60,016 nt of DNA from Gelidibacter salicanalis (lineage in GTDB: Bacteria; Bacteroidota; Bacteroidia; Flavobacteriales; Flavobacteriaceae): positions 1-60,016 of the forward strand of contig NZ_JAEHJZ010000052.1 of assembly GCF_016469035.1 (NCBI RefSeq), given 5' to 3'. Numbering within the stretch: position 1 is the stretch's first letter; every line of letters begins with the position of its first letter. Position numbers and translations under genes: made by a program. Shown here in pieces: positions 1 through 60,016 of the stretch. The notes below the pieces were generated by a model. It was not told the DNA's origin, did not search any database, and saw only the letters and a program-made list of their open reading frames with translations.

Positions 1-35
1 CCGTGAAAACGGGAATCTAATTACAGAATTTTGAT

Positions 36-58
36 TTTTGACCTTTTTCAGGTCAAAA
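36..58. repeat. 8-bp perfect inverted repeat downstream of the DUF937 gene
   Basis: The arms TTTTGACC and GGTCAAAA enclose a 7-nt loop, about 70 bases beyond the stop of the minus-strand DUF937 gene. It could be a weak terminator for that gene, but the T-tract is poor. Nothing else in positions 1-129 supports a gene. Confidence 0.35.
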
Positions 59-129
59 TGAAACCAGCGAAATACCTCTATGATAGTTGGTTTCAAAAAA
101 TTCTTTAATATAATGATGTCTCTTAAAAA

Positions 130-771
130 TTACTGTTTTTTATCGCCAAACAAGCCTCCAAGGAGGCCTCCAAGACCACGTTTTTTAGTGTTGCCCAAAA
201 CCATTCCTGTTACGTCATCAATAACGCTACCGTCACCATCAGCGTCAAGAATGGATTCTAAAAAGCTTTGTTCATTTTGTGGCGAATTTCCTTTTAAAAG
301 ACCACTCAACATGCCTTCTAATCCACTAGGGCTATCCACATTTTGCTGTTTAGCTTGGTTGCTCAACATGCCCATTAAAATGGGGGCAGCAACTTTTAAG
401 ATTTGAGCTACAGATCCTGTATCGATTCCTGATTTTGCACTTATAGCATGTTCGACAGTATTTTGTTTGTTACCAAGCACATGGCCTAATATTTTACTGC
501 CGTCATTGATCACTTTATCATCAACGCCACCACTGAATAAACTGCCCAAATCATTTAAAATACTACCATCGTGCTGGCTGTTTATCGCATTTAATAAACC
601 TTGAGCCCCTTCAGGTGAAGCTGCATTGCGTTTCATGGCCGCCATTAAGACTGGCATTGCCATCATTAGTACATCTTGTGTCTTGTTTTTTGGCTGATTG
701 GTTTGACCAGCAACCCCACTGACAATGGATTTACCCATTTCACTATTTAAAAGATCTAAAATTCCAGACAT
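130..771 (-). CDS. DUF937 family protein
   Basis: This 213-residue protein resembles the DUF937 family, whose function is not established. It is rich in Gly, Leu, Met and Ala with repeated amphipathic helical segments. The C-terminal part (about residues 165-213) has an acidic DADGDGSVIDD stretch, which looks like a calcium-type or EF-hand-like loop, followed by a Gly/Leu-rich tail. I see no signal peptide or clear membrane helix. It lies 90 bases downstream of serA on the same strand and may be co-transcribed with serC and serA. The family call rests on composition and pattern. The calcium idea is inference only. Confidence 0.7.
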   Translation of the reverse strand: MSGILDLLNSEMGKSIVSGVAGQTNQPKNKTQDVLMMAMPVLMAAMKRNAASPEGAQGLLNAINSQHDGSILNDLGSLFSGGVDDKVINDGSKILGHVLGNKQNTVEHAISAKSGIDTGSVAQILKVAAPILMGMLSNQAKQQNVDSPSGLEGMLSGLLKGNSPQNEQSFLESILDADGDGSVIDDVTGMVLGNTKKRGLGGLLGGLFGDKKQ

Positions 772-861
772 ATCTATTTAAGTTTTAAGAGGTTAAAATA
801 CAAAAAATGCTTACAACACACATTGGCTATAAGCATTAATAATTATATAAAGTTAATAGTT

Positions 862-1824
862 TTAAGCTTCCTGTGTTTTTAAGATGCTTACTATTTGAGA
901 AGCTAGTTCAGTCCCTATTCTATCTTGCGCTTCGTTAGTGGCAGCACCAATGTGTGGGGTTAATGAGATGCTTCCATTCATTAGCACCTGAACAGCTGGG
1001 GTTGGTTCGCTTTCAAAAGTGTCCAATCCGGCAAAAGCAACCTTGCCACTTTCTATAGCTTTAACCAGTGCAACTTCATCAATCACACCACCTCGGGCAG
1101 CATTAACAATACCGACTCCATCTTTCATTAATTCAAATTGCTTGTCGCCAATGACGTATTCATCTTGTGCTGGCACGTGTAAAGTGATAAAATCAGAATG
1201 TTTAAGAATCTCCTTCATAGGTTCTGTCTCAATTTCGACATTGATAAACTGACCATTGTAAAAATCGACTTTAATGGTTGCTTTACCTACAAATTTATCA
1301 GCCGCAACAACTTTCATTCCTACACCCAGTGCAATTTTAGCAACTTCCCGACCAATCCGTCCAAAACCTATGATTCCTAAAGTTTTGCCTCTTAACTCGG
1401 ATCCTTTGGCGTAACTCTTTTTTAGGTTGTTAAATTTGGAGTCGCCATCCAATGGCATGTTTCTGTTGGCGTCATGTAAAAATCTTACACCACCAAATAA
1501 GTGCGCAAATACCAATTCAGCAACAGACTGTGAAGAAGCGGCAGGAGTATTGATAACGTGTAACCCTTTGCTACGTGCATAGTCTACATCAATATTATCC
1601 ATGCCTACGCCACCGCGTCCAATGATTTTAATACTCGGACAACTATCAATAAGATCTTTCCTGACTGTGGTCGCACTTCTTACCAATAGCACATCAATGG
1701 CTTTATCATTGATGTAATTAACTAGTTGTTCTTGTGCCACGGTAGTGGTGATTACTTCGAATCCAGCTTCCTTTAAGGCGTCTATTCCACTTTGAGAAAT
1801 ACCGTCGTTTGCTAATACTTTCAT
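862..1824 (-). CDS. serA: D-3-phosphoglycerate dehydrogenase
   Basis: It oxidises 3-phosphoglycerate to 3-phosphohydroxypyruvate with NAD, the first step of serine synthesis, in the cytosol. At 320 residues it is the short form without an ACT regulatory domain, so allosteric serine feedback of the E. coli type is not expected. The NAD-binding GFGRIG lies at about residues 153-158. Catalytic residues of the D-2-hydroxyacid dehydrogenase family appear as Arg244 (in NAARGGV), an Glu near residue 271-273 and His291 (in PHIGAA). It lies 69 bases downstream of serC on the same strand, and the two genes supply consecutive enzymes of one pathway, so an operon is likely. Confidence 0.93.
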   Translation of the reverse strand: MKVLANDGISQSGIDALKEAGFEVITTTVAQEQLVNYINDKAIDVLLVRSATTVRKDLIDSCPSIKIIGRGGVGMDNIDVDYARSKGLHVINTPAASSQSVAELVFAHLFGGVRFLHDANRNMPLDGDSKFNNLKKSYAKGSELRGKTLGIIGFGRIGREVAKIALGVGMKVVAADKFVGKATIKVDFYNGQFINVEIETEPMKEILKHSDFITLHVPAQDEYVIGDKQFELMKDGVGIVNAARGGVIDEVALVKAIESGKVAFAGLDTFESEPTPAVQVLMNGSISLTPHIGAATNEAQDRIGTELASQIVSILKTQEA

Positions 1825-1893
1825 GAAATTGTTTTTTTTATTCCCGTGTTCCGGTTACAATTGTTGGAGGGAAATCTTTATTTTTCAGTTATT

Positions 1894-2958
1894 TTATGCT
1901 TTTGTCTCCAATTCGCTCATGACTTCAACAAGTGCCTTTACACTGTCTAAAGGAAGCGCATTGTACATGGAAGCTCTGTAGCCGCCAACACTTCTGTGAC
2001 CATTCAATCCGCTTATTCCTGCTTCTTTTATCATGGTTTCAAAAGTTTCTTTTAAATTGTCATTAACCAAAGTAAATGTAGCGTTCATCATTGAACGATC
2101 GTCTTTTGCAGCATATCCCTTAAACAAAGGATTGAGGTCTATTTCTGAATAGATGACACGTGATTTCATTTCATTGGCCTTCTCCATTGCTTGAATGCCA
2201 CCCAGGTTTTTAATCCACTCTAAGGTCAACATAGAAGTGTAAATAGCAAACACAGGAGGCGTATTGAACATGCTACCTTTTGCTATGTGCACCTGATAGT
2301 CAAGGATGGAAGGGATTTTTCGAGACACTTTGCCCAAAATATCTTCTTTTACCACCACTAGAGTTGTTCCTGCAGGTCCCATGTTTTTTTGAGCTCCAGC
2401 ATAAATAAGATCAAATTTGGAGAAATCCAACTGACGCGAAAATATATCGCTACTCATGTCGCAAACCATTGGGATTGGCGATTTCGGGAATTGTTTCATT
2501 TGAGTTCCGAAAATCGTATTGTTGGAGGTGCAATGGAAATAATCATAATCTTCAGGAATTGTATAACCTTTAGGAATGTAATTGAATCCTGCTTCTTTTG
2601 ATGACGCTACTTCGTGAATATCGTCATAAATTCTAGCTTCCTTAATGGCATTATCACTCCACGTACCGGTATTTAAATAGCCAGCACGTTTTTCCAGTAA
2701 ATTTTGGGCAACCATGATAAACTGCATGCTTGCACCACCTTGTAAAAACAAGGCTTTGTAACCTTTGCCTTCAAGACCTAAAAGCTCTAAAGCCAACGCT
2801 CTGGCGTTCTCCATCACATCCACAAAGTGTTTGCTTCTGTGAGAAATCTCTAACAAGGACAAGCCTATATTATTGAATTCCACTACAGCCTCTGAGGCTT
2901 TTTGTAAAACCTCTTGAGGTAATATTGATGGACCAGCGCTAAAATTATGTATTTTCAT
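1894..2958 (-). CDS. serC: Phosphoserine aminotransferase
   Basis: It converts 3-phosphohydroxypyruvate and glutamate to O-phosphoserine and 2-oxoglutarate with pyridoxal phosphate, directly after SerA in serine synthesis. At 354 residues it has the usual length. The N-terminal HNFSAGPS motif is typical of the family, and the PLP-binding lysine is Lys191 in AGAQKNMGP. The C-terminal HRSVGGYRAS matches the phosphate-binding region of SerC proteins. It is the first gene of the apparent serC-serA(-DUF937) minus-strand unit. Upstream on the minus strand there is an imperfect -7 box, CACCTTTG, near positions 2982-2990. Confidence 0.95.
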   Translation of the reverse strand: MKIHNFSAGPSILPQEVLQKASEAVVEFNNIGLSLLEISHRSKHFVDVMENARALALELLGLEGKGYKALFLQGGASMQFIMVAQNLLEKRAGYLNTGTWSDNAIKEARIYDDIHEVASSKEAGFNYIPKGYTIPEDYDYFHCTSNNTIFGTQMKQFPKSPIPMVCDMSSDIFSRQLDFSKFDLIYAGAQKNMGPAGTTLVVVKEDILGKVSRKIPSILDYQVHIAKGSMFNTPPVFAIYTSMLTLEWIKNLGGIQAMEKANEMKSRVIYSEIDLNPLFKGYAAKDDRSMMNATFTLVNDNLKETFETMIKEAGISGLNGHRSVGGYRASMYNALPLDSVKALVEVMSELETKA

Positions 2959-3034
2959 GGGTTTGTGGTTTTGGAAAGTTACAAAGGTGCTAAATTCATA
3001 GAGAAAAGAGGTTGATAATTTGATAATTTATCCG

Positions 3035-4093
3035 CTAAATTTTTGTCAAAAATGCAATAGTGTCTACATTGTCTGCATAGTCCCATAACTGCGGATGTTG
3101 GGTTTGTCCGAAGGGTACGGAATTTTCTGTAATGCCCTTAGAGACTACGCACTGGATGTTCTCTTGGTTGTTTTTTAATACTGTTTTTAGAGTGTCTAAA
3201 TCGTTATAGTACTCATAAAATAGGGTAGCAATTGGAGATCCGTAACTCGCATCTTCCTTAATCATTAAAAAGCCATTTTCTAAAAGGTCAAACTCGCTCA
3301 TTAAATATACGGCCTTATTGTAGTCATAATTATTGGCGTATTTGTGTTGGTTAATAATAGGGTGCCATTCGTATAATCCGTTAAAAAACGCGTCAAAATT
3401 GTAATCTTTTGGCACAAATAATTTGGAAACGTTTCTACAGCCTAATCCATAATATCTAAAAATATCTTCTGATAATGCTTTAAGTTCTTCGTCATTTTCC
3501 TCACCGGTTAAAATGGCTACAGAATTTCTGTTTTTTCTTATTATTGAGGCTTTTCCTTTAAAATAATGTTCAAAATAACGTGAAGTATTAGTGCTTCCAG
3601 TAGCTATAACCGCATCAAAATGGGTTAATTTTTCTTCGGTAAATGTAATTCTTCCTTTAAATTCAGGCTCCACATGTTCCAAATATTTGGCTAAATAGGG
3701 CAGTAGATGCTTGTCATTTGAAGATTGTTTTACAATGACGTGATGACCAGAAATGAGTACAGACATAATATCGTGGAAACCTACCAACGGAATATTGCCA
3801 GCCATAATAATAGCTACTTTTTTTGGTGAGATTTCTTTAAAGTTATACTGCTCCACCCATTGGTTAATAACAGTGTCTGTTAATAACTTGGACCATCCTT
3901 GTAAAGTGAATGTGATATTCTCTTTTGTAAACCAGCCGTTGTGTTCATGAGCCAGTTTTATTTGATGCTTAAACCCGTCAAAAAAGTGGTCATTGGCACT
4001 GTCATTATCATAATTTTGATAGCCTTCTGCAGAGAATTGTCCGATAAATTCTCCCAATTTCACAAAAGCGGTAATTCTTTTCTGTAAATCCAT
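3035..4093 (-). CDS. LuxC-type acyl-CoA reductase family protein
   Basis: This 352-residue protein belongs to the LuxC-like acyl-CoA reductase group of the aldehyde dehydrogenase superfamily, which reduces acyl-CoA or acyl-protein thioesters to aldehydes with NADPH. The expected nucleophilic cysteine is Cys219 in the YGLGCRN motif. A central segment with MAGNIPLVG (about residues 97-105) and ATGSTNTSRY (about 164-173) resembles the nucleotide-binding fold of the family. No luciferase genes are nearby, so luminescence is not implied, and the substrate is unknown. It is divergent from the ferredoxin gene, with overlapping promoter elements between them. Many Bacteroidota carry this gene near serC. 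Confidence 0.85.
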   Translation of the reverse strand: MDLQKRITAFVKLGEFIGQFSAEGYQNYDNDSANDHFFDGFKHQIKLAHEHNGWFTKENITFTLQGWSKLLTDTVINQWVEQYNFKEISPKKVAIIMAGNIPLVGFHDIMSVLISGHHVIVKQSSNDKHLLPYLAKYLEHVEPEFKGRITFTEEKLTHFDAVIATGSTNTSRYFEHYFKGKASIIRKNRNSVAILTGEENDEELKALSEDIFRYYGLGCRNVSKLFVPKDYNFDAFFNGLYEWHPIINQHKYANNYDYNKAVYLMSEFDLLENGFLMIKEDASYGSPIATLFYEYYNDLDTLKTVLKNNQENIQCVVSKGITENSVPFGQTQHPQLWDYADNVDTIAFLTKI

Positions 4094-4099
4094 TCTGTA

Positions 4100-4144
4100 T
4101 TTGGTTATGAATAGTTTTGGCGTTATTTTTGCATCGCAAAGTTA
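4100..4144. promoter_or_regulatory. Overlapping opposed promoters for the reductase and ferredoxin genes
   Basis: On the plus strand TTTG (4100-4103), a 20-base spacer and TATTTTTG (4124-4131) fit the Bacteroidota TTTG/TAnnTTTG promoter. On the minus strand TAACTTTG (4144 to 4137) is a second -7 box pointing the other way. The two share the palindrome TTTGCATCGCAAA (4128-4140). Each polymerase would have to cross the other -7 box, so use is probably mutually exclusive. Confidence 0.6.
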
Positions 4145-4275
4145 GAAAAATGAAATGAACGAGATTATTTAAGTCCCACTTTTTATAAAAGGGTTTGAAA
4201 ATCTGCTAAATCGGTCTTAAATCTATAAAATCTCATCATTTTTTCTATAGTAAAAATTTAAATGTAAACGATGCT

Positions 4276-4629
4276 ATGGCAATTATAATAACAGACGAAT
4301 GTATCAATTGTGGTGCTTGTGAACCAGAATGTCCAAACACCGCTATATATGAAGGAGCTGACGATTGGAGATATAAAGATGGTACCAGTTTAAAAGGTAA
4401 AGTCGTCCTTCCTGACGGAAAGGAAGTTGATGCTGAAGAGTCTCAAGAACCTATTAGTGATGAAATATATTATATCGTTCCTGATAAATGTACGGAGTGT
4501 AAAGGCTTCCATGATGAGCCCCAATGTGCAGCAGTATGTCCTGTAGATTGTTGCGTGCCCGATGACGACCATATGGAAACTGAAGAGCAGCTGCTCAGTA
4601 AGCAGCGTTTTATGCATCCTGAAGGGTAA
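4276..4629 (+). CDS. Dicluster 2[4Fe-4S] ferredoxin
   Basis: This small cytosolic electron carrier has 117 residues. The first cluster motif is Cys9-x2-Cys12-x2-Cys15-x3-Cys19-Pro. The second is Cys72-x2-Cys75-x8-Cys84-x3-Cys88-Pro, where the long x8 spacing is that of the Allochromatium-type (Alvin-like) ferredoxins. Two further cysteines (92, 93) follow. An insert of about 50 residues between the motifs and an acidic tail make it longer than clostridial ferredoxins. The gene stands alone, with a leader of roughly 140 bases from the promoter near 4131 and a strong terminator right after it. Its redox partner is not evident from the neighbours. Confidence 0.93.
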
Positions 4630-4650
4630 ATTAAATCCAAAATATAATAA

Positions 4651-4679
4651 AAAAAACCGAGCAATTTGCTCGGTTTTTT
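4651..4679. terminator. Bidirectional intrinsic terminator
   Basis: A perfect hairpin with stem CCGAGCAA/TTGCTCGG is flanked by A6 on the left and T6 on the right. It lies between the stops of the convergent ferredoxin gene (4629) and receptor gene (4701), so it can end both transcripts. Confidence 0.92.
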
Positions 4680-4700
4680 AGTATCAATAACTATTGGAAA

Positions 4701-7427
4701 TTAGAATCTGTAATTCATTTTAGCATAGTAGTATGTGCCTCCAAAGCCCATTTGTACCGCATCCCAATAGCCCCCGCCTTCAGTCCAATCATCTTGCTGG
4801 TCTGGGTAAATATTGAATAGATTATTACTTCCAATATTCAATTTAAGGCTTTGAGAGAGTTTGAAACCAAGATTAAGGTCGGTAACCATCTTTGCTCCAT
4901 AAGTATCTGTAGCCGCAGCAATTTGTTGCGCAAAGCCACCATAATCGGCTGGGTCTTCAAATGTTTGGAAGTCCAACAATTGCACTTCACTAAAACGAGT
5001 AAAGGATAAACCAGCATCAAACCAATTTTTGTCGTAGGTGAAGGTTAAACTCAATTTACTATCAGGCGCTGATGCCAATAAAAATGCTTTGTCGCGTTCA
5101 CCAAAAAAGGTTTGTTCATCTAAATTACCATTAAGTACTTTGTCAATTTTCATATCATTGAAGTTCCCCAAGAAGGTCGCTCCAAATGAACTGTCTTCAC
5201 CAAGGTCTGTTTTCCAAGATAAGATGATATCCAATCCTGTGGTTTTTGTGTCAACCCCATTTGTAAAGAACTGTGCGGTATCTACACCTTCAATATCGGG
5301 GGCATCAAATGTACCTGTTAAAACAATTCGGTCTTGAACATTGATATAGTAACCATCAACAGTTGCTGAAAACTGTCCGAATTTGGCAGTGAAACCTAAG
5401 GCCGCATTAAAGGCTTTTTCTTCATGTAATGGGCCTATTCCAAAAGATGCGGTCACCGGACTGTTGTTAGGTGACAACAATTGGTCACTGGCAACACCTC
5501 CAATAAAATTGGTAAATCGTAAATTATAATAAATTTGGGCTAAAGATGGAGCCCTGAATCCTGTACTGACAGAGCCACGAATGTTAATGTTGTCTGTCGC
5601 TTTTAAGCGGGCAGCCAATTTACCATTGATGGTGCTCCCAAAGTCACTGTAATCTTCAAATCGTGCAGCCAAATTTACTAAAAACTTTTCAGAGATATCG
5701 AATTCGCCATCAGCATAAAAACTTATGTTACTTCTACTTCTATCAACTTCATTGGCTGGCGCATACCCAGGAAACCCTTGAGAGCCACCTGGGCGTGGAA
5801 TAGCGTTTCCATCATCATCTAAAATAAGATCACCATTGTCATCCATATAATTAACGGTCAATGAATCAGGTGTATTGGCATTAAATGGCACACCATTACT
5901 ATCATAGGTAGCCCAAGAGCCTACTTCACCTGCAAAAATCATAAAGTTTTCGGTTCTATATTCTGCTCCAAAAGCCAAGTTCATGCCACTTAACACCGCA
6001 TCATAATATTTAGAAATATCAAAATTGACCGTATTTTGGCTTAAACTATGTCCGCCTGCATCAAAGTCGGTTGGAGAAACATCTACCAAGGAGGCGTTGA
6101 GCGTTCCTTTAATATAGTAATGAAATTTGTTAAGACCGTAAGTATTACTAACGTCAATTTTCCAACCACCAGCAGTCTCAGTTCGCACACCAGCAACAAT
6201 GGAATTATCTATAATGATGGATGTGATGCGCGGCGTAAATCCGTTAGGATATATAGATTCCACCACACGTTCCCCGCCATTTCTGGTGAAGGCGTAGGCA
6301 TTAGTATCTCTATAATTCCGTCCACCAAATGCATAAACTTCTGTATTCTCCGAAACAGGCACGGCAAAATTCCCAAAGAAATTAAAGCCATCAATAGCAG
6401 CTTCCCCAAAACCTTTTCTAAAATCGAACGTAGGACGTAAGGTGTGATTTTTGCTTAGATACTCGGTTGTGAAATTAGCAAATCCTCCTTTGTCACCCAC
6501 TTTAACTCCATAATTGGCAGTTACTTTAAGGGAGCCTCCATCAAAATTTTTGTCTTTTCCAATGGCATTACCATCTCTTTCAGTATCTAAATAGAAACCG
6601 TCAGTATTCCAGAGACCATAATTGTCTTCTTGGAAAGCACTCGTATCGACATCAGCGTTGGTACTATAAAAACCATAATTGACGCTACCTGTTGCTACAT
6701 TTACTTCATCCTTCAACACAATATTGATAACCCCTGCAATGGCATCTGAGCCATATTGGGCGGATGCACCATCACGTAAAATTTCAATACGTTTAATGGA
6801 AGATGCTGGAATTGCGTTCAAGTCTGTTCCTGTATTTCCGCGACCACGCGTTCCAAACAGATTGATCAATGACGATTGATGGCGTCGCTTTCCATTAATT
6901 AATACGAGCGTTTGGTCAGGTCCCAAACCGCGCAGTGAAGCTGGGTCGATGTGGTCAGCACCGTCACTACCAGATTGCTTGTTGGCATTGAAAGAAGGAG
7001 CCGCGTATTGCAACAGCTCATTGATTTCTACCTTTCCAAGCTGTGTGGTTACTTCGGAAACGTCAATAACATCAATGGCCACAGCGGTATCTAGTGAAGT
7101 TCGTTTAGGACTTCTGGACCCAACTAAAACAACTTCTTCCAAACTAACGCCACCACCAAGAGAGACATCGATTATCGTTCGGTTATTTACGGGAATTTCT
7201 TGGGTGTTGGAGCCTACATAGCTAAATACCAAAGTGGCTGAACCACTGACGGCAATGCTGTAATGGCCTTCAAAATCTGTTTGCACACCATGTGTGGTGC
7301 CCTTTTCAATCACATTTACGCCAGCCATTAGATTGCCTTCGGAATCCTTTACGGTCCCAGATACATTCTGTGCTAAACAAAAATGGATGCTAAACGTGGT
7401 TAGCATTAATGTAAAGATGTATTTCAT
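4701..7427 (-). CDS. TonB-dependent outer-membrane receptor with CarboxypepD_reg-like domain
   Basis: This 908-residue outer-membrane receptor imports a ligand using TonB and proton motive force. In order there is a signal peptide ending near Ala19-Gln20, a carboxypeptidase-regulatory-like Ig domain (about 22-95, with GVNVIEKGTTHGVQTDFEGHY-type residues), a plug domain (about 115-240, with the RGLGPDQTLVLINGKRR and YGSDAIAGVINI signatures) and a beta-barrel to the C-terminal aromatic residue Phe908. No SusD-like partner or hydrolase is adjacent, so it is better read as a general receptor than as half of a SusCD pair. The substrate cannot be told from sequence. It is the only gene of its unit and converges on the ferredoxin gene. 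Confidence 0.92.
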   Translation of the reverse strand: MKYIFTLMLTTFSIHFCLAQNVSGTVKDSEGNLMAGVNVIEKGTTHGVQTDFEGHYSIAVSGSATLVFSYVGSNTQEIPVNNRTIIDVSLGGGVSLEEVVLVGSRSPKRTSLDTAVAIDVIDVSEVTTQLGKVEINELLQYAAPSFNANKQSGSDGADHIDPASLRGLGPDQTLVLINGKRRHQSSLINLFGTRGRGNTGTDLNAIPASSIKRIEILRDGASAQYGSDAIAGVINIVLKDEVNVATGSVNYGFYSTNADVDTSAFQEDNYGLWNTDGFYLDTERDGNAIGKDKNFDGGSLKVTANYGVKVGDKGGFANFTTEYLSKNHTLRPTFDFRKGFGEAAIDGFNFFGNFAVPVSENTEVYAFGGRNYRDTNAYAFTRNGGERVVESIYPNGFTPRITSIIIDNSIVAGVRTETAGGWKIDVSNTYGLNKFHYYIKGTLNASLVDVSPTDFDAGGHSLSQNTVNFDISKYYDAVLSGMNLAFGAEYRTENFMIFAGEVGSWATYDSNGVPFNANTPDSLTVNYMDDNGDLILDDDGNAIPRPGGSQGFPGYAPANEVDRSRSNISFYADGEFDISEKFLVNLAARFEDYSDFGSTINGKLAARLKATDNINIRGSVSTGFRAPSLAQIYYNLRFTNFIGGVASDQLLSPNNSPVTASFGIGPLHEEKAFNAALGFTAKFGQFSATVDGYYINVQDRIVLTGTFDAPDIEGVDTAQFFTNGVDTKTTGLDIILSWKTDLGEDSSFGATFLGNFNDMKIDKVLNGNLDEQTFFGERDKAFLLASAPDSKLSLTFTYDKNWFDAGLSFTRFSEVQLLDFQTFEDPADYGGFAQQIAAATDTYGAKMVTDLNLGFKLSQSLKLNIGSNNLFNIYPDQQDDWTEGGGYWDAVQMGFGGTYYYAKMNYRF

Positions 7428-7558
7428 ATCTGAATTATTATGAGTTAGTTAACATAAATATACAGGAAATTTGTCAAGCTGTTATGTTTGCATAATAAAT
7501 TGATCAAATATTTAATAATGAAATTTTAGAATAGAAATCATTGTTGTCTGGTAAAGAA

Positions 7559-7632
7559 TTAAGACCCTGCCTCAAGAACGGCAGGCAGGCGCTGCGCTAA
7601 TAGAATCAACCTGCCTGAGCCGGCAGGCAGGG
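7559..7632 (-). repeat. GC-rich dispersed repeat, copy A (two hairpins)
   Basis: In an AT-rich gap this segment holds two palindromes. One at 7566-7589 has arms CCTGCCT and AGGCAGG, and one at 7610-7631 has perfect 8-bp arms CCTGCCTG and CAGGCAGG. Read on the minus strand, the core GCGCAGCGCCTGCCTGCC followed by AGGCAGGGTCTTAA recurs as copy B at 9369-9413 on the plus strand. The pair therefore flanks ychF as inverted repeats. Confidence 0.85.
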
Positions 7633-7635
7633 AAC

Positions 7636-7673
7636 AAAGACTTGAGTGTAACTAAAAGACTTGAGTGTAACTA
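7636..7673. repeat. 19-bp perfect tandem duplication next to repeat copy A
   Basis: AAAGACTTGAGTGTAACTA occurs at 7636-7654 and again at 7655-7673 without a gap. On the other strand each unit contains AAGTCTT, the short word that also flanks repeat copy B. Confidence 0.9.
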
Positions 7674-7913
7674 ACTGATAAATAGACATGATTTAAAGGT
7701 GAAATTGGTGGCTCAACCTCCATAACATCATTTCCAAAAAGATAGATTTCATTTTAAATAACTTGTGAAATCCTTTATTAAGCTAGGGTTCATTAAATAA
7801 TAATAATATTTTAACTGGACAATAATGAATAGAAATGAAAAATATAACTGAAAAGTATAATGAAATCAAGTTAGCCTTTGAATTTTTTCATGCAATTTAT
7901 TCAGATAATTGAC

Positions 7914-7921
7914 TAAATTTG
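7914..7921 (+). promoter_or_regulatory. Candidate -7 box for ychF
   Basis: TAAATTTG matches the Bacteroidota -7 consensus TAnnTTTG, about 70 bases before the preferred ychF start. I see no good TTG element at the usual upstream distance. The rest of the 7674-7990 gap is AT-rich with nothing else recognisable. Confidence 0.45.
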
Positions 7922-7990
7922 CACTCGCAAAAATCGCGATGTATTTTAATGAGATTCCCTCAATTGTGGGGATTAAAAACAAGTTTTTCA

Positions 7991-9085
7991 ATGAAAGCCG
8001 GAATTGTAGGATTGCCAAACGTAGGGAAATCAACCCTTTTTAACTGTTTATCTAACGCCAAAGCGCAAAGTGCCAACTTTCCGTTTTGTACCATTGAGCC
8101 AAATATTGGCATTGTCAACGTGCCAGACCCGAGGCTAGAGCGTCTGGAAGCATTGGTGAAGCCTGTGCGTGTACAACCCGCAACTGTAGAGATTGTGGAT
8201 ATTGCCGGCTTGGTAAAAGGAGCGAGTAAAGGTGAAGGCTTGGGAAACCAATTCTTGGCCAATATTAGAGAAACCGATGCTATTTTGCACGTCTTACGTT
8301 GTTTTGATAATGACAATATCATACATGTTGATGGCAATGTAAATCCTATTAGAGACAAAGAGACCATTGATATGGAACTTCAGTTAAAAGATTTGGAGAC
8401 GGTAGATAAAAAACTTGAAAAAGTAAAACGTGCCGCGAAAACCGGCAATAAGGAAGCACAGAAGGAAGAAGCTGTATTGTTGAAAATTAAATCAGCATTA
8501 GAAGCAGGAATCTCTGTAAGGACTTTGGAGTTTGATAAGGAAGATTACGAGGAGTTTGTTGATCCTGCACAATTTATCACTGATAAACCAGTGATGTATG
8601 TCTGTAATGTAGATGAAGGTTCAGCGGCAACAGGTAATGCATATGTAGACCAAGTAAAAGAGGCTGTTAAAGATGAAGATGCTGAAATTCTAGTATTGGC
8701 AGTCGGTACAGAAGCTGATATTAACGAATTGGACAGTTATGAAGAACGGCAAATGTTTCTTCAGGACATTGGTTTGGAAGAACCAGGATCTTCAAAATTA
8801 ATTAGATCAGCATATAAACTCTTAAAACAACAAACCTATTTTACGGCTGGTGTTAAAGAGGTGCGTGCTTGGACCATTGATGTTGGCGCAACTGCACCAC
8901 AAGCGGCAGGCGTCATTCATACCGATTTTGAAAAAGGTTTTATTAGAGCAGAAGTTATCGCTTATGAGGATTTTTCGGCTTTAGGTAGTGAAGCTAAAGT
9001 AAAAGAAGCGGGCAAAATGCGTGTAGAAGGAAAGAACTATGTGGTTAAAGATGGTGATGTGATGCATTTTCTGTTTAACGTATAA
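7991..9085 (+). CDS. ychF: Redox-regulated ATPase/GTPase YchF (Obg family)
   Basis: This is the universally conserved Obg-like P-loop NTPase that binds ribosomes and prefers ATP. I chose the ATG at 7991, giving 364 residues, the family's usual length. The open frame reaches back to a TTG at 7919, but that extension matches nothing in the family. The Walker A motif GLPNVGKST is at residues 7-15, the switch motif [10 protein letters not shown] near 70, and the altered G4 motif CNVDE (instead of NKxD) near 205 fits ATP preference. A coiled-coil insert (about 125-160) and the C-terminal TGS domain (about 280-363, ending VMHFLFNV) follow. The gene is monocistronic and lies between two inverted repeat copies. 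Confidence 0.97.
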
Positions 9086-9258
9086 GGATATAAAAAATAT
9101 AATTGCTGTTGTTTAAAAAAATTACTACATCAGTAATGTTTTTTTAGCATTAATTATTTAGTTGTTAGATAAACATTGTTGTCCGATTAAAATCTTATAC
9201 AATTTGATTTTGCTAACAGCAGCAAGCTGTCAGGGAAATTTAAAAACATATCACCTTG

Positions 9259-9290
9259 CTAAAGCCCTAAAGGGCGTTTTAGTTTTTGAG
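9259..9290 (+). terminator. Possible terminator downstream of ychF
   Basis: An imperfect hairpin with arms CTAAA-GCCC and GGGC-G-TTTTAG is followed by TTTTT. It lies about 175 bases after the ychF stop. The stem core is only 4 GC pairs, so the call is weak. Confidence 0.35.
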
Positions 9291-9340
9291 CTTAAAAATG
9301 AAAATCAGATGGGCTTAATTTTCAAATGTTTGCGAATCAA

Positions 9341-9413
9341 GTCTTATGTCTTATGTCTTATGTCTTTCAGCGCAGCGCCTGCCTGCCGTTTTTTAGGCAG
9401 GGTCTTAAGTCTT
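9341..9413 (+). repeat. GC-rich dispersed repeat, copy B, with a heptamer tandem
   Basis: GTCTTAT is repeated three times at 9341-9361, then comes the core GCGCAGCGCCTGCCTGCC (from 9370) with a hairpin of arms CCTGCCT and AGGCAGG, then GGTCTTAAGTCTT. The core matches copy A (7559-7597) in opposite orientation. A frame crossing this region (9162-9482) has no protein-like character and is not annotated. Confidence 0.85.
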
Positions 9414-9535
9414 TTGTCGGACACTAATGTTAGATCAATAGTATTGTTGCACCAAATGAGTTTTCAAGAGCATCTGGATTAACAATTTTTGATTTCACAT
9501 CAATTTTATGCTTATCTTTCAATCGGATAAAAAAA

Positions 9536-9700
9536 ATGAAATTTATGAAAATTATATTATGGCTAGCCGGAGCAATCATCTTCTTTGTGGTGCTTTTTTA
9601 TGTGTTTAAATTTGTGTTTTTCACCTCATTAATTGTTGCGGCAGCACTTCTTATCATTCCTATTGTGTATTTTGTTATAAAAAGAAAAACTAAGGACTAA
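9536..9700 (+). CDS. Small two-helix membrane protein
   Basis: This 54-residue open frame encodes almost only two hydrophobic helices (about residues 4-25 and 27-47), ending in a positively charged tail RKTKD. That pattern is typical of a small inner-membrane protein with the charged end in the cytosol. A possible purine-rich ribosome site GGATAAA precedes the ATG at 9536, and a second ATG lies at 9545. The gene stands alone between repeat copy B and parE. I do not recognise a family. A membrane-like composition over the whole frame is unlikely by chance, but the gene has no independent support. Confidence 0.5.
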   Translation: MKFMKIILWLAGAIIFFVVLFYVFKFVFFTSLIVAAALLIIPIVYFVIKRKTKD

Positions 9701-9834
9701 AGCTCCAAGATAGTGGTGCTTTTAGCAATGGACACTCCAATTAATAAACATTGTTAATTACTTTAGACCCATGCGGTATTATATTTTATAGCGAAATGTT
9801 ATATTAGCAACCTATCTAAATTTTTCACGCTTTT

Positions 9835-11700
9835 ATGTCTCAAGAAACCGACTATACCGAAGATAATATACGATCGCTCGATTGGAAAGAGCATATTCGT
9901 ATGCGTCCTGGGATGTATATTGGTAAACTTGGTGATGGCTCTTCACCTGATGATGGTATTTATATTCTTCTAAAAGAAGTTTTGGATAATTCCATTGATG
10001 AATATGTGATGGGTTCTGGCAAAACCATTGAAGTTTCCATCCAAGGTAACAAAGTTATTGTGCGCGATTACGGTCGTGGTATTCCCCTTGGTAAAGTAGT
10101 AGATGTGGTTTCTAAAATGAATACTGGTGGTAAGTATGATTCTAGAGCATTTAAAAAATCAGTAGGTCTTAACGGTGTTGGTACGAAAGCAGTCAATGCG
10201 CTGTCTCATTTTTTCCGTGTAGAATCTACGCGTGATAATAAGTCCGCTTCCGCAGAATTCTCACAAGGAAATCTCATCAACCAGGAATTATTGGATGATA
10301 CTTCAAGACGAAAAGGTACCAAGGTTTCTTTTATTCCGGACGAAGCCATCTTTAAAAAATACAAGTACCGTAACGAATATGTTGAGAAAATGCTCAAAAA
10401 CTATGTGTATCTCAACACAGGTTTGACCATTCTTTTTAACGGCGAAAAATATTATAGTGAGCATGGATTAAAGGATTTGTTAGAAGAAAACATCAACGTA
10501 TCTGATATGGTGTATCCTATCATCCATCTCAAAGCTGAAGATATTGAAATAGCGCTTACCCATAGTAGAACACAATATAGTGAAGAGTATCATTCTTTTG
10601 TAAATGGACAAAACACCACCCAAGGGGGGACGCATTTAGCAGCCTACCGCGAAGCACTGGTTAGAACCATACGCGAATTTTACGGTAAAAATTACGAAGC
10701 CTCTGATGTTCGGAAATCTGTAGTTACTGCAGTTGCCGTAAAGGTTATGGAGCCTGTTTTTGAAAGTCAGACCAAAACCAAGTTGGGATCTACTGACATG
10801 GGAGGCGATTTACCCACGGTAAGAACTTTTGTTAACGACTTTGTAAAAACGCATTTAGATAATTTTTTACACAAAAACCCTGATACTGCTGATAAAATCC
10901 AGCGAAAAATTCTTCAGGCAGAACGCGAGCGTAAGGAATTGTCGGGGATTAGAAAATTGGCAAAAGACAGAGCCAAGAAAGCTAATTTACACAATAAAAA
11001 GCTACGTGATTGTCGCGTACATTTTGGAGATACAAAAAATGATCGCTATTTAGAGTCCACCTTATTTATCACCGAGGGAGATTCAGCATCAGGTAGTATT
11101 ACCAAATCTAGAGATGTTAATACACAAGCAGTTTTTAGTTTAAGAGGTAAACCTTTGAATTCTTACGGCATGAGCAAGAAAATTGTTTATGAAAATGAAG
11201 AATTCAATCTGCTGCAAGCCGCTTTAAACATTGAAGAATCTATAGAAGACCTACGTTACAATAATATTGTAATTGCTACAGATGCTGATGTAGATGGAAT
11301 GCATATTAGGTTATTGTTGATCACATTTTTTTTACAGTTCTTTCCAGAATTAATTAAGGAAGGTCATTTATATATCTTACAAACGCCATTGTTTAGGGTG
11401 AGAAATAAAAAGGAAACTATTTATTGTTATTCAGAGCAAGAGCGTCGTGATGCTATTGAAAAATTAAAACCTAAACCAGAAATTACCCGATTTAAAGGTC
11501 TTGGTGAGATTTCGCCAGATGAATTTGTCAATTTTATTGGAGAAAGTATCCGTCTGGATCCTATCATGCTTGATAAAGACATGTCCATTGAAGCGCTCCT
11601 TGAATTTTACATGGGTAAAAATACACCAGACCGACAAGAGTTTATTATCGACAATCTTAAGGTAGAATTAGATATAGTAGAGGAAGTTCATGAGAACTAA
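9835..11700 (+). CDS. parE: DNA topoisomerase IV subunit B
   Basis: This is the ATPase subunit of the type IIA topoisomerase that decatenates chromosomes. It has 621 residues, typical for ParE and shorter than most GyrB. The GHKL ATP site shows Glu48 and Asn52 in [10 protein letters not shown], then DYGRGIP and the glycine loop [11 protein letters not shown]. The TOPRIM domain has Glu414 in [16 protein letters not shown]-type residues, and the metal-binding DADVDG at 483-488. RFKGLGE near 565 is the usual C-terminal signature. The frame overlaps the next gene by 11 bases, and parC follows after that gene, so the three probably form an operon. The ParE rather than GyrB call rests on length and the neighbouring ParC. 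Confidence 0.93.
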
Positions 11701-12172
11701 TAATGCGAAAGTAAAAAATATCATCGTTTCAGTCTACTTTATACTGATTGTACTCGCCATAGTGTTAGCTACCGTTTTTAGTGCTTTCAGTCATTTAACA
11801 TCCAATCCATTTCTTACTTTTCTAATTCTTTTGGCGGGATTTTTAATTCTATTCTTTTCCGTGCATGCCATTTCAAAATTTTTTGAATATGATAGTGATG
11901 GTGTTAAAGTGGTCGTCCTCAATAAAGGACTTTTGTTGTCAGAACATTTCAATTACAGAGAACATAAGTTGGAATTTGATAAAGACCGATTAATAGCTTT
12001 TAAATTCAAAAATTATATTGTTTATAAAAGCCTGACATTTTATATAAAAAACTCTAAAGGACAAATCAAAAAGGAAACCTTTAATGTAACGCTGATTCCG
12101 AAAAAGAAAAGACGTTACATTAGTCAATCCTTAAGCAAGATCGTCAAAAACAATATAAAACCTACACCCTAA
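11690..12172 (+). CDS. Membrane protein of unknown function in the parE-parC operon
   Basis: This 160-residue protein has two predicted transmembrane helices (about residues 8-33 and 40-63) and a basic cytosolic part rich in beta-strand residues, ending in a Lys/Arg cluster KKKRRY near residue 140. The layout, a helical hairpin followed by a small beta domain, resembles bacterial PH-like membrane proteins, but I do not recognise a defined family. Its ATG lies inside parE (11-base overlap), with AGAGGAAG as ribosome site, and parC starts 12 bases after its stop. Translation is therefore probably coupled to parE. A role in placing the topoisomerase at the membrane would be speculation. Confidence 0.7.
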
Positions 12173-12184
12173 ATACCCGCTAAA

Positions 12185-14824
12185 TTGGAAGAAGATCACC
12201 TACATAATGAAGACGAAAACATTCAGGAAAACGCCAGCAATGAAACCATTACAAGGGTTACTGGGATGTTTAAGGATTGGTTTTTAGACTATGCTTCTTA
12301 TGTTATCCTTGAGCGTGCAGTTCCGGCTATAGAGGACGGATTTAAACCCGTGCAACGACGTATCATGCAATCTATGAAAGATTTGGATGACGGACGTTAT
12401 AATAAAGTCGCCAATATTGTTGGTCACACCATGCAATACCATCCACATGGTGATGCCAGTATTGCGGATGCCATGGTGCAAATTGGCCAAAAAGACATTT
12501 TAATTGACACCCAAGGTAACTGGGGGAATATTCTTACCGGAGATAGTGCCGCCGCCTCGCGTTATATAGAAGCACGTTTGTCGAAATTTGCTTTAGAGGT
12601 GGTGTTCAATCCAAAAATCACGGCATGGCAATCGTCATATGACGGCAGACGAAAAGAACCGGTCAATCTTCCGGTCATGTTTCCTTTGTTATTGGCACAA
12701 GGAGGCGAAGGTATTGCAGTCGGGCTTTCTACGAAAATCCTACCTCATAATTTTATTGAATTGATTGATGCATCAATCAAACATCTTAACGGCAAGAAAT
12801 TCACCATTTATCCAGACTTTCCTACCGCAGGTATAATCGATATTACTGATTATAAAGATGGTTTGCGCGGTGGAAAGGTGCGGGTCAGGGCTAAAATTTC
12901 TCAGCTCGATAAGAGTACTTTGGTTATTAATGAAATTCCGTTTAGCACTAATACCTCGTCATTAATTGATTCAATTTTGAAGGCTAATGATAAAGGGAAG
13001 ATAAAAATCAAGAAGATTGAGGATAACACTTCGTCTTCAGTAGAAATTCTAGTGCATTTACCTTCCGGAATTTCACCTGATAAAACTATCGACGCGTTGT
13101 ACGCATTTACCAATTGTGAGGTATCCATTTCGCCATTAGGTTGTGTAATTGAAGATAACAAGCCGCTTTTTGTAGGGGTTACTGAAATGCTACGTCGTTC
13201 AACAGACAATACCGTTGAGCTTTTAAAACAGAATTTAGAAATTAAACTAAATGAGCTTGAAGAGCAATGGCATTTTGCATCATTGGAGCGTATTTTTATC
13301 GAGAATAGAATTTACCGTGATATTGAGGAAGAAGAAACTTGGGATGGTGTCATAACCGCTATTGATAAAGGGTTGCAACCTCATATCAAACATTTAAAAC
13401 GTGCCATAACTACTGAAGATATTGAGCGATTGACGGAAATCCGTATCAAGCGTATTTCTAAATTTGATATTGATAAGGCACAACAAAAAATTGATGCCCT
13501 CGAAGATCAAATTGCACGAGTTAAACATGATTTGGCGCATTTGATTGATTATGCCATAGCCTATTTTACTCGGCTTAAAAATGAGTATGGCAAAGGTCGT
13601 GAGCGTTTAACAGAAATCCGTTTGTTTGATGATGTAGACGCTACAAAAGTGATTATAAGGAACACCAAACTTTATGTAAATCGTGAAGAAGGATTTGTTG
13701 GTACCTCACTTAAAAGAGATGAGTATGTAGGCGAATGCAGCGATATTGATGATATTATCGTTTTTACTAGAGATGGCAAAATGATGGTCACCAAGGTAGA
13801 TGCCAAAACGTTTATCGGTAAAGATATCATCAATGTAGAGGTATTCAATAAAAAGGACAAACGCACCATTTACAACATGATATACCGCGATGGGGCAAAA
13901 GGCCCTTCATACGTGAAGCGTTTTGCCGTAACCGGCGTTACACGCGATAAGGAATACGATTTGACCAACGGGAACAAAGGCTCTACCGTGTGGTACTTTT
14001 CATCCAATCCAAATGGTGAGGCTGAAGTTATCAGTATCTTTTTGAGACAGGTGGGAAGTGTTAAAAAGCTGAAATGGGATCTTGATTTTGCTGATATTCT
14101 TATAAAAGGCAGAAACTCCAAAGGAAACCTGGTTACAAAATATGCGATCAAAAAAATTGAACTCAAAGAGAAAGGTATTTCTACCTTAAAACCACGTAAA
14201 ATATGGTTTGATGATACCATCCAACGGTTAAATGTTGATGGTAGGGGCGAGCTGATTGGTGAGTTTAGGGGTGAAGACCGCTTGTTGATCATCAATCAAT
14301 CCGGTATTGTAAAAACAATTCTGCCAGAATTGACTACTCGTTTTGATAACGACATGATCGTTTTAGAAAAATGGGTTCCTAAAAAGCCAATCTCTGCTAT
14401 TTATTTTGAAGGTGAAAAAGAACGGTTTTACGTGAAGCGATTTTTTATAGAACACGAAGGCCGAGAAGAGTTGTTTATCTCAGAGCATCCCCAATCGCAT
14501 CTTGAAATTGTTTCAACCGATTGGAAACCTATTGTAGAAGTGGAATTCACCAAAGAACGGGGCAAAGACAGGAAAGATAATTTGGAAGTCAATTTGGAAG
14601 AGTTTATCAGCATCAAAGGAATTACCGCCTTAGGCAACCAATTGACCAAGGAGAAAGTGAACCAAATTAATTTGTTGGAACCATTGCCGTATGAAGCGCC
14701 AGAAGAAGTGCCTGCTCAGGAAATTGAAGTGATTGATGAGGACGACGTTTCAGAAGGTAAAGCTTCTAAGGCCGAATTGGATGATGACCAATTGGAAGAT
14801 AATGGACAAGGAAAGTTATTTTAG
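12185..14824 (+). CDS. parC: DNA topoisomerase IV subunit A
   Basis: This is the DNA breakage-reunion subunit partnering ParE, with 879 residues. The catalytic tyrosine is Tyr127 in AAASRYIEAR, forming the 5'-phosphotyrosine link. The winged-helix region (about 75-130) reads YHPHGDASIADAM, so the position equal to Ser83 of E. coli GyrA is Ala91 while the acidic partner Asp95 is kept. Coiled-coil and tower regions follow, then a beta-pinwheel-like C-terminal part (about 490-800) and an acidic tail (about 830-879). The start is TTG at 12185. No ATG occurs in frame before residue 28, and the acidic leader resembles flavobacterial homologues. Its end overlaps the convergent SGNH gene by 9 bases. 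Confidence 0.94.
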   Translation: MEEDHLHNEDENIQENASNETITRVTGMFKDWFLDYASYVILERAVPAIEDGFKPVQRRIMQSMKDLDDGRYNKVANIVGHTMQYHPHGDASIADAMVQIGQKDILIDTQGNWGNILTGDSAAASRYIEARLSKFALEVVFNPKITAWQSSYDGRRKEPVNLPVMFPLLLAQGGEGIAVGLSTKILPHNFIELIDASIKHLNGKKFTIYPDFPTAGIIDITDYKDGLRGGKVRVRAKISQLDKSTLVINEIPFSTNTSSLIDSILKANDKGKIKIKKIEDNTSSSVEILVHLPSGISPDKTIDALYAFTNCEVSISPLGCVIEDNKPLFVGVTEMLRRSTDNTVELLKQNLEIKLNELEEQWHFASLERIFIENRIYRDIEEEETWDGVITAIDKGLQPHIKHLKRAITTEDIERLTEIRIKRISKFDIDKAQQKIDALEDQIARVKHDLAHLIDYAIAYFTRLKNEYGKGRERLTEIRLFDDVDATKVIIRNTKLYVNREEGFVGTSLKRDEYVGECSDIDDIIVFTRDGKMMVTKVDAKTFIGKDIINVEVFNKKDKRTIYNMIYRDGAKGPSYVKRFAVTGVTRDKEYDLTNGNKGSTVWYFSSNPNGEAEVISIFLRQVGSVKKLKWDLDFADILIKGRNSKGNLVTKYAIKKIELKEKGISTLKPRKIWFDDTIQRLNVDGRGELIGEFRGEDRLLIINQSGIVKTILPELTTRFDNDMIVLEKWVPKKPISAIYFEGEKERFYVKRFFIEHEGREELFISEHPQSHLEIVSTDWKPIVEVEFTKERGKDRKDNLEVNLEEFISIKGITALGNQLTKEKVNQINLLEPLPYEAPEEVPAQEIEVIDEDDVSEGKASKAELDDDQLEDNGQGKLF

Positions 14825-15763
14825 TATTTTTTCCTTGTACTGTTGAGATAGATAGGTAGAAAAGGCTTCTGCTCCATTTTTTGTCATATGCGTAGCGTCT
14901 TTCCAATAGGCGTTATTCTTTTCGTCTTTATAGAGGTTGGAGAAATCCCAATACGTTAAGCCCAGATTTTGCATTATATTATTCAGTTTGATATTGTCAA
15001 TATCACAACTGTCATTATATAATGGTGATGTCACAAATAAGAATGTCTTATGGGGTGTTATATCGATAAATGCTGCTATAGATTCTAAGTAGTGTAAAGC
15101 CACTTTATTTACTTTATGATCATCTTTGCATTCTTGGGGAGTATCTGCTTTAGATAATACCTGATCCCTCATTGATGCTTGCATTTCACTTACTATAATA
15201 GGGTCATAGCCATTGTAATTATGGAAGTTATAGCTTGGTCTTAAAAAATTTTTAATTATGCCAATGGCGTTACCGTTATAATTGATACTGCTGTAAAACT
15301 TCTGTAAAACAGATAACTGACCAGATTCTTTAAGTGCTTTGGTAATATCGTCGTTTCTTTGATATTTTGTTTTTAATGCTGTAATATCCGACCCATCATA
15401 ATCATTATCAAAGAAATTTTTAGTGTCAATATGGACCAGAATAAGCTGCTTACTCTTAATTGGTAATGTGCTTATTAATGCGCTATTGTACGCAATACCA
15501 ACACCATCAGTTCCCATGTTAAAACCATTAGTGCTGAATAAATCAACATCTATATGTCTGTTGGCTCTCGAATTCCCGAAAACTATAAAATCTGCACTGT
15601 CTTTTTTAGATAAGAAATGATTCAACTTGCCAATGGCTTGCCCAGTCATCACTTTATCGCTCATTTTATTAAAACTAAAAAACACAACCTTATCAAGTGC
15701 ATAACTGAACAATAGTATTAGTGCCACCATTTTAAGAATCTTATATGTAATTTCTGAGTTCAT
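14816..15763 (-). CDS. SGNH-type partner of the MBOAT acyltransferase
   Basis: This 315-residue protein has one N-terminal membrane anchor (about residues 9-30) and an extracytoplasmic domain. The block VFGNSRANRH near residue 60 holds a candidate nucleophile serine, and DATHMTKNGA near residue 290 is the Asp-x-x-His block of SGNH hydrolases. Proteins of this layout beside MBOAT genes usually finish acyl transfer to polysaccharides, as AlgJ/AlgX or DltD do. It lies 3 bases downstream of the MBOAT gene, so the pair is an operon. The acyl group and acceptor are unknown. The pair is 7.5 kb from the polysaccharide locus, so its acceptor may or may not be that polymer. Confidence 0.75.
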   Translation of the reverse strand: MNSEITYKILKMVALILLFSYALDKVVFFSFNKMSDKVMTGQAIGKLNHFLSKKDSADFIVFGNSRANRHIDVDLFSTNGFNMGTDGVGIAYNSALISTLPIKSKQLILVHIDTKNFFDNDYDGSDITALKTKYQRNDDITKALKESGQLSVLQKFYSSINYNGNAIGIIKNFLRPSYNFHNYNGYDPIIVSEMQASMRDQVLSKADTPQECKDDHKVNKVALHYLESIAAFIDITPHKTFLFVTSPLYNDSCDIDNIKLNNIMQNLGLTYWDFSNLYKDEKNNAYWKDATHMTKNGAEAFSTYLSQQYKEKILK

Positions 15764-15766
15764 AAT

Positions 15767-17176
15767 CTAGAATTGAAAGTATATAAAATTTTCAGTTGTT
15801 GAATAGAATAAACATAGCATTATAATAATAATAGATACGATAATAGATAGTTTTACTGTATTAAAACGAACCCCGTAATCTTCTAACGGAATATCTGATC
15901 TGAAAATTTTTAGATCAATTAAAATTCCAATTGAAAGCAGAATTACTGCATTGACGAAAGAATTGATATTTCCAATAAAAAGTGCGCCATAGTTAAAACT
16001 AAATATTTCAGTAAAAATGGCTAATGCGGATGTTAGGTCTTTAGCCCTGAAGAAAATCCAAGTAATGAGGACAACAATAAACGTGTAAAGATATCCAAAG
16101 GCATTAAAGGTTTTAATTTTAAATGCTGAAAACGCGTATTTCTCTAAGCTCAAGAATATGCCGTGGATACCACCCCAAATGACAAAATTCCAAGAACTAC
16201 CATGCCACAAACCTCCAATAAGCATTGTTAGCAAAAGATTGCGATAAGTAATAACAATACCTTTTCTGTTACCACCCAATGAAATATATAAATAATCCCT
16301 TAACCAAAAAGAAAGCGTCATATGCCATCGTCTCCAGAATTCAGTCAAAGTTCTGGAGAAGTAAGGAAAATTAAAATTCCGATTAAAATTGAAGCCCATG
16401 AGTTTTGCACTACCAATTGCGATATCAGAATAGCCAGAAAAATCGAAGTATATTTGAAAAGCGTAAAAAATGGTGGCAACCAAAAGAGTTGAACCGTTGT
16501 GAATATCATAATTGCCGTACACAGAATCTACATATACTCCTAAATTATCAGCAATTGCAACTTTTCGAAACAACCCAATAAATATTTGAAAAACCCCAGT
16601 TTTTATCAATGTGATATTGAGACGTCTTTTACTTTCAATTTGAGGTATTAAGTTTGAGGCCCGCTCAATTGGACCTGCTACCAATTGAGGAAATAAACTT
16701 ACAAATGTAAAAAAAGCGACAATGTTTCTGCTCGGTTTAATATGCCCTCTATAGATATCTATACTATAACTGAGCGTCTGGAATGTATAAAAGCTAATAC
16801 CTACCGGTAGGATAATCTGTAATGTAAGATCATTAACCTCCCATCCTAAGGTAGACATGGAACTAGAAAATGAACTTGCAAAAAAGTTGTAGTATTTAAA
16901 GACACCAAGAAGTCCAAGGTTAGAGAATAAACTCACTAGGAGCCAACGGTATTTGTTCTTTTCTCCTTGGGCTTCCTCAATTTTCAAACCCACAAAATAA
17001 TCGAGGAATGAACTAAATATGATCAGCGATAAAAACCTATAATCCCACCAGCCATAAAAAACATAGCTAGAAATAAGCAATAAAATGTTTTGGCTTTTAT
17101 ATCTATTCTGAAGTAACCAATAGCAGATAAAAACAATTGGAAAAAATACGAGATATTCTATAGAGTTGAAAAGCAA
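15767..17176 (-). CDS. MBOAT family O-acyltransferase (AlgI/DltB-like)
   Basis: This polytopic inner-membrane protein of 469 residues passes an acyl group across the membrane onto a cell-surface acceptor. Family signatures are EFWRRWHMTLSFWLRDY near residue 280 and the invariant histidine in LWHGSSWNF near residue 324. About ten hydrophobic segments are visible. It resembles AlgI (alginate acetylation) and DltB (D-alanylation). No Dlt-type ligase lies beside it, so acetylation is more likely. It is followed by its SGNH partner 3 bases on. A minus-strand -7 box, TACATTTG, lies 65 bases before the start. Confidence 0.9.
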   Translation of the reverse strand: MLFNSIEYLVFFPIVFICYWLLQNRYKSQNILLLISSYVFYGWWDYRFLSLIIFSSFLDYFVGLKIEEAQGEKNKYRWLLVSLFSNLGLLGVFKYYNFFASSFSSSMSTLGWEVNDLTLQIILPVGISFYTFQTLSYSIDIYRGHIKPSRNIVAFFTFVSLFPQLVAGPIERASNLIPQIESKRRLNITLIKTGVFQIFIGLFRKVAIADNLGVYVDSVYGNYDIHNGSTLLVATIFYAFQIYFDFSGYSDIAIGSAKLMGFNFNRNFNFPYFSRTLTEFWRRWHMTLSFWLRDYLYISLGGNRKGIVITYRNLLLTMLIGGLWHGSSWNFVIWGGIHGIFLSLEKYAFSAFKIKTFNAFGYLYTFIVVLITWIFFRAKDLTSALAIFTEIFSFNYGALFIGNINSFVNAVILLSIGILIDLKIFRSDIPLEDYGVRFNTVKLSIIVSIIIIMLCLFYSTTENFIYFQF

Positions 17177-17240
17177 TATCTTAGAGTTTTATAAGTGTGA
17201 GCCATTGTTGTGATGTTTTCTCTTATTAAGATACTAAATG

Positions 17241-17248
17241 CAAATGTA
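17241..17248 (-). promoter_or_regulatory. Candidate -7 box for the MBOAT operon
   Basis: On the minus strand this reads TACATTTG, a full match to TAnnTTTG, 65 bases upstream of the MBOAT start. No clear TTG element is seen at the usual distance. Confidence 0.45.
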
Positions 17249-17403
17249 CAGACACCATAAATATTCTTTTTTTAGGTGTACAGATGAATTTAACGTCCTA
17301 ATGGTTTTATTAACAATTTTTAAATCTCTTTCAGTTGAACTTAATATTTACAAATGCCAATCATATTGAAAGCCTATGATCAGCACATTTTTAAATAACA
17401 AGC

Positions 17404-17790
17404 CTACTCTATTTTAGTAGCAGTACCTTGTTCTACTCGCTTTTTTTGACTACCTGGCTGAATCGCTAAACTATATTCAAACGTATAAGAGTCCTCTGAC
17501 GTGGTCAAAATCTTCATGTGGATGGCTTTTTCCTCACTCATGTTTTTTGGATTGATGTGTTTCATGATAAACTCACAGTCGTTGATCCAACGTATAGAAG
17601 CGGTATCAATTTTATTTTCATAATAATCGATATTCAAATCTTCGGTTCGTACAAACCGTCCCGTTTTTTCGATACCATCAGTAACGTACGTAAATTCAAA
17701 TGTACCTGTTTTAAAATCTTTACAATTTCTTTCCTTGTTATAACAGCTGGTTAGAAGAAGTAAAAAGATAAGGGATAAGAACAATTTCAT
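17404..17790 (-). CDS. Small lipoprotein of unknown function
   Basis: The preferred ATG at 17790 gives 128 residues. The frame also opens 10 codons earlier at 17820, but only the later start puts a lipoprotein signal (MKLF, hydrophobic core, LTSC with Cys16) at the N-terminus. The mature part is about 110 residues, mostly beta-strand-like and charged, with RNCKDF and WINDCEF as conserved-looking Cys motifs that could form a disulfide. Flavobacterial relatives are sometimes labelled DNA topoisomerase IV in databases, as I recall. Nothing in the sequence supports that label, and it may come from proximity to parC. The role is unknown. Confidence 0.75.
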   Translation of the reverse strand: MKLFLSLIFLLLLTSCYNKERNCKDFKTGTFEFTYVTDGIEKTGRFVRTEDLNIDYYENKIDTASIRWINDCEFIMKHINPKNMSEEKAIHMKILTTSEDSYTFEYSLAIQPGSQKKRVEQGTATKIE

Positions 17791-17879
17791 GAATATAGGT
17801 TTAATTGCAAAATTAGTCAAAAGAAAGCTAACCTAAGCTTAAATTTAAAAGATGACGCCTTGATTAGCGGCCATAGTCT

Positions 17880-18257
17880 TTAATCCTTAACAAAATCCTT
17901 AAACGTTCCATCCGTGTAAAAAATGACAATTTTTTCGATGCTTTTGTCGGCAGTATCGATTCTTGGAAGTGGTGTTTCTTCAGGTGCCTTTTCCTTGGGT
18001 TTTTCCTGCGATTGTAAAATTGGAGTGGAATGAGAGGGGAATTCACCCTTACCATTTAACAGCCAATAGAGTTCAACTTCAGGATAGGAGGACAAAATCT
18101 TCAGCACAAAATCCAGGCTAGGTTTGTTTCTTCCAGAAAGAATATGGGAAATACTGGAACGCTGAACACCTATTTTTTCAGAGAATGAAGAGGCACTTTC
18201 AGAGTAGTAATCGATGACTTTTTGAAGTCGTTTTGAAAACTCATCACTGTTGATCAT
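17880..18257 (-). CDS. XRE-family helix-turn-helix regulator
   Basis: This 125-residue DNA-binding protein has an N-terminal lambda-repressor-like HTH (about residues 8-66; FSEKIGVQRSSISHILSGRN is the helix-turn-helix). A Pro/Glu/Lys-rich linker (about 78-100) leads to a short C-terminal segment, IEKIVIFYTDGTFKDF, which may bind a ligand or mediate dimer formation. It is divergent from the M14 carboxypeptidase gene. Its own -7 box (TACATTTG on the minus strand, 18296 to 18289) lies inside the dyad GTTACAAATGTAAC, so autoregulation is plausible. The regulator call is firm. The target set is inferred from position only. Confidence 0.88.
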   Translation of the reverse strand: MINSDEFSKRLQKVIDYYSESASSFSEKIGVQRSSISHILSGRNKPSLDFVLKILSSYPEVELYWLLNGKGEFPSHSTPILQSQEKPKEKAPEETPLPRIDTADKSIEKIVIFYTDGTFKDFVKD

Positions 18258-18284
18258 TGTAAACTAATATTTAAAAGTTCAGAC

Positions 18285-18298
18285 GTTACAAATGTAAC
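18285..18298 (-). promoter_or_regulatory. XRE gene -7 box inside a dyad operator
   Basis: GTTACA-AA-TGTAAC is a 6-bp dyad. Read on the minus strand it contains TACATTTG (18296 to 18289), a full match to the Bacteroidota -7 consensus, about 32 bases before the XRE start. A further TTGTAAAC word overlaps the start codon (18257-18264). Confidence 0.55.
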
Positions 18299-18481
18299 AA
18301 ATACTGCGTAATCGCCATGCTTATTTGTGGTATATTGTTTTTTTTAGTTAAATTAAAAGATCATGTAATAACATGTATTTATTTGATCATAAGTTTTTTA
18401 TACTTAAAATTATAAAACCTAAATTACACATCTATTGAGCAGTGTAGTGGATCTTAAGATTTAAAACAAAGTTGTATAACA

Positions 18482-18543
18482 ATGTAAACAATCGAGAGGA
18501 CTTTTGATGTTTACAATTGTAAATTATCAATTGTTTACATTTG
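18482..18543 (+). promoter_or_regulatory. Operator array and promoter of the M14 carboxypeptidase gene
   Basis: ATGTAAACAAT (18482-18492) and ATTGTTTACAT (18530-18540) are inverted copies placed around a perfect 14-bp palindrome, TTTACAATTGTAAA (18510-18523). The right copy overlaps the -7 box TACATTTG (18536-18543), about 19 bases before the ATG. A protein bound here would block polymerase. The remainder of the 18258-18561 gap is AT-rich and shows nothing more. Confidence 0.6.
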
Positions 18544-18561
18544 TCATCATAATTATTGAAC

Positions 18562-19719
18562 ATGGAAATAGCGCACTTACAACACCCTTATAATTACTAT
18601 CAGGAGTCCTTACTTTTTGGTCGGTATATCAACGCAGACCACTTGCAGCCTTTACTTAAAAAGCACAGTGGAAATTTTGAGATTGCGGTCATTGGCAAGT
18701 CGGTGTTATTGGAGGATATTCATTTTATTAAAATTGGCACTGGTACAATAAAAGTCTTAATGTGGTCTCAGATGCACGGCAATGAAAGCACAACTACCAA
18801 AGCACTGTTTGACTTGTTGAATGTGTTTTCTGATCATGAAACACTCAGTGTTCAGGATCTTTTGAGTAAGGTTACTCTGGGTATTATTCCTATGTTGAAT
18901 CCGGATGGTTCGAGGGGCTATACACGGGTAAATGCTAACCAAGTAGACTTAAATAGGGATGCCCAAATGCTTACACAGCCAGAAAGTAAGGTGCTGAGAA
19001 CATGTTTTGATAGTTTTAAACCTCATTACTGTTTTAACCTTCACGGTCAGCGCACAATTTTTAGTGCGGGTGCAACTGATAAATCTGCCACTGTATCTTT
19101 TCTGTCGCCCGCACAGGATGCCGATTGTACGGTGACCATCACTCGAAAAAAAGCAATGGATGTTATTGTTAAGATGGACCAGGTGCTTCAGGAGTACATT
19201 CCGGGACAGGTGGGGACCTATGATGATGCTTTTAACCTAAATTGCGTTGGCGACACTTTTCAGACCTTAAATGTGCCTACGATTTTGTTTGAAGCGGGTC
19301 ATTATCTTCAGGATTATGACAGAGAGGTTGTAAGAGGCTTCATATTTCTATCGATATGGACGGCTTTGGTCGAAATAGCTTTTGAAGATGTCGCGGGGGT
19401 TAGGGAAGAGGAATATTTTGCAATTCCAAAAAACGATAAACTGTTTTATGACATCATTATCAGGAATGCGAAATTAAAAATTGGGGATGTTCATCAAATT
19501 ATAGACATAGCTGTTCAGTATGTTGAGCGATTAGAGCAAAATGAGGTTATTTTTATCCCTAAAATTGAAAAAATCGCAGACTTAAGAAATTTTTATGGAC
19601 ATAAGGAGATTCAGGCTAATGGACATCTAGTGATTTCAGAAAGTCAGGAGGCGCTAAAAGAGGGTTTCGAAATCGATTTCGTATTTATAAATGACATAAA
19701 ATACCTGCTTAATGTGTAA
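18562..19719 (+). CDS. M14-family zinc carboxypeptidase-like protein
   Basis: This is a metallo-carboxypeptidase fold protein of 385 residues from the ATG at 18562. A TTG two codons earlier is the only other option. Zinc ligands expected for M14 are His72 and Glu75 in SQMHGNEST and His161 in NLHGQ. The substrate-binding NPDGSRGYTRVNANQVDLNRD (about 113-133) and a candidate catalytic Glu in FEAGHY near 247 are also present. There is no signal peptide, so it acts in the cytosol, perhaps trimming peptides or deacylating amino-acid conjugates. It is divergent from the XRE gene and probably controlled by it. An Lrp-type regulator follows 74 bases downstream. Confidence 0.85.
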   Translation: MEIAHLQHPYNYYQESLLFGRYINADHLQPLLKKHSGNFEIAVIGKSVLLEDIHFIKIGTGTIKVLMWSQMHGNESTTTKALFDLLNVFSDHETLSVQDLLSKVTLGIIPMLNPDGSRGYTRVNANQVDLNRDAQMLTQPESKVLRTCFDSFKPHYCFNLHGQRTIFSAGATDKSATVSFLSPAQDADCTVTITRKKAMDVIVKMDQVLQEYIPGQVGTYDDAFNLNCVGDTFQTLNVPTILFEAGHYLQDYDREVVRGFIFLSIWTALVEIAFEDVAGVREEEYFAIPKNDKLFYDIIIRNAKLKIGDVHQIIDIAVQYVERLEQNEVIFIPKIEKIADLRNFYGHKEIQANGHLVISESQEALKEGFEIDFVFINDIKYLLNV

Positions 19720-19760
19720 AATAAGTAGCATTCTATATATTATCTTCAGTAAATTTCCAT

Positions 19761-19768
19761 TATTTTTG
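19761..19768 (+). promoter_or_regulatory. Candidate -7 box for the Lrp/AsnC gene
   Basis: TATTTTTG matches TAnnTTTG 26 bases before the ATG at 19794. No clear upstream TTG element is visible. Confidence 0.45.
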
Positions 19769-19793
19769 TAAAAAATTTAATAATACACTAAAA

Positions 19794-20273
19794 ATGGGAA
19801 AGTTCAAATTAGATGAAATAGATCATCAAATTTTAGACATGTTAATTGATAATACGCGAATTCCGTTTACGGATATTGCTAAAAAATTAGTAATTTCTGC
19901 AGGGACAGTTCACGTAAGGGTCAAAAAAATGGAAGAAGCAGGGATTATTCAAGGGTCCTCACTTACTCTAGATTACAAAAAATTAGGCTATTCGTTTATT
20001 GCCTACGTGGGCGTTTTTCTAAACAACACCTCTCAAACCAAATTTGTTTTAGAGCGTATCAATGAGATCCCGTTTGTTACAGTAGCGCATATTACTACTG
20101 GTAAATTTAATATTTTTTGCAAAGTGAGGGCTAAAAACACCTCTCACGCCAAAGATATTATCTTTATGCTGGATGATATTGAAGGTATTTACAGAACTGA
20201 GACCATGATTTCATTGGAAGAAAGTATTAACGACAAAAAGCGTCTCATGCATTCTATTTTTAACGAACTATAA
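19794..20273 (+). CDS. Lrp/AsnC family transcriptional regulator
   Basis: This 159-residue regulator has an N-terminal winged helix-turn-helix (about residues 6-55, with IDHQILDMLIDNTR and ISAGTVHVRVKKMEE) and a C-terminal RAM/AsnC ligand-binding domain (about 68-145). Such proteins form octamers and respond to amino acids. It follows the M14 peptidase gene by 74 bases but has its own -7 box and a strong terminator, so it is probably transcribed alone. Its position between a peptidase and, further on, proline dehydrogenase and aroB fits amino-acid control, but that is only suggestive. Confidence 0.92.
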   Translation: MGKFKLDEIDHQILDMLIDNTRIPFTDIAKKLVISAGTVHVRVKKMEEAGIIQGSSLTLDYKKLGYSFIAYVGVFLNNTSQTKFVLERINEIPFVTVAHITTGKFNIFCKVRAKNTSHAKDIIFMLDDIEGIYRTETMISLEESINDKKRLMHSIFNEL

Positions 20274-20295
20274 TCGTTTTAATAATTATAAGTCT

Positions 20296-20332
20296 ATACC
20301 CTTTGTTGAGAAATCAATAAAGGGTATTTTTA
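20296..20332 (+). terminator. Intrinsic terminator after the Lrp/AsnC gene
   Basis: ATACCCTTT and AAAGGGTAT form a 9-bp stem that continues through a G-U pair and TTGA/TCAA to a GAAA tetraloop, giving 14 pairs, followed by TTTTTAT. It starts 22 bases after the stop at 20273. Confidence 0.9.
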
Positions 20333-20355
20333 TAGATGGAATATAAATTGTAACT

Positions 20356-20871
20356 ATGACTATAAATGACTTGAAACCCGATGAATATCATCCGTATTAC
20401 CAGCCTTATGTCAGCAAGGTGGGGCAGGGAAATGTATTGGATATTCTGAAAAACAATAGCGAACTCGTGTCGTCTTTTTTAAATACTATTGACCAAGGCA
20501 AACTGGGTTTTCGATATGCTGAGGGAAAATGGACTATCAAGGAGATTGTGCTGCACTTAATTGACACAGAGCGTATATTTGCTTATCGTGCTTTATGCAT
20601 CGCCAGAAAGGATAAAACCGACCTGCCTGGATTTGATCAGGATGCCTATGTGGTAAACAGTCAAGCTGACACACGGAGTATCAAAAGCTTATTGTGGGAA
20701 TACAGTACTGTAAGATCGGCTACAGTCTCTTTATTTGAGAGCTTTGATAATCAGGCTTGGATGCATAGCGGTGTTTCAAGCGAGAATAGGCTTTCTGTCA
20801 GAGCTATTGCCTTTATTATTGTTGGTCATGAAAACCATCATCTTGAAATAATAAAAGCGCGCTATCTATGA
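20356..20871 (+). CDS. DinB-like (DinB_2 superfamily) protein
   Basis: This 171-residue four-helix-bundle protein belongs to the DinB/YfiT superfamily, often metal-dependent transferases that use small thiols. Candidate metal ligands are His67 in VLHLIDTE and two histidines in the C-terminal GHENHHLEII, matching the three-His pattern of the family. FAYRALCIARKD near residue 75 is also typical. It is a single-gene unit on the plus strand whose stop overlaps the convergent aroB stop by 6 bases. The substrate is unknown. Confidence 0.85.
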   Translation: MTINDLKPDEYHPYYQPYVSKVGQGNVLDILKNNSELVSSFLNTIDQGKLGFRYAEGKWTIKEIVLHLIDTERIFAYRALCIARKDKTDLPGFDQDAYVVNSQADTRSIKSLLWEYSTVRSATVSLFESFDNQAWMHSGVSSENRLSVRAIAFIIVGHENHHLEIIKARYL

Positions 20872-21933
20872 TCTATAATACTCAAAAGCTTTAATTATCA
20901 ATCCGTTTTCTACCAAGCAATCAATTTTAGGTTTTCCAATCTCTTCTAAGAGCACAAAGTTGATGTTGCCATGTTCATTCTTTTTATCAAACTTCAAAAG
21001 ATCGATAATGGCATCATGATCCGAATTGTCAATTCTTACTTTTTTGAAAATTTTCAGGAAGGCCTCCTTTATGATTTCTAAGTCAGTTTTAGGGAAACCT
21101 AACAATTCAGCTGAGATGTATGCTTCCATGATCATGCCTATGGCAATGGCTTCTCCATGGAGTAATTCCTCTTTATCTGTTTGAAGTAAAAAATAAGACT
21201 CGATGGCATGACCTAAAGTGTGTCCGAAATTGAGCGTTTTACGCATTCCATGTTCATAAGGGTCTTCGGTGACGATGGTGTTTTTTATTTCAACAGATTG
21301 ATGAATTAACTGGTCTAAATCCTCTAAGGTTGAGTTGTCTAAGTCTAAGAGGTTATTCCAATAAGCTGCATCGTAGATAAGTCCGTGTTTTAGCATTTCT
21401 GCCAGTCCACTTTTTAAATGATTTTGTGGTAGCGTGTCTAAATAGCTTGTGTCTACCAATACCATGTCGCCGGAAGAAATCACGCCAACCTGATTTTTAA
21501 GAGCGCCCAGATCAACACCGGTTTTGCCGCCAACAGAGGCATCTACCATTGCTAAAAGTGAAGTAGGCACATTAATATACTTTAAGCCGCGCTTGAAAGT
21601 GCAGGCTACAAAGCCGCCAAGATCAGTTACAACGCCTCCGCCAACGTTAATGATAAGCGCTTTTCTGTCGGCACCTAACTCTGACAAGGCATTCCATACG
21701 CCAACACAAGTGTCAATATTCTTATGGACTTCTCCTGCTTCAACTTCAATAATTTCACAGTCCAAATTAGTTTCTAATTTAGACATGAAATTTGGCAAAC
21801 AATGGGTGTGCGTATTGTTATCTACAATGATAAAAATTTTAGATAAATGATTGTCTTTCAGGTAGTTGTTAAGCTTTTCGTATCCTGTAGTATTGAAGTG
21901 AACAGTGTATGTATCGTTGGTAATTGAGGTCAT
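20866..21933 (-). CDS. aroB: 3-dehydroquinate synthase
   Basis: It converts DAHP to 3-dehydroquinate, the second shikimate step, using NAD and a divalent metal. It has 355 residues, as usual. Family features are GGVVTDLGGFVACTFKRG (about 98-115), DASVGGKTGVD (about 131-141), and the metal ligands Glu in LAEMLKHG (near 180), His in NFGHTLGHAIES (near 245) and His in LHGEAIAIGM (near 265). It is transcribed alone on the minus strand, divergent from proline dehydrogenase. Confidence 0.95.
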   Translation of the reverse strand: MTSITNDTYTVHFNTTGYEKLNNYLKDNHLSKIFIIVDNNTHTHCLPNFMSKLETNLDCEIIEVEAGEVHKNIDTCVGVWNALSELGADRKALIINVGGGVVTDLGGFVACTFKRGLKYINVPTSLLAMVDASVGGKTGVDLGALKNQVGVISSGDMVLVDTSYLDTLPQNHLKSGLAEMLKHGLIYDAAYWNNLLDLDNSTLEDLDQLIHQSVEIKNTIVTEDPYEHGMRKTLNFGHTLGHAIESYFLLQTDKEELLHGEAIAIGMIMEAYISAELLGFPKTDLEIIKEAFLKIFKKVRIDNSDHDAIIDLLKFDKKNEHGNINFVLLEEIGKPKIDCLVENGLIIKAFEYYRS

Positions 21934-22001
21934 TGTAGATATGGCTTTTAATTAAGGATGAAAATAAGCAGTTTTTAATTAATTAATCAAGAATGAATAA
22001 T

Positions 22002-22009
22002 TAAATTTG
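22002..22009 (+). promoter_or_regulatory. Candidate -7 box for the proline dehydrogenase gene
   Basis: TAAATTTG matches the TAnnTTTG consensus 17 bases before the ATG at 22026, implying a very short leader. No clear TTG element is visible at the usual distance. Confidence 0.45.
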
Positions 22010-22025
22010 TGTTTATTTTTCCACA

Positions 22026-23198
22026 ATGGCTATACCTAAAATTTTTGAAAATACAGAAGTCGCTTTTAGTCTTAAAAGTGATTCTGAGCTCGAACGAGCG
22101 TACTTTTTATTTAAGATGATATCTTATGAGCCTTTGGTTAAGATAGGCACAGCCGCTACCAATTTTGCTTTAAAGACCAATTTACCGGTAGAGGGCTTAA
22201 TTCGCTCAACTGTGTTTGACCATTTTTGCGGTGGCGTCAACGAAGAAGATTGTTTGCCCGTTATTGATGGTATGTACGCAAAGAATGTGAGCTCTGTTTT
22301 AGACTTTTCTGTTGAAGGCAAAGAAATTGAGTCCCATTTTGACGCAGCAATGCAAAAAACACTCAAAATCATCAATTTTGCCGATGAGAAGAAGTCCATG
22401 CCAATTGCTGTGTTTAAGCCCACTGGATTTGGTCGTTTTCATCTCTACCAGAAAAGAGGAGAAGGAACGGCATTTACGCCTGAAGAGCAAGAAGAATGGA
22501 ATAGGGTGGTAGCTCGTTTTGATACGGTTTGTAAATTAGCTAAAGAAAAGGATGTAGAAATATTAATTGACGCTGAAGAAAGCTGGATGCAAGATGCTGC
22601 AGACGAGTTGTGTGAAGCCATGATGCGCAAGTATAATACCGGAATACCAATAGTTTACAACACTTTACAGCTTTACAGATGGGACCGATTGGATTATCTG
22701 AAACAACTTCAGGCACGTGGTAAAAAGGAAGGATTTACAGTTGGTATTAAAATTGTTCGAGGTGCTTATATGGAGAAAGAGCGTGAAAGAGCTCAAGAGA
22801 AGGGATATGAGTCCCCAATTTGTGCCACGAAAGAGGCCACAGATTTAAATTTTGATGAAACTTTGGACTATATTCTCAAAAATTTGGACACCATTTCTTT
22901 ATTTATAGGTACCCATAATGAAAGAAGCAGTTATTTGGCCATGGCGAGGATGGAAGATCTTAAAATTCAAAAAAGCGATAATCGTGTGTGGTTCGGTCAG
23001 CTCTATGGGATGAGTGATCACATTAGTTTTAATTTGGCTGCCCATGGATACAATGTAGCCAAATATGTACCTTTTGGTCCCGTAAAAGAGGTGATGCCGT
23101 ATTTAATACGTCGCGCTGAAGAAAACACTTCGGTAGCAGGACAAACCAGTAGAGAGCTCATGTTGCTTAAAACAGAGAAACAAAGAAGAAAGTTATAA
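22026..23198 (+). CDS. Proline dehydrogenase
   Basis: This FAD-dependent enzyme of 390 residues oxidises proline to pyrroline-5-carboxylate and passes electrons to the quinone pool at the inner membrane. It has the beta/alpha barrel of the PRODH family: ILIDAEESWMQ (about 180-190), KIVRGAYMEKERERA (about 243-257), FIGTHNERS and the C-terminal GQLYGMSD with YVPFGPVKEVMPYLIRRAEEN, which binds FAD and proline. It is a stand-alone enzyme without the P5C dehydrogenase domain of PutA, and no P5C dehydrogenase lies in this window. A strong terminator follows 4 bases after the stop. Confidence 0.93.
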   Translation: MAIPKIFENTEVAFSLKSDSELERAYFLFKMISYEPLVKIGTAATNFALKTNLPVEGLIRSTVFDHFCGGVNEEDCLPVIDGMYAKNVSSVLDFSVEGKEIESHFDAAMQKTLKIINFADEKKSMPIAVFKPTGFGRFHLYQKRGEGTAFTPEEQEEWNRVVARFDTVCKLAKEKDVEILIDAEESWMQDAADELCEAMMRKYNTGIPIVYNTLQLYRWDRLDYLKQLQARGKKEGFTVGIKIVRGAYMEKERERAQEKGYESPICATKEATDLNFDETLDYILKNLDTISLFIGTHNERSSYLAMARMEDLKIQKSDNRVWFGQLYGMSDHISFNLAAHGYNVAKYVPFGPVKEVMPYLIRRAEENTSVAGQTSRELMLLKTEKQRRKL

Positions 23199-23201
23199 AA
23201 C

Positions 23202-23239
23202 AAAAAAGCCGTTTCAAAACTAGTTGAAACGGCTTTTTT
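23202..23239. terminator. Bidirectional intrinsic terminator
   Basis: The stem GCCGTTTCAA/TTGAAACGGC is flanked by A6 on the left and T6 on the right. It ends the proline dehydrogenase transcript and, on the other strand, lies 87 bases beyond the wzc-like stop, so it can also end the polysaccharide operon. Confidence 0.93.
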
Positions 23240-23325
23240 ATAGTATTGTCCCAAACTCTGAGGGTGATCTCCAACTACCTAAACCTCAGAAAAGTTCAGG
23301 AAGTATTGCGACCATTTTTTTTATA

Positions 23326-25689
23326 TTAGGTAAATTGATACCATTTTTTATTATTCTCAGGATTATTTCCGTAGCCATAGCCATAACCATAGCCTTTTTT
23401 TTCAAAATTAGTACCGTTTAATAATACATGCATTTTTGGTAATCTTTTTTCGGCATATAATGGCGTTGCCACCGCTGCCAGATGCCTTTTGTCCACGTTG
23501 GCAGCGCTCACCACATAAATAAACAAATCTGCAAATTTTGATACAAGCAAGGTATCACTTACTAATCCCACCGCAGACGCGTCTACAATAATATAATCGT
23601 ATTTATTCTCAAAATAATCAAACAATTCCTTTACTCTTGGGCTCATCAATAGTTCAGATGGATTGGGAGGTATAGTGCCTGAAGCAATAACATCCAAAAA
23701 CTCATTGTTTTTAAGCTTGGTTACAATATCATCAGGTTTTAAATTCTTGTCCACTAAAAAATCTGAGAGACCAACTTGAGTAGATGGTTTCTCTTTAAGA
23801 TATTGCATAATTTTAGGCACTCGGACATCCATTTCAACCAACAGTACTGATTTTTCTGAAAAGGAAATTGAAGAGGCTAAGTTTGTACTGGTGTGTGATT
23901 TTCCTTCTTTAGCTCGGGTAGAAGTTATAAATATTTTTTTGGCACTGTTGTCATGGTCTCTCAGTATAAAATCTATATTCGATCGAATAATTCTAAAAGC
24001 TTCGGCTTTTGGAGAATAATCAACTTTATTGATCAGTTTTGTGTTCTTATTAGTCATTGGAACATCCCCAATATATGGGATGTCAAGAACTTGCATTAAA
24101 TCATCTTTATCATAAATTTTTGTATCGAGCAAGTCAATGGCGTAAATTAAACCAACTGGAAGCATCAACCCTAACACTATAGCTGCTAAATAGATAATCA
24201 TTTTATTGGGAGAAACCGGTTTGTGTGTGGAATAGGCGGTATCAATCACTTTTGCATTCGGAGAGAACATGCCAAGACTAATTGCTGATTCTTCACGCTT
24301 CTCCAATAGGTATAAATATAAGGACTCCTTAATGCTTTGTTGACGTTCAATATCTCTAAGTTGTCTCTGTTTTGTAGGCGCAGTATAGAGTTGACCTCTA
24401 ATTCTTGAGTCTTCTCTAGTAAGGTTGCTCAGGGTGATTTGACTTGTTTTTTTCATGTTTTCCAACGAATTCTCCAAATTGGCTTTCAAGGAATTGATTT
24501 CATTGTTCAAGTTGACCACTACTGGGTTTATATTACTCGAATTTTTTAATATTCGATCACGCTGAGCGACCAATTCGTTATAGCTTTTTGTAACTTGGTT
24601 TATGTTTGGATCAGTAATACCAAGGTTAGATGGCAAATAATCGGAACTTTTATTTCCCCCATTTATCTCCTCTTGTAAATAATCAATTAGTTGAATGGTG
24701 TTTGCAGTGCTATTAATTTGAATTTCATTCTGTTTTTCACTTTCCAAATAAATATTGGCCTGAGATCCCAACGCGGTCAAATTATTTCTTTTTTGAATCT
24801 GTTCTGCAGAAAAATCTACTTCTTCTAATTCTTTAAAAACCAGTTCTAAACGATTGTTTATAAAATCAGAAGTCACCTTCACAACTTCTTCCTTATCCGT
24901 AATAACGTCATTATTGTATTCTCTGATGATTTCATTGAGAATATCTACGGCCTTTTCAGGTATATTGTCTTTAAGCTCTAATTTAACAACGCTAGACCCT
25001 TCTTCAGTAGAGGTCATTATACCAGTTTGATATTTATTTACAATGGAGTTTACTGGAGATATGGAGACCTTTAGGTTACTTCCAATTTTTGGGGCGTGTT
25101 TGTCGATATTGGGAATCATGACCATATCGCCAAATCCCGTTTTAATGCGATCTCCAAAAGAAAACAACTTTCCTTCAGAGTCATCACGATCAATAATGGA
25201 TTTGCCATCATCTTTAAACATTAAAAACTGGGATGGAGATTTTATCTTAATATAAAGCGTGGTGTCAACATCATGTATAATTGAATCGTTAGCAAAGAAA
25301 TTTAATTTTATTGAAGGATTTTCATAGCTCTCTTTCTCCTTAATTTTTCCTTGTTCATAATAGCGAACATTCAGTCCTAAGTTTTTGACAATATTAGCAA
25401 CAATGGTTCTTGATGTCATAACTGCTATTTCATCATTTATTTTATTGGTTCCATCAGAGAAAAGTCCGCCTTTCCCAATATCTGCCATATTTGGTAATTT
25501 TTGAGATTGTTTTTCGTCCTTGATTTTGATCGTTGCAGACGCTTTATACTCATAAGTTGTGTACCGAAGATAGCCATATGCCAATGCAAGAGCTGCAATT
25601 AAGAAGAAAGAAATAAACTTCCACCGTTTGAGGTAAATGTTTAACGTTTTTTTTATTTCGTTAGTAGATTTGGTCATTTTAGATTTCAT
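23326..25689 (-). CDS. Wzc-type polysaccharide co-polymerase / BY-family tyrosine kinase
   Basis: This inner-membrane protein of 787 residues sets chain length and helps export a Wzx/Wzy-made polysaccharide. In order it has a transmembrane helix (about 27-47), a Wzz-like periplasmic region with coiled coils (about 50-500), a second transmembrane helix (about 510-532) and a cytosolic BY-kinase domain. Walker A is near 590 (STRAKEGKSHTS), Walker A' near 617 (VLLVEMDVR) and Walker B near 700 (YIIVDAS). The tail has four Tyr-Gly repeats, GYGYGYGYG, the expected autophosphorylation cluster. It is the last gene of the operon, 24 bases after the wza-like gene. No dedicated phosphatase was seen nearby. 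Confidence 0.93.
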   Translation of the reverse strand: MKSKMTKSTNEIKKTLNIYLKRWKFISFFLIAALALAYGYLRYTTYEYKASATIKIKDEKQSQKLPNMADIGKGGLFSDGTNKINDEIAVMTSRTIVANIVKNLGLNVRYYEQGKIKEKESYENPSIKLNFFANDSIIHDVDTTLYIKIKSPSQFLMFKDDGKSIIDRDDSEGKLFSFGDRIKTGFGDMVMIPNIDKHAPKIGSNLKVSISPVNSIVNKYQTGIMTSTEEGSSVVKLELKDNIPEKAVDILNEIIREYNNDVITDKEEVVKVTSDFINNRLELVFKELEEVDFSAEQIQKRNNLTALGSQANIYLESEKQNEIQINSTANTIQLIDYLQEEINGGNKSSDYLPSNLGITDPNINQVTKSYNELVAQRDRILKNSSNINPVVVNLNNEINSLKANLENSLENMKKTSQITLSNLTREDSRIRGQLYTAPTKQRQLRDIERQQSIKESLYLYLLEKREESAISLGMFSPNAKVIDTAYSTHKPVSPNKMIIYLAAIVLGLMLPVGLIYAIDLLDTKIYDKDDLMQVLDIPYIGDVPMTNKNTKLINKVDYSPKAEAFRIIRSNIDFILRDHDNSAKKIFITSTRAKEGKSHTSTNLASSISFSEKSVLLVEMDVRVPKIMQYLKEKPSTQVGLSDFLVDKNLKPDDIVTKLKNNEFLDVIASGTIPPNPSELLMSPRVKELFDYFENKYDYIIVDASAVGLVSDTLLVSKFADLFIYVVSAANVDKRHLAAVATPLYAEKRLPKMHVLLNGTNFEKKGYGYGYGYGNNPENNKKWYQFT

Positions 25690-25713
25690 GAGACTTTATT
25701 GTTGATCTATATA

Positions 25714-26487
25714 TTATTTTATCAAGAACACTGCTAAAATTGTCGTTAAAGTACCAATTGCAGAAATTAAAACAGAGTTGTTCTGATTGTAGGTAGATGA
25801 GCGTATTCTGGAATTATTAGGTTCTACAACAATAACATCATTTTGTTGCAAGTAATAGAGTGGCGAACTTACAGAATTCACTGAGGTCAAGTCCATTTTT
25901 GCAAACCTCTTTTTACCATCCACCTCACGAATTAATAAAACATTTTTGCGCTGGCCAAAAATTGTTAAATCATTAGCTAGGCCTAAAGCTTCCAATAATG
26001 TTATACGTTCATCTTGTATGGTAAATGTCCCCGGATCTGCAACTTCTCCTATAACCGTAACGGTAAAATTAACCAATCTAACGTTTATGATAGGATCTTT
26101 TGCATAGGCGCTTATTTTTTCTTTAAGCATGTTGGTAAGTTCTATTCGTGTCATTCCTGCAATATGTAATGTGCCTAAAACAGGAAATTCTATATTGCCA
26201 TTAAAGTCAATCAAATAGGTCTGCATACGGGTAGATCCAGTTGCTCTAACAAGATCATCGCTTTCTGAAACAACTGATAAATTAAATGGTTTTGCAGCAA
26301 TTGGATCTGCAGCAGAGACATTAATTGTCAAAATATCGTCTGGTTTGTAAATCAGTTGTTCTGGTGTTGAGTCTATATAACCACCACTGAGAGGTTCATC
26401 TTGAAAATATACGAGGTCTTTACGGGATGCGCAGGATGAGGCAAAGGCTAATGCTAATATTGAGATGATAAAGATATGTGTTTTCAT
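25714..26487 (-). CDS. Wza-type polysaccharide export lipoprotein
   Basis: This outer-membrane export protein of 257 residues opens a channel for the surface polysaccharide together with the Wzc-type kinase. It has a lipoprotein signal with Cys19 (ASSC), a Poly_export domain (about 45-135; YKPDDILTINV and DFNGNIEFPVLG) and a SLBB-type domain (about 140-225; VIGEVADPGTF). The C-terminal hydrophobic helix (about 238-257) is a feature of many Bacteroidota homologues. It lies between the PglF-like gene (33 bases upstream) and the wzc-like gene. Confidence 0.92.
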   Translation of the reverse strand: MKTHIFIISILALAFASSCASRKDLVYFQDEPLSGGYIDSTPEQLIYKPDDILTINVSAADPIAAKPFNLSVVSESDDLVRATGSTRMQTYLIDFNGNIEFPVLGTLHIAGMTRIELTNMLKEKISAYAKDPIINVRLVNFTVTVIGEVADPGTFTIQDERITLLEALGLANDLTIFGQRKNVLLIREVDGKKRFAKMDLTSVNSVSSPLYYLQQNDVIVVEPNNSRIRSSTYNQNNSVLISAIGTLTTILAVFLIK

Positions 26488-26520
26488 TGATATCGTTTTT
26501 AGATTTGGTTTAACTATAGG

Positions 26521-28413
26521 TTATTTGGTCTGATCCAATACTTCGTATGTGGAATTGTTAGATTTGTATTCGGGGATTAAATGTTTTATAGCTGAGACTA
26601 TCACAAGAGGTTGTGTTGCAGAATTTACAGCCGTAAGTTTATTGATCTGTTCTTCGATATTAAGTACATCGATACGTCTGGATTTAGCTATCATTATTTT
26701 TTCATGATAGGTTTTCCTTGTGTTTTCTCCATCTGCTAAAAGTTCTTCGTAAATTTTTTCACCTGGTCTTAGTCCGGTGATTTTAATGTCAATATCTTCA
26801 GGATATCGCAGTCCGGAAAGTATGATCATATTTGTGGCAAGGTTAAATATCTTAATAGGTTCTCCCATATCAAACACAAATATTTCTCCACCATTACCCA
26901 TGGCAGCCGCTTCTAAAACCAGAAGGCAAGCCTCTGGGATAGTCATAAAATATCGGGTAATATCTTTATGGGTTACCGTTAATGGTCCTCCTTTTTCAAT
27001 TTGCTTTTTAAAAAGTGGAATGACTGACCCATTGGAGCCTAAAACATTACCAAACCTGGTGGTTATAAATTTGGTATGTCCTTTTTCTTCTAGGCAGGTG
27101 ACATAGAGTTCCGCAATACGCTTAGTGGCTCCCATCACATTTGTTGGATTAACCGCTTTATCCGTTGATATTAAAATAAATTTTCCTACGCTATGCTTAA
27201 TAGCGGTGTCTACCACATTTTTTGTCCCTCCAATATTTACACTAACAGCCTCGTAGGGACTGCTTTCCATTAGTGGTACATGTTTGTAAGCAGCAGCGTG
27301 GAAAACTACCTGTGGTTTATATTGGTTAAATAATTGATCAATTCTGGCTCTATTTCTTACATCAGCCACAATAGTTTCAATATTTTCTAAACCTTGTTGC
27401 ATAAATTCTTGTTGAACATCATAAAGGGCAGATTCAGCGTTGTCTACAAGAATTAGTCTTTTGTATTTATATAGGCTTACTTTTCTACAGATTTCACTTC
27501 CAATAGAGCCTGCAGCTCCGGTAATAAGGATGATCTTATTCTCATATTCGCTAACTAGGGTAGGGTTGATAATTGATATGGGCTCTCTTCCTAAAAGATC
27601 TTCAATTTTAATGTCTTTAATCTGCCCAATACTCAAATCGCCATCGATCCAATGCTGTACTGGTGGGACAATTTTTACTTGAAGACCCAAATTAAATAAG
27701 TGGCCCGTAACATTAAGTAGACGTGTGGGATCAATATTTTGAATAGATACGATAACCTCTTCAAGATTGTTTTTTGAAACCAATTCAGGGGTTATGTTTT
27801 TGATACTATAAACGGGCAGAAGATCTATTTTTTTCCCTACTTTACCCTCATTGTCATCTATAAATCCTGTAACTTTATAGCTGTTTTTAGGATCATTACT
27901 AATCGCAGCATAAGTTATCATCCCGTAATTACCTGCACCAAAAATCAAAACGTTTTTAGTGGCAACAAAATCACTGGTTATGGCATTGTATAGCGACTTT
28001 ATAAAAAGCTTAAACGCAATTAATAGGAAAATATTAAGTAAGAGGTGTATGTATATGATAGACCCAGGAATATCAAATAATTCATTGTAATTATACTTCC
28101 GACTAAAGAAGGTGGAAATAATTAATATAGTGGCCAAGATATTGGTGCCAATGATGATATTAATAATGTCTTTATAACCTGTAAATCTAACCACTCCCTT
28201 GTGGGATCCCACAGCTAAAAAACTCAAAATTGCCGCTACAATTACAAACGGAATTTGAGACATCATGGATAGAAAATCAAATTCAAATTGGAAATTATAT
28301 CTTATAAAATACGATAAGAAGAAGGTAAAAGAGACAATTAATAAATCAGATAGAAGCACCAACCATTTGGAGGCGTACTTTTTAGATATTTTATGTAAGA
28401 TTTTATGTATCAT
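26521..28413 (-). CDS. UDP-sugar 4,6-dehydratase, PglF/WbpM (CapD) type
   Basis: This long-form nucleotide-sugar dehydratase has 630 residues and probably makes a UDP-4-keto-6-deoxy sugar from UDP-GlcNAc. An N-terminal part has four transmembrane helices (about 17-125) and a first Rossmann-like region (GAGNYG near 155). The catalytic SDR domain begins with ITGAAGSIGSEI near 298. The usual active-site Tyr is replaced by Met in NVMGATKR near 426, as in PglF and WbpM. Its start overlaps the aminotransferase stop by 4 bases (ATGA), so the two are translationally coupled. With the aminotransferase, PglD-like and PglC-like genes it fits the bacillosamine route. The exact sugar is inferred. Confidence 0.88.
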   Translation of the reverse strand: MIHKILHKISKKYASKWLVLLSDLLIVSFTFFLSYFIRYNFQFEFDFLSMMSQIPFVIVAAILSFLAVGSHKGVVRFTGYKDIINIIIGTNILATILIISTFFSRKYNYNELFDIPGSIIYIHLLLNIFLLIAFKLFIKSLYNAITSDFVATKNVLIFGAGNYGMITYAAISNDPKNSYKVTGFIDDNEGKVGKKIDLLPVYSIKNITPELVSKNNLEEVIVSIQNIDPTRLLNVTGHLFNLGLQVKIVPPVQHWIDGDLSIGQIKDIKIEDLLGREPISIINPTLVSEYENKIILITGAAGSIGSEICRKVSLYKYKRLILVDNAESALYDVQQEFMQQGLENIETIVADVRNRARIDQLFNQYKPQVVFHAAAYKHVPLMESSPYEAVSVNIGGTKNVVDTAIKHSVGKFILISTDKAVNPTNVMGATKRIAELYVTCLEEKGHTKFITTRFGNVLGSNGSVIPLFKKQIEKGGPLTVTHKDITRYFMTIPEACLLVLEAAAMGNGGEIFVFDMGEPIKIFNLATNMIILSGLRYPEDIDIKITGLRPGEKIYEELLADGENTRKTYHEKIMIAKSRRIDVLNIEEQINKLTAVNSATQPLVIVSAIKHLIPEYKSNNSTYEVLDQTK

Positions 28414-29534
28414 TCACCAAAATACGTTTTAATGGTTGTCAAAACTCTACTGCGTTCAGCATTAGTTAGATTGGATCCACTGGGTAAACACAAACCTTTT
28501 TCAAATAATTCGTCCGATACCCCGTTAAGGTAACTTGGTGCATTTTTAAAAATAGGCTGTTGATGCATGGGTTTCCATAATGGCCGAGATTCTATATTTT
28601 CTTTTTCGAGAGTTTGTCTAAGTTCTTCCCGTATTGTTTTAGTACTTAGCAATATACAGGATAACCATCGGTTAGAAAAATAACCATCAGGTTCTTTTAG
28701 AAATGTGATATCATTATTATTTTTAAATGCGTCTTGGTAGAATTGATGGTTAGATCGTCGTTTGGCAACATGATCATCTAGTATTGTCATTTGACCACGA
28801 CCTATGCCTGCCAGAATATTTGACATTCTATAGTTATATCCTATATTAGAATGTAAATAATGGGGTGCTTCATCTCTGGCTTGTGTGGCTAAAAAAACCG
28901 CCTTTTCTTTCTCTTTTAAGGATCTCGTTACTAAAGCACCACCACCAGAAGTAGTTATAATTTTATTGCCATTAAATGATAAAATAGAATGATCCCCAAA
29001 TGTTCCGCAGTGTTGACCTTTATATGTGCTCCCTAATGATTCCGCACTATCTTCAATAATTGGAATATTGTATTTCAATGCTATTGCTTTTACCTGATCA
29101 ACGTTATAGGGCATGCCATATAAATGCACCGCAATAATAGCTTTGGGAGTTTTCCCCTTTTCAATCCTATCTATAATTGCAATTTCCAATTGAACAGGAC
29201 ATATGTTCCAGGTCTCTTTTTCGCTATCCACAAAAACAGGCGTCGCACCAAGATAAACGATAGGATTGGCCGATGCTGAAAACGTTTTACTCTGGCAAAT
29301 AACTTCGTCTCCGGGTTTGATATTTAGTAAAATGAGTGCGAGATGGATGGCAGCAGTACCAGAACTCAATGCTGCCACATGACGATCTTCGCCAAGATAG
29401 TACTGAATGTCGTTTTCAAATCCCGTAACGTTAGGGCCTAGCGGGGCTACCCAGTTAGAATCAAAAGCTTCTTTTATGTAAGATTGCTCATTACCGCTCA
29501 TGTGTGGTGATGATAGCCAAATTTTCGGTTTCAT
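28410..29534 (-). CDS. DegT/DnrJ/EryC1-type sugar aminotransferase, PglE-like
   Basis: This PLP-dependent aminotransferase of 374 residues most likely aminates the 4-keto sugar made by the overlapping dehydratase. The PLP lysine is Lys191 in FNGNKIITTSGGG, the form seen in PglE-type enzymes. HMSGNEQSYI at the N-terminus and EDSAESLG near 161 also match the family. It is the first gene of a minus-strand unit aminotransferase, dehydratase, wza-like, wzc-like. I found no consensus -7 box in the gap before it. The PglE assignment depends on the neighbours. Other 4-amino sugars are possible. Confidence 0.87.
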   Translation of the reverse strand: MKPKIWLSSPHMSGNEQSYIKEAFDSNWVAPLGPNVTGFENDIQYYLGEDRHVAALSSGTAAIHLALILLNIKPGDEVICQSKTFSASANPIVYLGATPVFVDSEKETWNICPVQLEIAIIDRIEKGKTPKAIIAVHLYGMPYNVDQVKAIALKYNIPIIEDSAESLGSTYKGQHCGTFGDHSILSFNGNKIITTSGGGALVTRSLKEKEKAVFLATQARDEAPHYLHSNIGYNYRMSNILAGIGRGQMTILDDHVAKRRSNHQFYQDAFKNNNDITFLKEPDGYFSNRWLSCILLSTKTIREELRQTLEKENIESRPLWKPMHQQPIFKNAPSYLNGVSDELFEKGLCLPSGSNLTNAERSRVLTTIKTYFGE

Positions 29535-30133
29535 AAGTAATAACTATTTCGTAATTAGTCAGATTACTGATTTATTCATGTAATGTAGATAGAGGGGTCT
29601 GCTACATTTATTAAAAGTAATGCCAAATATGCGTCAATATGTGGAAAATCCCCAATTAAAACGATGAGAAGTAAATATTTACGTTATTATTTAAAATCTT
29701 AATTTGAAAAAACTGAATTTATGTCTATCCTAGAATTTAACACTGTTATGCATTTCAACACGTCATTATTCTTATTAAAAAAATGAGGTCTTCCGGTTTT
29801 TAAAGAAATGCATTTATGGTATTTGTATGATCGTCCCAGAAATAGACTCCTTTTTAATCTGGATAAGAAGAGATTTGGTCATCTCATTAACTTCCATTTT
29901 AATCAAAAATTATATAAGAAGGTGTCTTCATATTACTGGTCTGATTGTTGCCTCTGTAAATCACCAAATATCCAATTCATTTTATTAAAGACGTAAAAAT
30001 ACGTGTTTTTAGGATAATTATTTCTGGTCATATGTGAAAAGCTCTATTATTCTATAGCTTATTTTCAGTTTTATGTAGTTATCTTTGAATTTCCAATTAA
30101 ATATTTAATAAATTAGATACCTAAATAAGACGA
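29535..30133. other. 599-base divergent intergenic region
   Basis: This AT-rich stretch separates the minus-strand export/dehydratase operon from the plus-strand ATP-grasp gene. TATCTTTG at 30080-30087 matches the TAnnTTTG -7 box for the plus gene, 46 bases before its ATG. An open frame at 29808-29996 has no protein-like features. No consensus -7 box was found for the minus strand. Confidence 0.6.
30080..30087 (+). promoter_or_regulatory. Candidate -7 box for the ATP-grasp/HAD pair
   Basis: TATCTTTG fits TAnnTTTG and would give a leader of about 40 bases. The upstream TTG element is unclear. Confidence 0.45.
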
Positions 30134-31105
30134 ATGAATATTTTAATAACTTCCGCCGGACGCAGAGTTTCTCTTATAAGATCTTTTCAAAAGGAATTAA
30201 AAAAAGCGGATTTTAAGTCAAAAGTTTTTGCTTCTGATTCCAATCCAATCCTCTCAGCGGCGTGTCATATTGCCGACGGTTTTTTCAAGGTACCTCAATT
30301 AGATGACCCAGATTATATAGAGACTTTAATTACGCTTTGTAAAACGCATAGCATTTGCTTAATTATTCCAACAATAGATACTGAATTACTTGATCTGGCA
30401 AATAATAAAGAAAGATTTAGAGATCAAGGGATCACCGTTATCATATCCTCGGTGGACTTTGTTTTTAAATGCAGGGATAAACGATTGACTCATGAGTTTT
30501 TTGAAGAACAAAACATAAATATCGCTAAAGAATACACAAAGGATAATTACAGAATGCCACTATTTATAAAACCGGTTGATGGAAGTAGAAGTGTGGATAA
30601 CTATATCGTAAAATCAGAAGATCAGTTGACGGAATATCATTTCAATAATGAGAAATTGATGTTTCTGGAATATTTGGACCACAACCATTATAATGAGTTT
30701 ACTTGCGATTTATATTTTGGTAAAGATCATAAATTAAAATGTGCTGTGCCCAGAAAGCGTATAGAAGTGAGAGATGGTGAGGTTTATAAGGCTATGACCA
30801 TAAGGAACCATTTGGTCTCTAACATTAAAGAGAACTTAAGTTACATCAACGGGGCTGTTGGGTGTTTAACGGCGCAGTTCTTTGTGCATAAAGATGATGA
30901 CACAAAAATCTACGGAATTGAAATAAATCCGCGATTTGGTGGAGGATACCCGTTAACATATCTGTCCGGCGCTAATTTTTCTCAATGGATTATTGAGGAG
31001 TACTTAATGGGAAAAACAATTGCGGATCAATTTGATGTCTGGGAAAAAGATCTCTTAATGATCCGTTATGATGATGAAATATTAGTTCATGGATATACAG
31101 GTTGA
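30134..31105 (+). CDS. ATP-grasp protein, carbamoyl-phosphate-synthase-like
   Basis: This 323-residue protein has the ATP-grasp fold. The N-terminus ITSAGRRVSLIRSF is typical of the CarB-like ATP-grasp proteins found in polysaccharide loci. The lysine/glycine stretch FIKPVDGSRSVDNY (about 147-160) and the metal-binding end YGIEINPRFGGGYPLTY (about 257-273) complete the active site. These enzymes activate a carboxylate as an acyl phosphate and join it to an amine or other nucleophile. The gene overlaps the following HAD gene by 17 bases, so the two are co-expressed and probably act in one short pathway. The substrate is unknown. Confidence 0.85.
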   Translation: MNILITSAGRRVSLIRSFQKELKKADFKSKVFASDSNPILSAACHIADGFFKVPQLDDPDYIETLITLCKTHSICLIIPTIDTELLDLANNKERFRDQGITVIISSVDFVFKCRDKRLTHEFFEEQNINIAKEYTKDNYRMPLFIKPVDGSRSVDNYIVKSEDQLTEYHFNNEKLMFLEYLDHNHYNEFTCDLYFGKDHKLKCAVPRKRIEVRDGEVYKAMTIRNHLVSNIKENLSYINGAVGCLTAQFFVHKDDDTKIYGIEINPRFGGGYPLTYLSGANFSQWIIEEYLMGKTIADQFDVWEKDLLMIRYDDEILVHGYTG

Positions 31106-31745
31106 TAAGCATACGGTCGTCGTTTTTGATTTAGACGATACTCTGTATAACGAATTGGATTTTTTAAAATCTGCATATAAATCCATTGCCATATTTTTGG
31201 AAAATAAAAATTGGAAGCCATTATATTCAAAGTTGTTTTCATTATATAGGTGTAAGCTTAATGTGTTTGAATTTATTGTCACGACGTATAGCGTCGAAAT
31301 GGAATTGCTGATTGAAATGTACAAAGATCATCAACCTGATATACACGTGTTTGATGGCGTTATCGAGACGTTTGAAGCGATCAAGTCCAAAAATGGAAAA
31401 ATTGGAATTATTACCGATGGAAGATCGAAGACACAAAGAACAAAAATAAAATGTCTGGGCATTGCAAAATACATTGATGAACTAATAATCTCTGACGAAA
31501 TTGGCTCTGAAAAACCAAGTAAAACTAATTTTGAACTGATAGAAAAGTCACTCTTCGGTAAGACCTATTATTATATTGCAGATAATTTAAAAAAGGATTT
31601 TCTTGCACCTAATGAATTGGGATGGCAGAGTATTGCACTTGTTGATAACGGGAAGAATATTCATTTTCAATCTCATGAATGCGAGAATGAAAAAAATTTA
31701 CCTCAAGATTATATTTTAAATTTCAAAGAGATTAATATTATTTGA
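31089..31745 (+). CDS. HAD-superfamily hydrolase, probable phosphatase
   Basis: This 218-residue protein has all four HAD motifs: VVFDLDDTLY (residues 11-20, with nucleophile and acid aspartates), IITDGRS near 100 (motif II), the lysine of SEKPSKT near 138 and IADNLKKD near 158 (motif IV). A helical cap lies between motifs I and II, as in subfamily I. It is thus a likely active phosphatase. It starts inside the ATP-grasp gene. A paired ligase and phosphatase suggests a small phosphorylated precursor that is modified and dephosphorylated, but that is inference. Confidence 0.85.
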   Translation: MDIQVDKHTVVVFDLDDTLYNELDFLKSAYKSIAIFLENKNWKPLYSKLFSLYRCKLNVFEFIVTTYSVEMELLIEMYKDHQPDIHVFDGVIETFEAIKSKNGKIGIITDGRSKTQRTKIKCLGIAKYIDELIISDEIGSEKPSKTNFELIEKSLFGKTYYYIADNLKKDFLAPNELGWQSIALVDNGKNIHFQSHECENEKNLPQDYILNFKEINII

Positions 31746-31759
31746 CACTTTGTAAATTC

Positions 31760-31779
31760 TAGGTTGGCTATAAAACCTA
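31760..31779. repeat. Weak hairpin between convergent genes
   Basis: TAGGTT and AACCTA form a 6-bp stem with an 8-base loop, 15 bases after the HAD stop. It may act as a terminator, but the T-tract is poor. Confidence 0.25.
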
Positions 31780-31962
31780 AAAATGATATACGGTAATCAC
31801 AATTTTAAGGCTTTGGTCATTTCTGTTTTTAACTGAGCTTGTTCTTTACTAGATATTCAAGTTTTACAGTCTGAATTTACGTTTAAAACTTTTAAACATA
31901 GTGCATCTTACTTTAGCTTCTAAAACCCAACCTTTCAGATTTATTTAAAAACCTAGGGCACT

Positions 31963-32628
31963 TCAGTGATTAGTGGTTTTTTCATTAATTTCCTTCAATT
32001 TGATAACTCTTGCAGGATTACCAGCCATAACAGCATAATCTGGCACATCCTTGAAAATTACAGAACCGGCACCAATCAATGAATTTACACCAATACGTTG
32101 AACTCCCGTCTTAACAATAGAACCAATGCCAAAATAAGCCATGTCATTAATTTCTAAACTTGCACCAATATGAATACCTGAAGACATAAAAACCCCATTC
32201 TTAATTTTGACATGATGTCCAATAGTGGTTCCCATATTTACCATAAAATAGTCGCCAATTGTTGTATGTGGCATGATATAATTTCCTGGCAGCATATAAT
32301 GTGCTTCACCCAAAGTTACGTCCGGACCTACGCAGACTGTTCTATGTACAAAACTGGGCGTGTTGTATCCTTCTTTTTTCAAAGATGAAAGATAATCCTG
32401 TCTCACAAAATTATCTCCTATGGGGCAATAGACGTCAGTAATCAGATCTTTTAATTCACTATTGAACAAATCTTCATATTTACCCAGCACCTTAATACCG
32501 ATGACTTTTTTGTTATAGAAAGAGTCGTCATCGTCTATAAAACCTATTACATCAACGCCGGCTTCCTTTAAATAAGAAGCATATATCTGTCCATGTGTTC
32601 CTGCACCAATTATGATTGCTTTTTTCAT
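31963..32628 (-). CDS. PglD/NeuD-type sugar O- or N-acetyltransferase
   Basis: This 221-residue protein has an N-terminal Rossmann-like sugar-binding domain (IIIGAGTHGQ, residues 5-14) and a left-handed beta-helix of hexapeptide repeats (about 95-205). His138 in TTIGHHVK matches the catalytic base of PglD (which acetylates the UDP-4-amino sugar in bacillosamine synthesis). The NeuD O-acetyltransferases share the fold, so N- or O-acetylation is decided only by context. It lies 3 bases downstream of the PglC-like gene on the same strand, as pglC and pglD often pair. Confidence 0.87.
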   Translation of the reverse strand: MKKAIIIGAGTHGQIYASYLKEAGVDVIGFIDDDDSFYNKKVIGIKVLGKYEDLFNSELKDLITDVYCPIGDNFVRQDYLSSLKKEGYNTPSFVHRTVCVGPDVTLGEAHYMLPGNYIMPHTTIGDYFMVNMGTTIGHHVKIKNGVFMSSGIHIGASLEINDMAYFGIGSIVKTGVQRIGVNSLIGAGSVIFKDVPDYAVMAGNPARVIKLKEINEKTTNH

Positions 32629-32631
32629 AGT

Positions 32632-33237
32632 TTAATCATTACCCATAAATGGAGTCATATTTACATTTTCAGAAAGATTTATATTTTCTTTCAGCACTAC
32701 TTTTTTTATTGTTAACAACACGATTTTCAAATCCAATGCAAAGGATACATTGTTCACGTACCATACATCCAATTCAAACTTTTTTTTCCAAGTGATCGAA
32801 TTTCGTCCATTTACCTGTGCCCATCCTGTGATACCCGGTCTAAAGTTATGTCTGCGTTTTTCAAAATCGCTGTATCTTTCTAAATATTCAATAAGTAACG
32901 GTCTAGGACCTATAATACTCATATCGCCAATCAACACATTGAAAAGTTGTGGAATTTCATCCAGTGATGTCTTTCTTATAAAATTCCCAACTTTGGTAAC
33001 TCGGAGATGATAGGGCAAAAGGTAGCCCTCTTTATCTTTCTTATCATTCATGGACTTAAACTTCAAAAGCCTAAATATTTTCTCATTCTTACCAGGTCTT
33101 TCATGCACAAAAAAAGGTAAACCATTGTTATTAATGGTCAAAACTATTATTAAAATTAGGATAATAGGAGATAATATAATAAGACCAATGGCGGAAATGA
33201 TGATATCTATAGGTCTTTTAAAATATGATTTGTACAT
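32632..33237 (-). CDS. Initiating phosphoglycosyl transferase, PglC-like
   Basis: This monotopic membrane enzyme of 201 residues transfers a phospho-sugar from a UDP-sugar to undecaprenyl phosphate, starting assembly of the repeat unit. It has one re-entrant hydrophobic helix (about 11-35) and the catalytic Asp93-Glu94 pair in TSLDEIPQ, the same numbering as in Campylobacter PglC. PRPLLIEYLERY and RPGITGWAQVNGRN follow, as in the family. At about 200 residues it is the short PglC/WcaJ-core type without extra membrane helices. It is first in a two-gene unit with the PglD-like gene and has a -7 box about 107 bases upstream. Confidence 0.92.
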   Translation of the reverse strand: MYKSYFKRPIDIIISAIGLIILSPIILILIIVLTINNNGLPFFVHERPGKNEKIFRLLKFKSMNDKKDKEGYLLPYHLRVTKVGNFIRKTSLDEIPQLFNVLIGDMSIIGPRPLLIEYLERYSDFEKRRHNFRPGITGWAQVNGRNSITWKKKFELDVWYVNNVSFALDLKIVLLTIKKVVLKENINLSENVNMTPFMGND

Positions 33238-33550
33238 ATTTACTATGTTTCTACGATGATTTTTTTTTTAAATTCTGAAATAGGGCTAGGGCACAGTTAA
33301 TGGGAATATTTCATGTAAGTAATGCACCACATTTTAACCTTTTCAAATATAAGTGAATTTCAACGAATAATGTGACTGATTAAATGGTGCTTGTCGTGTT
33401 TTTTTTACATAGGTCGATTATTATGGGAGTTTTATGAATCATGGCGATAGAAAACAGAATGAAATCAATTTGTTTTCTATATTTGTTTAGAGTGAGATTT
33501 AAATTTTAGATCCTTTACTACCTAAAAGATAATTAATATAATAAATTTTT
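33238..33550. other. 313-base divergent intergenic region with two -7 boxes
   Basis: On the minus strand TATATTTG (33351 to 33344) could start the PglC-like/PglD-like unit. On the plus strand TATATTTG (33478-33485) could start the ACP/ligase/HAD cassette with a leader of about 60 bases. Both are full TAnnTTTG matches. No other structure is visible. Confidence 0.5.
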
Positions 33551-33790
33551 ATGACCAATAACGACATTCTTTTAAAGGCATTTGTCACAATTTTAGAAAT
33601 CGAAGCGTCAAAAATAGATGATGATTTAAAATATCAAAGTATAGCCGAATGGGATTCTATCAACCACATGTTTTTGATTAATGAAATTGAAAGCGTATTT
33701 AATATTGAGATTGATTCTGAAGATATCCTATATTTTAAGAGCTTTAAAGAAACAAAAGTAGCGCTGTCCAAGTATAATGTAACGTTCTAA
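33551..33790 (+). CDS. Acyl carrier protein
   Basis: This 79-residue acidic protein has the four-helix pattern of acyl or peptidyl carrier proteins. Ser36 in EWDSINHM is the expected 4'-phosphopantetheine attachment site, written Asp-Ser-Ile rather than the Asp-Ser-Leu of fatty-acid ACP. It is divergent from the fatty-acid ACP in sequence and sits directly before an AMP-forming ligase, with 18 bases between them. It therefore probably carries a dedicated acyl or aminoacyl group for this locus. Confidence 0.88.
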   Translation: MTNNDILLKAFVTILEIEASKIDDDLKYQSIAEWDSINHMFLINEIESVFNIEIDSEDILYFKSFKETKVALSKYNVTF

Positions 33791-33808
33791 TTTATTATAA
33801 GAGAATGA

Positions 33809-35215
33809 ATGTTTTCGAATAAACACAATAACTTAATCAATTTAATAAAAGACAGTCAAAGTCTCAAGTTTATAGATGTTGAATCTAACAAGATCTATTA
33901 TTTGAACGATATGCTATTTGATTTAGATACGATGGATTTACCCAGAAGCTTGGGTTTTTTGTATTTAGACACTAGTCTAATTTCCTTAAAAGTGTATCTT
34001 ACTTTTTTGAACTCACCGCATGCTTTGGTCTTGCTCAGTGATTCAATTGACCTAAAACTCAAGGAAAATCTTGAAGATTCTTACCTGCCAACCTTTATAA
34101 TAGATAGCAAAAGAGCTAAAATACCAAAATATACAACTGATAAAATCACAGGTAATGCCTCCATTATTGATCTTCACATCAATACATCTTACACAACAAA
34201 ACTGCACGAAAATATTAAGATCCTATTGTCAACATCAGGGACAACGGGCTCGCCAAAATTGGTAAAGTTATCTGAAGATAACATTCTGAAAAATGCACTG
34301 TCCATTTGCGAATATCTTCCAATTGCCACAACCGACGTTACACCTCTCAATTTACCATTGCATTATTCTTATGGCCTATCGGTCCTACATTCCAATGCCA
34401 TATCCGGAACTACAATAGTTTGTGGTTTGCCAGACATTCTCAACAAAGATTTTTGGAACTATTTAGAAGAACATAAATTTACATCTATTGCAGGTGTGCC
34501 TTTTATCTATGAAATGTTAAAACGGATCGGTTTTATGAAAAAATCATATCCATCGTTAAAATATATAACGCAGGCCGGAGGCAATCTCAGCCAAAATATT
34601 AAAATGGAATTTTATGAGTATTGTAATGATAATGCCATTGAATTTTTTGTCATGTACGGACAGACGGAAGCAACGGCAAGGATTTCTTACGTTCCACCAG
34701 CCGATTTGAAAAATAAAATAACTTCAATAGGAAAACCGATAAAAAATGGTAAGATAACAATCGATGATAAAACAGGCGAATTGTTGTATTCCGGACCCAA
34801 TGTGTTCGGCGGTTATGCCAATGAAATAGAAAATTTGGCATGTTGGGAGGATATCGTGCATTTAAGAACAGGAGATTTGGCAGACAAGGACGAACATGGT
34901 TTTTACTACATCAAAGGACGATTAAAACGCATTGTAAAAGTCTTTGGCAACAGAATCAATCTTGACGAAATCGAAGCCTATTTAAAATCTAGATTGAACA
35001 TGAGTTTGCTGGCTTGCACAGGTATCGATGATAAAATTTTATTGATTGCGCATAGCAATGAAGCACTCAATGAATCTGAACTCAAAAAAGCAATATTTGC
35101 AAGCTATAAAATTCAAGGTTCAGCTATAAAATTTAAGTATTTTGAAGAATTGCCCAAGAATAAAAGTGATAAAATTGATTACAATAAAATAATTTTACAA
35201 TATTTAGATAATTAG
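33809..35215 (+). CDS. AMP-forming acyl/aminoacyl ligase (ANL superfamily)
   Basis: This 468-residue adenylating enzyme probably loads the neighbouring carrier protein. The P-loop is LLSTSGTTGSPKL (about 139-151). Later ANL motifs are VMYGQTEAT near 286, HLRTGDLA near 352 and KGRLKRIVKVFGNRI near 370. The C-terminal catalytic lysine appears in NKSDKIDY near 458, where the usual PSGK is changed but Lys is kept. It is shorter than most acyl-CoA ligases, with a reduced N-terminal domain. Whether it activates an amino acid, a hydroxy acid or a fatty acid cannot be read from the sequence. Confidence 0.87.
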   Translation: MFSNKHNNLINLIKDSQSLKFIDVESNKIYYLNDMLFDLDTMDLPRSLGFLYLDTSLISLKVYLTFLNSPHALVLLSDSIDLKLKENLEDSYLPTFIIDSKRAKIPKYTTDKITGNASIIDLHINTSYTTKLHENIKILLSTSGTTGSPKLVKLSEDNILKNALSICEYLPIATTDVTPLNLPLHYSYGLSVLHSNAISGTTIVCGLPDILNKDFWNYLEEHKFTSIAGVPFIYEMLKRIGFMKKSYPSLKYITQAGGNLSQNIKMEFYEYCNDNAIEFFVMYGQTEATARISYVPPADLKNKITSIGKPIKNGKITIDDKTGELLYSGPNVFGGYANEIENLACWEDIVHLRTGDLADKDEHGFYYIKGRLKRIVKVFGNRINLDEIEAYLKSRLNMSLLACTGIDDKILLIAHSNEALNESELKKAIFASYKIQGSAIKFKYFEELPKNKSDKIDYNKIILQYLDN

Positions 35216-35277
35216 TAACCAACAACAATCTTGACCTTTAAAACATAGAATTTTCTATTTAAGCCAACCATTTAGAG

Positions 35278-37341
35278 ATGATTCAGTTAAAGAAAAAACT
35301 CCAAGAAAAAAAAGTCGAAGTGCTTTTTACGGATTACTACGACACTCTTGTCCACAGGCGTGTGCACCCCAATCAAGTATTAAGGATCTGCTCCAAAATA
35401 TTGATCAAGGAATTGGGTTTGATTGCCTCTATTGACGATCTATATTTCACGTTAAAAGATGCTGTGAACCATTTGGTGGAAAAGTTGAAAATCGACCGTA
35501 ATGAACTTGCCTATAAAAAACTTATAGACGAAGTTTTCACACGACTGAATAACGCCAATATAGTTGATGATTCCCAAAAACACGTTTTTGCCACGCTATT
35601 CGAAAAAGCTCAATTGAAAGCGGAGCAGAGTGTGCAATATCTCAACAAGAACACAGTCCAAATCATTCAGGATTTTAAGAATGAAGGTGGAAAGGTTTAT
35701 CTGGTATCCGATTTTTACGGGCCATCATCACTTTTTAATGCCCTTTTGAAACATCATAATATTGACCATTTGTTTGATGCAATCTACATCTCTTCAGATG
35801 TGGGAAAGAGCAAGCATAAAGGTTCAATATATCAATTTATACTTTCCGATCTCGCTGTTGAGCCACACAAGGTTTTAATGATAGGCGATAATTTAAGAAG
35901 TGATTCGATTCATGCTGAAAAGGCAGGATTACATTCGTTTTTGATGCCACATAAAAATCATTTGAGAAAGAACAAAATGAACAGCTTTGGAAGTGATGGC
36001 AATCAATTGAGGAATTGTGTCAGCGACATTTATGATTATTGCAATCAAAAGGACAACCTTCCATACACAGAATACGTCATTTATTATCACTTTTTTGTTG
36101 AAAGGCTGTACAAGATTTGTAAAGTACAGGGTATTGATAGTCTTTTCTTTTTATCTCGTGAAGGATTGTTTTTAAAACGTTTATTTGATTCTTATCAAAC
36201 CTTCCATCAAATTGATTCTGATAAAAACATTAGGACTCATTACATAAAAGTTTCGCGGCAGGCGGCGCTTCAAATAAGTTTAAAGTCAATTGATGATGAA
36301 GAATTCAGCTATTTGAGAAAAAAATACGACTCGATGAGCCTAAACGAGTTTTTTAAGTTTCTAAACCTTAAAGAAACTGATAAAAAATCAATATATGATA
36401 CCTTGGATGTGGAATATGATACATTGGAGTTAGATTTATTTGAATCAAAACAATTTAAAAAGCTCAAGAAGAACGCGCATTTTTTAAAAATTTATGAAGC
36501 TCATTGCAAAAGCAATAGAGCCGTTTTTAAAGAATATATTCAATCTTTTGGAGAGGACATAGAAGGAGATGGGATTAACGTTGTTGATATCGGCTGGGGA
36601 GGAACGATGCAAGAAGCCATATATAAATTCTTTGATGAAAAAGTAAAAGTTACTGGATTCTATCTCGGTATAAATACAATCTACAGCCCAAACAATAACA
36701 CTAAAAGACACGGTCTTAATTTCTCCATTTTACCCTATGTGGATTATGATTCAAATATTCTAAGGGCAAATGCCCAACAATATGAGCAATTTGCAAGTGC
36801 AAGTCATGGCACTTGTATAGAATACAGTAAAGTCGATGGTGGTTACACTGTTGAATTCCACGATGAAAATGAAAAATATCTTTATGACAATTATCTGAAA
36901 GAGCATCAGGATAAAATGTTTGAAGTGCATCAAAAACTGTTGAAAAATCTTGAAATGATATGCTATTCTCAAGAAATGGTAAGCACCGAATTAAATAATG
37001 TCGCTTTAAAAAGTGGTATTCTACAAAACATAAGAAAAATAAAATTCCTTAAAATACTGAATGCCGGTTATTATCAGAATTTGAGCAATAAAAAAACAGG
37101 AATTGATTACGAGATCCCAAAAAATTTATTAAATCCAAAGGAGTTTATCAAATTTTTGATGAAACCCGAAGAGTATTTTAGATATATAGTGAAGCTCAAA
37201 CAAAAACTATACAATTCCAATAGGGTTTTGTATTATATATTCCCCGGTTATTTAGTACTTGGTTATTATCGATTGAATCGATTTTTGAGGTTCAGGGCCT
37301 TGAGGAATGTTTCACTATTGAAATATAATTATTTTAGATGA
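35278..37341 (+). CDS. Large two-domain HAD-like protein of polysaccharide loci
   Basis: This 687-residue protein has an N-terminal HAD domain (about 1-235). Motif I is Asp19-Tyr-Tyr-Asp22-Thr23, so the general-acid Asp expected two residues after the nucleophile is Tyr. Motif IV is MIGDNLRSD near 203. Phe or Tyr at that place is common in large HAD proteins of this kind and suggests chemistry other than simple phosphatase action. The second domain (about 260-600) is of unknown function, with FFLSREGLF, YIKVSRQAA and VDIGWGGTMQ. The basic, aromatic C-terminus may touch the membrane. It is last in the ACP-ligase cassette, 62 bases on, and overlaps the convergent GT4 gene by 13 bases. Confidence 0.75.
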   Translation: MIQLKKKLQEKKVEVLFTDYYDTLVHRRVHPNQVLRICSKILIKELGLIASIDDLYFTLKDAVNHLVEKLKIDRNELAYKKLIDEVFTRLNNANIVDDSQKHVFATLFEKAQLKAEQSVQYLNKNTVQIIQDFKNEGGKVYLVSDFYGPSSLFNALLKHHNIDHLFDAIYISSDVGKSKHKGSIYQFILSDLAVEPHKVLMIGDNLRSDSIHAEKAGLHSFLMPHKNHLRKNKMNSFGSDGNQLRNCVSDIYDYCNQKDNLPYTEYVIYYHFFVERLYKICKVQGIDSLFFLSREGLFLKRLFDSYQTFHQIDSDKNIRTHYIKVSRQAALQISLKSIDDEEFSYLRKKYDSMSLNEFFKFLNLKETDKKSIYDTLDVEYDTLELDLFESKQFKKLKKNAHFLKIYEAHCKSNRAVFKEYIQSFGEDIEGDGINVVDIGWGGTMQEAIYKFFDEKVKVTGFYLGINTIYSPNNNTKRHGLNFSILPYVDYDSNILRANAQQYEQFASASHGTCIEYSKVDGGYTVEFHDENEKYLYDNYLKEHQDKMFEVHQKLLKNLEMICYSQEMVSTELNNVALKSGILQNIRKIKFLKILNAGYYQNLSNKKTGIDYEIPKNLLNPKEFIKFLMKPEEYFRYIVKLKQKLYNSNRVLYYIFPGYLVLGYYRLNRFLRFRALRNVSLLKYNYFR

Positions 37342-38504
37342 AGAGCAGATGATTCCTGTTCTTGTTGATTAAAAACATTATTTATAATTTTTAGCAAATT
37401 ACGGTTGATAATGTGAACATCAAAGCGTTCTTCTGCATACGCTCTACTGTTGTTCCCCATTTCCTCAATTCTCTCGGGATTTAATATAAAAAATTCCATT
37501 GCATCAACAAGTTCTTTCAAACTTTGGGGAGGAATGAGAAAACCATTTTTATTAGGAATCACAGTTTCCCTACAACCAGGAGAATCTGTCGTTATTATTG
37601 GCAAGCCCACTGATAAAGCTTCCAATATTGATCTAGGCACACCTTCTCTATAATAGGATGGCAATACAAAAACATCAACCTTGGTTAGATTCTCTACAAT
37701 ATTATATTGATGGCCATGCCATATCAAAATACCCTGCTCATTTAAACTAATCAATTCTTCCAACTTTATTGCAGAAGGTGACATCTGAGCAGGACCGATG
37801 ACATGAAACTCTGCACTGGGATATTTTGTTTTTAGTGTCTTTGCAGCTTCAATATACAAACCTATACCTTTTTCCTTTATCAATCTAGCCGTTAAAAGAA
37901 AACGTACGGGATTTCGAGCTTGACCATTGTCCTTGAATTTAAAACGCTCTAAATTCACACCAGAACCACTGACGATTTTAGCTTTACTTTTATCCCTTAA
38001 GATATTCCGTTCAAAAAACAAGTCGCGATCATCCGCATTTTGAAAAACAACGGTCTTATTCTTTCTGATCGTGCGCTTATAAAGAAATTCGTTGAGATGC
38101 TGTAACGCTCTAGCTTTAGCCGATAAACCGGTAAATGTAAATCCTAAACCTGTAATGAGCGAAATGACGGGAACATTCAGTGAATTTGCTGCTATCGTAC
38201 TATAAATAACTGGCTTTACGGTATACGGGAAGACGAGTTGAATCTGATGCTCGGCTATTATTTTTTTCAAGTCAGAAATAGTCTGTAGATCCATGAAAGG
38301 ATTTACCCCAGTTCTTTGGATTCTATATGTCAAAGCGGTAACGCCATAATCTTCTGTAAGTTTTGATAACGTTTCTTCATCGGCGTATCCTGCTGCCGTA
38401 AAAACTTCGTAACCATTGTCCGTTAGACTTTGAATGAAGTCGCCTCTAAAATTTATAAGCGATGTTGCCGTAGAGCCAACCACCAAAATTCTCTTTTTGT
38501 TCAT
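37329..38504 (-). CDS. GT4 glycosyltransferase, PglA/RfaB-like
   Basis: This 391-residue retaining glycosyltransferase has the GT-B fold and works on a lipid-linked oligosaccharide at the cytosolic face. The N-terminus VGSTATSLINFRG is of the PglA type, and the donor-binding EX7E motif is REGVPRSILEAL near 290. It is downstream of the AsnB-type amidotransferase by 9 bases. In the Campylobacter pathway PglA adds the second sugar to bacillosamine. The similarity makes a comparable step plausible, but the specificity is not shown. A long, basic C-terminus is not seen. Confidence 0.88.
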   Translation of the reverse strand: MNKKRILVVGSTATSLINFRGDFIQSLTDNGYEVFTAAGYADEETLSKLTEDYGVTALTYRIQRTGVNPFMDLQTISDLKKIIAEHQIQLVFPYTVKPVIYSTIAANSLNVPVISLITGLGFTFTGLSAKARALQHLNEFLYKRTIRKNKTVVFQNADDRDLFFERNILRDKSKAKIVSGSGVNLERFKFKDNGQARNPVRFLLTARLIKEKGIGLYIEAAKTLKTKYPSAEFHVIGPAQMSPSAIKLEELISLNEQGILIWHGHQYNIVENLTKVDVFVLPSYYREGVPRSILEALSVGLPIITTDSPGCRETVIPNKNGFLIPPQSLKELVDAMEFFILNPERIEEMGNNSRAYAEERFDVHIINRNLLKIINNVFNQQEQESSALHLK

Positions 38505-38513
38505 AAAGTAGGT

Positions 38514-40412
38514 TTATTTTTTGAGATAGATATTTGAGTACCATTTCTGAAAGCAATAGAACGCCCAAACCCTAAATGTGTTGTCGCGTTTACTCTCTAA
38601 ATGATTTTTTACTAAAGGGATGATTTTATCCAATTGAAATATTCCTTGGTCGGAAAGATATGTTTCATCAATATAACCTTCCAACTCTGGCTTCAGGCTT
38701 GATTTAAGCCAATCACCAACCGGAGAGCCAAAACCTTGTTTGCTCTTTTCCAAGAACGCCTCTGGGAACTGGTCTTTAAACGATTCTTTCAAGATATATT
38801 TTTTGTTCCAACCGTTCATTAAGAAATTTTCAGGCAACGTATTGGTATAGTCCCATAGTTTCTTGTTCAAAAATGGGGCACGACACTCCAAGGAATTTTG
38901 CATACTTGTTCGGTCCACTTTGGCCAACATACCGCCTTCGAGACTCAAGATTTTATCTACGTGCCTGAAATCGGTCAAGGTTTCTATTTTTTGGTTTCCT
39001 AAAATATCTTTGTACTCGCCAAATAAATCAGTTTCATAATAAGATGAAGACAAAATTTCAGAAAGTTCAGTTTCAGTATTTGCCAAGGATATGATATCCC
39101 AATAATACTCGCCGTCATAGTCAATGGCCTTTAGCATTTTTTTTATCCTAAAGCGCTTGCCTCTCCTGTCACTTTTATCAGCCAATAATGCTGAGGACGA
39201 TTTTAGTATGACGTTATGTAAGGGTTTTGGTATGAAGTTGGTGTATCGGCTGTTCATTTTACCAACATAATACTTATTGTAGCCACCAAATACCTCATCT
39301 CCACCATCACCGGTGAGCGCAACCTTTACGTAATCTTTCGTTTTATTGGAAACAAAATAGGTGGGTAGGGCAGCGGTATCTGAAAAGGGCTCATCAAAAT
39401 TCATGAGTATTTGGTGGATATTGTCTTTTAAATCATCTTCACCAATGATAAATTCATGGTGGTTACTGTCAATGAGCTTTGCGACTGTCCTCGCCTTACT
39501 CGATTCGTCGGAAGAATCTTTAAAGCCAATGGAAAACGTTTCAATTTTCTTTCCGGTCAGTTGCGATAGACAAAGTGACACGATTGAAGAATCCACTCCT
39601 CCGGAAAGAAATGTTCCCAATGGTACATCGGCAATCGATCTGCTCTCAACACTTTCATAAACCAGATCTTTCACATGTTTTTTAGCATCAACGAATGAAA
39701 TTGAAGCCACTTCCGGTTTAATTTCTTGGTTGATTTTTTTAATACTGAAATTATGGTCAATTAAATCATAGACCATATAATGATTGGCCTCCAATTTTTT
39801 GATCCCATCATAGATTGTGTGAGGTGCAGGAATATAGGTTAACCTAAAAAAAAGATTTAATCCTTTCTTTGAAATTTCAGGTTTAAAATCCAAGGTGTTT
39901 ACAATTGATTTTAATTCTGATGACCATAAAAATTCCTTTTCCGTTTGAAGGTAGTACAGAGGTTTTTCCCCAAAAAAATCTCGGGCAACGAAAAGTTTAT
40001 TGATGTTTTTATCATAAATACTAAACCCAAACATACCATCCAACCATTGGAACGATTCCACGCCATATTTTTCATAAGCTTTCAAGATAACTTCAGTATC
40101 ACTAGTAGTAATGAACTTAACACCTTCTGCTTCCAATCTGGATTTGATAGTTTTGTAATTATAGATTTCACCATTAAAAACGATAACTATCTGCTTGTCT
40201 TCTGAAAAGATAGGTTGTTCACCTGACGTCAAATCAATAATGGACAACCGTCGCATTCCCATCCCTATAGAAAAATCATTATTTTCTTCTGAAAATATAC
40301 CATCATCATCGGGTCCTCTGTGAATGATGAGATCGTTCATTGTATCAATGATAGAAGATATGTTCTCTTTATTATAATGAGTTTTTGTAATAATCCCGTT
40401 AATTCCGCACAT
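38514..40412 (-). CDS. asnB: Glutamine-dependent amidotransferase, AsnB type
   Basis: This 632-residue enzyme has an N-terminal class II glutaminase domain with nucleophile Cys2 (MCGINGI) and a C-terminal synthetase domain (about 235-610) with the ATP-binding SGGVDSSIV near 268. Housekeeping AsnB makes asparagine. Copies inside polysaccharide loci, such as this one, usually amidate uronic acids or similar sugars. It lies between two GT4 genes in one minus-strand unit (12 bases from the next). The locus role is inferred; an asparagine supply function remains possible. Confidence 0.9.
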   Translation of the reverse strand: MCGINGIITKTHYNKENISSIIDTMNDLIIHRGPDDDGIFSEENNDFSIGMGMRRLSIIDLTSGEQPIFSEDKQIVIVFNGEIYNYKTIKSRLEAEGVKFITTSDTEVILKAYEKYGVESFQWLDGMFGFSIYDKNINKLFVARDFFGEKPLYYLQTEKEFLWSSELKSIVNTLDFKPEISKKGLNLFFRLTYIPAPHTIYDGIKKLEANHYMVYDLIDHNFSIKKINQEIKPEVASISFVDAKKHVKDLVYESVESRSIADVPLGTFLSGGVDSSIVSLCLSQLTGKKIETFSIGFKDSSDESSKARTVAKLIDSNHHEFIIGEDDLKDNIHQILMNFDEPFSDTAALPTYFVSNKTKDYVKVALTGDGGDEVFGGYNKYYVGKMNSRYTNFIPKPLHNVILKSSSALLADKSDRRGKRFRIKKMLKAIDYDGEYYWDIISLANTETELSEILSSSYYETDLFGEYKDILGNQKIETLTDFRHVDKILSLEGGMLAKVDRTSMQNSLECRAPFLNKKLWDYTNTLPENFLMNGWNKKYILKESFKDQFPEAFLEKSKQGFGSPVGDWLKSSLKPELEGYIDETYLSDQGIFQLDKIIPLVKNHLESKRDNTFRVWAFYCFQKWYSNIYLKK

Positions 40413-40424
40413 GCAGTTTAAGCT

Positions 40425-41576
40425 TTAGTTTGTAATATAATTTTTGAATTTTGAATAAATACTGCTGATATGATATTCTTTGGAGCGTTCCAAACTCAAG
40501 GTACTGTATTTTTTGCGTATTTGAGGATTTTGTCTAAAATGTTCAAGTGCCTTGCTCATTCCTATATGATCATCGTTATTTACCAATAGTCCGTATTTAG
40601 CATTAAAGAATTCCCCATCCTTTATCTCCACAGGGTCGTTATTATTCAAAAGTTCCAACGGGCCTGATAGACAATTTGTCGAAATGGAAGGCAGACCTAT
40701 AGCCATAGCTTCTAGCAGCGCATTGGGGAAACCTTCAGTAAATGAGGATAGCACAAAACAATCGCTGGTAATTAAATGTTCATTGACATGCTTTACCTGT
40801 CCCTTTAAAATAACTTTGTCCTTGAGGTTATAGTTGTCAATCTCTTGAGACAGGTAATCTTCCAAATTACCACCGCCTAAAATAGTGAATAGATAATCAT
40901 TATCGGCTTCATGAATAGCTCTGATGACCATAATCTGATTCTTACGCTTATTTAATGTGCCTGCAGTTATGATTTTGAGAGGTTTTGAAATTCTATCCAA
41001 TGTTTTTGGCACTATCTGGTTTATAGGTACTTCAATAGGGTTGTATATCACTTCCATAGGGATCTTAATCCCAAAATTTTCTTTCAAGTCCTTATTTATG
41101 TGCTCAGAATTAGAGAACAACTTATCACATTTATTGTACAGAATTGGGTAGAAGAGTTTAGAAATATAAAATGAGATCCTACTCGACGTATTGTCAGAAG
41201 GAAAACCACGTTCGCTGATAATAGTTTTGAGTTTATTTTTGTTTAGCATGGCGGTGACACCGTTAACAAGATTTGGATATGCTAAAAAAGAAACTGAAAT
41301 TGAAATGTTTTCTTTCTTTATAAAACGGTTGTAACGTTTAATATAGATTAAAGGATCAAATATTTTGAGAAAAGATGGTCTGTTAATTTTGTCATCGCTT
41401 AAAAACACAACTTTAACTTCATCGGGAATAGGGAAATGGATTTCATTAGAAAATAATACCAAGGAGACATTAAAATCATCTTTCAATTTCTTTAGCAACA
41501 AGCTTATCACTTTTTCTGCACCACCACTAGCCAGAGAGGTGCAGAGTATGCTAATCTTTTGTTTGGGGATATTCAC
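40425..41576 (-). CDS. GT4 glycosyltransferase
   Basis: This 383-residue GT-B glycosyltransferase has the N-terminal SLASGGAEKVIS motif and the donor-binding EX7E motif EGFPNALLEAM near 290. No signal peptide or membrane helix is seen, so it works on the cytosolic face of the membrane. It sits 6 bases downstream of another GT4 gene and 12 bases before asnB, so the four genes from 42677 to 37329 form one unit. The sugar and linkage are unknown. Confidence 0.9.
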   Translation of the reverse strand: MNIPKQKISILCTSLASGGAEKVISLLLKKLKDDFNVSLVLFSNEIHFPIPDEVKVVFLSDDKINRPSFLKIFDPLIYIKRYNRFIKKENISISVSFLAYPNLVNGVTAMLNKNKLKTIISERGFPSDNTSSRISFYISKLFYPILYNKCDKLFSNSEHINKDLKENFGIKIPMEVIYNPIEVPINQIVPKTLDRISKPLKIITAGTLNKRKNQIMVIRAIHEADNDYLFTILGGGNLEDYLSQEIDNYNLKDKVILKGQVKHVNEHLITSDCFVLSSFTEGFPNALLEAMAIGLPSISTNCLSGPLELLNNNDPVEIKDGEFFNAKYGLLVNNDDHIGMSKALEHFRQNPQIRKKYSTLSLERSKEYHISSIYSKFKNYITN

Positions 41577-41582
41577 TTTTAT

Positions 41583-42677
41583 CTATTTTGTTGAAAGCTC
41601 TACAATTAACTCTTCGTACTGACCGACGATTCTTTCTTTATTAAATTTACGATAAACAGACTCTCTAATTTGCTCTTTATCCCAATGGTGTGATTGTTGC
41701 AATTTTTCTAAATATTCAGATTCATTATCCACCAGATATCCATTAACACCATCTTCAATTATTTCATTTAGACCGCCAGGAGCTCTAAATGCCAAAGCAG
41801 GTGTTCCTACAGAACAGCTTTCTATTAAACTGTTGGGCAATCCTTCAGAATAGGAACCCATAAGATAAATGTCACTTTCAGCGAGGTGTTTTGGAACCTC
41901 GTGTGTAAAGGGGATGTAAACTACGCTATTTTCTAAACCTAATTTACGAATGAGCTTTAGAACATTGTCTTTCTCTATACCATCACCAATTATGGTATAT
42001 TGAAATGGATAGTCCAATTTGGAAAGGACATTTAGTATTCTTTTATGACCTTTGTTTTTTGAAATTCGTGCTACTGTTATAAACTTTACTAGTTCATCCT
42101 GTTTAGTGGCGTCTGTTTTTAGGATGAAATTATCTGTAATTGGATTGTTAATTATTTTTAGTTTGTGCTCGGGTACCTTCGATTTAAATTTCATCTGGTT
42201 GTACATATCCGTAGATTGACATAAAATAATATCAAGAAACTTATAACCAAACCCTAATGGCCGTCTTAGTTTTTTACTAATTCTTTTTTTAATGGGTTTT
42301 TTATTTTCAGCTTTAAATTTCTTATCAACAATACTAACAATGGTATGCCTTCCCACAAACTTTATATTTGGAAATAGAAGTGAGATATACCCCATAAAAA
42401 TATTTAAATGCGAAATTGCGCTAATAACAACCTTAGGTTTTTGTTCTCTAAGAATTTTAATTAGTGCCATGAAGGAGTGTAAAACCCTTTCTTTATTTAA
42501 ATATAGGACGGGAATTTTAGCAATATTATACTTGTTATCTTTCTTAAAACCAATTACTATTAGGGTAACGTCAAATCTGTCTGGATCTAAATTTTGAGAG
42601 ACGAAAGACATTACTCTTTCTGCCCCACCAGCACATAAATTGGGTATTATAAAAAATACTTTAATTTTACTTTTCAT
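41583..42677 (-). CDS. GT4 glycosyltransferase
   Basis: This 364-residue glycosyltransferase has CAGGAERVMS at the N-terminus and EGLPNSLIESCSVGTPALAF near 280 as EX7E donor site. The second Glu of the EX7E pair is kept. It is the first gene of the GT4-GT4-asnB-GT4 unit on the minus strand, with a gap of about 150 bases before it. Substrate unknown. Confidence 0.9.
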   Translation of the reverse strand: MKSKIKVFFIIPNLCAGGAERVMSFVSQNLDPDRFDVTLIVIGFKKDNKYNIAKIPVLYLNKERVLHSFMALIKILREQKPKVVISAISHLNIFMGYISLLFPNIKFVGRHTIVSIVDKKFKAENKKPIKKRISKKLRRPLGFGYKFLDIILCQSTDMYNQMKFKSKVPEHKLKIINNPITDNFILKTDATKQDELVKFITVARISKNKGHKRILNVLSKLDYPFQYTIIGDGIEKDNVLKLIRKLGLENSVVYIPFTHEVPKHLAESDIYLMGSYSEGLPNSLIESCSVGTPALAFRAPGGLNEIIEDGVNGYLVDNESEYLEKLQQSHHWDKEQIRESVYRKFNKERIVGQYEELIVELSTK

Positions 42678-42826
42678 GATTTTTTAATCTTAACCATACT
42701 TTTTTATATAGTTTATGGAGTCAATACTGAGATCTAATAGTAACGACTTGTTGGGTTATAAATTTTAATATTTAACAGTATATGACACTGTTTAAATTAG
42801 GAGTTTAAGTTCATTTCCCTTTTCTG

Positions 42827-43882
42827 CTATTTAAGTAAATGTAATTTTTCCCAATTTAGACCTTTAAAACATGGACCGTGTATCATCTCATTAAATTTAA
42901 TACCATTATGACCTCCATTCAATTCAATGATTTTAACTTGATTGTTTTTATCTAATATAAGATCCCAACCAACACATCTCACAAATGGAATCCGACTGTG
43001 CAGTTTTGTAATTTCTGATAGGCAATAATCAAACGAAGGTAATGTTTTGCCTGCAAAAGTAACATTAGAATTGGGCAGATATTTAGTTGTTTTTGAATCT
43101 GGATAATAGGCCATGTCGTATAATTGTCCAGTTTTAATATTTATTGGTGTTCTTAATTGACGATCTGATATTACATGGGTGTCATTATCCCTCCCAATTC
43201 TAAAATAACCTGCTTTTGCTTCAATGTGTCCATTATCGTCACAAACTGATGTAATACGGATTGTTGCTACTGATGAGTCATTAAATTGTGAAAAAAACGG
43301 GTGCTGCTCTATATATCTTTGAAAAACACCAGTTCCCAACTTTTTTATAATCTCTATATCAAAAGATTTTTCATCAAAAAAGTAGATCCCTTTTCCTTGT
43401 CGAGAATCTTCAACTTTGTAAACGATCGTTTTATTGTCGGTGAAAAGTAGTTTTCTTAATTTCTCTTCATTCAGCACCTCAAAACTTGTGCTCAAAAATA
43501 GTCTATTTAAATAATAACCAACATCCAAAGAATCAAATTCTCCTAACAGTTTGTTTATTGCCGCATTTCTGTTACATATTCTACCGTACTCTCCATTGAG
43601 TTGCGGCACAACAACCTCTCCATAATAATTGTCAGGAATCCACCCTTCTTTAAAGTCTTTAGAAAAGGCAGAATAAACTAATAACCAAGGCGCATATTTG
43701 ATATCGCCCAATATGTCCTTTGCATATTCCCTACATGATCGCTCGTTTTTGGGATCTAATTTCCCTTTTTCGGCTTCAATTCTTTTTAGAAATTTGGTTG
43801 CTGAGTTTTTATGTTCTAAATGATAGACATAATTTTTACCTTTTACTAATACATCCTTAACTTTGTTTTTAATTGCTTTCAT
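42827..43882 (-). CDS. Sugar-transfer-associated ATP-grasp protein
   Basis: This 351-residue protein matches the ATP-grasp group found with glycosyltransferases (ATPgrasp_ST type). A basic N-terminal region (about 1-45) precedes the ATP-grasp core: VYKVEDSRQGKGIYFF near 165 binds the nucleotide, and GWDLILDKNNQVKIIELNGGHNG near 310 carries the metal-binding Asp, Glu and Asn. It should couple an amine to a carboxylate, perhaps an amino acid to a sugar acid. A second ATP-grasp gene follows upstream on the same strand after 219 bases. Confidence 0.82.
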   Translation of the reverse strand: MKAIKNKVKDVLVKGKNYVYHLEHKNSATKFLKRIEAEKGKLDPKNERSCREYAKDILGDIKYAPWLLVYSAFSKDFKEGWIPDNYYGEVVVPQLNGEYGRICNRNAAINKLLGEFDSLDVGYYLNRLFLSTSFEVLNEEKLRKLLFTDNKTIVYKVEDSRQGKGIYFFDEKSFDIEIIKKLGTGVFQRYIEQHPFFSQFNDSSVATIRITSVCDDNGHIEAKAGYFRIGRDNDTHVISDRQLRTPINIKTGQLYDMAYYPDSKTTKYLPNSNVTFAGKTLPSFDYCLSEITKLHSRIPFVRCVGWDLILDKNNQVKIIELNGGHNGIKFNEMIHGPCFKGLNWEKLHLLK

Positions 43883-44049
43883 ATATTTATTTTAAAATTT
43901 GAATATGTTAATTCCGATAAAAATCAGTGCCGTTCTAGTTGATTTCGGAATACACTGCTTCTCATTTTTCAAATAAACTTAACATCAAAAAAGATCTTGA
44001 TTGAAATTTTAGATGCCTTTGCCACGATGAGATGAGTTTGTAAAATATG

Positions 44050-44057
44050 CAAACCTA
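44050..44057 (-). promoter_or_regulatory. Candidate -7 box for the ATPgrasp_ST gene
   Basis: On the minus strand this reads TAGGTTTG, matching TAnnTTTG, about 168 bases before the start at 43882. The upstream element is unclear. Confidence 0.35.
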
Positions 44058-44101
44058 TCAATTTACCGTGTTCTATAATAGTACGAGATAAAAAAGCTAA
44101 A

Positions 44102-45070
44102 CTATAAAGACGGCGTACTTTTGTTTTTAATATCCGTTATATCCAATAGTTTTCCTAATTTTTCATCACATTCATGCTGCCAAAATTTTCTGAATCCAGA
44201 CGATTGGTGTAATGTCAATTCGCCAAAATAAGTTTTGCCCTTAACAGAATAAAAATCAACTCTGAGATATATAAAACCCTCTGCAAGTTTTTCAGCAAGC
44301 ATTATCATTTCTTCAAAATTTGATGGTCTTGGCAGATCCTTGCCATTTGGTCTACCCCAATTGCAGGGCATTAAATTCCAATGGATATCATACAAATTTC
44401 TTGCTCTATTGTCTTTATGTCTGTCTAAATCGACTCCAATAAATTGCACTTTTCCATTAAAACAATGAAGCTTATAATCATCAGGAATACTGCCGTCTTC
44501 ATTGGTCAATAATTTCTCGACTACAATTCTTGGCACAATATTTTTGTATTGCCATTCTCTGGTGCTATAGAAATTGTTTTCTTTTAATAGCTTTTTAAAT
44601 CTTTTCCTAGTTTTTGGCCAATCAACTACCAATTTATCTCTGACTATTACGCCACCGGAACTATCGTGATTGGTCTTAATTATAAATTCAGTATTGGGTA
44701 AGTTTTCCGGTGTAATATCATCAGAGTTATCAGTATCATATAATAAAGGAATTAAGTACTGCTCGCCAATTTTTTCTTTTATATAAGATCTTACCTTGTA
44801 TTTATCAGCTATGAGTGTGTGTATGTCCTCTTTATTATAAAGTTTTAACCAATTTATCTTTTCGTTTAAGGTTTGTGGGTTGTTTAAATCCAGATCATAG
44901 CCCATATGCTTTTTAAAGCTGGATTTTACTATGACCTCATCAGGTATTACCATTAAAATTGATTCATAAATTTTATAAAAGGGACGCACCAAGTGATACC
45001 CCAATTCTGAATGTCTGTATAAGTTTGATGCTTTCTTTCTGAAACTTTCTTTTCTTAAATCTGAAGCCAT
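44102..45070 (-). CDS. TupA-like ATP-grasp amidoligase
   Basis: This 322-residue protein matches the TupA-like ATP-grasp family, named after teichuronopeptide synthesis, in which poly-amino-acid is linked to a uronic-acid polymer. Typical residues are the start GYDLDLNNPQTLNEKINWLK (about 55-74), FIIKTNHDSSGGVIV near 130, PDDYKLHCFNG near 198 and RVDFYSVKGKTYFGELT near 268. It has no signal peptide. It is 26 bases downstream of the hexapeptide acetyltransferase gene. Together with the other ATP-grasp genes it argues for amino-acid decoration of the polymer. Confidence 0.86.
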   Translation of the reverse strand: MASDLRKESFRKKASNLYRHSELGYHLVRPFYKIYESILMVIPDEVIVKSSFKKHMGYDLDLNNPQTLNEKINWLKLYNKEDIHTLIADKYKVRSYIKEKIGEQYLIPLLYDTDNSDDITPENLPNTEFIIKTNHDSSGGVIVRDKLVVDWPKTRKRFKKLLKENNFYSTREWQYKNIVPRIVVEKLLTNEDGSIPDDYKLHCFNGKVQFIGVDLDRHKDNRARNLYDIHWNLMPCNWGRPNGKDLPRPSNFEEMIMLAEKLAEGFIYLRVDFYSVKGKTYFGELTLHQSSGFRKFWQHECDEKLGKLLDITDIKNKSTPSL

Positions 45071-45096
45071 TTTATTTTTAATTAATGTGAAAAAAA

Positions 45097-45678
45097 TTAA
45101 ATGTGTTTAATTATATTTTTAATATCAACTTCGCCAATTTGTTTCGCCGGAATTCCGCCAATAACAATGTTCTCTTGGTCAAAAGATTTATTGACAACAG
45201 CATTGGCACCAATTGCTATATTATTGGCTATGGTGATATTACCGTATATTTTTGCTCCTGGAGCTATATATACATTATCTCCAATTTGAGGTGCACCTCT
45301 GTTTCCTCCTGAAGCACCAATATTGACGCAAGCGTGAATTCTGCAGTTACTTCCTACTTTTGCATTTCTGTTGATGACAATGGTTCCATAATGGACAATA
45401 CATAAGCCTGGACCAAAGACATTGATTGGTATTGAAAAACCGAGTTTTATGGAGATTTTCCTAAACTTATATTTTAAATAATATATATAGAGTTTACCTA
45501 GTCCTCTGTTTTTACAATTACTGTAGTACTCTAGTTTCCGCATTGTTTTTTGAAATTTCCAAATAGAATTTGGAAACAACGTCGTGGTTAGTTTAGTTAT
45601 TGCGGAATTTGATTTAATCCTTAGCGCTACCTTGTCCCTTTCTAAGTAGTGGTGATAATTAGCTTTAGATGTTATCAT
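45097..45678 (-). CDS. Hexapeptide-repeat acetyltransferase (serine-acetyltransferase-like)
   Basis: This 193-residue protein has a left-handed beta-helix at about 80-185, with hexapeptide signatures such as INRNAKVGSNCRIHACVNIG and APGAKIYGNITIANN. His93 in CIVHYGT and His111 in CRIHACVN are candidate catalytic residues. It lacks the long N-terminal helical domain of true CysE, so it more likely O-acetylates a sugar of the polymer. It lies between the flippase gene and the TupA-like gene on the minus strand, with 96 bases to the former. Confidence 0.84.
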   Translation of the reverse strand: MITSKANYHHYLERDKVALRIKSNSAITKLTTTLFPNSIWKFQKTMRKLEYYSNCKNRGLGKLYIYYLKYKFRKISIKLGFSIPINVFGPGLCIVHYGTIVINRNAKVGSNCRIHACVNIGASGGNRGAPQIGDNVYIAPGAKIYGNITIANNIAIGANAVVNKSFDQENIVIGGIPAKQIGEVDIKNIIKHI

Positions 45679-45774
45679 GTTTTAAGTTTTTTATTTAAAG
45701 TGATTCTCTGATCCTAGTTATGATCGCGAATACTAAAGTTTTACTTTCTATTCTCAATTGAATGTAAGCTAATA

Positions 45775-47358
45775 CTATTTAACCAGTTTTTTAATAATTA
45801 ACGATTTTATTCTGAGACAAAAAACTCTAAATCCTGGAATTAAAAAAAACAGTAAAACACCATAGATCACAAGTGCTGTAACAGTTATTTGAAAAGCATA
45901 AACAGCCCAGTTCCATAGATTTAAATTGTCTTTATCGTAATTAAAAAAACTGGAAATCCAGGTTACTAAAAGTGCTGATGCACAAAAGACCACTATCATA
46001 GGTGTTAACCCTTTCCAATACAACCAAACACTTTTATTAAATCCATGTTTGTATAAAAAATAAGGTTTCCAAAGAATTACCATAAAAAACATACTCACTA
46101 AGGTGCCTAACATAATACCCGCTATGCCATAAATACTTCCAAACAACAATGAAACACCCAAATTAATTATTGCTTCAGCCGCTGCCGCCCATGTATCTGC
46201 ATATAATCCATAGGCATTTTTAAAACGCTCAATAGGAGAGTTGATCTCATTCAAGAAAAAATTGGCAATCATTAATAATAAAATGCTTTGAGAAAGAATA
46301 TATTTTTCGCCTAACCATAATAAAATAAAGGAGTCCATGAGATGGTAAATTGTAATACTAAAAAACCCCGCTATAAAAAACTGTACGGCAATGAGCTCCC
46401 AAAGGACCTTTTTGATATTTTTTTCATCATTTTCTGCAATGAGGTTGCCCACTGCAGATCCTGTACCAGCAAAAGACATTTTAACTAACCCGCCAAGTTT
46501 TACAAATATCAATTGATAATTCCCAAAGAAAGTAACACTCTGAAGATTTATTAAAGCATAGATGAGTAGATTGTCTGTTCCGTTTTTTACAAAAGAGCTC
46601 ATCTTATGAAAAAACACCTGTTTGATCTTCTTAAGTATATCTGGATATTCTTTTATGATTTCGGCTTTCTCGGCTGAGTTGATAATAAGCCAAGGATATT
46701 CTTTTTTTATTTTGTGCCTTACTAGCAAACTATATAAAATGCTAAATACCAGTTCTAGCGTTATGTATAAATAAAAGTTTTTGAGATAGAGAGCAACAAT
46801 AACTTGTAACCCTATCCTAATGATATTAAAGGTCTGAAAGTATTGCTGAATAATATACCCTTTTTGGTCTGCCCCAAGCAAGCTGATGTGATAGTTAACA
46901 AAGTAGCTCAACAAGGTTGATGTTAACAAGGCATAAAACACAAAATAGATTAACGGTAACGAAAAGGGAACGTCATCAAATATTAAAGGAAAAAAAAGTG
47001 AAACAATAAAGCCAATACCAAATATGAAATAGCCTATTCTTTTATAAAGTACACCAAGAAGTGCAATGATTTTATTAATTTCTTTATAGTCTTTATCAAA
47101 AATTGGTTTATAGAGTGTAAAACCAATAGCGGTACCTATTCCCAATTCAGCTAAATTCAGAAAGCTTAAAACACTCCTCAAAGTTGTTTCCAAGCCCATA
47201 AATGAATCGCCGAGAGTATCTAAAAAAATCTTTCTCGTGAAGAATTGCACAAAAATTGAAAGTATGAAGAAAAACACACCAATTTTCGCATTTTTTAAAG
47301 ACTTGGAGACTCTTGACATTTTATGCTTAATATTTGTTTTAATAACATGGGAATACAA
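45775..47358 (-). CDS. Wzx-type lipid-linked oligosaccharide flippase
   Basis: This polytopic inner-membrane protein of 527 residues, with about 12-14 hydrophobic segments, flips undecaprenyl-linked repeat units to the periplasm. It belongs to the polysaccharide transporter family of the MOP superfamily. Features are the N-terminal RVSKSLKNAKIGVFFF with a helix at about 25-47, FLDTLGDSFMGLETTLRS just after, and the later NEINSPIERFKNAYGLY. The start at 47358 puts an amphipathic lead before the first helix, and a later ATG at residue 14 is possible. It heads the minus-strand unit flippase, acetyltransferase, ATP-grasp. Confidence 0.9.
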   Translation of the reverse strand: MYSHVIKTNIKHKMSRVSKSLKNAKIGVFFFILSIFVQFFTRKIFLDTLGDSFMGLETTLRSVLSFLNLAELGIGTAIGFTLYKPIFDKDYKEINKIIALLGVLYKRIGYFIFGIGFIVSLFFPLIFDDVPFSLPLIYFVFYALLTSTLLSYFVNYHISLLGADQKGYIIQQYFQTFNIIRIGLQVIVALYLKNFYLYITLELVFSILYSLLVRHKIKKEYPWLIINSAEKAEIIKEYPDILKKIKQVFFHKMSSFVKNGTDNLLIYALINLQSVTFFGNYQLIFVKLGGLVKMSFAGTGSAVGNLIAENDEKNIKKVLWELIAVQFFIAGFFSITIYHLMDSFILLWLGEKYILSQSILLLMIANFFLNEINSPIERFKNAYGLYADTWAAAAEAIINLGVSLLFGSIYGIAGIMLGTLVSMFFMVILWKPYFLYKHGFNKSVWLYWKGLTPMIVVFCASALLVTWISSFFNYDKDNLNLWNWAVYAFQITVTALVIYGVLLFFLIPGFRVFCLRIKSLIIKKLVK

Positions 47359-47804
47359 CCTCTTTCCTGGTTACACAGTTAATCTAATGTATATTCTAGG
47401 GGAACTTTAGAGTGGACAGTCTGAGGTTATTAATCACACATTTAATTATAAAGGTGTAAATATTATAAAATGAAAATTATAATTATGCATTCTGGTGATA
47501 AAAAGCAGTTTAATCCCTATAAAATGCAGTAGGATATAGCTTACCTCTTTCGATCCCTATTTTTTCTTCTTACCACTTTCCAAGTTAATCACCAATCTTC
47601 TGATTAAAGCATCAATTACTCTTTCGTTTGTCAGGGTTAATGGTTTCAAAGCAATGTTTTTATTACAAAATTTAGGAAATCTAATTTAGGTTTTTTTTAA
47701 GTGATTTTTTAATATACCTGAATGTATTTCCAGTTCAAAGTTATTTGTTCGTGTTGAGCTAATTGTTGGATATTTTCTTACACAATATACAGTAAACGTC
47801 TCGG

Positions 47805-47929
47805 TTTTTGTAAGAAAAGATGATAGTTGTGTTAAAAAAAAAATATTATGATCCAAAAGATGTATTTGGACGTATTTATTTATGTTTAGTCGATCAATAT
47901 CATTTGTCGAATGATTTTTCTTACAAAAA
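47805..47929. repeat. 14-bp perfect inverted repeat upstream of the giant gene
   Basis: TTTTTGTAAGAAAA (47805-47818) and TTTTCTTACAAAAA (47916-47929) are exact reverse complements, 97 bases apart. A third partial copy, TTTTCTTACA, lies at 47773-47782. Spacing and orientation fit a multi-site operator or activator array for the gene at 48037. Confidence 0.75.
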
Positions 47930-47995
47930 AACTCCTTTCGTCTAATAATTAAACGTTTTGACTGTTAAGCACTGTAAATTATATAATTTCGCATA

Positions 47996-48013
47996 CCCCC
48001 CCCCAAAAAAAAA
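47996..48013 (+). repeat. C9-A9 double homopolymer in the leader of the giant gene
   Basis: Nine C are followed directly by nine A, 23 bases before the ATG at 48037 and just after the candidate -7 box (47984-47991). In an AT-rich genome C9 is striking, and such tracts change length by slippage. Confidence 0.9.
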
Positions 48014-48036
48014 GTTAATAGCAAAAAATTACATTT

Positions 48037-51000
48037 ATGAAGTTCCTACTTGCCCAATTCAATTCACCACAAAAATTAAATCCATTTCCAATAATTATTC
48101 TTCTATTCTTCTTTTCTTATAGTTTAATTGCACAACAATTAGCATTCCCAAATGCGTATGGTGCCGGAGCCTATGCAAAAGGCGGTCGAGGAGGTAAAGT
48201 TGTTCATGTCACTAGTTTACTTGATGTTAAAGAATCAGATTCTAGATATGTAGGTACGTTGAGATGGGCTCTGAAAGGCGCTGAGAATAAAAGCGTTAGT
48301 AGAACAATAGTATTTGATGTCAGTGGAATAATTGACTTATATAGTGATATGTATATAAGTAATGCTCCCGGAGATGAAGGCGGTTATGCTGATGGCGTAA
48401 CCATTGCAGGTCAATCTGCTCCCTTAGGAGGCATAACCATTACTGGAGGAAAAATAAAAATTAAAGGAATCAATGATTTTGTCATTAGATATGTCAAGTT
48501 TAGGTCTACCGGAAATTATGATGGGTGTTTGAGTATAGGCTATGCAGACAATTTAATACTTGACCACCTTTCCGGTTCTCACACGCCTGACATTGTTTTT
48601 TCAGTTACCTCTAATGGTGGTACGTATTCTACCAATCATACAATTCAGAATTGCTTAATGTCCAATTCTAAAAATGGACTTATTATTGGCGACAGTCATT
48701 TTGTAAATGGCGTTCCAGAGATCCCTTATGGTAGCGTTTCCATATATAGAAATGCGTATTATAATGTTGGATGGAGAATACCGGCTAAATTTGGAGGTTC
48801 AGGTTCTTTTGATGTGATTAATAATGTAGCCCATAATTGGAGTGCTAGATTGATGAGGTTTGACCCCTATAATTATAAATTAAACCACATCGGTAACTAT
48901 TATCAAAGTGGTTATTCAAGTATATCCAGTAAATTTAATAAATTACAAAAAACGTGGGTAGGTTATTTTAACATGTCTCCTAAAATCTATCAAGAGGATA
49001 ATTATTATAGTGAAGATGTTAGGCCTCCTGGCTATAAAGACAACAAAAGTTTAGACTGGACCGTTTTTTATTCAAAAAATGATACCGATAAAATAGACTT
49101 TGACAAATGGTTTGTCTCTAAAAAACTTCCTATTCAGGGGAGACAAATGCCAATTTTAAGTTCTCAGTCAGTAAAAGATGATGTTCTTAATCTGGTTGGT
49201 AGTTCACAATATATAAAGGATGATGGTACAGTTGGGTTTCATCGTGATAAATATGATTTACATTCTGTAAACGGGATAGCTATCAAAGACGTTTCTACAA
49301 GCAGAGGCGAGACCATTGAAAAACCAGTCATCTCTCAATCAACCAAAAGACCAAAAAACTTCTATGTAAACAATCCACATATTCCTGAGGTTTGGTTTAG
49401 TGCTCACGTGCCAAAAGGCCAAGACCATAATGATATTGCACCAACTGGATACACTTGGTTGGAGATGTATCTCAACCAAGTTGATGGGGCAGTAGATGAT
49501 ACAAAAGTATCAGCAAAAGATATAGAGGTTATTGTGCCAAAAGATTTTTCAGGGCTTTATGTTTCTGAAACTGTAAAATTAGATGTCGTTTTTACACCAG
49601 CCAATACGACAAATAAAAATGGAGTTTGGAGCAGTAAGGATGATACCATTGCAACGGTAGATAGTAACGGCCTTGTGACGGGAGTGGCACCAGGGAAAGT
49701 GAGCATAACCTTTACCGCAGCTGATGGTGGTCATGAAGATGCCACGAACATAACAGTTTTTCCGAAAGCGCTCCAAGCGAGCGCAGGTATTGACCAACAG
49801 ATTTGTAAAGGCGAAAGCACCACACTTACAGCAAGTGGAGGCACAAATTATGTATGGAGTACAGGTGAAACTACAACGAGTATCGAAGTAACCCCTAAAA
49901 AGACAACAACTTATACGGTTAAGGTTTCAGATAAAAATGGTCAGTCAGAAGACGCCAAGGTTACTGTTACAGTCAATCCGATTCCTGTAGTTGATGCCGG
50001 TAATGATATGACAATCAATTCAGGAGAGGTCATTTCGTTATCTGCTACCGGAGCCAAAACTTATCAATGGAGTACAGGAGATAATGGTGCGACCATTACC
50101 GTGAGTCCTAAATCATCCCAAACTTACACTGTAACGGGAATGATTGATGGTTGTGAGGCGACAGACACCGTTAAGGTAATTGTTGTGAAATCTACTAAAG
50201 TTGTAGCTGATGTAGGTAAAGATCAAAACATCTGTAAAGGAACAACCACCACTTTAACGGCTACAGGTGGTTCCACCTACCTCTGGAATACAGGGGCCAC
50301 TGCAGCAAGTATTGATGTGGCGCCAGAAGATACCACTACTTATACCGTTACGGCGTTTGATAGCACCGGAGATAATTCAGATACTGATAAAGTGACAATA
50401 ACTGTCAATAGTTTGACTGTAGATGCCGGGAACGATATAACCATCACTGCAGGTGAGAGCGTTAAATTAACGGCAGAAGGTGCCGAAACTTATAAATGGA
50501 GCACAGGAGACAAAAACGCAAGTATTACCGTGAGTCCTACCGTAACAAAAACTTACACTGTAACAGGAACCTCAAATAGTTGTAAAGCGACGGACACTGT
50601 AAAGGTTACCGTTCTAAATACTGTTGAGGTTGTTGCCAATGCAGGTGCCGATCAGAGTCTATGTGAAGGCGCCAGCACAACTTTAACCGCAACAGGAGGT
50701 TCTACATATTTATGGAGTACTGGAGAAACAACTTCCAGTATAAAAGTAGCTCCAAATGAAACTACGGTATATGAAGTTACAGTTTATGACAGCGCAGGAA
50801 ATAATTCAGATACGGATGAAGTGACCATAACAGTCAATCCATTGCCATCAATAGATGCAGGAAGCGATAAAACAATTACTGCAGGAGAAAGCATTTTATT
50901 AACTGCTACAGGCGCAAAAATTTATAAATGGAGCACAGGAGGGACAAGCGCGAGCATTACCGTGAGTCCTACTGCAACAACAACTTACACTGTAACAGGG

Positions 51001-53769
51001 AGCTTGAATGGTTGTGAAGTGACAGACACTGTAAAGGTTAAAGTTTTAAATACTACTGCAGTTGTTGCCGATGCGGGAGAGGACCAGAGCATCTGTGAAG
51101 GGTCCAGCGTCACCCTTACGGCCACAGGCGGTTCAACCTACCTATGGAGCACTGGGGATAAAACCCAAAGTATTACTTTCGACCCAGGACAGACCGCAAC
51201 ATATACAGTTACGGCCTATGACGGTACGGGCAAAAAATCTGACCGTGATGATGTTATCGTAACGGTAAACCCCTCTGCCAAGGTAAATGCAGGCAACGAC
51301 GTCACCATCAATGCGGGAGATAAAGTTACCTTAACTGCTACAGGTGCCAAATACTTTATGTGGAGCACCGGAGACAAGAAGTCCAGTACCACGGTTCGGC
51401 CAACGGTCACCACCACTTACAGTGTGCGGGGCAAGAATGATGGCGGTTGCGAGGGCACGGATACGGTGAAGGTCATCGTAAAAAAGGAAGAGTCTGCGGG
51501 CATTACAGCGGATGCGGGAGAAGACCAGAGCATGTGCGAAGGGTCCAGCGTCACCCTTACTGCCACAGGCGGTTCTACCTACCTATGGAGCACGGGAGAT
51601 AAAACCCAAAGTATTACTGTAGGTCCGGAAAAGAACACAACATATACAGTTACGGCCTATAACGGCACGGGCAAAAAATCTGACCGCGATGATGTTACGG
51701 TAACGGTAAACCCGATTGCCAAGGTAAATGCAGGCAAGGATGTCACCATCAATGCGGGAGACAAGGTTACCTTATCTGCTACAGGGGCGAAATATTTTAT
51801 GTGGAGCACTGGAGACAAGAAGTCCAGTACCACGGTTCGGCCAACGGTCACTACGATTTACAGTGTACGGGGCAAGAATGATGATGAGTGCGAGGGCACG
51901 GATACGGTGAGGGTCATCGTAAAAAAGGAAGAGTCTGCTGGCGTTACGGCCGATGCGGGAGAGGACCAGAGCATGTGCGAAGGGTCCAGTGTCACCCTTA
52001 CGGCCACTGGCGGTTCTACCTACCTATGGAGCACTGGCGCTAAAACCCAAAGTATTACTGTAGGTCCAGAAAAGAACACAACATATACAGTTACGGCCTA
52101 TAACGGCACGGGCAAAAAATCTGACCGCGATGATGTTACGGTAACGGTTAACCCCTCTGCCAAGGTAAATGCAGGCAACGATGTCACCATCAATGCGGGA
52201 GACAAGGTTACCTTATCTGCTACAGGGGCGAAATATTTTATGTGGAGCACTGGAGACAAGAAGTCCAGTACCACGGTTCGGCCAACGGTCACTACGATTT
52301 ACAGTGTACGGGGCAAGAATGATGATGAGTGCGAGGGCACGGATACGGTGAGGGTCATCGTAAAAAAGGAAGAGTCTGCTGGCGTTACGGCCGATGCGGG
52401 TGAGGACCAGAGCGTCTGCGAGGGGTCCAGCGTCACCCTTACGGCCACAGGCGGTTCTACCTACCTATGGAGCACGGGGGCTAAAACCCAAAGTATTACT
52501 TTCGACCCAGGACAGACCGCAACATATACAGTTACGGCCTATGACGGTAAGGGCAAAATATCTGACCGCGATGACGTTACGGTAACGGTAAACCCCATTG
52601 CCAAGGTAAATGCAGGAAAGGATGTCACCATCAATGCGGGAGAGGAGGTTACCTTATCAGCTACGGGGGCCAAATACTTTATTTGGAGCACTGGCGACAA
52701 GAAGTCCAGTATCAGGGTTCAGCCAACGGTCACTACGACTTACAGTGTGCGCGGCAAGAATGACGATGAGTGCGAAGGTAAGGATAAGGTGACTGTTACT
52801 GTGATAAGTAATGAAAGGGCGGTGGCTGATGCAGGTTCAGATCATACTATTTGTGGAGGATCGACCGTAGCACTTACTGCAACAGGGGGAGATGCCTACT
52901 TATGGAGTACAGGAGAAACGACACCTACCATTGTGGTAAGTCCTACAACTACATCAAAGTATTCAGTTACAGCCTATGTTGGTAAAACTGCAGATACAGA
53001 TGAGGTCATGGTTTATGTAGACTCAAAACCTAATGTGAATATTACAAATGGTACAGAGACTTCAATCCTTGAAGGTGAGTTTATAACTCTCTCGGCTACT
53101 GGAGCAAAAAGATATAAATGGAGTAATGGTGTCACTGACCCTAATATAGCAGTTAGTCCGGAGGCCACTAAATCTTATAATGTTGTTGGTAGCGTTGATC
53201 AATGTTTTGCGAAAAAATCAATTACAGTTAATGTTTATGATAAAGTGGTGGCTAATGCAGGTAATGATGTTACTATATGTAAAAATGAAACCACAATTCT
53301 AACCGCTGAAGGTCCTGAAAACAGTGACTATTTATGGAGCACTGGTGAGACAACTAAAAGTATTACCGTAGACCCAAAAGAGGATACCGAATACTCTGTA
53401 ATGGTTTACCATGATTTAGATTCTGACACGGACAGTGTTGTGGTCAAAGTTGAAGACTGTAAAACTTCCCAACAAATCACTAATCAATCTATTGCTGTTC
53501 TAGAGGGATCAACAGAACTAAAGTTGTTAATTCACCCTAATCCTACGCATGGACTAGTAAACATCAACATTTCAGGTCTCACCAATCAATCATCAAGTAT
53601 TCATTTGTATGATCTTTCAGGTAAGTCGTTGTATAATGAAACGATTAATAACGGTAAAACAAAGAGTTACGTAAAAAAACTCAACCTGTCAGATTACGCA
53701 GCGGGTATTTACCTATTGCAATTGGTAGATAACCAACGCGTCATCACTAAAAAAATAGTGGTGAGGTAA
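48037..53769 (+). CDS. T9SS-secreted pectate-lyase-like protein with 17 Ig-like repeats
   Basis: This 1910-residue secreted protein has, in order, a signal peptide with likely cleavage after Ala32, a right-handed beta-helix of the pectate-lyase type (about 34-400; GGRGGKVVHVTSL, TIVFDVSG, IRYVKFRS, LDHLSGS and GWRIPAKF, the latter with a candidate catalytic Arg), a BIG2 domain (about 490-577), then 17 modules of about 73 residues alternating types A and B (about 580-1807). Type A has Cys in DQ-x-ICEG and WSTGETT; type B has GAK-x-YKWSTG and one Cys. The last 80 residues are a type A T9SS sorting domain (IHPNPTHGLVNI to ITKKIVVR). Four module pairs from 51067 are near-identical 441-bp repeats. 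The repeats resemble gliding-motility SprB-type ones. Confidence 0.88.
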   Translation: MKFLLAQFNSPQKLNPFPIIILLFFFSYSLIAQQLAFPNAYGAGAYAKGGRGGKVVHVTSLLDVKESDSRYVGTLRWALKGAENKSVSRTIVFDVSGIIDLYSDMYISNAPGDEGGYADGVTIAGQSAPLGGITITGGKIKIKGINDFVIRYVKFRSTGNYDGCLSIGYADNLILDHLSGSHTPDIVFSVTSNGGTYSTNHTIQNCLMSNSKNGLIIGDSHFVNGVPEIPYGSVSIYRNAYYNVGWRIPAKFGGSGSFDVINNVAHNWSARLMRFDPYNYKLNHIGNYYQSGYSSISSKFNKLQKTWVGYFNMSPKIYQEDNYYSEDVRPPGYKDNKSLDWTVFYSKNDTDKIDFDKWFVSKKLPIQGRQMPILSSQSVKDDVLNLVGSSQYIKDDGTVGFHRDKYDLHSVNGIAIKDVSTSRGETIEKPVISQSTKRPKNFYVNNPHIPEVWFSAHVPKGQDHNDIAPTGYTWLEMYLNQVDGAVDDTKVSAKDIEVIVPKDFSGLYVSETVKLDVVFTPANTTNKNGVWSSKDDTIATVDSNGLVTGVAPGKVSITFTAADGGHEDATNITVFPKALQASAGIDQQICKGESTTLTASGGTNYVWSTGETTTSIEVTPKKTTTYTVKVSDKNGQSEDAKVTVTVNPIPVVDAGNDMTINSGEVISLSATGAKTYQWSTGDNGATITVSPKSSQTYTVTGMIDGCEATDTVKVIVVKSTKVVADVGKDQNICKGTTTTLTATGGSTYLWNTGATAASIDVAPEDTTTYTVTAFDSTGDNSDTDKVTITVNSLTVDAGNDITITAGESVKLTAEGAETYKWSTGDKNASITVSPTVTKTYTVTGTSNSCKATDTVKVTVLNTVEVVANAGADQSLCEGASTTLTATGGSTYLWSTGETTSSIKVAPNETTVYEVTVYDSAGNNSDTDEVTITVNPLPSIDAGSDKTITAGESILLTATGAKIYKWSTGGTSASITVSPTATTTYTVTGSLNGCEVTDTVKVKVLNTTAVVADAGEDQSICEGSSVTLTATGGSTYLWSTGDKTQSITFDPGQTATYTVTAYDGTGKKSDRDDVIVTVNPSAKVNAGNDVTINAGDKVTLTATGAKYFMWSTGDKKSSTTVRPTVTTTYSVRGKNDGGCEGTDTVKVIVKKEESAGITADAGEDQSMCEGSSVTLTATGGSTYLWSTGDKTQSITVGPEKNTTYTVTAYNGTGKKSDRDDVTVTVNPIAKVNAGKDVTINAGDKVTLSATGAKYFMWSTGDKKSSTTVRPTVTTIYSVRGKNDDECEGTDTVRVIVKKEESAGVTADAGEDQSMCEGSSVTLTATGGSTYLWSTGAKTQSITVGPEKNTTYTVTAYNGTGKKSDRDDVTVTVNPSAKVNAGNDVTINAGDKVTLSATGAKYFMWSTGDKKSSTTVRPTVTTIYSVRGKNDDECEGTDTVRVIVKKEESAGVTADAGEDQSVCEGSSVTLTATGGSTYLWSTGAKTQSITFDPGQTATYTVTAYDGKGKISDRDDVTVTVNPIAKVNAGKDVTINAGEEVTLSATGAKYFIWSTGDKKSSIRVQPTVTTTYSVRGKNDDECEGKDKVTVTVISNERAVADAGSDHTICGGSTVALTATGGDAYLWSTGETTPTIVVSPTTTSKYSVTAYVGKTADTDEVMVYVDSKPNVNITNGTETSILEGEFITLSATGAKRYKWSNGVTDPNIAVSPEATKSYNVVGSVDQCFAKKSITVNVYDKVVANAGNDVTICKNETTILTAEGPENSDYLWSTGETTKSITVDPKEDTEYSVMVYHDLDSDTDSVVVKVEDCKTSQQITNQSIAVLEGSTELKLLIHPNPTHGLVNINISGLTNQSSSIHLYDLSGKSLYNETINNGKTKSYVKKLNLSDYAAGIYLLQLVDNQRVITKKIVVR
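51067..52824 (+). repeat. Tandem 441-bp DNA repeat array inside the giant gene
   Basis: Units start at 51067, 51508, 51949 and 52390, each 441 bases (147 codons, one A module plus one B module); the next module pair starts 435 bases later at 52825 and is divergent. The units at 51508 and 51949 are almost identical over their length. G+C is visibly higher here, near half by eye, than in the flanking AT-rich repeats. Recent amplification or gene conversion would explain both. Confidence 0.92.
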
Positions 53770-53795
53770 AGTCTTCAATAGAATTTACATGATGT

Positions 53796-53828
53796 AAAAA
53801 GCCGTCTCAAAACCTGAGACGGCTTTTT
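53796..53828. terminator. Intrinsic terminator after the giant gene
   Basis: The stem GCCGTCTCA/TGAGACGGC is flanked by A5 and T5 and lies 27 bases after the stop. The symmetry makes it usable in both directions. Confidence 0.92.
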
Positions 53829-53836
53829 CTATTAGA

Positions 53837-54146
53837 CAAATAGTGCATAGCGCGCACAACGGCCAGAGCTGTCCACTGTATGATGCCTGTTTCAAATCGA
53901 GGGGCAATAGAATTGTAGAAAGAAACCATGCTATGGAAAGATATAGTGAAAAAGTAAGGAAAAACCTGCTGAACGAAATAGATCAAATAAAACTCTAACA
54001 GCGCAGCGCTGGCATAGAATCAGTATTAGCACACTTAAAATCCAATAGAGATTTCAAGAGGTTTATTCATAAAACGAATAGAAAAAGCGGCACTAGAGTT
54101 CGGATTGCATGCAGTTGCGCAAGATCTAAGAAAGAAAATTGTCTAA
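53837..54146 (+). pseudogene. Decayed IS1182-type transposase C-terminus
   Basis: In frame from 53837 the sequence reads CPLYDACFKSRGNR and ERYSEKVRKNLL, then an in-frame stop after DQIKL, then ESVLAHLKSNRDFKRF, and after a frame change IEKAALEFGLHAVAQDLRK followed by a stop. This order (Cys-x2-Tyr/Cys block, ERY helix, ES-x3-LK-x-N, FGL-x-A-x-LRK) is the C-terminal end of IS1182-family DDE transposases. At least one stop and one frameshift break it, and no inverted ends or N-terminal half were seen. It is a remnant, lying directly behind the giant gene's terminator. Confidence 0.8.
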
Positions 54147-54200
54147 GAAGGTTAACGTTTACATTAAACTATAAATCCTAATAAAATTAGTGGAAAAGGG

Positions 54201-54237
54201 AATAAAAAAACCATCCCAATTTAGTTATTGAGACGGC
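54201..54237 (-). terminator. Terminator of the ligase/GT unit, with G-U pairs
   Basis: On the minus strand GCCGTCTCAAT pairs with ATTGGGATGGT over 11 positions when G-U pairs are allowed (3 wobbles), followed by TTTTTTT. It lies about 170 bases after the stop at 54408. The stretch 54238-54407 holds nothing recognisable. Confidence 0.75.
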
Positions 54238-54407
54238 TCCTTCATTTTATAAGGTATGGGTTTGTTAAAAATTAATTCAGTATGGGTTATTTAGTTTTCG
54301 TAGAGGCCCGTTGTGATGTGATTTCTATCAGATTAAGGAACGCAGCAATTGATGATCCAATTTTTAGACGTTACAAATGGTGATTTAAAAATGTGGATAT
54401 GTAAGAC

Positions 54408-55511
54408 TCAAACAATTTCTTTTAACTTATCTTCAGTCTTTAACTTATAGATTTGATATTGAACCCACATAGCTGCAAATGTGACATAGTAAAATCCAAA
54501 AAAGTTATGGTTTGCCATTAAAAATAGTGATAATGCAATTATTTGCATAATTAAATTTGGCGCCCTATGGAAGTAAATGAAGCTCATATAAAGTAAGTAC
54601 ATGATATATATTACAAAAACAATAAAGGGTATAATTCCTGCCTCACCAATTATTCTTAAATACGTATTATGAACACCCAAGTTCATATTGCCCTTTCCTG
54701 AAAATGTTCCGTATCCGTTACCTATTAACGGAGAATCATAAATTTGATCATAAAATAATGCCCATGTATCAGCTCTAGAATCAGAAGTTATTTCTTGGTT
54801 TGATACGTCTTCATTGTTTACAATACTTTTTAATTGGTTAAAACGCGGGTTATTTAGACCTATCAGTTCATCTATAAAAAATAATGTTCCCAAGATCAAA
54901 ACACCACTACCTAAAATACGGAGGTTTTTGATACTTATTTTTAAAGAAATTAGATTAATAAAAAGCCAGATAACGATAAATGTTCTGGAGAATGTAAGAA
55001 GACCTGTAAGTGTAAATACAAATTGCCCAATATATTTTAAACTCGATCTTTTCAGGCCATAGGTTAAGGCAAACCCAGTAATGCAGATAAACCCTGCTAC
55101 ATTTGGGTTTATATAAAATCCAGAATAACGCCCAAAACGCGTTGGAAAAAATATAGATTCGACCCCAATACTCAAAGCTCCAATTAACAAAAATACATAG
55201 AGTTCTGTAATGGTAATATGTTTTGAGAGTTCATAACCACATATTATAAAGACAATGTATTTTATGAATTCCATTAAAAAAGTGGCCGTATCGCCTGAGT
55301 ACTGCAAGCCAGAAATTGAATAAAATAGTAATGCAATAATCAGTAGCCACCAGTTGGGTGCAGACTTTTTTTCTAAAAAATAGTATATGGCTAATAAAAC
55401 TATGGTTGCATAACTTAACACACTTCCAAGTGCACCACCGTAGATAGACAAAGCTATTGAGGGCAAGTTCAATATCACTAAGGCAAAAATTATATATTTT
55501 AAAATTTTCAT
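54408..55511 (-). CDS. O-antigen ligase / polymerase family protein (Wzy_C type)
   Basis: This polytopic membrane protein of 367 residues, with about 10-11 hydrophobic segments, polymerises or ligates the repeat units at the periplasmic side. The large periplasmic loop has the family pattern SRADTWALFYDQIYDSPLIGNGYG near 240-265 followed by VHNTYLRIIGEAG near 278, typical of the Wzy_C/O-antigen ligase domain. It is 22 bases downstream of a GT4 gene in a two-gene minus-strand unit. Whether it polymerises (Wzy) or ligates (WaaL) is not decided by sequence alone, but a locus with Wzx, Wza and Wzc needs a Wzy and this is the only candidate here. Confidence 0.88.
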   Translation of the reverse strand: MKILKYIIFALVILNLPSIALSIYGGALGSVLSYATIVLLAIYYFLEKKSAPNWWLLIIALLFYSISGLQYSGDTATFLMEFIKYIVFIICGYELSKHITITELYVFLLIGALSIGVESIFFPTRFGRYSGFYINPNVAGFICITGFALTYGLKRSSLKYIGQFVFTLTGLLTFSRTFIVIWLFINLISLKISIKNLRILGSGVLILGTLFFIDELIGLNNPRFNQLKSIVNNEDVSNQEITSDSRADTWALFYDQIYDSPLIGNGYGTFSGKGNMNLGVHNTYLRIIGEAGIIPFIVFVIYIMYLLYMSFIYFHRAPNLIMQIIALSLFLMANHNFFGFYYVTFAAMWVQYQIYKLKTEDKLKEIV

Positions 55512-55533
55512 TGGTTTAGTGTCATTAAAACGC

Positions 55534-56634
55534 TTATTTAATGTGTGTTTTTATAATAGCATCCCATTGGGCCGTAACTTTCTTACTGGTATATTGTTCT
55601 GAAGTTTCTCTAGCTTTTTCTGAAAATTGTGTCCTTAATTTTTCTTCATAAATTAATTCAGACATTTTTGAGGTCAGTAAATTTTGGTCATCAACAGGCA
55701 CTAAAAACCCATTAACGCCATCATTTATTAAATCTGAAGGTCCGAAATCGCAATCCGTTGATATGCATGGTAAACTAAAATGCATTGCCTCTAATAACGC
55801 GTTGGGAAAACCTTCTGATTTAGAAGTAAATACAAAAAGTGATGCTTTGTTGTAATAATTATGAATGTCCTTTATATGTGACAAAATTTCAATTTTATCT
55901 CCTAGGTCATGAGACTTTATAAGTTCTATTAAACTTTCCTTTTTAGGACCCGCTCCAATAATCATAACTTTCCAACCCTCTGGCTCTAAGGTATGAAATG
56001 CATTGATTAATTTATGATGTTGCTTATCGTTAGTTAGTCTCCCTACTGAAAGAATGATGTTTTCTCGTGGATGAGTTTCATTTCTTAATAGAGATAGTTC
56101 TGAAGATAGTGGATTGGGAAGAATAGAAATGTCTCGCGATTTAACTAAGGGTACATAAATCTGTTTCACATTTTTTGTCTGCACAATTAAATGATTGGCC
56201 ATTGGATAGACATGTTTTCTCAAAATCAACCAGAATTTTGGTATGGAATTGCTTAATGGATTATTGCGCTCACTTATTAAACAAGGGATGTTATTTAATT
56301 TTGCAGCAATTGTAGCAATTATATTTGCTGAAGTTATAAATCCTATAAGCAAATCAATCTGTTCATTTCTGGTGATTTTGGATACTCTCCTAGTCAATTC
56401 AAAATTCAATCTTATAGATCCAATTGCTGATGTTGGTTTATCAATGTCGTCAAAGCATGATACAACTTTAATTCTACTGTCTAGAGGATAGAAAGGGTCA
56501 GATTTTGTAAATGTAATAATCGTGACCTGATATTTTTCAACAAGTTCATTGCTTAGAGTAGATATGACGCGTTCTGCACCACCCGGCCTTAAAGCCCCAA
56601 TGACAAAGGCTATTTTTTTTTTATTTGTTTTCAG
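55534..56634 (-). CDS. GT4 glycosyltransferase with a non-ATG start
   Basis: This GT4 glycosyltransferase has the EX7E motif EGFPNALLEAM. From the first TTG-type start (56409) it would be only 291 residues and lack the N-terminal motif. The frame continues upstream without stops, and in it GALRPGGAERVIS, the hallmark N-terminus of the family, is found (56601 to about 56560). The upstream in-frame stop leaves no ATG, GTG or TTG, and the best-placed codon is CTG at 56634, giving 366 residues, the usual length. A run of ten A follows within codons 4-8. Either initiation is noncanonical or the start codon was lost by mutation. Confidence 0.82.
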   Translation of the reverse strand: MKTNKKKIAFVIGALRPGGAERVISTLSNELVEKYQVTIITFTKSDPFYPLDSRIKVVSCFDDIDKPTSAIGSIRLNFELTRRVSKITRNEQIDLLIGFITSANIIATIAAKLNNIPCLISERNNPLSNSIPKFWLILRKHVYPMANHLIVQTKNVKQIYVPLVKSRDISILPNPLSSELSLLRNETHPRENIILSVGRLTNDKQHHKLINAFHTLEPEGWKVMIIGAGPKKESLIELIKSHDLGDKIEILSHIKDIHNYYNKASLFVFTSKSEGFPNALLEAMHFSLPCISTDCDFGPSDLINDGVNGFLVPVDDQNLLTSKMSELIYEEKLRTQFSEKARETSEQYTSKKVTAQWDAIIKTHIK

Positions 56635-56934
56635 AACAGTAACTAAATTAGTATTTAAACTATTAAATTTAACTTAAACAGATGGTCTCTAAAAAAAACG
56701 ATCTTATGTTTTAAAAGAGTTAAGGAACATATGAGTACCTCTATAAACTTCTGTTAAACATTTGAATTATTTTATGTATTTCAAGATTTAAGTATTGATT
56801 GTTGAAATCGGCCACAATATACTCAAATAATAATTCCGTTTGGATAGTCCTTAAATATATTTGGAATCTTCCTTAACATGACAGAAGGGTTTTTTATTAG
56901 CTATTTAAAGTTCTTGAGAAGGTAAAATCGAAAC
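56635..56934. other. 300-base gap without recognised features
   Basis: AT-rich stretch between two minus-strand genes. I found no consensus TAnnTTTG box for either strand and no hairpin with a T-tract. The promoter of the GT/ligase unit must lie here or use a non-consensus box. Confidence 0.5.
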
Positions 56935-57318
56935 CTATCCGTCTTTTTTATCCAAAACAATAGTTTCAATAGTTGCTAAAGAATCGCAGTTTTTAATCTG
57001 TAATTTAAAATCTTGATTTTTAAAGCTATTTTCTATGATGTACGTTTTACAGGTTTCAGTTTTAGTATCGCTTTCAGAAAAATTGACAGAGCCATATTTT
57101 ATCATGTCTGAAACGGTGGCAGAATCCATTTGAAAAGTGCGCATGGTCTGTAAAGCCTCTTCTGAATATGATTTCTTTTTTTGAGAGATCGTTTTTGTGG
57201 TTCTGGCATTAGGGCCATAGGCACAAGAGGTTTTTTTGCCGCTTAAAAAAAACGCAAGAATAATTAAACCTATAGAGAAGCCACCCAAATAGTAGCCCAA
57301 TCGATGAATGAATTTCAT
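56935..57318 (-). CDS. DUF4258-type membrane-anchored protein
   Basis: This 127-residue protein has an N-terminal hydrophobic segment (about residues 8-27) with a Cys at 32, followed by a basic linker and an extracytoplasmic beta-rich domain. It resembles the DUF4258 proteins that flavobacteria keep next to alanine dehydrogenase, and its start lies one base after the ald stop, so it is probably co-transcribed with ald. Function unknown. Two further cysteines (about 89 and 109) may form a disulfide. Confidence 0.75.
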   Translation of the reverse strand: MKFIHRLGYYLGGFSIGLIILAFFLSGKKTSCAYGPNARTTKTISQKKKSYSEEALQTMRTFQMDSATVSDMIKYGSVNFSESDTKTETCKTYIIENSFKNQDFKLQIKNCDSLATIETIVLDKKDG

Positions 57319-57319
57319 T

Positions 57320-58519
57320 TTAAAAAATTAAGAGATTGACGTCACTGTATTTTAAATCGAACCAATTGGCAACCGATTTGTTAGTTAAAATACCGTGGTA
57401 AAAGTACAATCCATTTTTTAAACCTCTATCAAAACGCAGTGCATTTTCAATTCCGCCATCCTCACCAATCTTTAAAAGGTAAGGGGTAAACATGTTACTT
57501 ATTGTTACAGAGGCTGATCGGGAGTAGCGCGCGGGAATATTGGGAACACAATAATGAACAACCCCATTGTGTTCAAACGTAGGTTTGTCGTGCGTGGTTA
57601 CTTCACTGGTTTCAAAACAGCCGCCCATATCAATACTGACATCAATAATAACTGCACCAGATTTCATGCAGTCCACCATAGCTTCAGTCACTACAATTGG
57701 TGCTCTATTTGTACCTCTTACGGCGCCAATGGCAACATCACAGCGTTTTAAGGCTTTCATTAAATTTTTTGGTTGCAAGGTTGAGGTGTACAGCGTTCTG
57801 CCGAGATTGGATTGAAGTGATCTCAATTTGGTAATAGAATTATCAAAGATTTTAACATTGGCACCCAAACCAATGGCGGACCGGGCTGCAAATTCGCCCA
57901 CGGTTCCTGCTCCAATAATAACTACCTCAGTTGGTGGTACGCCGCTAATATTCCCTAACATTAACCCGTTGCCGCCGTTAATGTTCGATAATAATTCCGC
58001 AGCAATAAGTATAGAGGCAGTTCCCGCAATTTCGCTCAATGATGTGACGGCAGGGTAGGAGCCATCATCATCTTTTATAAATTCGAAAGCCAAAGCGGTA
58101 ATGCGCTTGGTAGCTAAAGTTTCAAAGTATTTTTTGTTTTGGGTCTTTAATTGAAGGGCTGAAATTAACAAGGTCTGCGGATTAATCATCTTAATCTCAT
58201 CCAAAGAAGGTGGTTCAACTTTCAAAATGATGGGGCAAGAGAACACTTTTGCAGTGTCTCGCGTAATTTCCGCGCCCGCTTCACTATAGGTTCTGTCTTT
58301 AAAATTAGCACCGTCACCCGCGCCCGCTTCAATCATTACCCGATGACCATTAGATACTAAAGCAGATACCGCATCTGGAGTTAAACAGACGCGTTTTTCC
58401 TGAAAATAGGTCTCTTTGGGGATACCTATAAAAAGGTTTCCTTTTTTTTTAAAGATTTCGAGCGTCTCTTCTTGAGGAAGCAACTGTTCTCGGGTAAAGG
58501 GGGAAATAGATTTGCTCAT
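57320..58519 (-). CDS. ald: Alanine dehydrogenase
   Basis: It interconverts L-alanine and pyruvate plus ammonia with NAD. It has 399 residues, about 25-30 more than the E. coli-type family because of an N-terminal lead (SKSISPFTREQLLPQEETL) typical of flavobacteria. IGIPKETYFQEKRVCLTPDAV (about 32-52) holds the substrate-binding Arg and Lys, and the NAD site is VIIGAGTVGEFAARSA (about 202-217). The C-terminal part has NIPARYSRSASVTISN near 331-346. It precedes the DUF4258 gene by one base and lies downstream of the membrane-protein gene on the same strand. Confidence 0.93.
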   Translation of the reverse strand: MSKSISPFTREQLLPQEETLEIFKKKGNLFIGIPKETYFQEKRVCLTPDAVSALVSNGHRVMIEAGAGDGANFKDRTYSEAGAEITRDTAKVFSCPIILKVEPPSLDEIKMINPQTLLISALQLKTQNKKYFETLATKRITALAFEFIKDDDGSYPAVTSLSEIAGTASILIAAELLSNINGGNGLMLGNISGVPPTEVVIIGAGTVGEFAARSAIGLGANVKIFDNSITKLRSLQSNLGRTLYTSTLQPKNLMKALKRCDVAIGAVRGTNRAPIVVTEAMVDCMKSGAVIIDVSIDMGGCFETSEVTTHDKPTFEHNGVVHYCVPNIPARYSRSASVTISNMFTPYLLKIGEDGGIENALRFDRGLKNGLYFYHGILTNKSVANWFDLKYSDVNLLIF

Positions 58520-58577
58520 TTGAATTTAAAATAGGCACTCAAATTACAAATATTTATTGTAATACTGGAATTATAAA

Positions 58578-59120
58578 TTAGAAGTAATCTTTTACTTTTT
58601 CGAAAAAATTCTTAGGTCTAATTTTAAACTCATCTTCTAAGTCTTGCATCGTTTTATCTACGTCATTAATTTTATTGAAAATCTTGGCTCTAATTAAATA
58701 GATAGATGGGATGACTAATGCCATAACAGGCAATAAGTAAAGGACTTGATTATAATCGGCAAATTTTAAATCATCATTAAAAATAATAAGTATTTGATAA
58801 AAATACATGGAAATTGGCACTAAAATAGCGTGATACCACCAATGACGACAAGTGAAAAACCATATAAAGAGTAATAATAATGGTACTAATTTGTTAGTTA
58901 AAGTCCAGGCTAGAACATATACACTCTCATAATAATGGCTTTCATATGTGAAAAAAGAAGTGCTCCAAATTTTTATATCTGGAACACTCTCATAAATGGT
59001 AAAGTAAAAAGGAGATAACGCGACTGCGACTCCTGTTAATAGTCCTATTAAAATTCTTCTATGATCATTGTCCTGGGACTTTAATTCTTGATTTCTCAAT
59101 TTGTGTGGTTGTTTGTCCAT
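58578..59120 (-). CDS. Membrane protein of unknown function, overlapping a small-peptide gene
   Basis: This 180-residue protein has a basic N-terminus and about four hydrophobic segments (about 25-42, 65-85, 88-108 and 122-142), with WFFTCRHWWYHAILVP as a conspicuous aromatic, His-rich stretch. The C-terminal 40 residues are charged. I do not recognise a defined family, though flavobacteria appear to carry similar proteins beside small secreted peptides. Its start (59120) overlaps the upstream small-peptide frame by 56 bases in another frame, so translation is probably coupled. Function unknown. Confidence 0.7.
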   Translation of the reverse strand: MDKQPHKLRNQELKSQDNDHRRILIGLLTGVAVALSPFYFTIYESVPDIKIWSTSFFTYESHYYESVYVLAWTLTNKLVPLLLLFIWFFTCRHWWYHAILVPISMYFYQILIIFNDDLKFADYNQVLYLLPVMALVIPSIYLIRAKIFNKINDVDKTMQDLEDEFKIRPKNFFEKVKDYF

Positions 59121-59205
59121 TTAAATCAATAAGATTTGTTGCTTGTGCAGTGAACAATGCACCTCCAAATATTGCTAATGCAATAACGTACTTTTTTGTT
59201 TTCAT
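59065..59205 (-). CDS. Small secreted peptide precursor
   Basis: This 46-residue frame starts with a classic signal sequence (MKTKKYVIALAIFGGALFTA, cut after about Ala22) and ends in a short basic tail, SRIKVPGQ, leaving about 24 residues. It was too short to be recognised by length. The pattern of a short signal peptide followed by a Lys/Arg-rich end resembles small secreted flavobacterial peptides. It overlaps the next gene's start by 56 bases, and a -7 box TAATTTTG lies upstream. Function unknown. Confidence 0.55.
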   Translation of the reverse strand: MKTKKYVIALAIFGGALFTAQATNLIDLNGQTTTQIEKSRIKVPGQ

Positions 59206-59237
59206 AATTCTAAGGGATTTAATTAATTAATTTGATT

Positions 59238-59274
59238 CAAAATTAGGTTTAACACCTTTCAAAAGGCGTTAAAC
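59238..59274 (-). promoter_or_regulatory. -7 box and dyad upstream of the small-peptide gene
   Basis: On the minus strand TAATTTTG (59245 to 59238) matches TAnnTTTG about 32 bases before the start. Directly upstream lies a near-perfect dyad (59247-59274) with arms GTTTAAC-A-CCTTT and AAAGG-C-GTTAAAC, one mismatch. Its place just behind the -7 box fits an operator or activator site. Confidence 0.5.
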
Positions 59275-59413
59275 AAACGTTAAAATAAATTTCTAAACCC
59301 TTGTAAACGTTACGGTTTTCCCGTACTTTTCAAAAATGACGTGGGGTGCGATTGCTAAATTTTTTCAAATTTTTTTCTGCATTTTGGCGTGATGTTGGTT
59401 TCTGTTAGCTTTT

Positions 59414-59818
59414 TTAATCAATATACAGCGTTCTTGAGCCGTCTAAATTCAATTTTATGGTAATTTTAGTGTAATCTTCAGGAAGTAAATGCGCAATTCG
59501 TTCTGGCCATTCTATAAAAACATAGTGGTCAGAAAACAGATAATCTTCTATTCCGAAATTCAGCGCTTCTTCTTCGTTCTCTATTCTATATAAATCAAAA
59601 TGGTAAATGAGATCGTTCTGGATTTCATATTCGTTGACTATAGAAAATGTTGGACTATTCACAATTTCTAAAGTCCCCAGTTGTTTTGATAATGCTTTGA
59701 TTAAGGTGGTCTTTCCCGAGCCCATATCGCCGTAAAATAACAAAGTCTTAGAAGTGAGCTGTTTTAAAATAGCGTCAGCAACAGATTGAATATCTTCAAT
59801 TTGATATGTGAATTGCAT
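59414..59818 (-). CDS. tsaE: tRNA threonylcarbamoyladenosine synthesis ATPase TsaE
   Basis: This small ATPase of 134 residues acts with TsaB and TsaD to make the t6A base at position 37 of ANN-reading tRNAs. Walker A is GDMGSGKTT (about 29-37), with NSPTFSIVNEY near 55, HFDLYRI near 73 and FIEWPERI near 102, all typical. I chose the ATG at 59818 because an AAGGGA ribosome site lies just upstream and homologues begin there. The frame also opens at 59863, 15 codons earlier, with no family match. It is transcribed on its own on the minus strand. Confidence 0.9.
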   Translation of the reverse strand: MQFTYQIEDIQSVADAILKQLTSKTLLFYGDMGSGKTTLIKALSKQLGTLEIVNSPTFSIVNEYEIQNDLIYHFDLYRIENEEEALNFGIEDYLFSDHYVFIEWPERIAHLLPEDYTKITIKLNLDGSRTLYID

Positions 59819-60016
59819 TGATCCCTTTATTGATGATTGGTTTGACCAGGCAATAATAGACATTATTACTGAAAAAAACTAATAAAAAACGTATTTCGTC
59901 GGGTTTTTTGCGCGTTACATGGATTTATTTTCGAGTTAAAGGTTAAAACCTTGCAATTTTATTGCAGTTAATTTGGCTTCTATAAATTTTTAAGGGTATG
60001 TTGTCATTTCGACAGA

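Follow-up and report, generated by a model that had tools for sequence, protein, structure and literature searches.

Why does a Gelidibacter genome encode a lyase-like protein among the genes that make a surface polysaccharide? We studied this question for one open reading frame (ORF) in a stretch of DNA of 60,016 nucleotides, which we refer to as the window. The original prediction, made from the letters alone, had compared the protein to a lyase that is kept in the locus of its own polymer. Our best explanation, which we give a probability of about 50%, is that it resides at the surface as a lyase of the Wzx/Wzy polymer that the same cell makes. The basis of this explanation was computed directly: the architecture, the predicted fold, the linkage to the locus, the split from SusCD-linked lyases, an invariant Arg, and a rule for the Cys residues of the rod.

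Architecture and export

The lyase-like helix, BIG2 domain, 17-module repeat and T9SS tail that had been proposed for one ORF are indeed found there by Pfam, NCBIfam, phmmer and a structure model. The order of parts is signal peptide, PL1-type beta-helix head, Big_2, 17 Ig-like modules and type A T9SS tail, where regex and HMM agree on the module count. The respective features are as follows.

48037..53769, + strand: whole gene, 1910 aa, ATG start (ORF call)
48037..48132, + strand: signal peptide, residues 1-32, with mature start QQLAFP and the next part from 48133 (by eye, homologue alignments)
48133..49506, + strand: PL1-type parallel beta-helix head, about residues 33-490 (phmmer, profile, AlphaFold2 model, fold search)
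49561..49734, + strand: Big_2 domain, residues 509-566 (Pfam, E 1.1e-14)
49762..53457, + strand: 17 Ig-like modules of about 72 aa each, early-Cys and late-Cys types alternating (regex and HMM)
53458..53460, + strand: C1808, terminal Cys directly after module 17, predicted partner of the early Cys of module 17
53530..53766, + strand: T9SS type A C-terminal sorting domain, residues 1832-1910 (Pfam, NCBIfam)

The tail matches Por_Secre_tail (Pfam PF18962) at residues 1832-1909 with E 1.2e-11 and the T9SS type A family TIGR04183 with E 7.2e-13. The T9SS marker GldN scored over the cut-off in the same genome, while 0/14 control genomes matched. That is, the protein has both the TIGR04183/PF18962 tail and the genomic GldN by which we recognise type A cargo. 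For T9SS cargo of Porphyromonas, Tannerella and Prevotella, the new C-terminus is tied to LPS-type glycans according to an excerpt of PMC11969387. By analogy with the cargo of these genera, we infer that the window protein is tethered at the cell surface.

When the genome was searched with the head, a single match was obtained, and all six matches found with modules 9-12 fall in the same ORF. The head of the nearest named relative, G. salicanalis, is 93% identical to that of the window.

Fold of the head

On the window head, PF00544 scores 20.9 bits and thus stays below its cut-off of 24 (Pfam), while the sibling head L092 reaches 27.3 bits. The PL1 assignment is therefore carried by homology to the PL1 structure 9buj, i.e., PfPL1 of PL1 subfamily 2, which is the best relative by both sequence and fold. 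It is found by phmmer with the window head (E 5.7e-19) and by a profile of 18 relatives (3.6e-75). The latter also identifies VexL (PL1 subfamily 13, PDB 6fi2) as the second-best solved relative (1.7e-19). An AlphaFold2 model of the head from 68 aligned sequences (pLDDT 90.1, pTM 0.92) predicts a PL1-type parallel beta-helix, and Foldseek ranks the same two structures first (9buj, 9.6e-17) and second (VexL, 4.2e-11). Among the 50 matches listed, all of the first 23 ranks are taken by pectate or pectin lyases, VexL, or Jun a 1.

Homologues and phylogeny of the head

We ran a profile of 14 heads over 397 Flavobacteriaceae genomes, scoring at most 4 candidates per genome, and found a head match at 1e-15 in 90 of the 397. 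Two sets of loci were defined. The strong set holds all 27 loci with E <= 2e-90 outside the genomes G000 and G001, with flanks of about 20 kb. The weaker set holds 39 hand-chosen loci (35 from this search plus L043-L046), for which about 20 kb were examined as well.

A quick tree was computed for 94 head rows (the fragment L124_3_680 was left out). One clade (SH-aLRT 99) comprises 34 heads, namely 23 with SusCD context and 11 unmarked; we refer to it as the catabolic clade. The 59 heads linked to a polysaccharide (EPS) locus fall outside of it together with L091, where L032, L037 and L092 were labelled EPS by hand, since the rest of each locus lies in adjoining regions. Root and deep branches of this tree are weak, such that it provides a split but no proof of direction. 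The locus-linked side is the more diverse one, with a median pairwise head identity of 34% compared to 45% in the other clade.

Active site

The following positions of the window head were compared among the 94 aligned heads.

48523..48525, + strand: G163, at a Ca-site Asp position (Asp in 34/34 catabolic-clade and 27/60 EPS-side heads)
48562..48564, + strand: D176, invariant in 94/94 heads
48589..48594, + strand: D185-I186, at the Asp-Glu Ca-site pair
48775..48777, + strand: R247, catalytic-type Arg followed by I-P-A-K, invariant in 94/94 heads

The positions of G163, D185 and I186 are those that we take, from general PL1 knowledge, to form the Ca site. Two of the three acids are lost in the window, whereas the full D-D-E set is present in 34/34 catabolic-clade heads and in 26/60 EPS-side heads. 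An incomplete PL1 Ca-site pattern, as originally noted, is hence confirmed.

R247 aligns with the first Arg of the RTPR stretch of 9buj and also with the catalytic Arg position of VexL. Its neighbours differ between the two sides of the tree: NPR or NPS follows in 28/34 catabolic-clade heads, while FPN or TPN follows in 28/60 EPS-side heads. The window reads RIPAK where VexL reads RNPR. These changed neighbours suggest a different substrate or a different way of charge neutralisation. We count the replacement of acids by G163 and I186, the RIPAK stretch and the retention of D-D-E in only 26 EPS-side heads as observations against an own-polymer lyase.

It had also been argued that a head with an incomplete Ca site might bind rather than cleave. 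For PfPL1, metal-independent catalysis involving two Arg residues has been proposed (PMC11229556, in excerpt), of which the first aligns with Arg247 and the second is Arg235 in the numbering of that paper, and the same source cites a report of metal-independent catalysis by VexL. The altered Ca site therefore fails to discriminate between cleavage and mere binding, and with Arg247 being invariant, the step from an incomplete site to binding is a weak one. Binding without cleavage stays a candidate in its own right: the head could be a lyase fold turned lectin that binds the polymer of its own cell without catalysis and thereby ties the coat to the rod or recognises kin with the same coat. The incomplete D-D-E set of the window and of 34/60 EPS-side heads is in line with such a role, as is the residue after R-x-P, which on the EPS side is mostly Asn (39/60) or Lys (10/60) instead of Arg or Ser. 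Furthermore, a long rod that ends in a head resembles an adhesin, and the nearest fold of the rod is GhpA (see below). On the other hand, there is no need for a pure binder to retain the base, yet Arg247 and D176 are kept in 60/60 EPS-side heads, and neither VexL (as reported) nor PfPL1 (as proposed) needs a metal. We consider a pure binder the less probable of the two, and cleavage of the own polymer by a resident surface lyase the best reading.

The polysaccharide locus in the window

The polysaccharide locus that had been proposed around the ORF is real: Wzz/Wzc-like and Wza-like genes, glycosyltransferases, Wzy_C and others surround it, forming a locus of the Wzx/Wzy type. It also holds a PseB/CapD-like dehydratase, a LegC-like aminotransferase and a phosphoglycosyl transferase, where several NCBIfam matches of locus genes score below the curated cut-offs. 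The genes referred to here are the following.

23326..26487, - strand: pair of export genes, Wzz/Wzc-like and Wza-like, at the opposite end of the locus
38514..40412, - strand: asparagine-synthase-like amidotransferase (NCBIfam)
44102..45070, - strand: TupA-like ATP-grasp protein (Pfam)
45097..45678, - strand: hexapeptide acyltransferase (Pfam)
45775..47358, - strand: flippase-like membrane protein, divergent neighbour, putative wzx (recurrent place)
54408..55511, - strand: Wzy_C polymerase/ligase (Pfam)
55534..56409, - strand: glycosyltransferase, Glycos_transf_1 (Pfam)

The protein of 45775-47358 has no match in Pfam or NCBIfam, and its length, hydrophobic stretches and place point to wzx.

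Next, we consider uronic acid in the polymer, the condition under which the lyase had been suggested to remodel or anchor it. A Ugd + CapI-like gene pair (CapI-like is our own label, since NCBIfam gives only related epimerase/dehydratase families below the cut-off) lies within about 20 kb in 26/27 short-form loci, 5/28 rod loci and 0/20 controls. The uronic-acid idea is thus strong for the short form. It does not carry over to the window in the same way, whose contig has no Ugd or CapI-like match; a pair is found elsewhere in the genome (C1:160711-163120), with 76% and 63% identity to proteins of Winogradskyella ursingii. We count the lack of a uronic-acid gene on the contig and the low number of such rod loci against an own-polymer lyase. 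We also set aside the idea that an asparagine-synthase-like protein forms a uronamide, i.e., a neutral sugar that removes the need for Ca, as asnB-like genes are near the head in 24/26 listed loci regardless of the Ca site.

Genomic context of homologues

A region was classified as polysaccharide locus if core markers, up to two glycosyltransferases and the Ugd/CapI pair summed to at least 3, including at least one core marker. As controls, we used 20 random regions of the same genomes. With marker profiles that were grown from single seeds and thus undercount divergent genes, the rule holds for 25/27 strong loci, 17/39 weaker loci and 0/20 random regions; for the strong loci, this is the VexL-like trait of being encoded with polymer synthesis genes. 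When flanks were widened on at least one side, which was done for 22 of the 27 strong loci, L092 also qualifies and L091 is left as the sole exception. The linkage recurs across many genera. The placement of the lyase-like head beside coat genes is not accidental.

SusC/SusD-like genes show a different distribution and are present within about 20 kb in 0/27 strong, 14/39 weaker and 4/20 random regions. At a distance of 10-30 kb, two strong loci do have SusC-like genes, namely L089 (together with SusD) and L094, and the window contains a SusC-like ORF at 4701-7427, separated from the head by about 40 kb. These genes, too, are counted against the own-polymer lyase.

The statistics bear on the possibility of an ordinary foraging lyase for pectin or algal polysaccharide that adjoins coat genes by chance. 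Its nearest solved relative PfPL1 is active on a pectin-like substrate and originates from a pectin-degradation locus (PMC11229556, in excerpt), T9SS is known to export polysaccharidases (PMC9296495, in part), and the SusC-like genes of L089 and L094 would fit as well. However, the context of PfPL1 matches the catabolic clade and not the EPS side, strong loci lack nearby SusCD genes that 14 weaker loci have, heads with SusCD context group with unmarked ones in a separate clade, and the linkage to synthesis genes is repeated from genus to genus. We therefore regard a forager as unlikely. The claim that the lyase-like head is part of the polymer locus is upheld by its recurrent placement relative to controls and by the split from SusCD-linked lyases in the tree, and the probable target of the head is the coat of the cell itself rather than food.

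Two forms of locus can be distinguished. In rod loci, the gene is usually located at the end far from wza/wzc and adjoins the flippase. In many short-form loci, the head gene is found between Ugd/CapI-like genes and a block of aminotransferase, dehydratase, wza and wzc, and the encoded proteins are mostly lipoprotein-like without rod. A simple lipobox pattern is present in 26/29 short proteins compared to 1/30 rods, 2/23 SusCD-context and 0/12 other proteins. Of the rows in the tree, 30 are rods and 29 are short forms, and six changes of the rod label are required on it, at least four of them by starred branches. Given rodless heads and at least four gains or losses of the rod label, it would be the head and not the rod that defines the partnership with the locus. 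A gliding or attachment adhesin, with an outside surface as ligand of the head and the locus as merely a convenient co-regulated site, is likewise improbable: it would agree with the adhesin-like layout of rod and T9SS tail and with a gene orientation opposite to nearby synthesis genes in 26/28 scorable rods, but heads outside the catabolic clade are also found in the short, rodless proteins beside Ugd/CapI-like genes. A poly-C tract, tried as a common phase switch, is present in only 1/30 rods and was discarded.

Mosaic evolution of the locus

We compared the identities of head, tail and neighbouring genes between the window and related genomes. For five congeners, alanine dehydrogenase (93-96%) and T9SS tail (68-79%) are well conserved compared to the head with only 37-55%. 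In the sixth congener, G001, head (94%) and flippase (95%) are close to the window, while dehydrogenase and tail are absent from the contig. Winogradskyella ursingii shows 70% for the head, 77% for the flippase, 30% for the tail and 84% for the dehydrogenase. For three other Winogradskyella, the respective values are 45-46% (heads), 65-69% (flippase) and 34-35% (tails).

Partial Mantel tests were used to relate distances of the head to those of other genes. For head and wzy, correlations of 0.20, 0.22 and 0.28 are observed under three controls (p 0.004-0.005; 19, 18 and 15 loci). For the head and its own tail, we find 0.07 (p 0.27) given the flippase (13 loci), or -0.06 (p 0.60). This lends modest support to a head that follows the polymer genes rather than its own tail. 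Head and flippase are not significantly related under the same three controls, FlaA1, DegT or wza (p 0.21, 0.47, 0.29), and significance is reached only given the T9SS tail (0.42, p 0.003). The head also tracks FlaA1, a backbone gene of the locus, when controlled for the flippase (0.44, p 0.005). The evidence for a coupling of head and flippase is thus mixed. Head and asnB show no significant relation either. The uncoupled flippase and asnB, the tracking of FlaA1 and the three Winogradskyella with similar flippases but distant heads were also noted as counting against our explanation.

Cysteine rule of the rod

The modules of about 72 aa are built around a W-S-T-G motif. An early Cys precedes the Trp by about 17 residues, and a late Cys follows it by about 31 residues. 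We studied the distribution of both in 25 rods with at least 4 modules (306 modules, 281 adjacent pairs). A module i has an early Cys if and only if module i+1 has a late Cys, which holds for 281/281 junctions based on the HMM. In 2000 shuffles of the module order, on average 153 and at most 180 junctions obey the rule, where the 281 junctions are non-independent given tandem module duplication and close relationship of some rods. An earlier regex-based count gave 263/268, and 4 of its 5 misfits are gaps of 141-145 residues with a missed module. Headless rod fragments (5 ORFs) show 3 misfits among 14 junctions; they were left out, since the first modules that misfit are truncated by the start of the ORF.

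The array ends follow the same pattern. In 25/25 rods, no Cys is found between head and module 1, and the first module is early-only. A terminal Cys 41-42 residues after the last Trp is present in 21/21 intact rods that end early-only and missing in 2/2 rods that end late-only (setting aside L030, which is cut by a contig end, and the frameshifted L032).

We modelled modules 9-12 with AlphaFold2 (pLDDT 93.8, pTM 0.48). In the model, the early Cys ends the first strand, while the late Cys of the following module directly precedes the last strand there. From the strand direction, both would lie at the module junction. The rule thus predicts disulfide staples across junctions, connecting the early Cys of one module with the late Cys of the next.

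Alternative pairings performed worse. A rule that combines the late Cys of module i with the early Cys of module i+1 holds for only 207/281 junctions, and a Cys balance within modules for only 43/306 modules. A variant in which modules with both Cys form intramodule bonds and all other bonds are of the type late(i)-early(i+1) agrees with the internal junctions but is disfavoured by the array ends. Pfam matches of the rod to Multi_ubiq, Lyx_isomer and Hirudin were judged to be repeat-driven false matches. Among the open-licence literature matches listed, no title or abstract beginning mentions interdomain disulfides in Ig-like rods.

Comparison with known systems

By fold as well as by profile, the rod modules are matched best by GhpA, the grappling hook protein A from Aureispira sp. 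CCB-QB (PDB 9flp and others), to which the model of modules 9-12 aligns with E 3.8e-15, identifying them as Ig-like. A single-sequence search did not find GhpA; the profile did. GhpA is also a surface rod of Ig-like domains, but it has 5898 residues and its listed modules carry both early and late Cys, in contrast to the alternating pattern of the window. The sibling rod L086 matches Ig_7 (PF19081, E 3.5e-27), for which the Pfam scan gives no match on the window rod; here, unlike in Ig_7, the Cys are split between neighbouring modules.

The original comparison to AlgL was apt in that it pointed to a lyase kept in a polymer locus, but VexL is the closer case: it has the same fold and is second-best by both profile and structure. 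AlgL is periplasmic and its fold differs from the PL1 beta-helix. By description, it is a lyase within the machinery that makes its substrate, as proposed here (PMC4432689, in excerpt). VexL is the Vi depolymerase of Achromobacter denitrificans, which is itself a Vi producer (PMC9597891, in excerpt). It is called periplasmic and ABC-transporter related in the title of its structure, while the window head is predicted to be T9SS-exported on a rod and belongs to a Wzx/Wzy-type locus. In Prevotella intermedia, T9SS cargo proteins that bear a pectin lyase domain in 1-3 copies are reported to be common, a likeness again by description; unlike for the window gene, no link to a polymer-synthesis locus is mentioned in the text of PMC11969387 as far as available. 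The parts of the open-licence literature that we searched contain no description of this protein type or of a lyase in a Flavobacteriaceae Wzx/Wzy locus.

Proposed mechanism and implications

For a resident surface lyase of the own polymer, we envision the following course. The protein would cross the outer membrane by T9SS and then be held at the surface, with the PL1-type head presumably at the free N-terminal end of the 17-module rod. Disulfides between early and late Cys of adjacent modules would stiffen the rod. The own polymer may bind in the groove of the head and be cut by beta-elimination with Arg247 as base and without a catalytic metal, such that the coat could be trimmed, released or remodelled at a distance from the membrane.

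A broader version of this explanation is more speculative, and we put it forward only tentatively. Here, a widespread, coat-matched PL1-fold module, carried by rods as well as lipoproteins, would read or cut the strain-specific polymer of its own cell and diversify with the polymer genes. The rod would be a new filament in which a regular ladder of disulfides locks the modules to each other rather than internally, presenting the head as a stiff tool for the own coat or for self-recognition.

Lyases within the machinery of their own polymer are known already, e.g., VexL and AlgL. If our explanation is true, the T9SS-exported, rod-mounted form that recurs across Flavobacteriaceae would allow direct tests of how the coat is remodelled at the outer surface, and the family would be a source of enzymes matched to many marine bacterial polymers. 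For annotation, our results are a warning: among the 'pectate lyases' of marine Bacteroidota, some may not forage pectin, where context and phylogeny separate the two groups. Finally, the Cys rule gives a simple and falsifiable prediction of what stiffens long surface rods of this type.

Region 5' of the rod gene

The rod gene, which encodes a PL1-like head on a rod of Ig-like modules, is separated from the divergent flippase-like gene by 678 bases. This divergent region contains the following features.

47815 (-) and 47919 (+): TTTTCTTACAAAAA, on both strands of the divergent region
47996-48004: run of nine C, then nine A, between a sigma-70-like match and the rod gene's ATG

A looser CTTACA...TCGAAT...TTTAAAC pattern is found 5' of 10/30 rods (the rod of the window is not among them), compared to 1/29 short forms, i.e., locus-linked heads without a rod, and 0/35 other heads. 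Among other ORFs it precedes 11/2173, and 7 of these 11 are head genes in overlapping loci. The motif 5' of rod genes may be a common control element.

The sigma-70-like match (47958-47987) agrees at 11/12 positions, with 4 such matches in the region vs. 4.8 expected. The nine-C run is the window's sole C or G run of at least 8, while G. salicanalis shows CCCC at the same position and only 1/30 rods carries a run of at least 7 there. It is possibly a length-variable tract or an effect of sequencing.

Other genes of the polysaccharide locus

33809-37341 (+): pair of an AMP-ligase and a HAD-containing protein, inside the locus
56935-57318: conserved protein (ca. 126 aa), adjoining alanine dehydrogenase at the locus boundary

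The AMP-ligase/HAD pair, which may be a decoration cassette, is missing at the corresponding place of the G. salicanalis locus (L029). The boundary protein is conserved in Gelidibacter and Winogradskyella loci and is without Pfam match.

Rod modules and forms of the head

The early/late Cys rule holds at 281/281 module junctions (window 49762-53460 and 24 other rods), which predicts, from sequence, disulfides between modules.

Several genomes carry two head genes per locus or contig (L031, L036/L037, L092, L046, L118); those of L031 are near-identical.

Short heads (e.g., in L088, L094, L126) are accompanied by the uronic-acid-related Ugd plus CapI-like pair in 26/27 loci, while this holds for only 5/28 rod loci. 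Short and rod forms of the head may meet unlike polymers.
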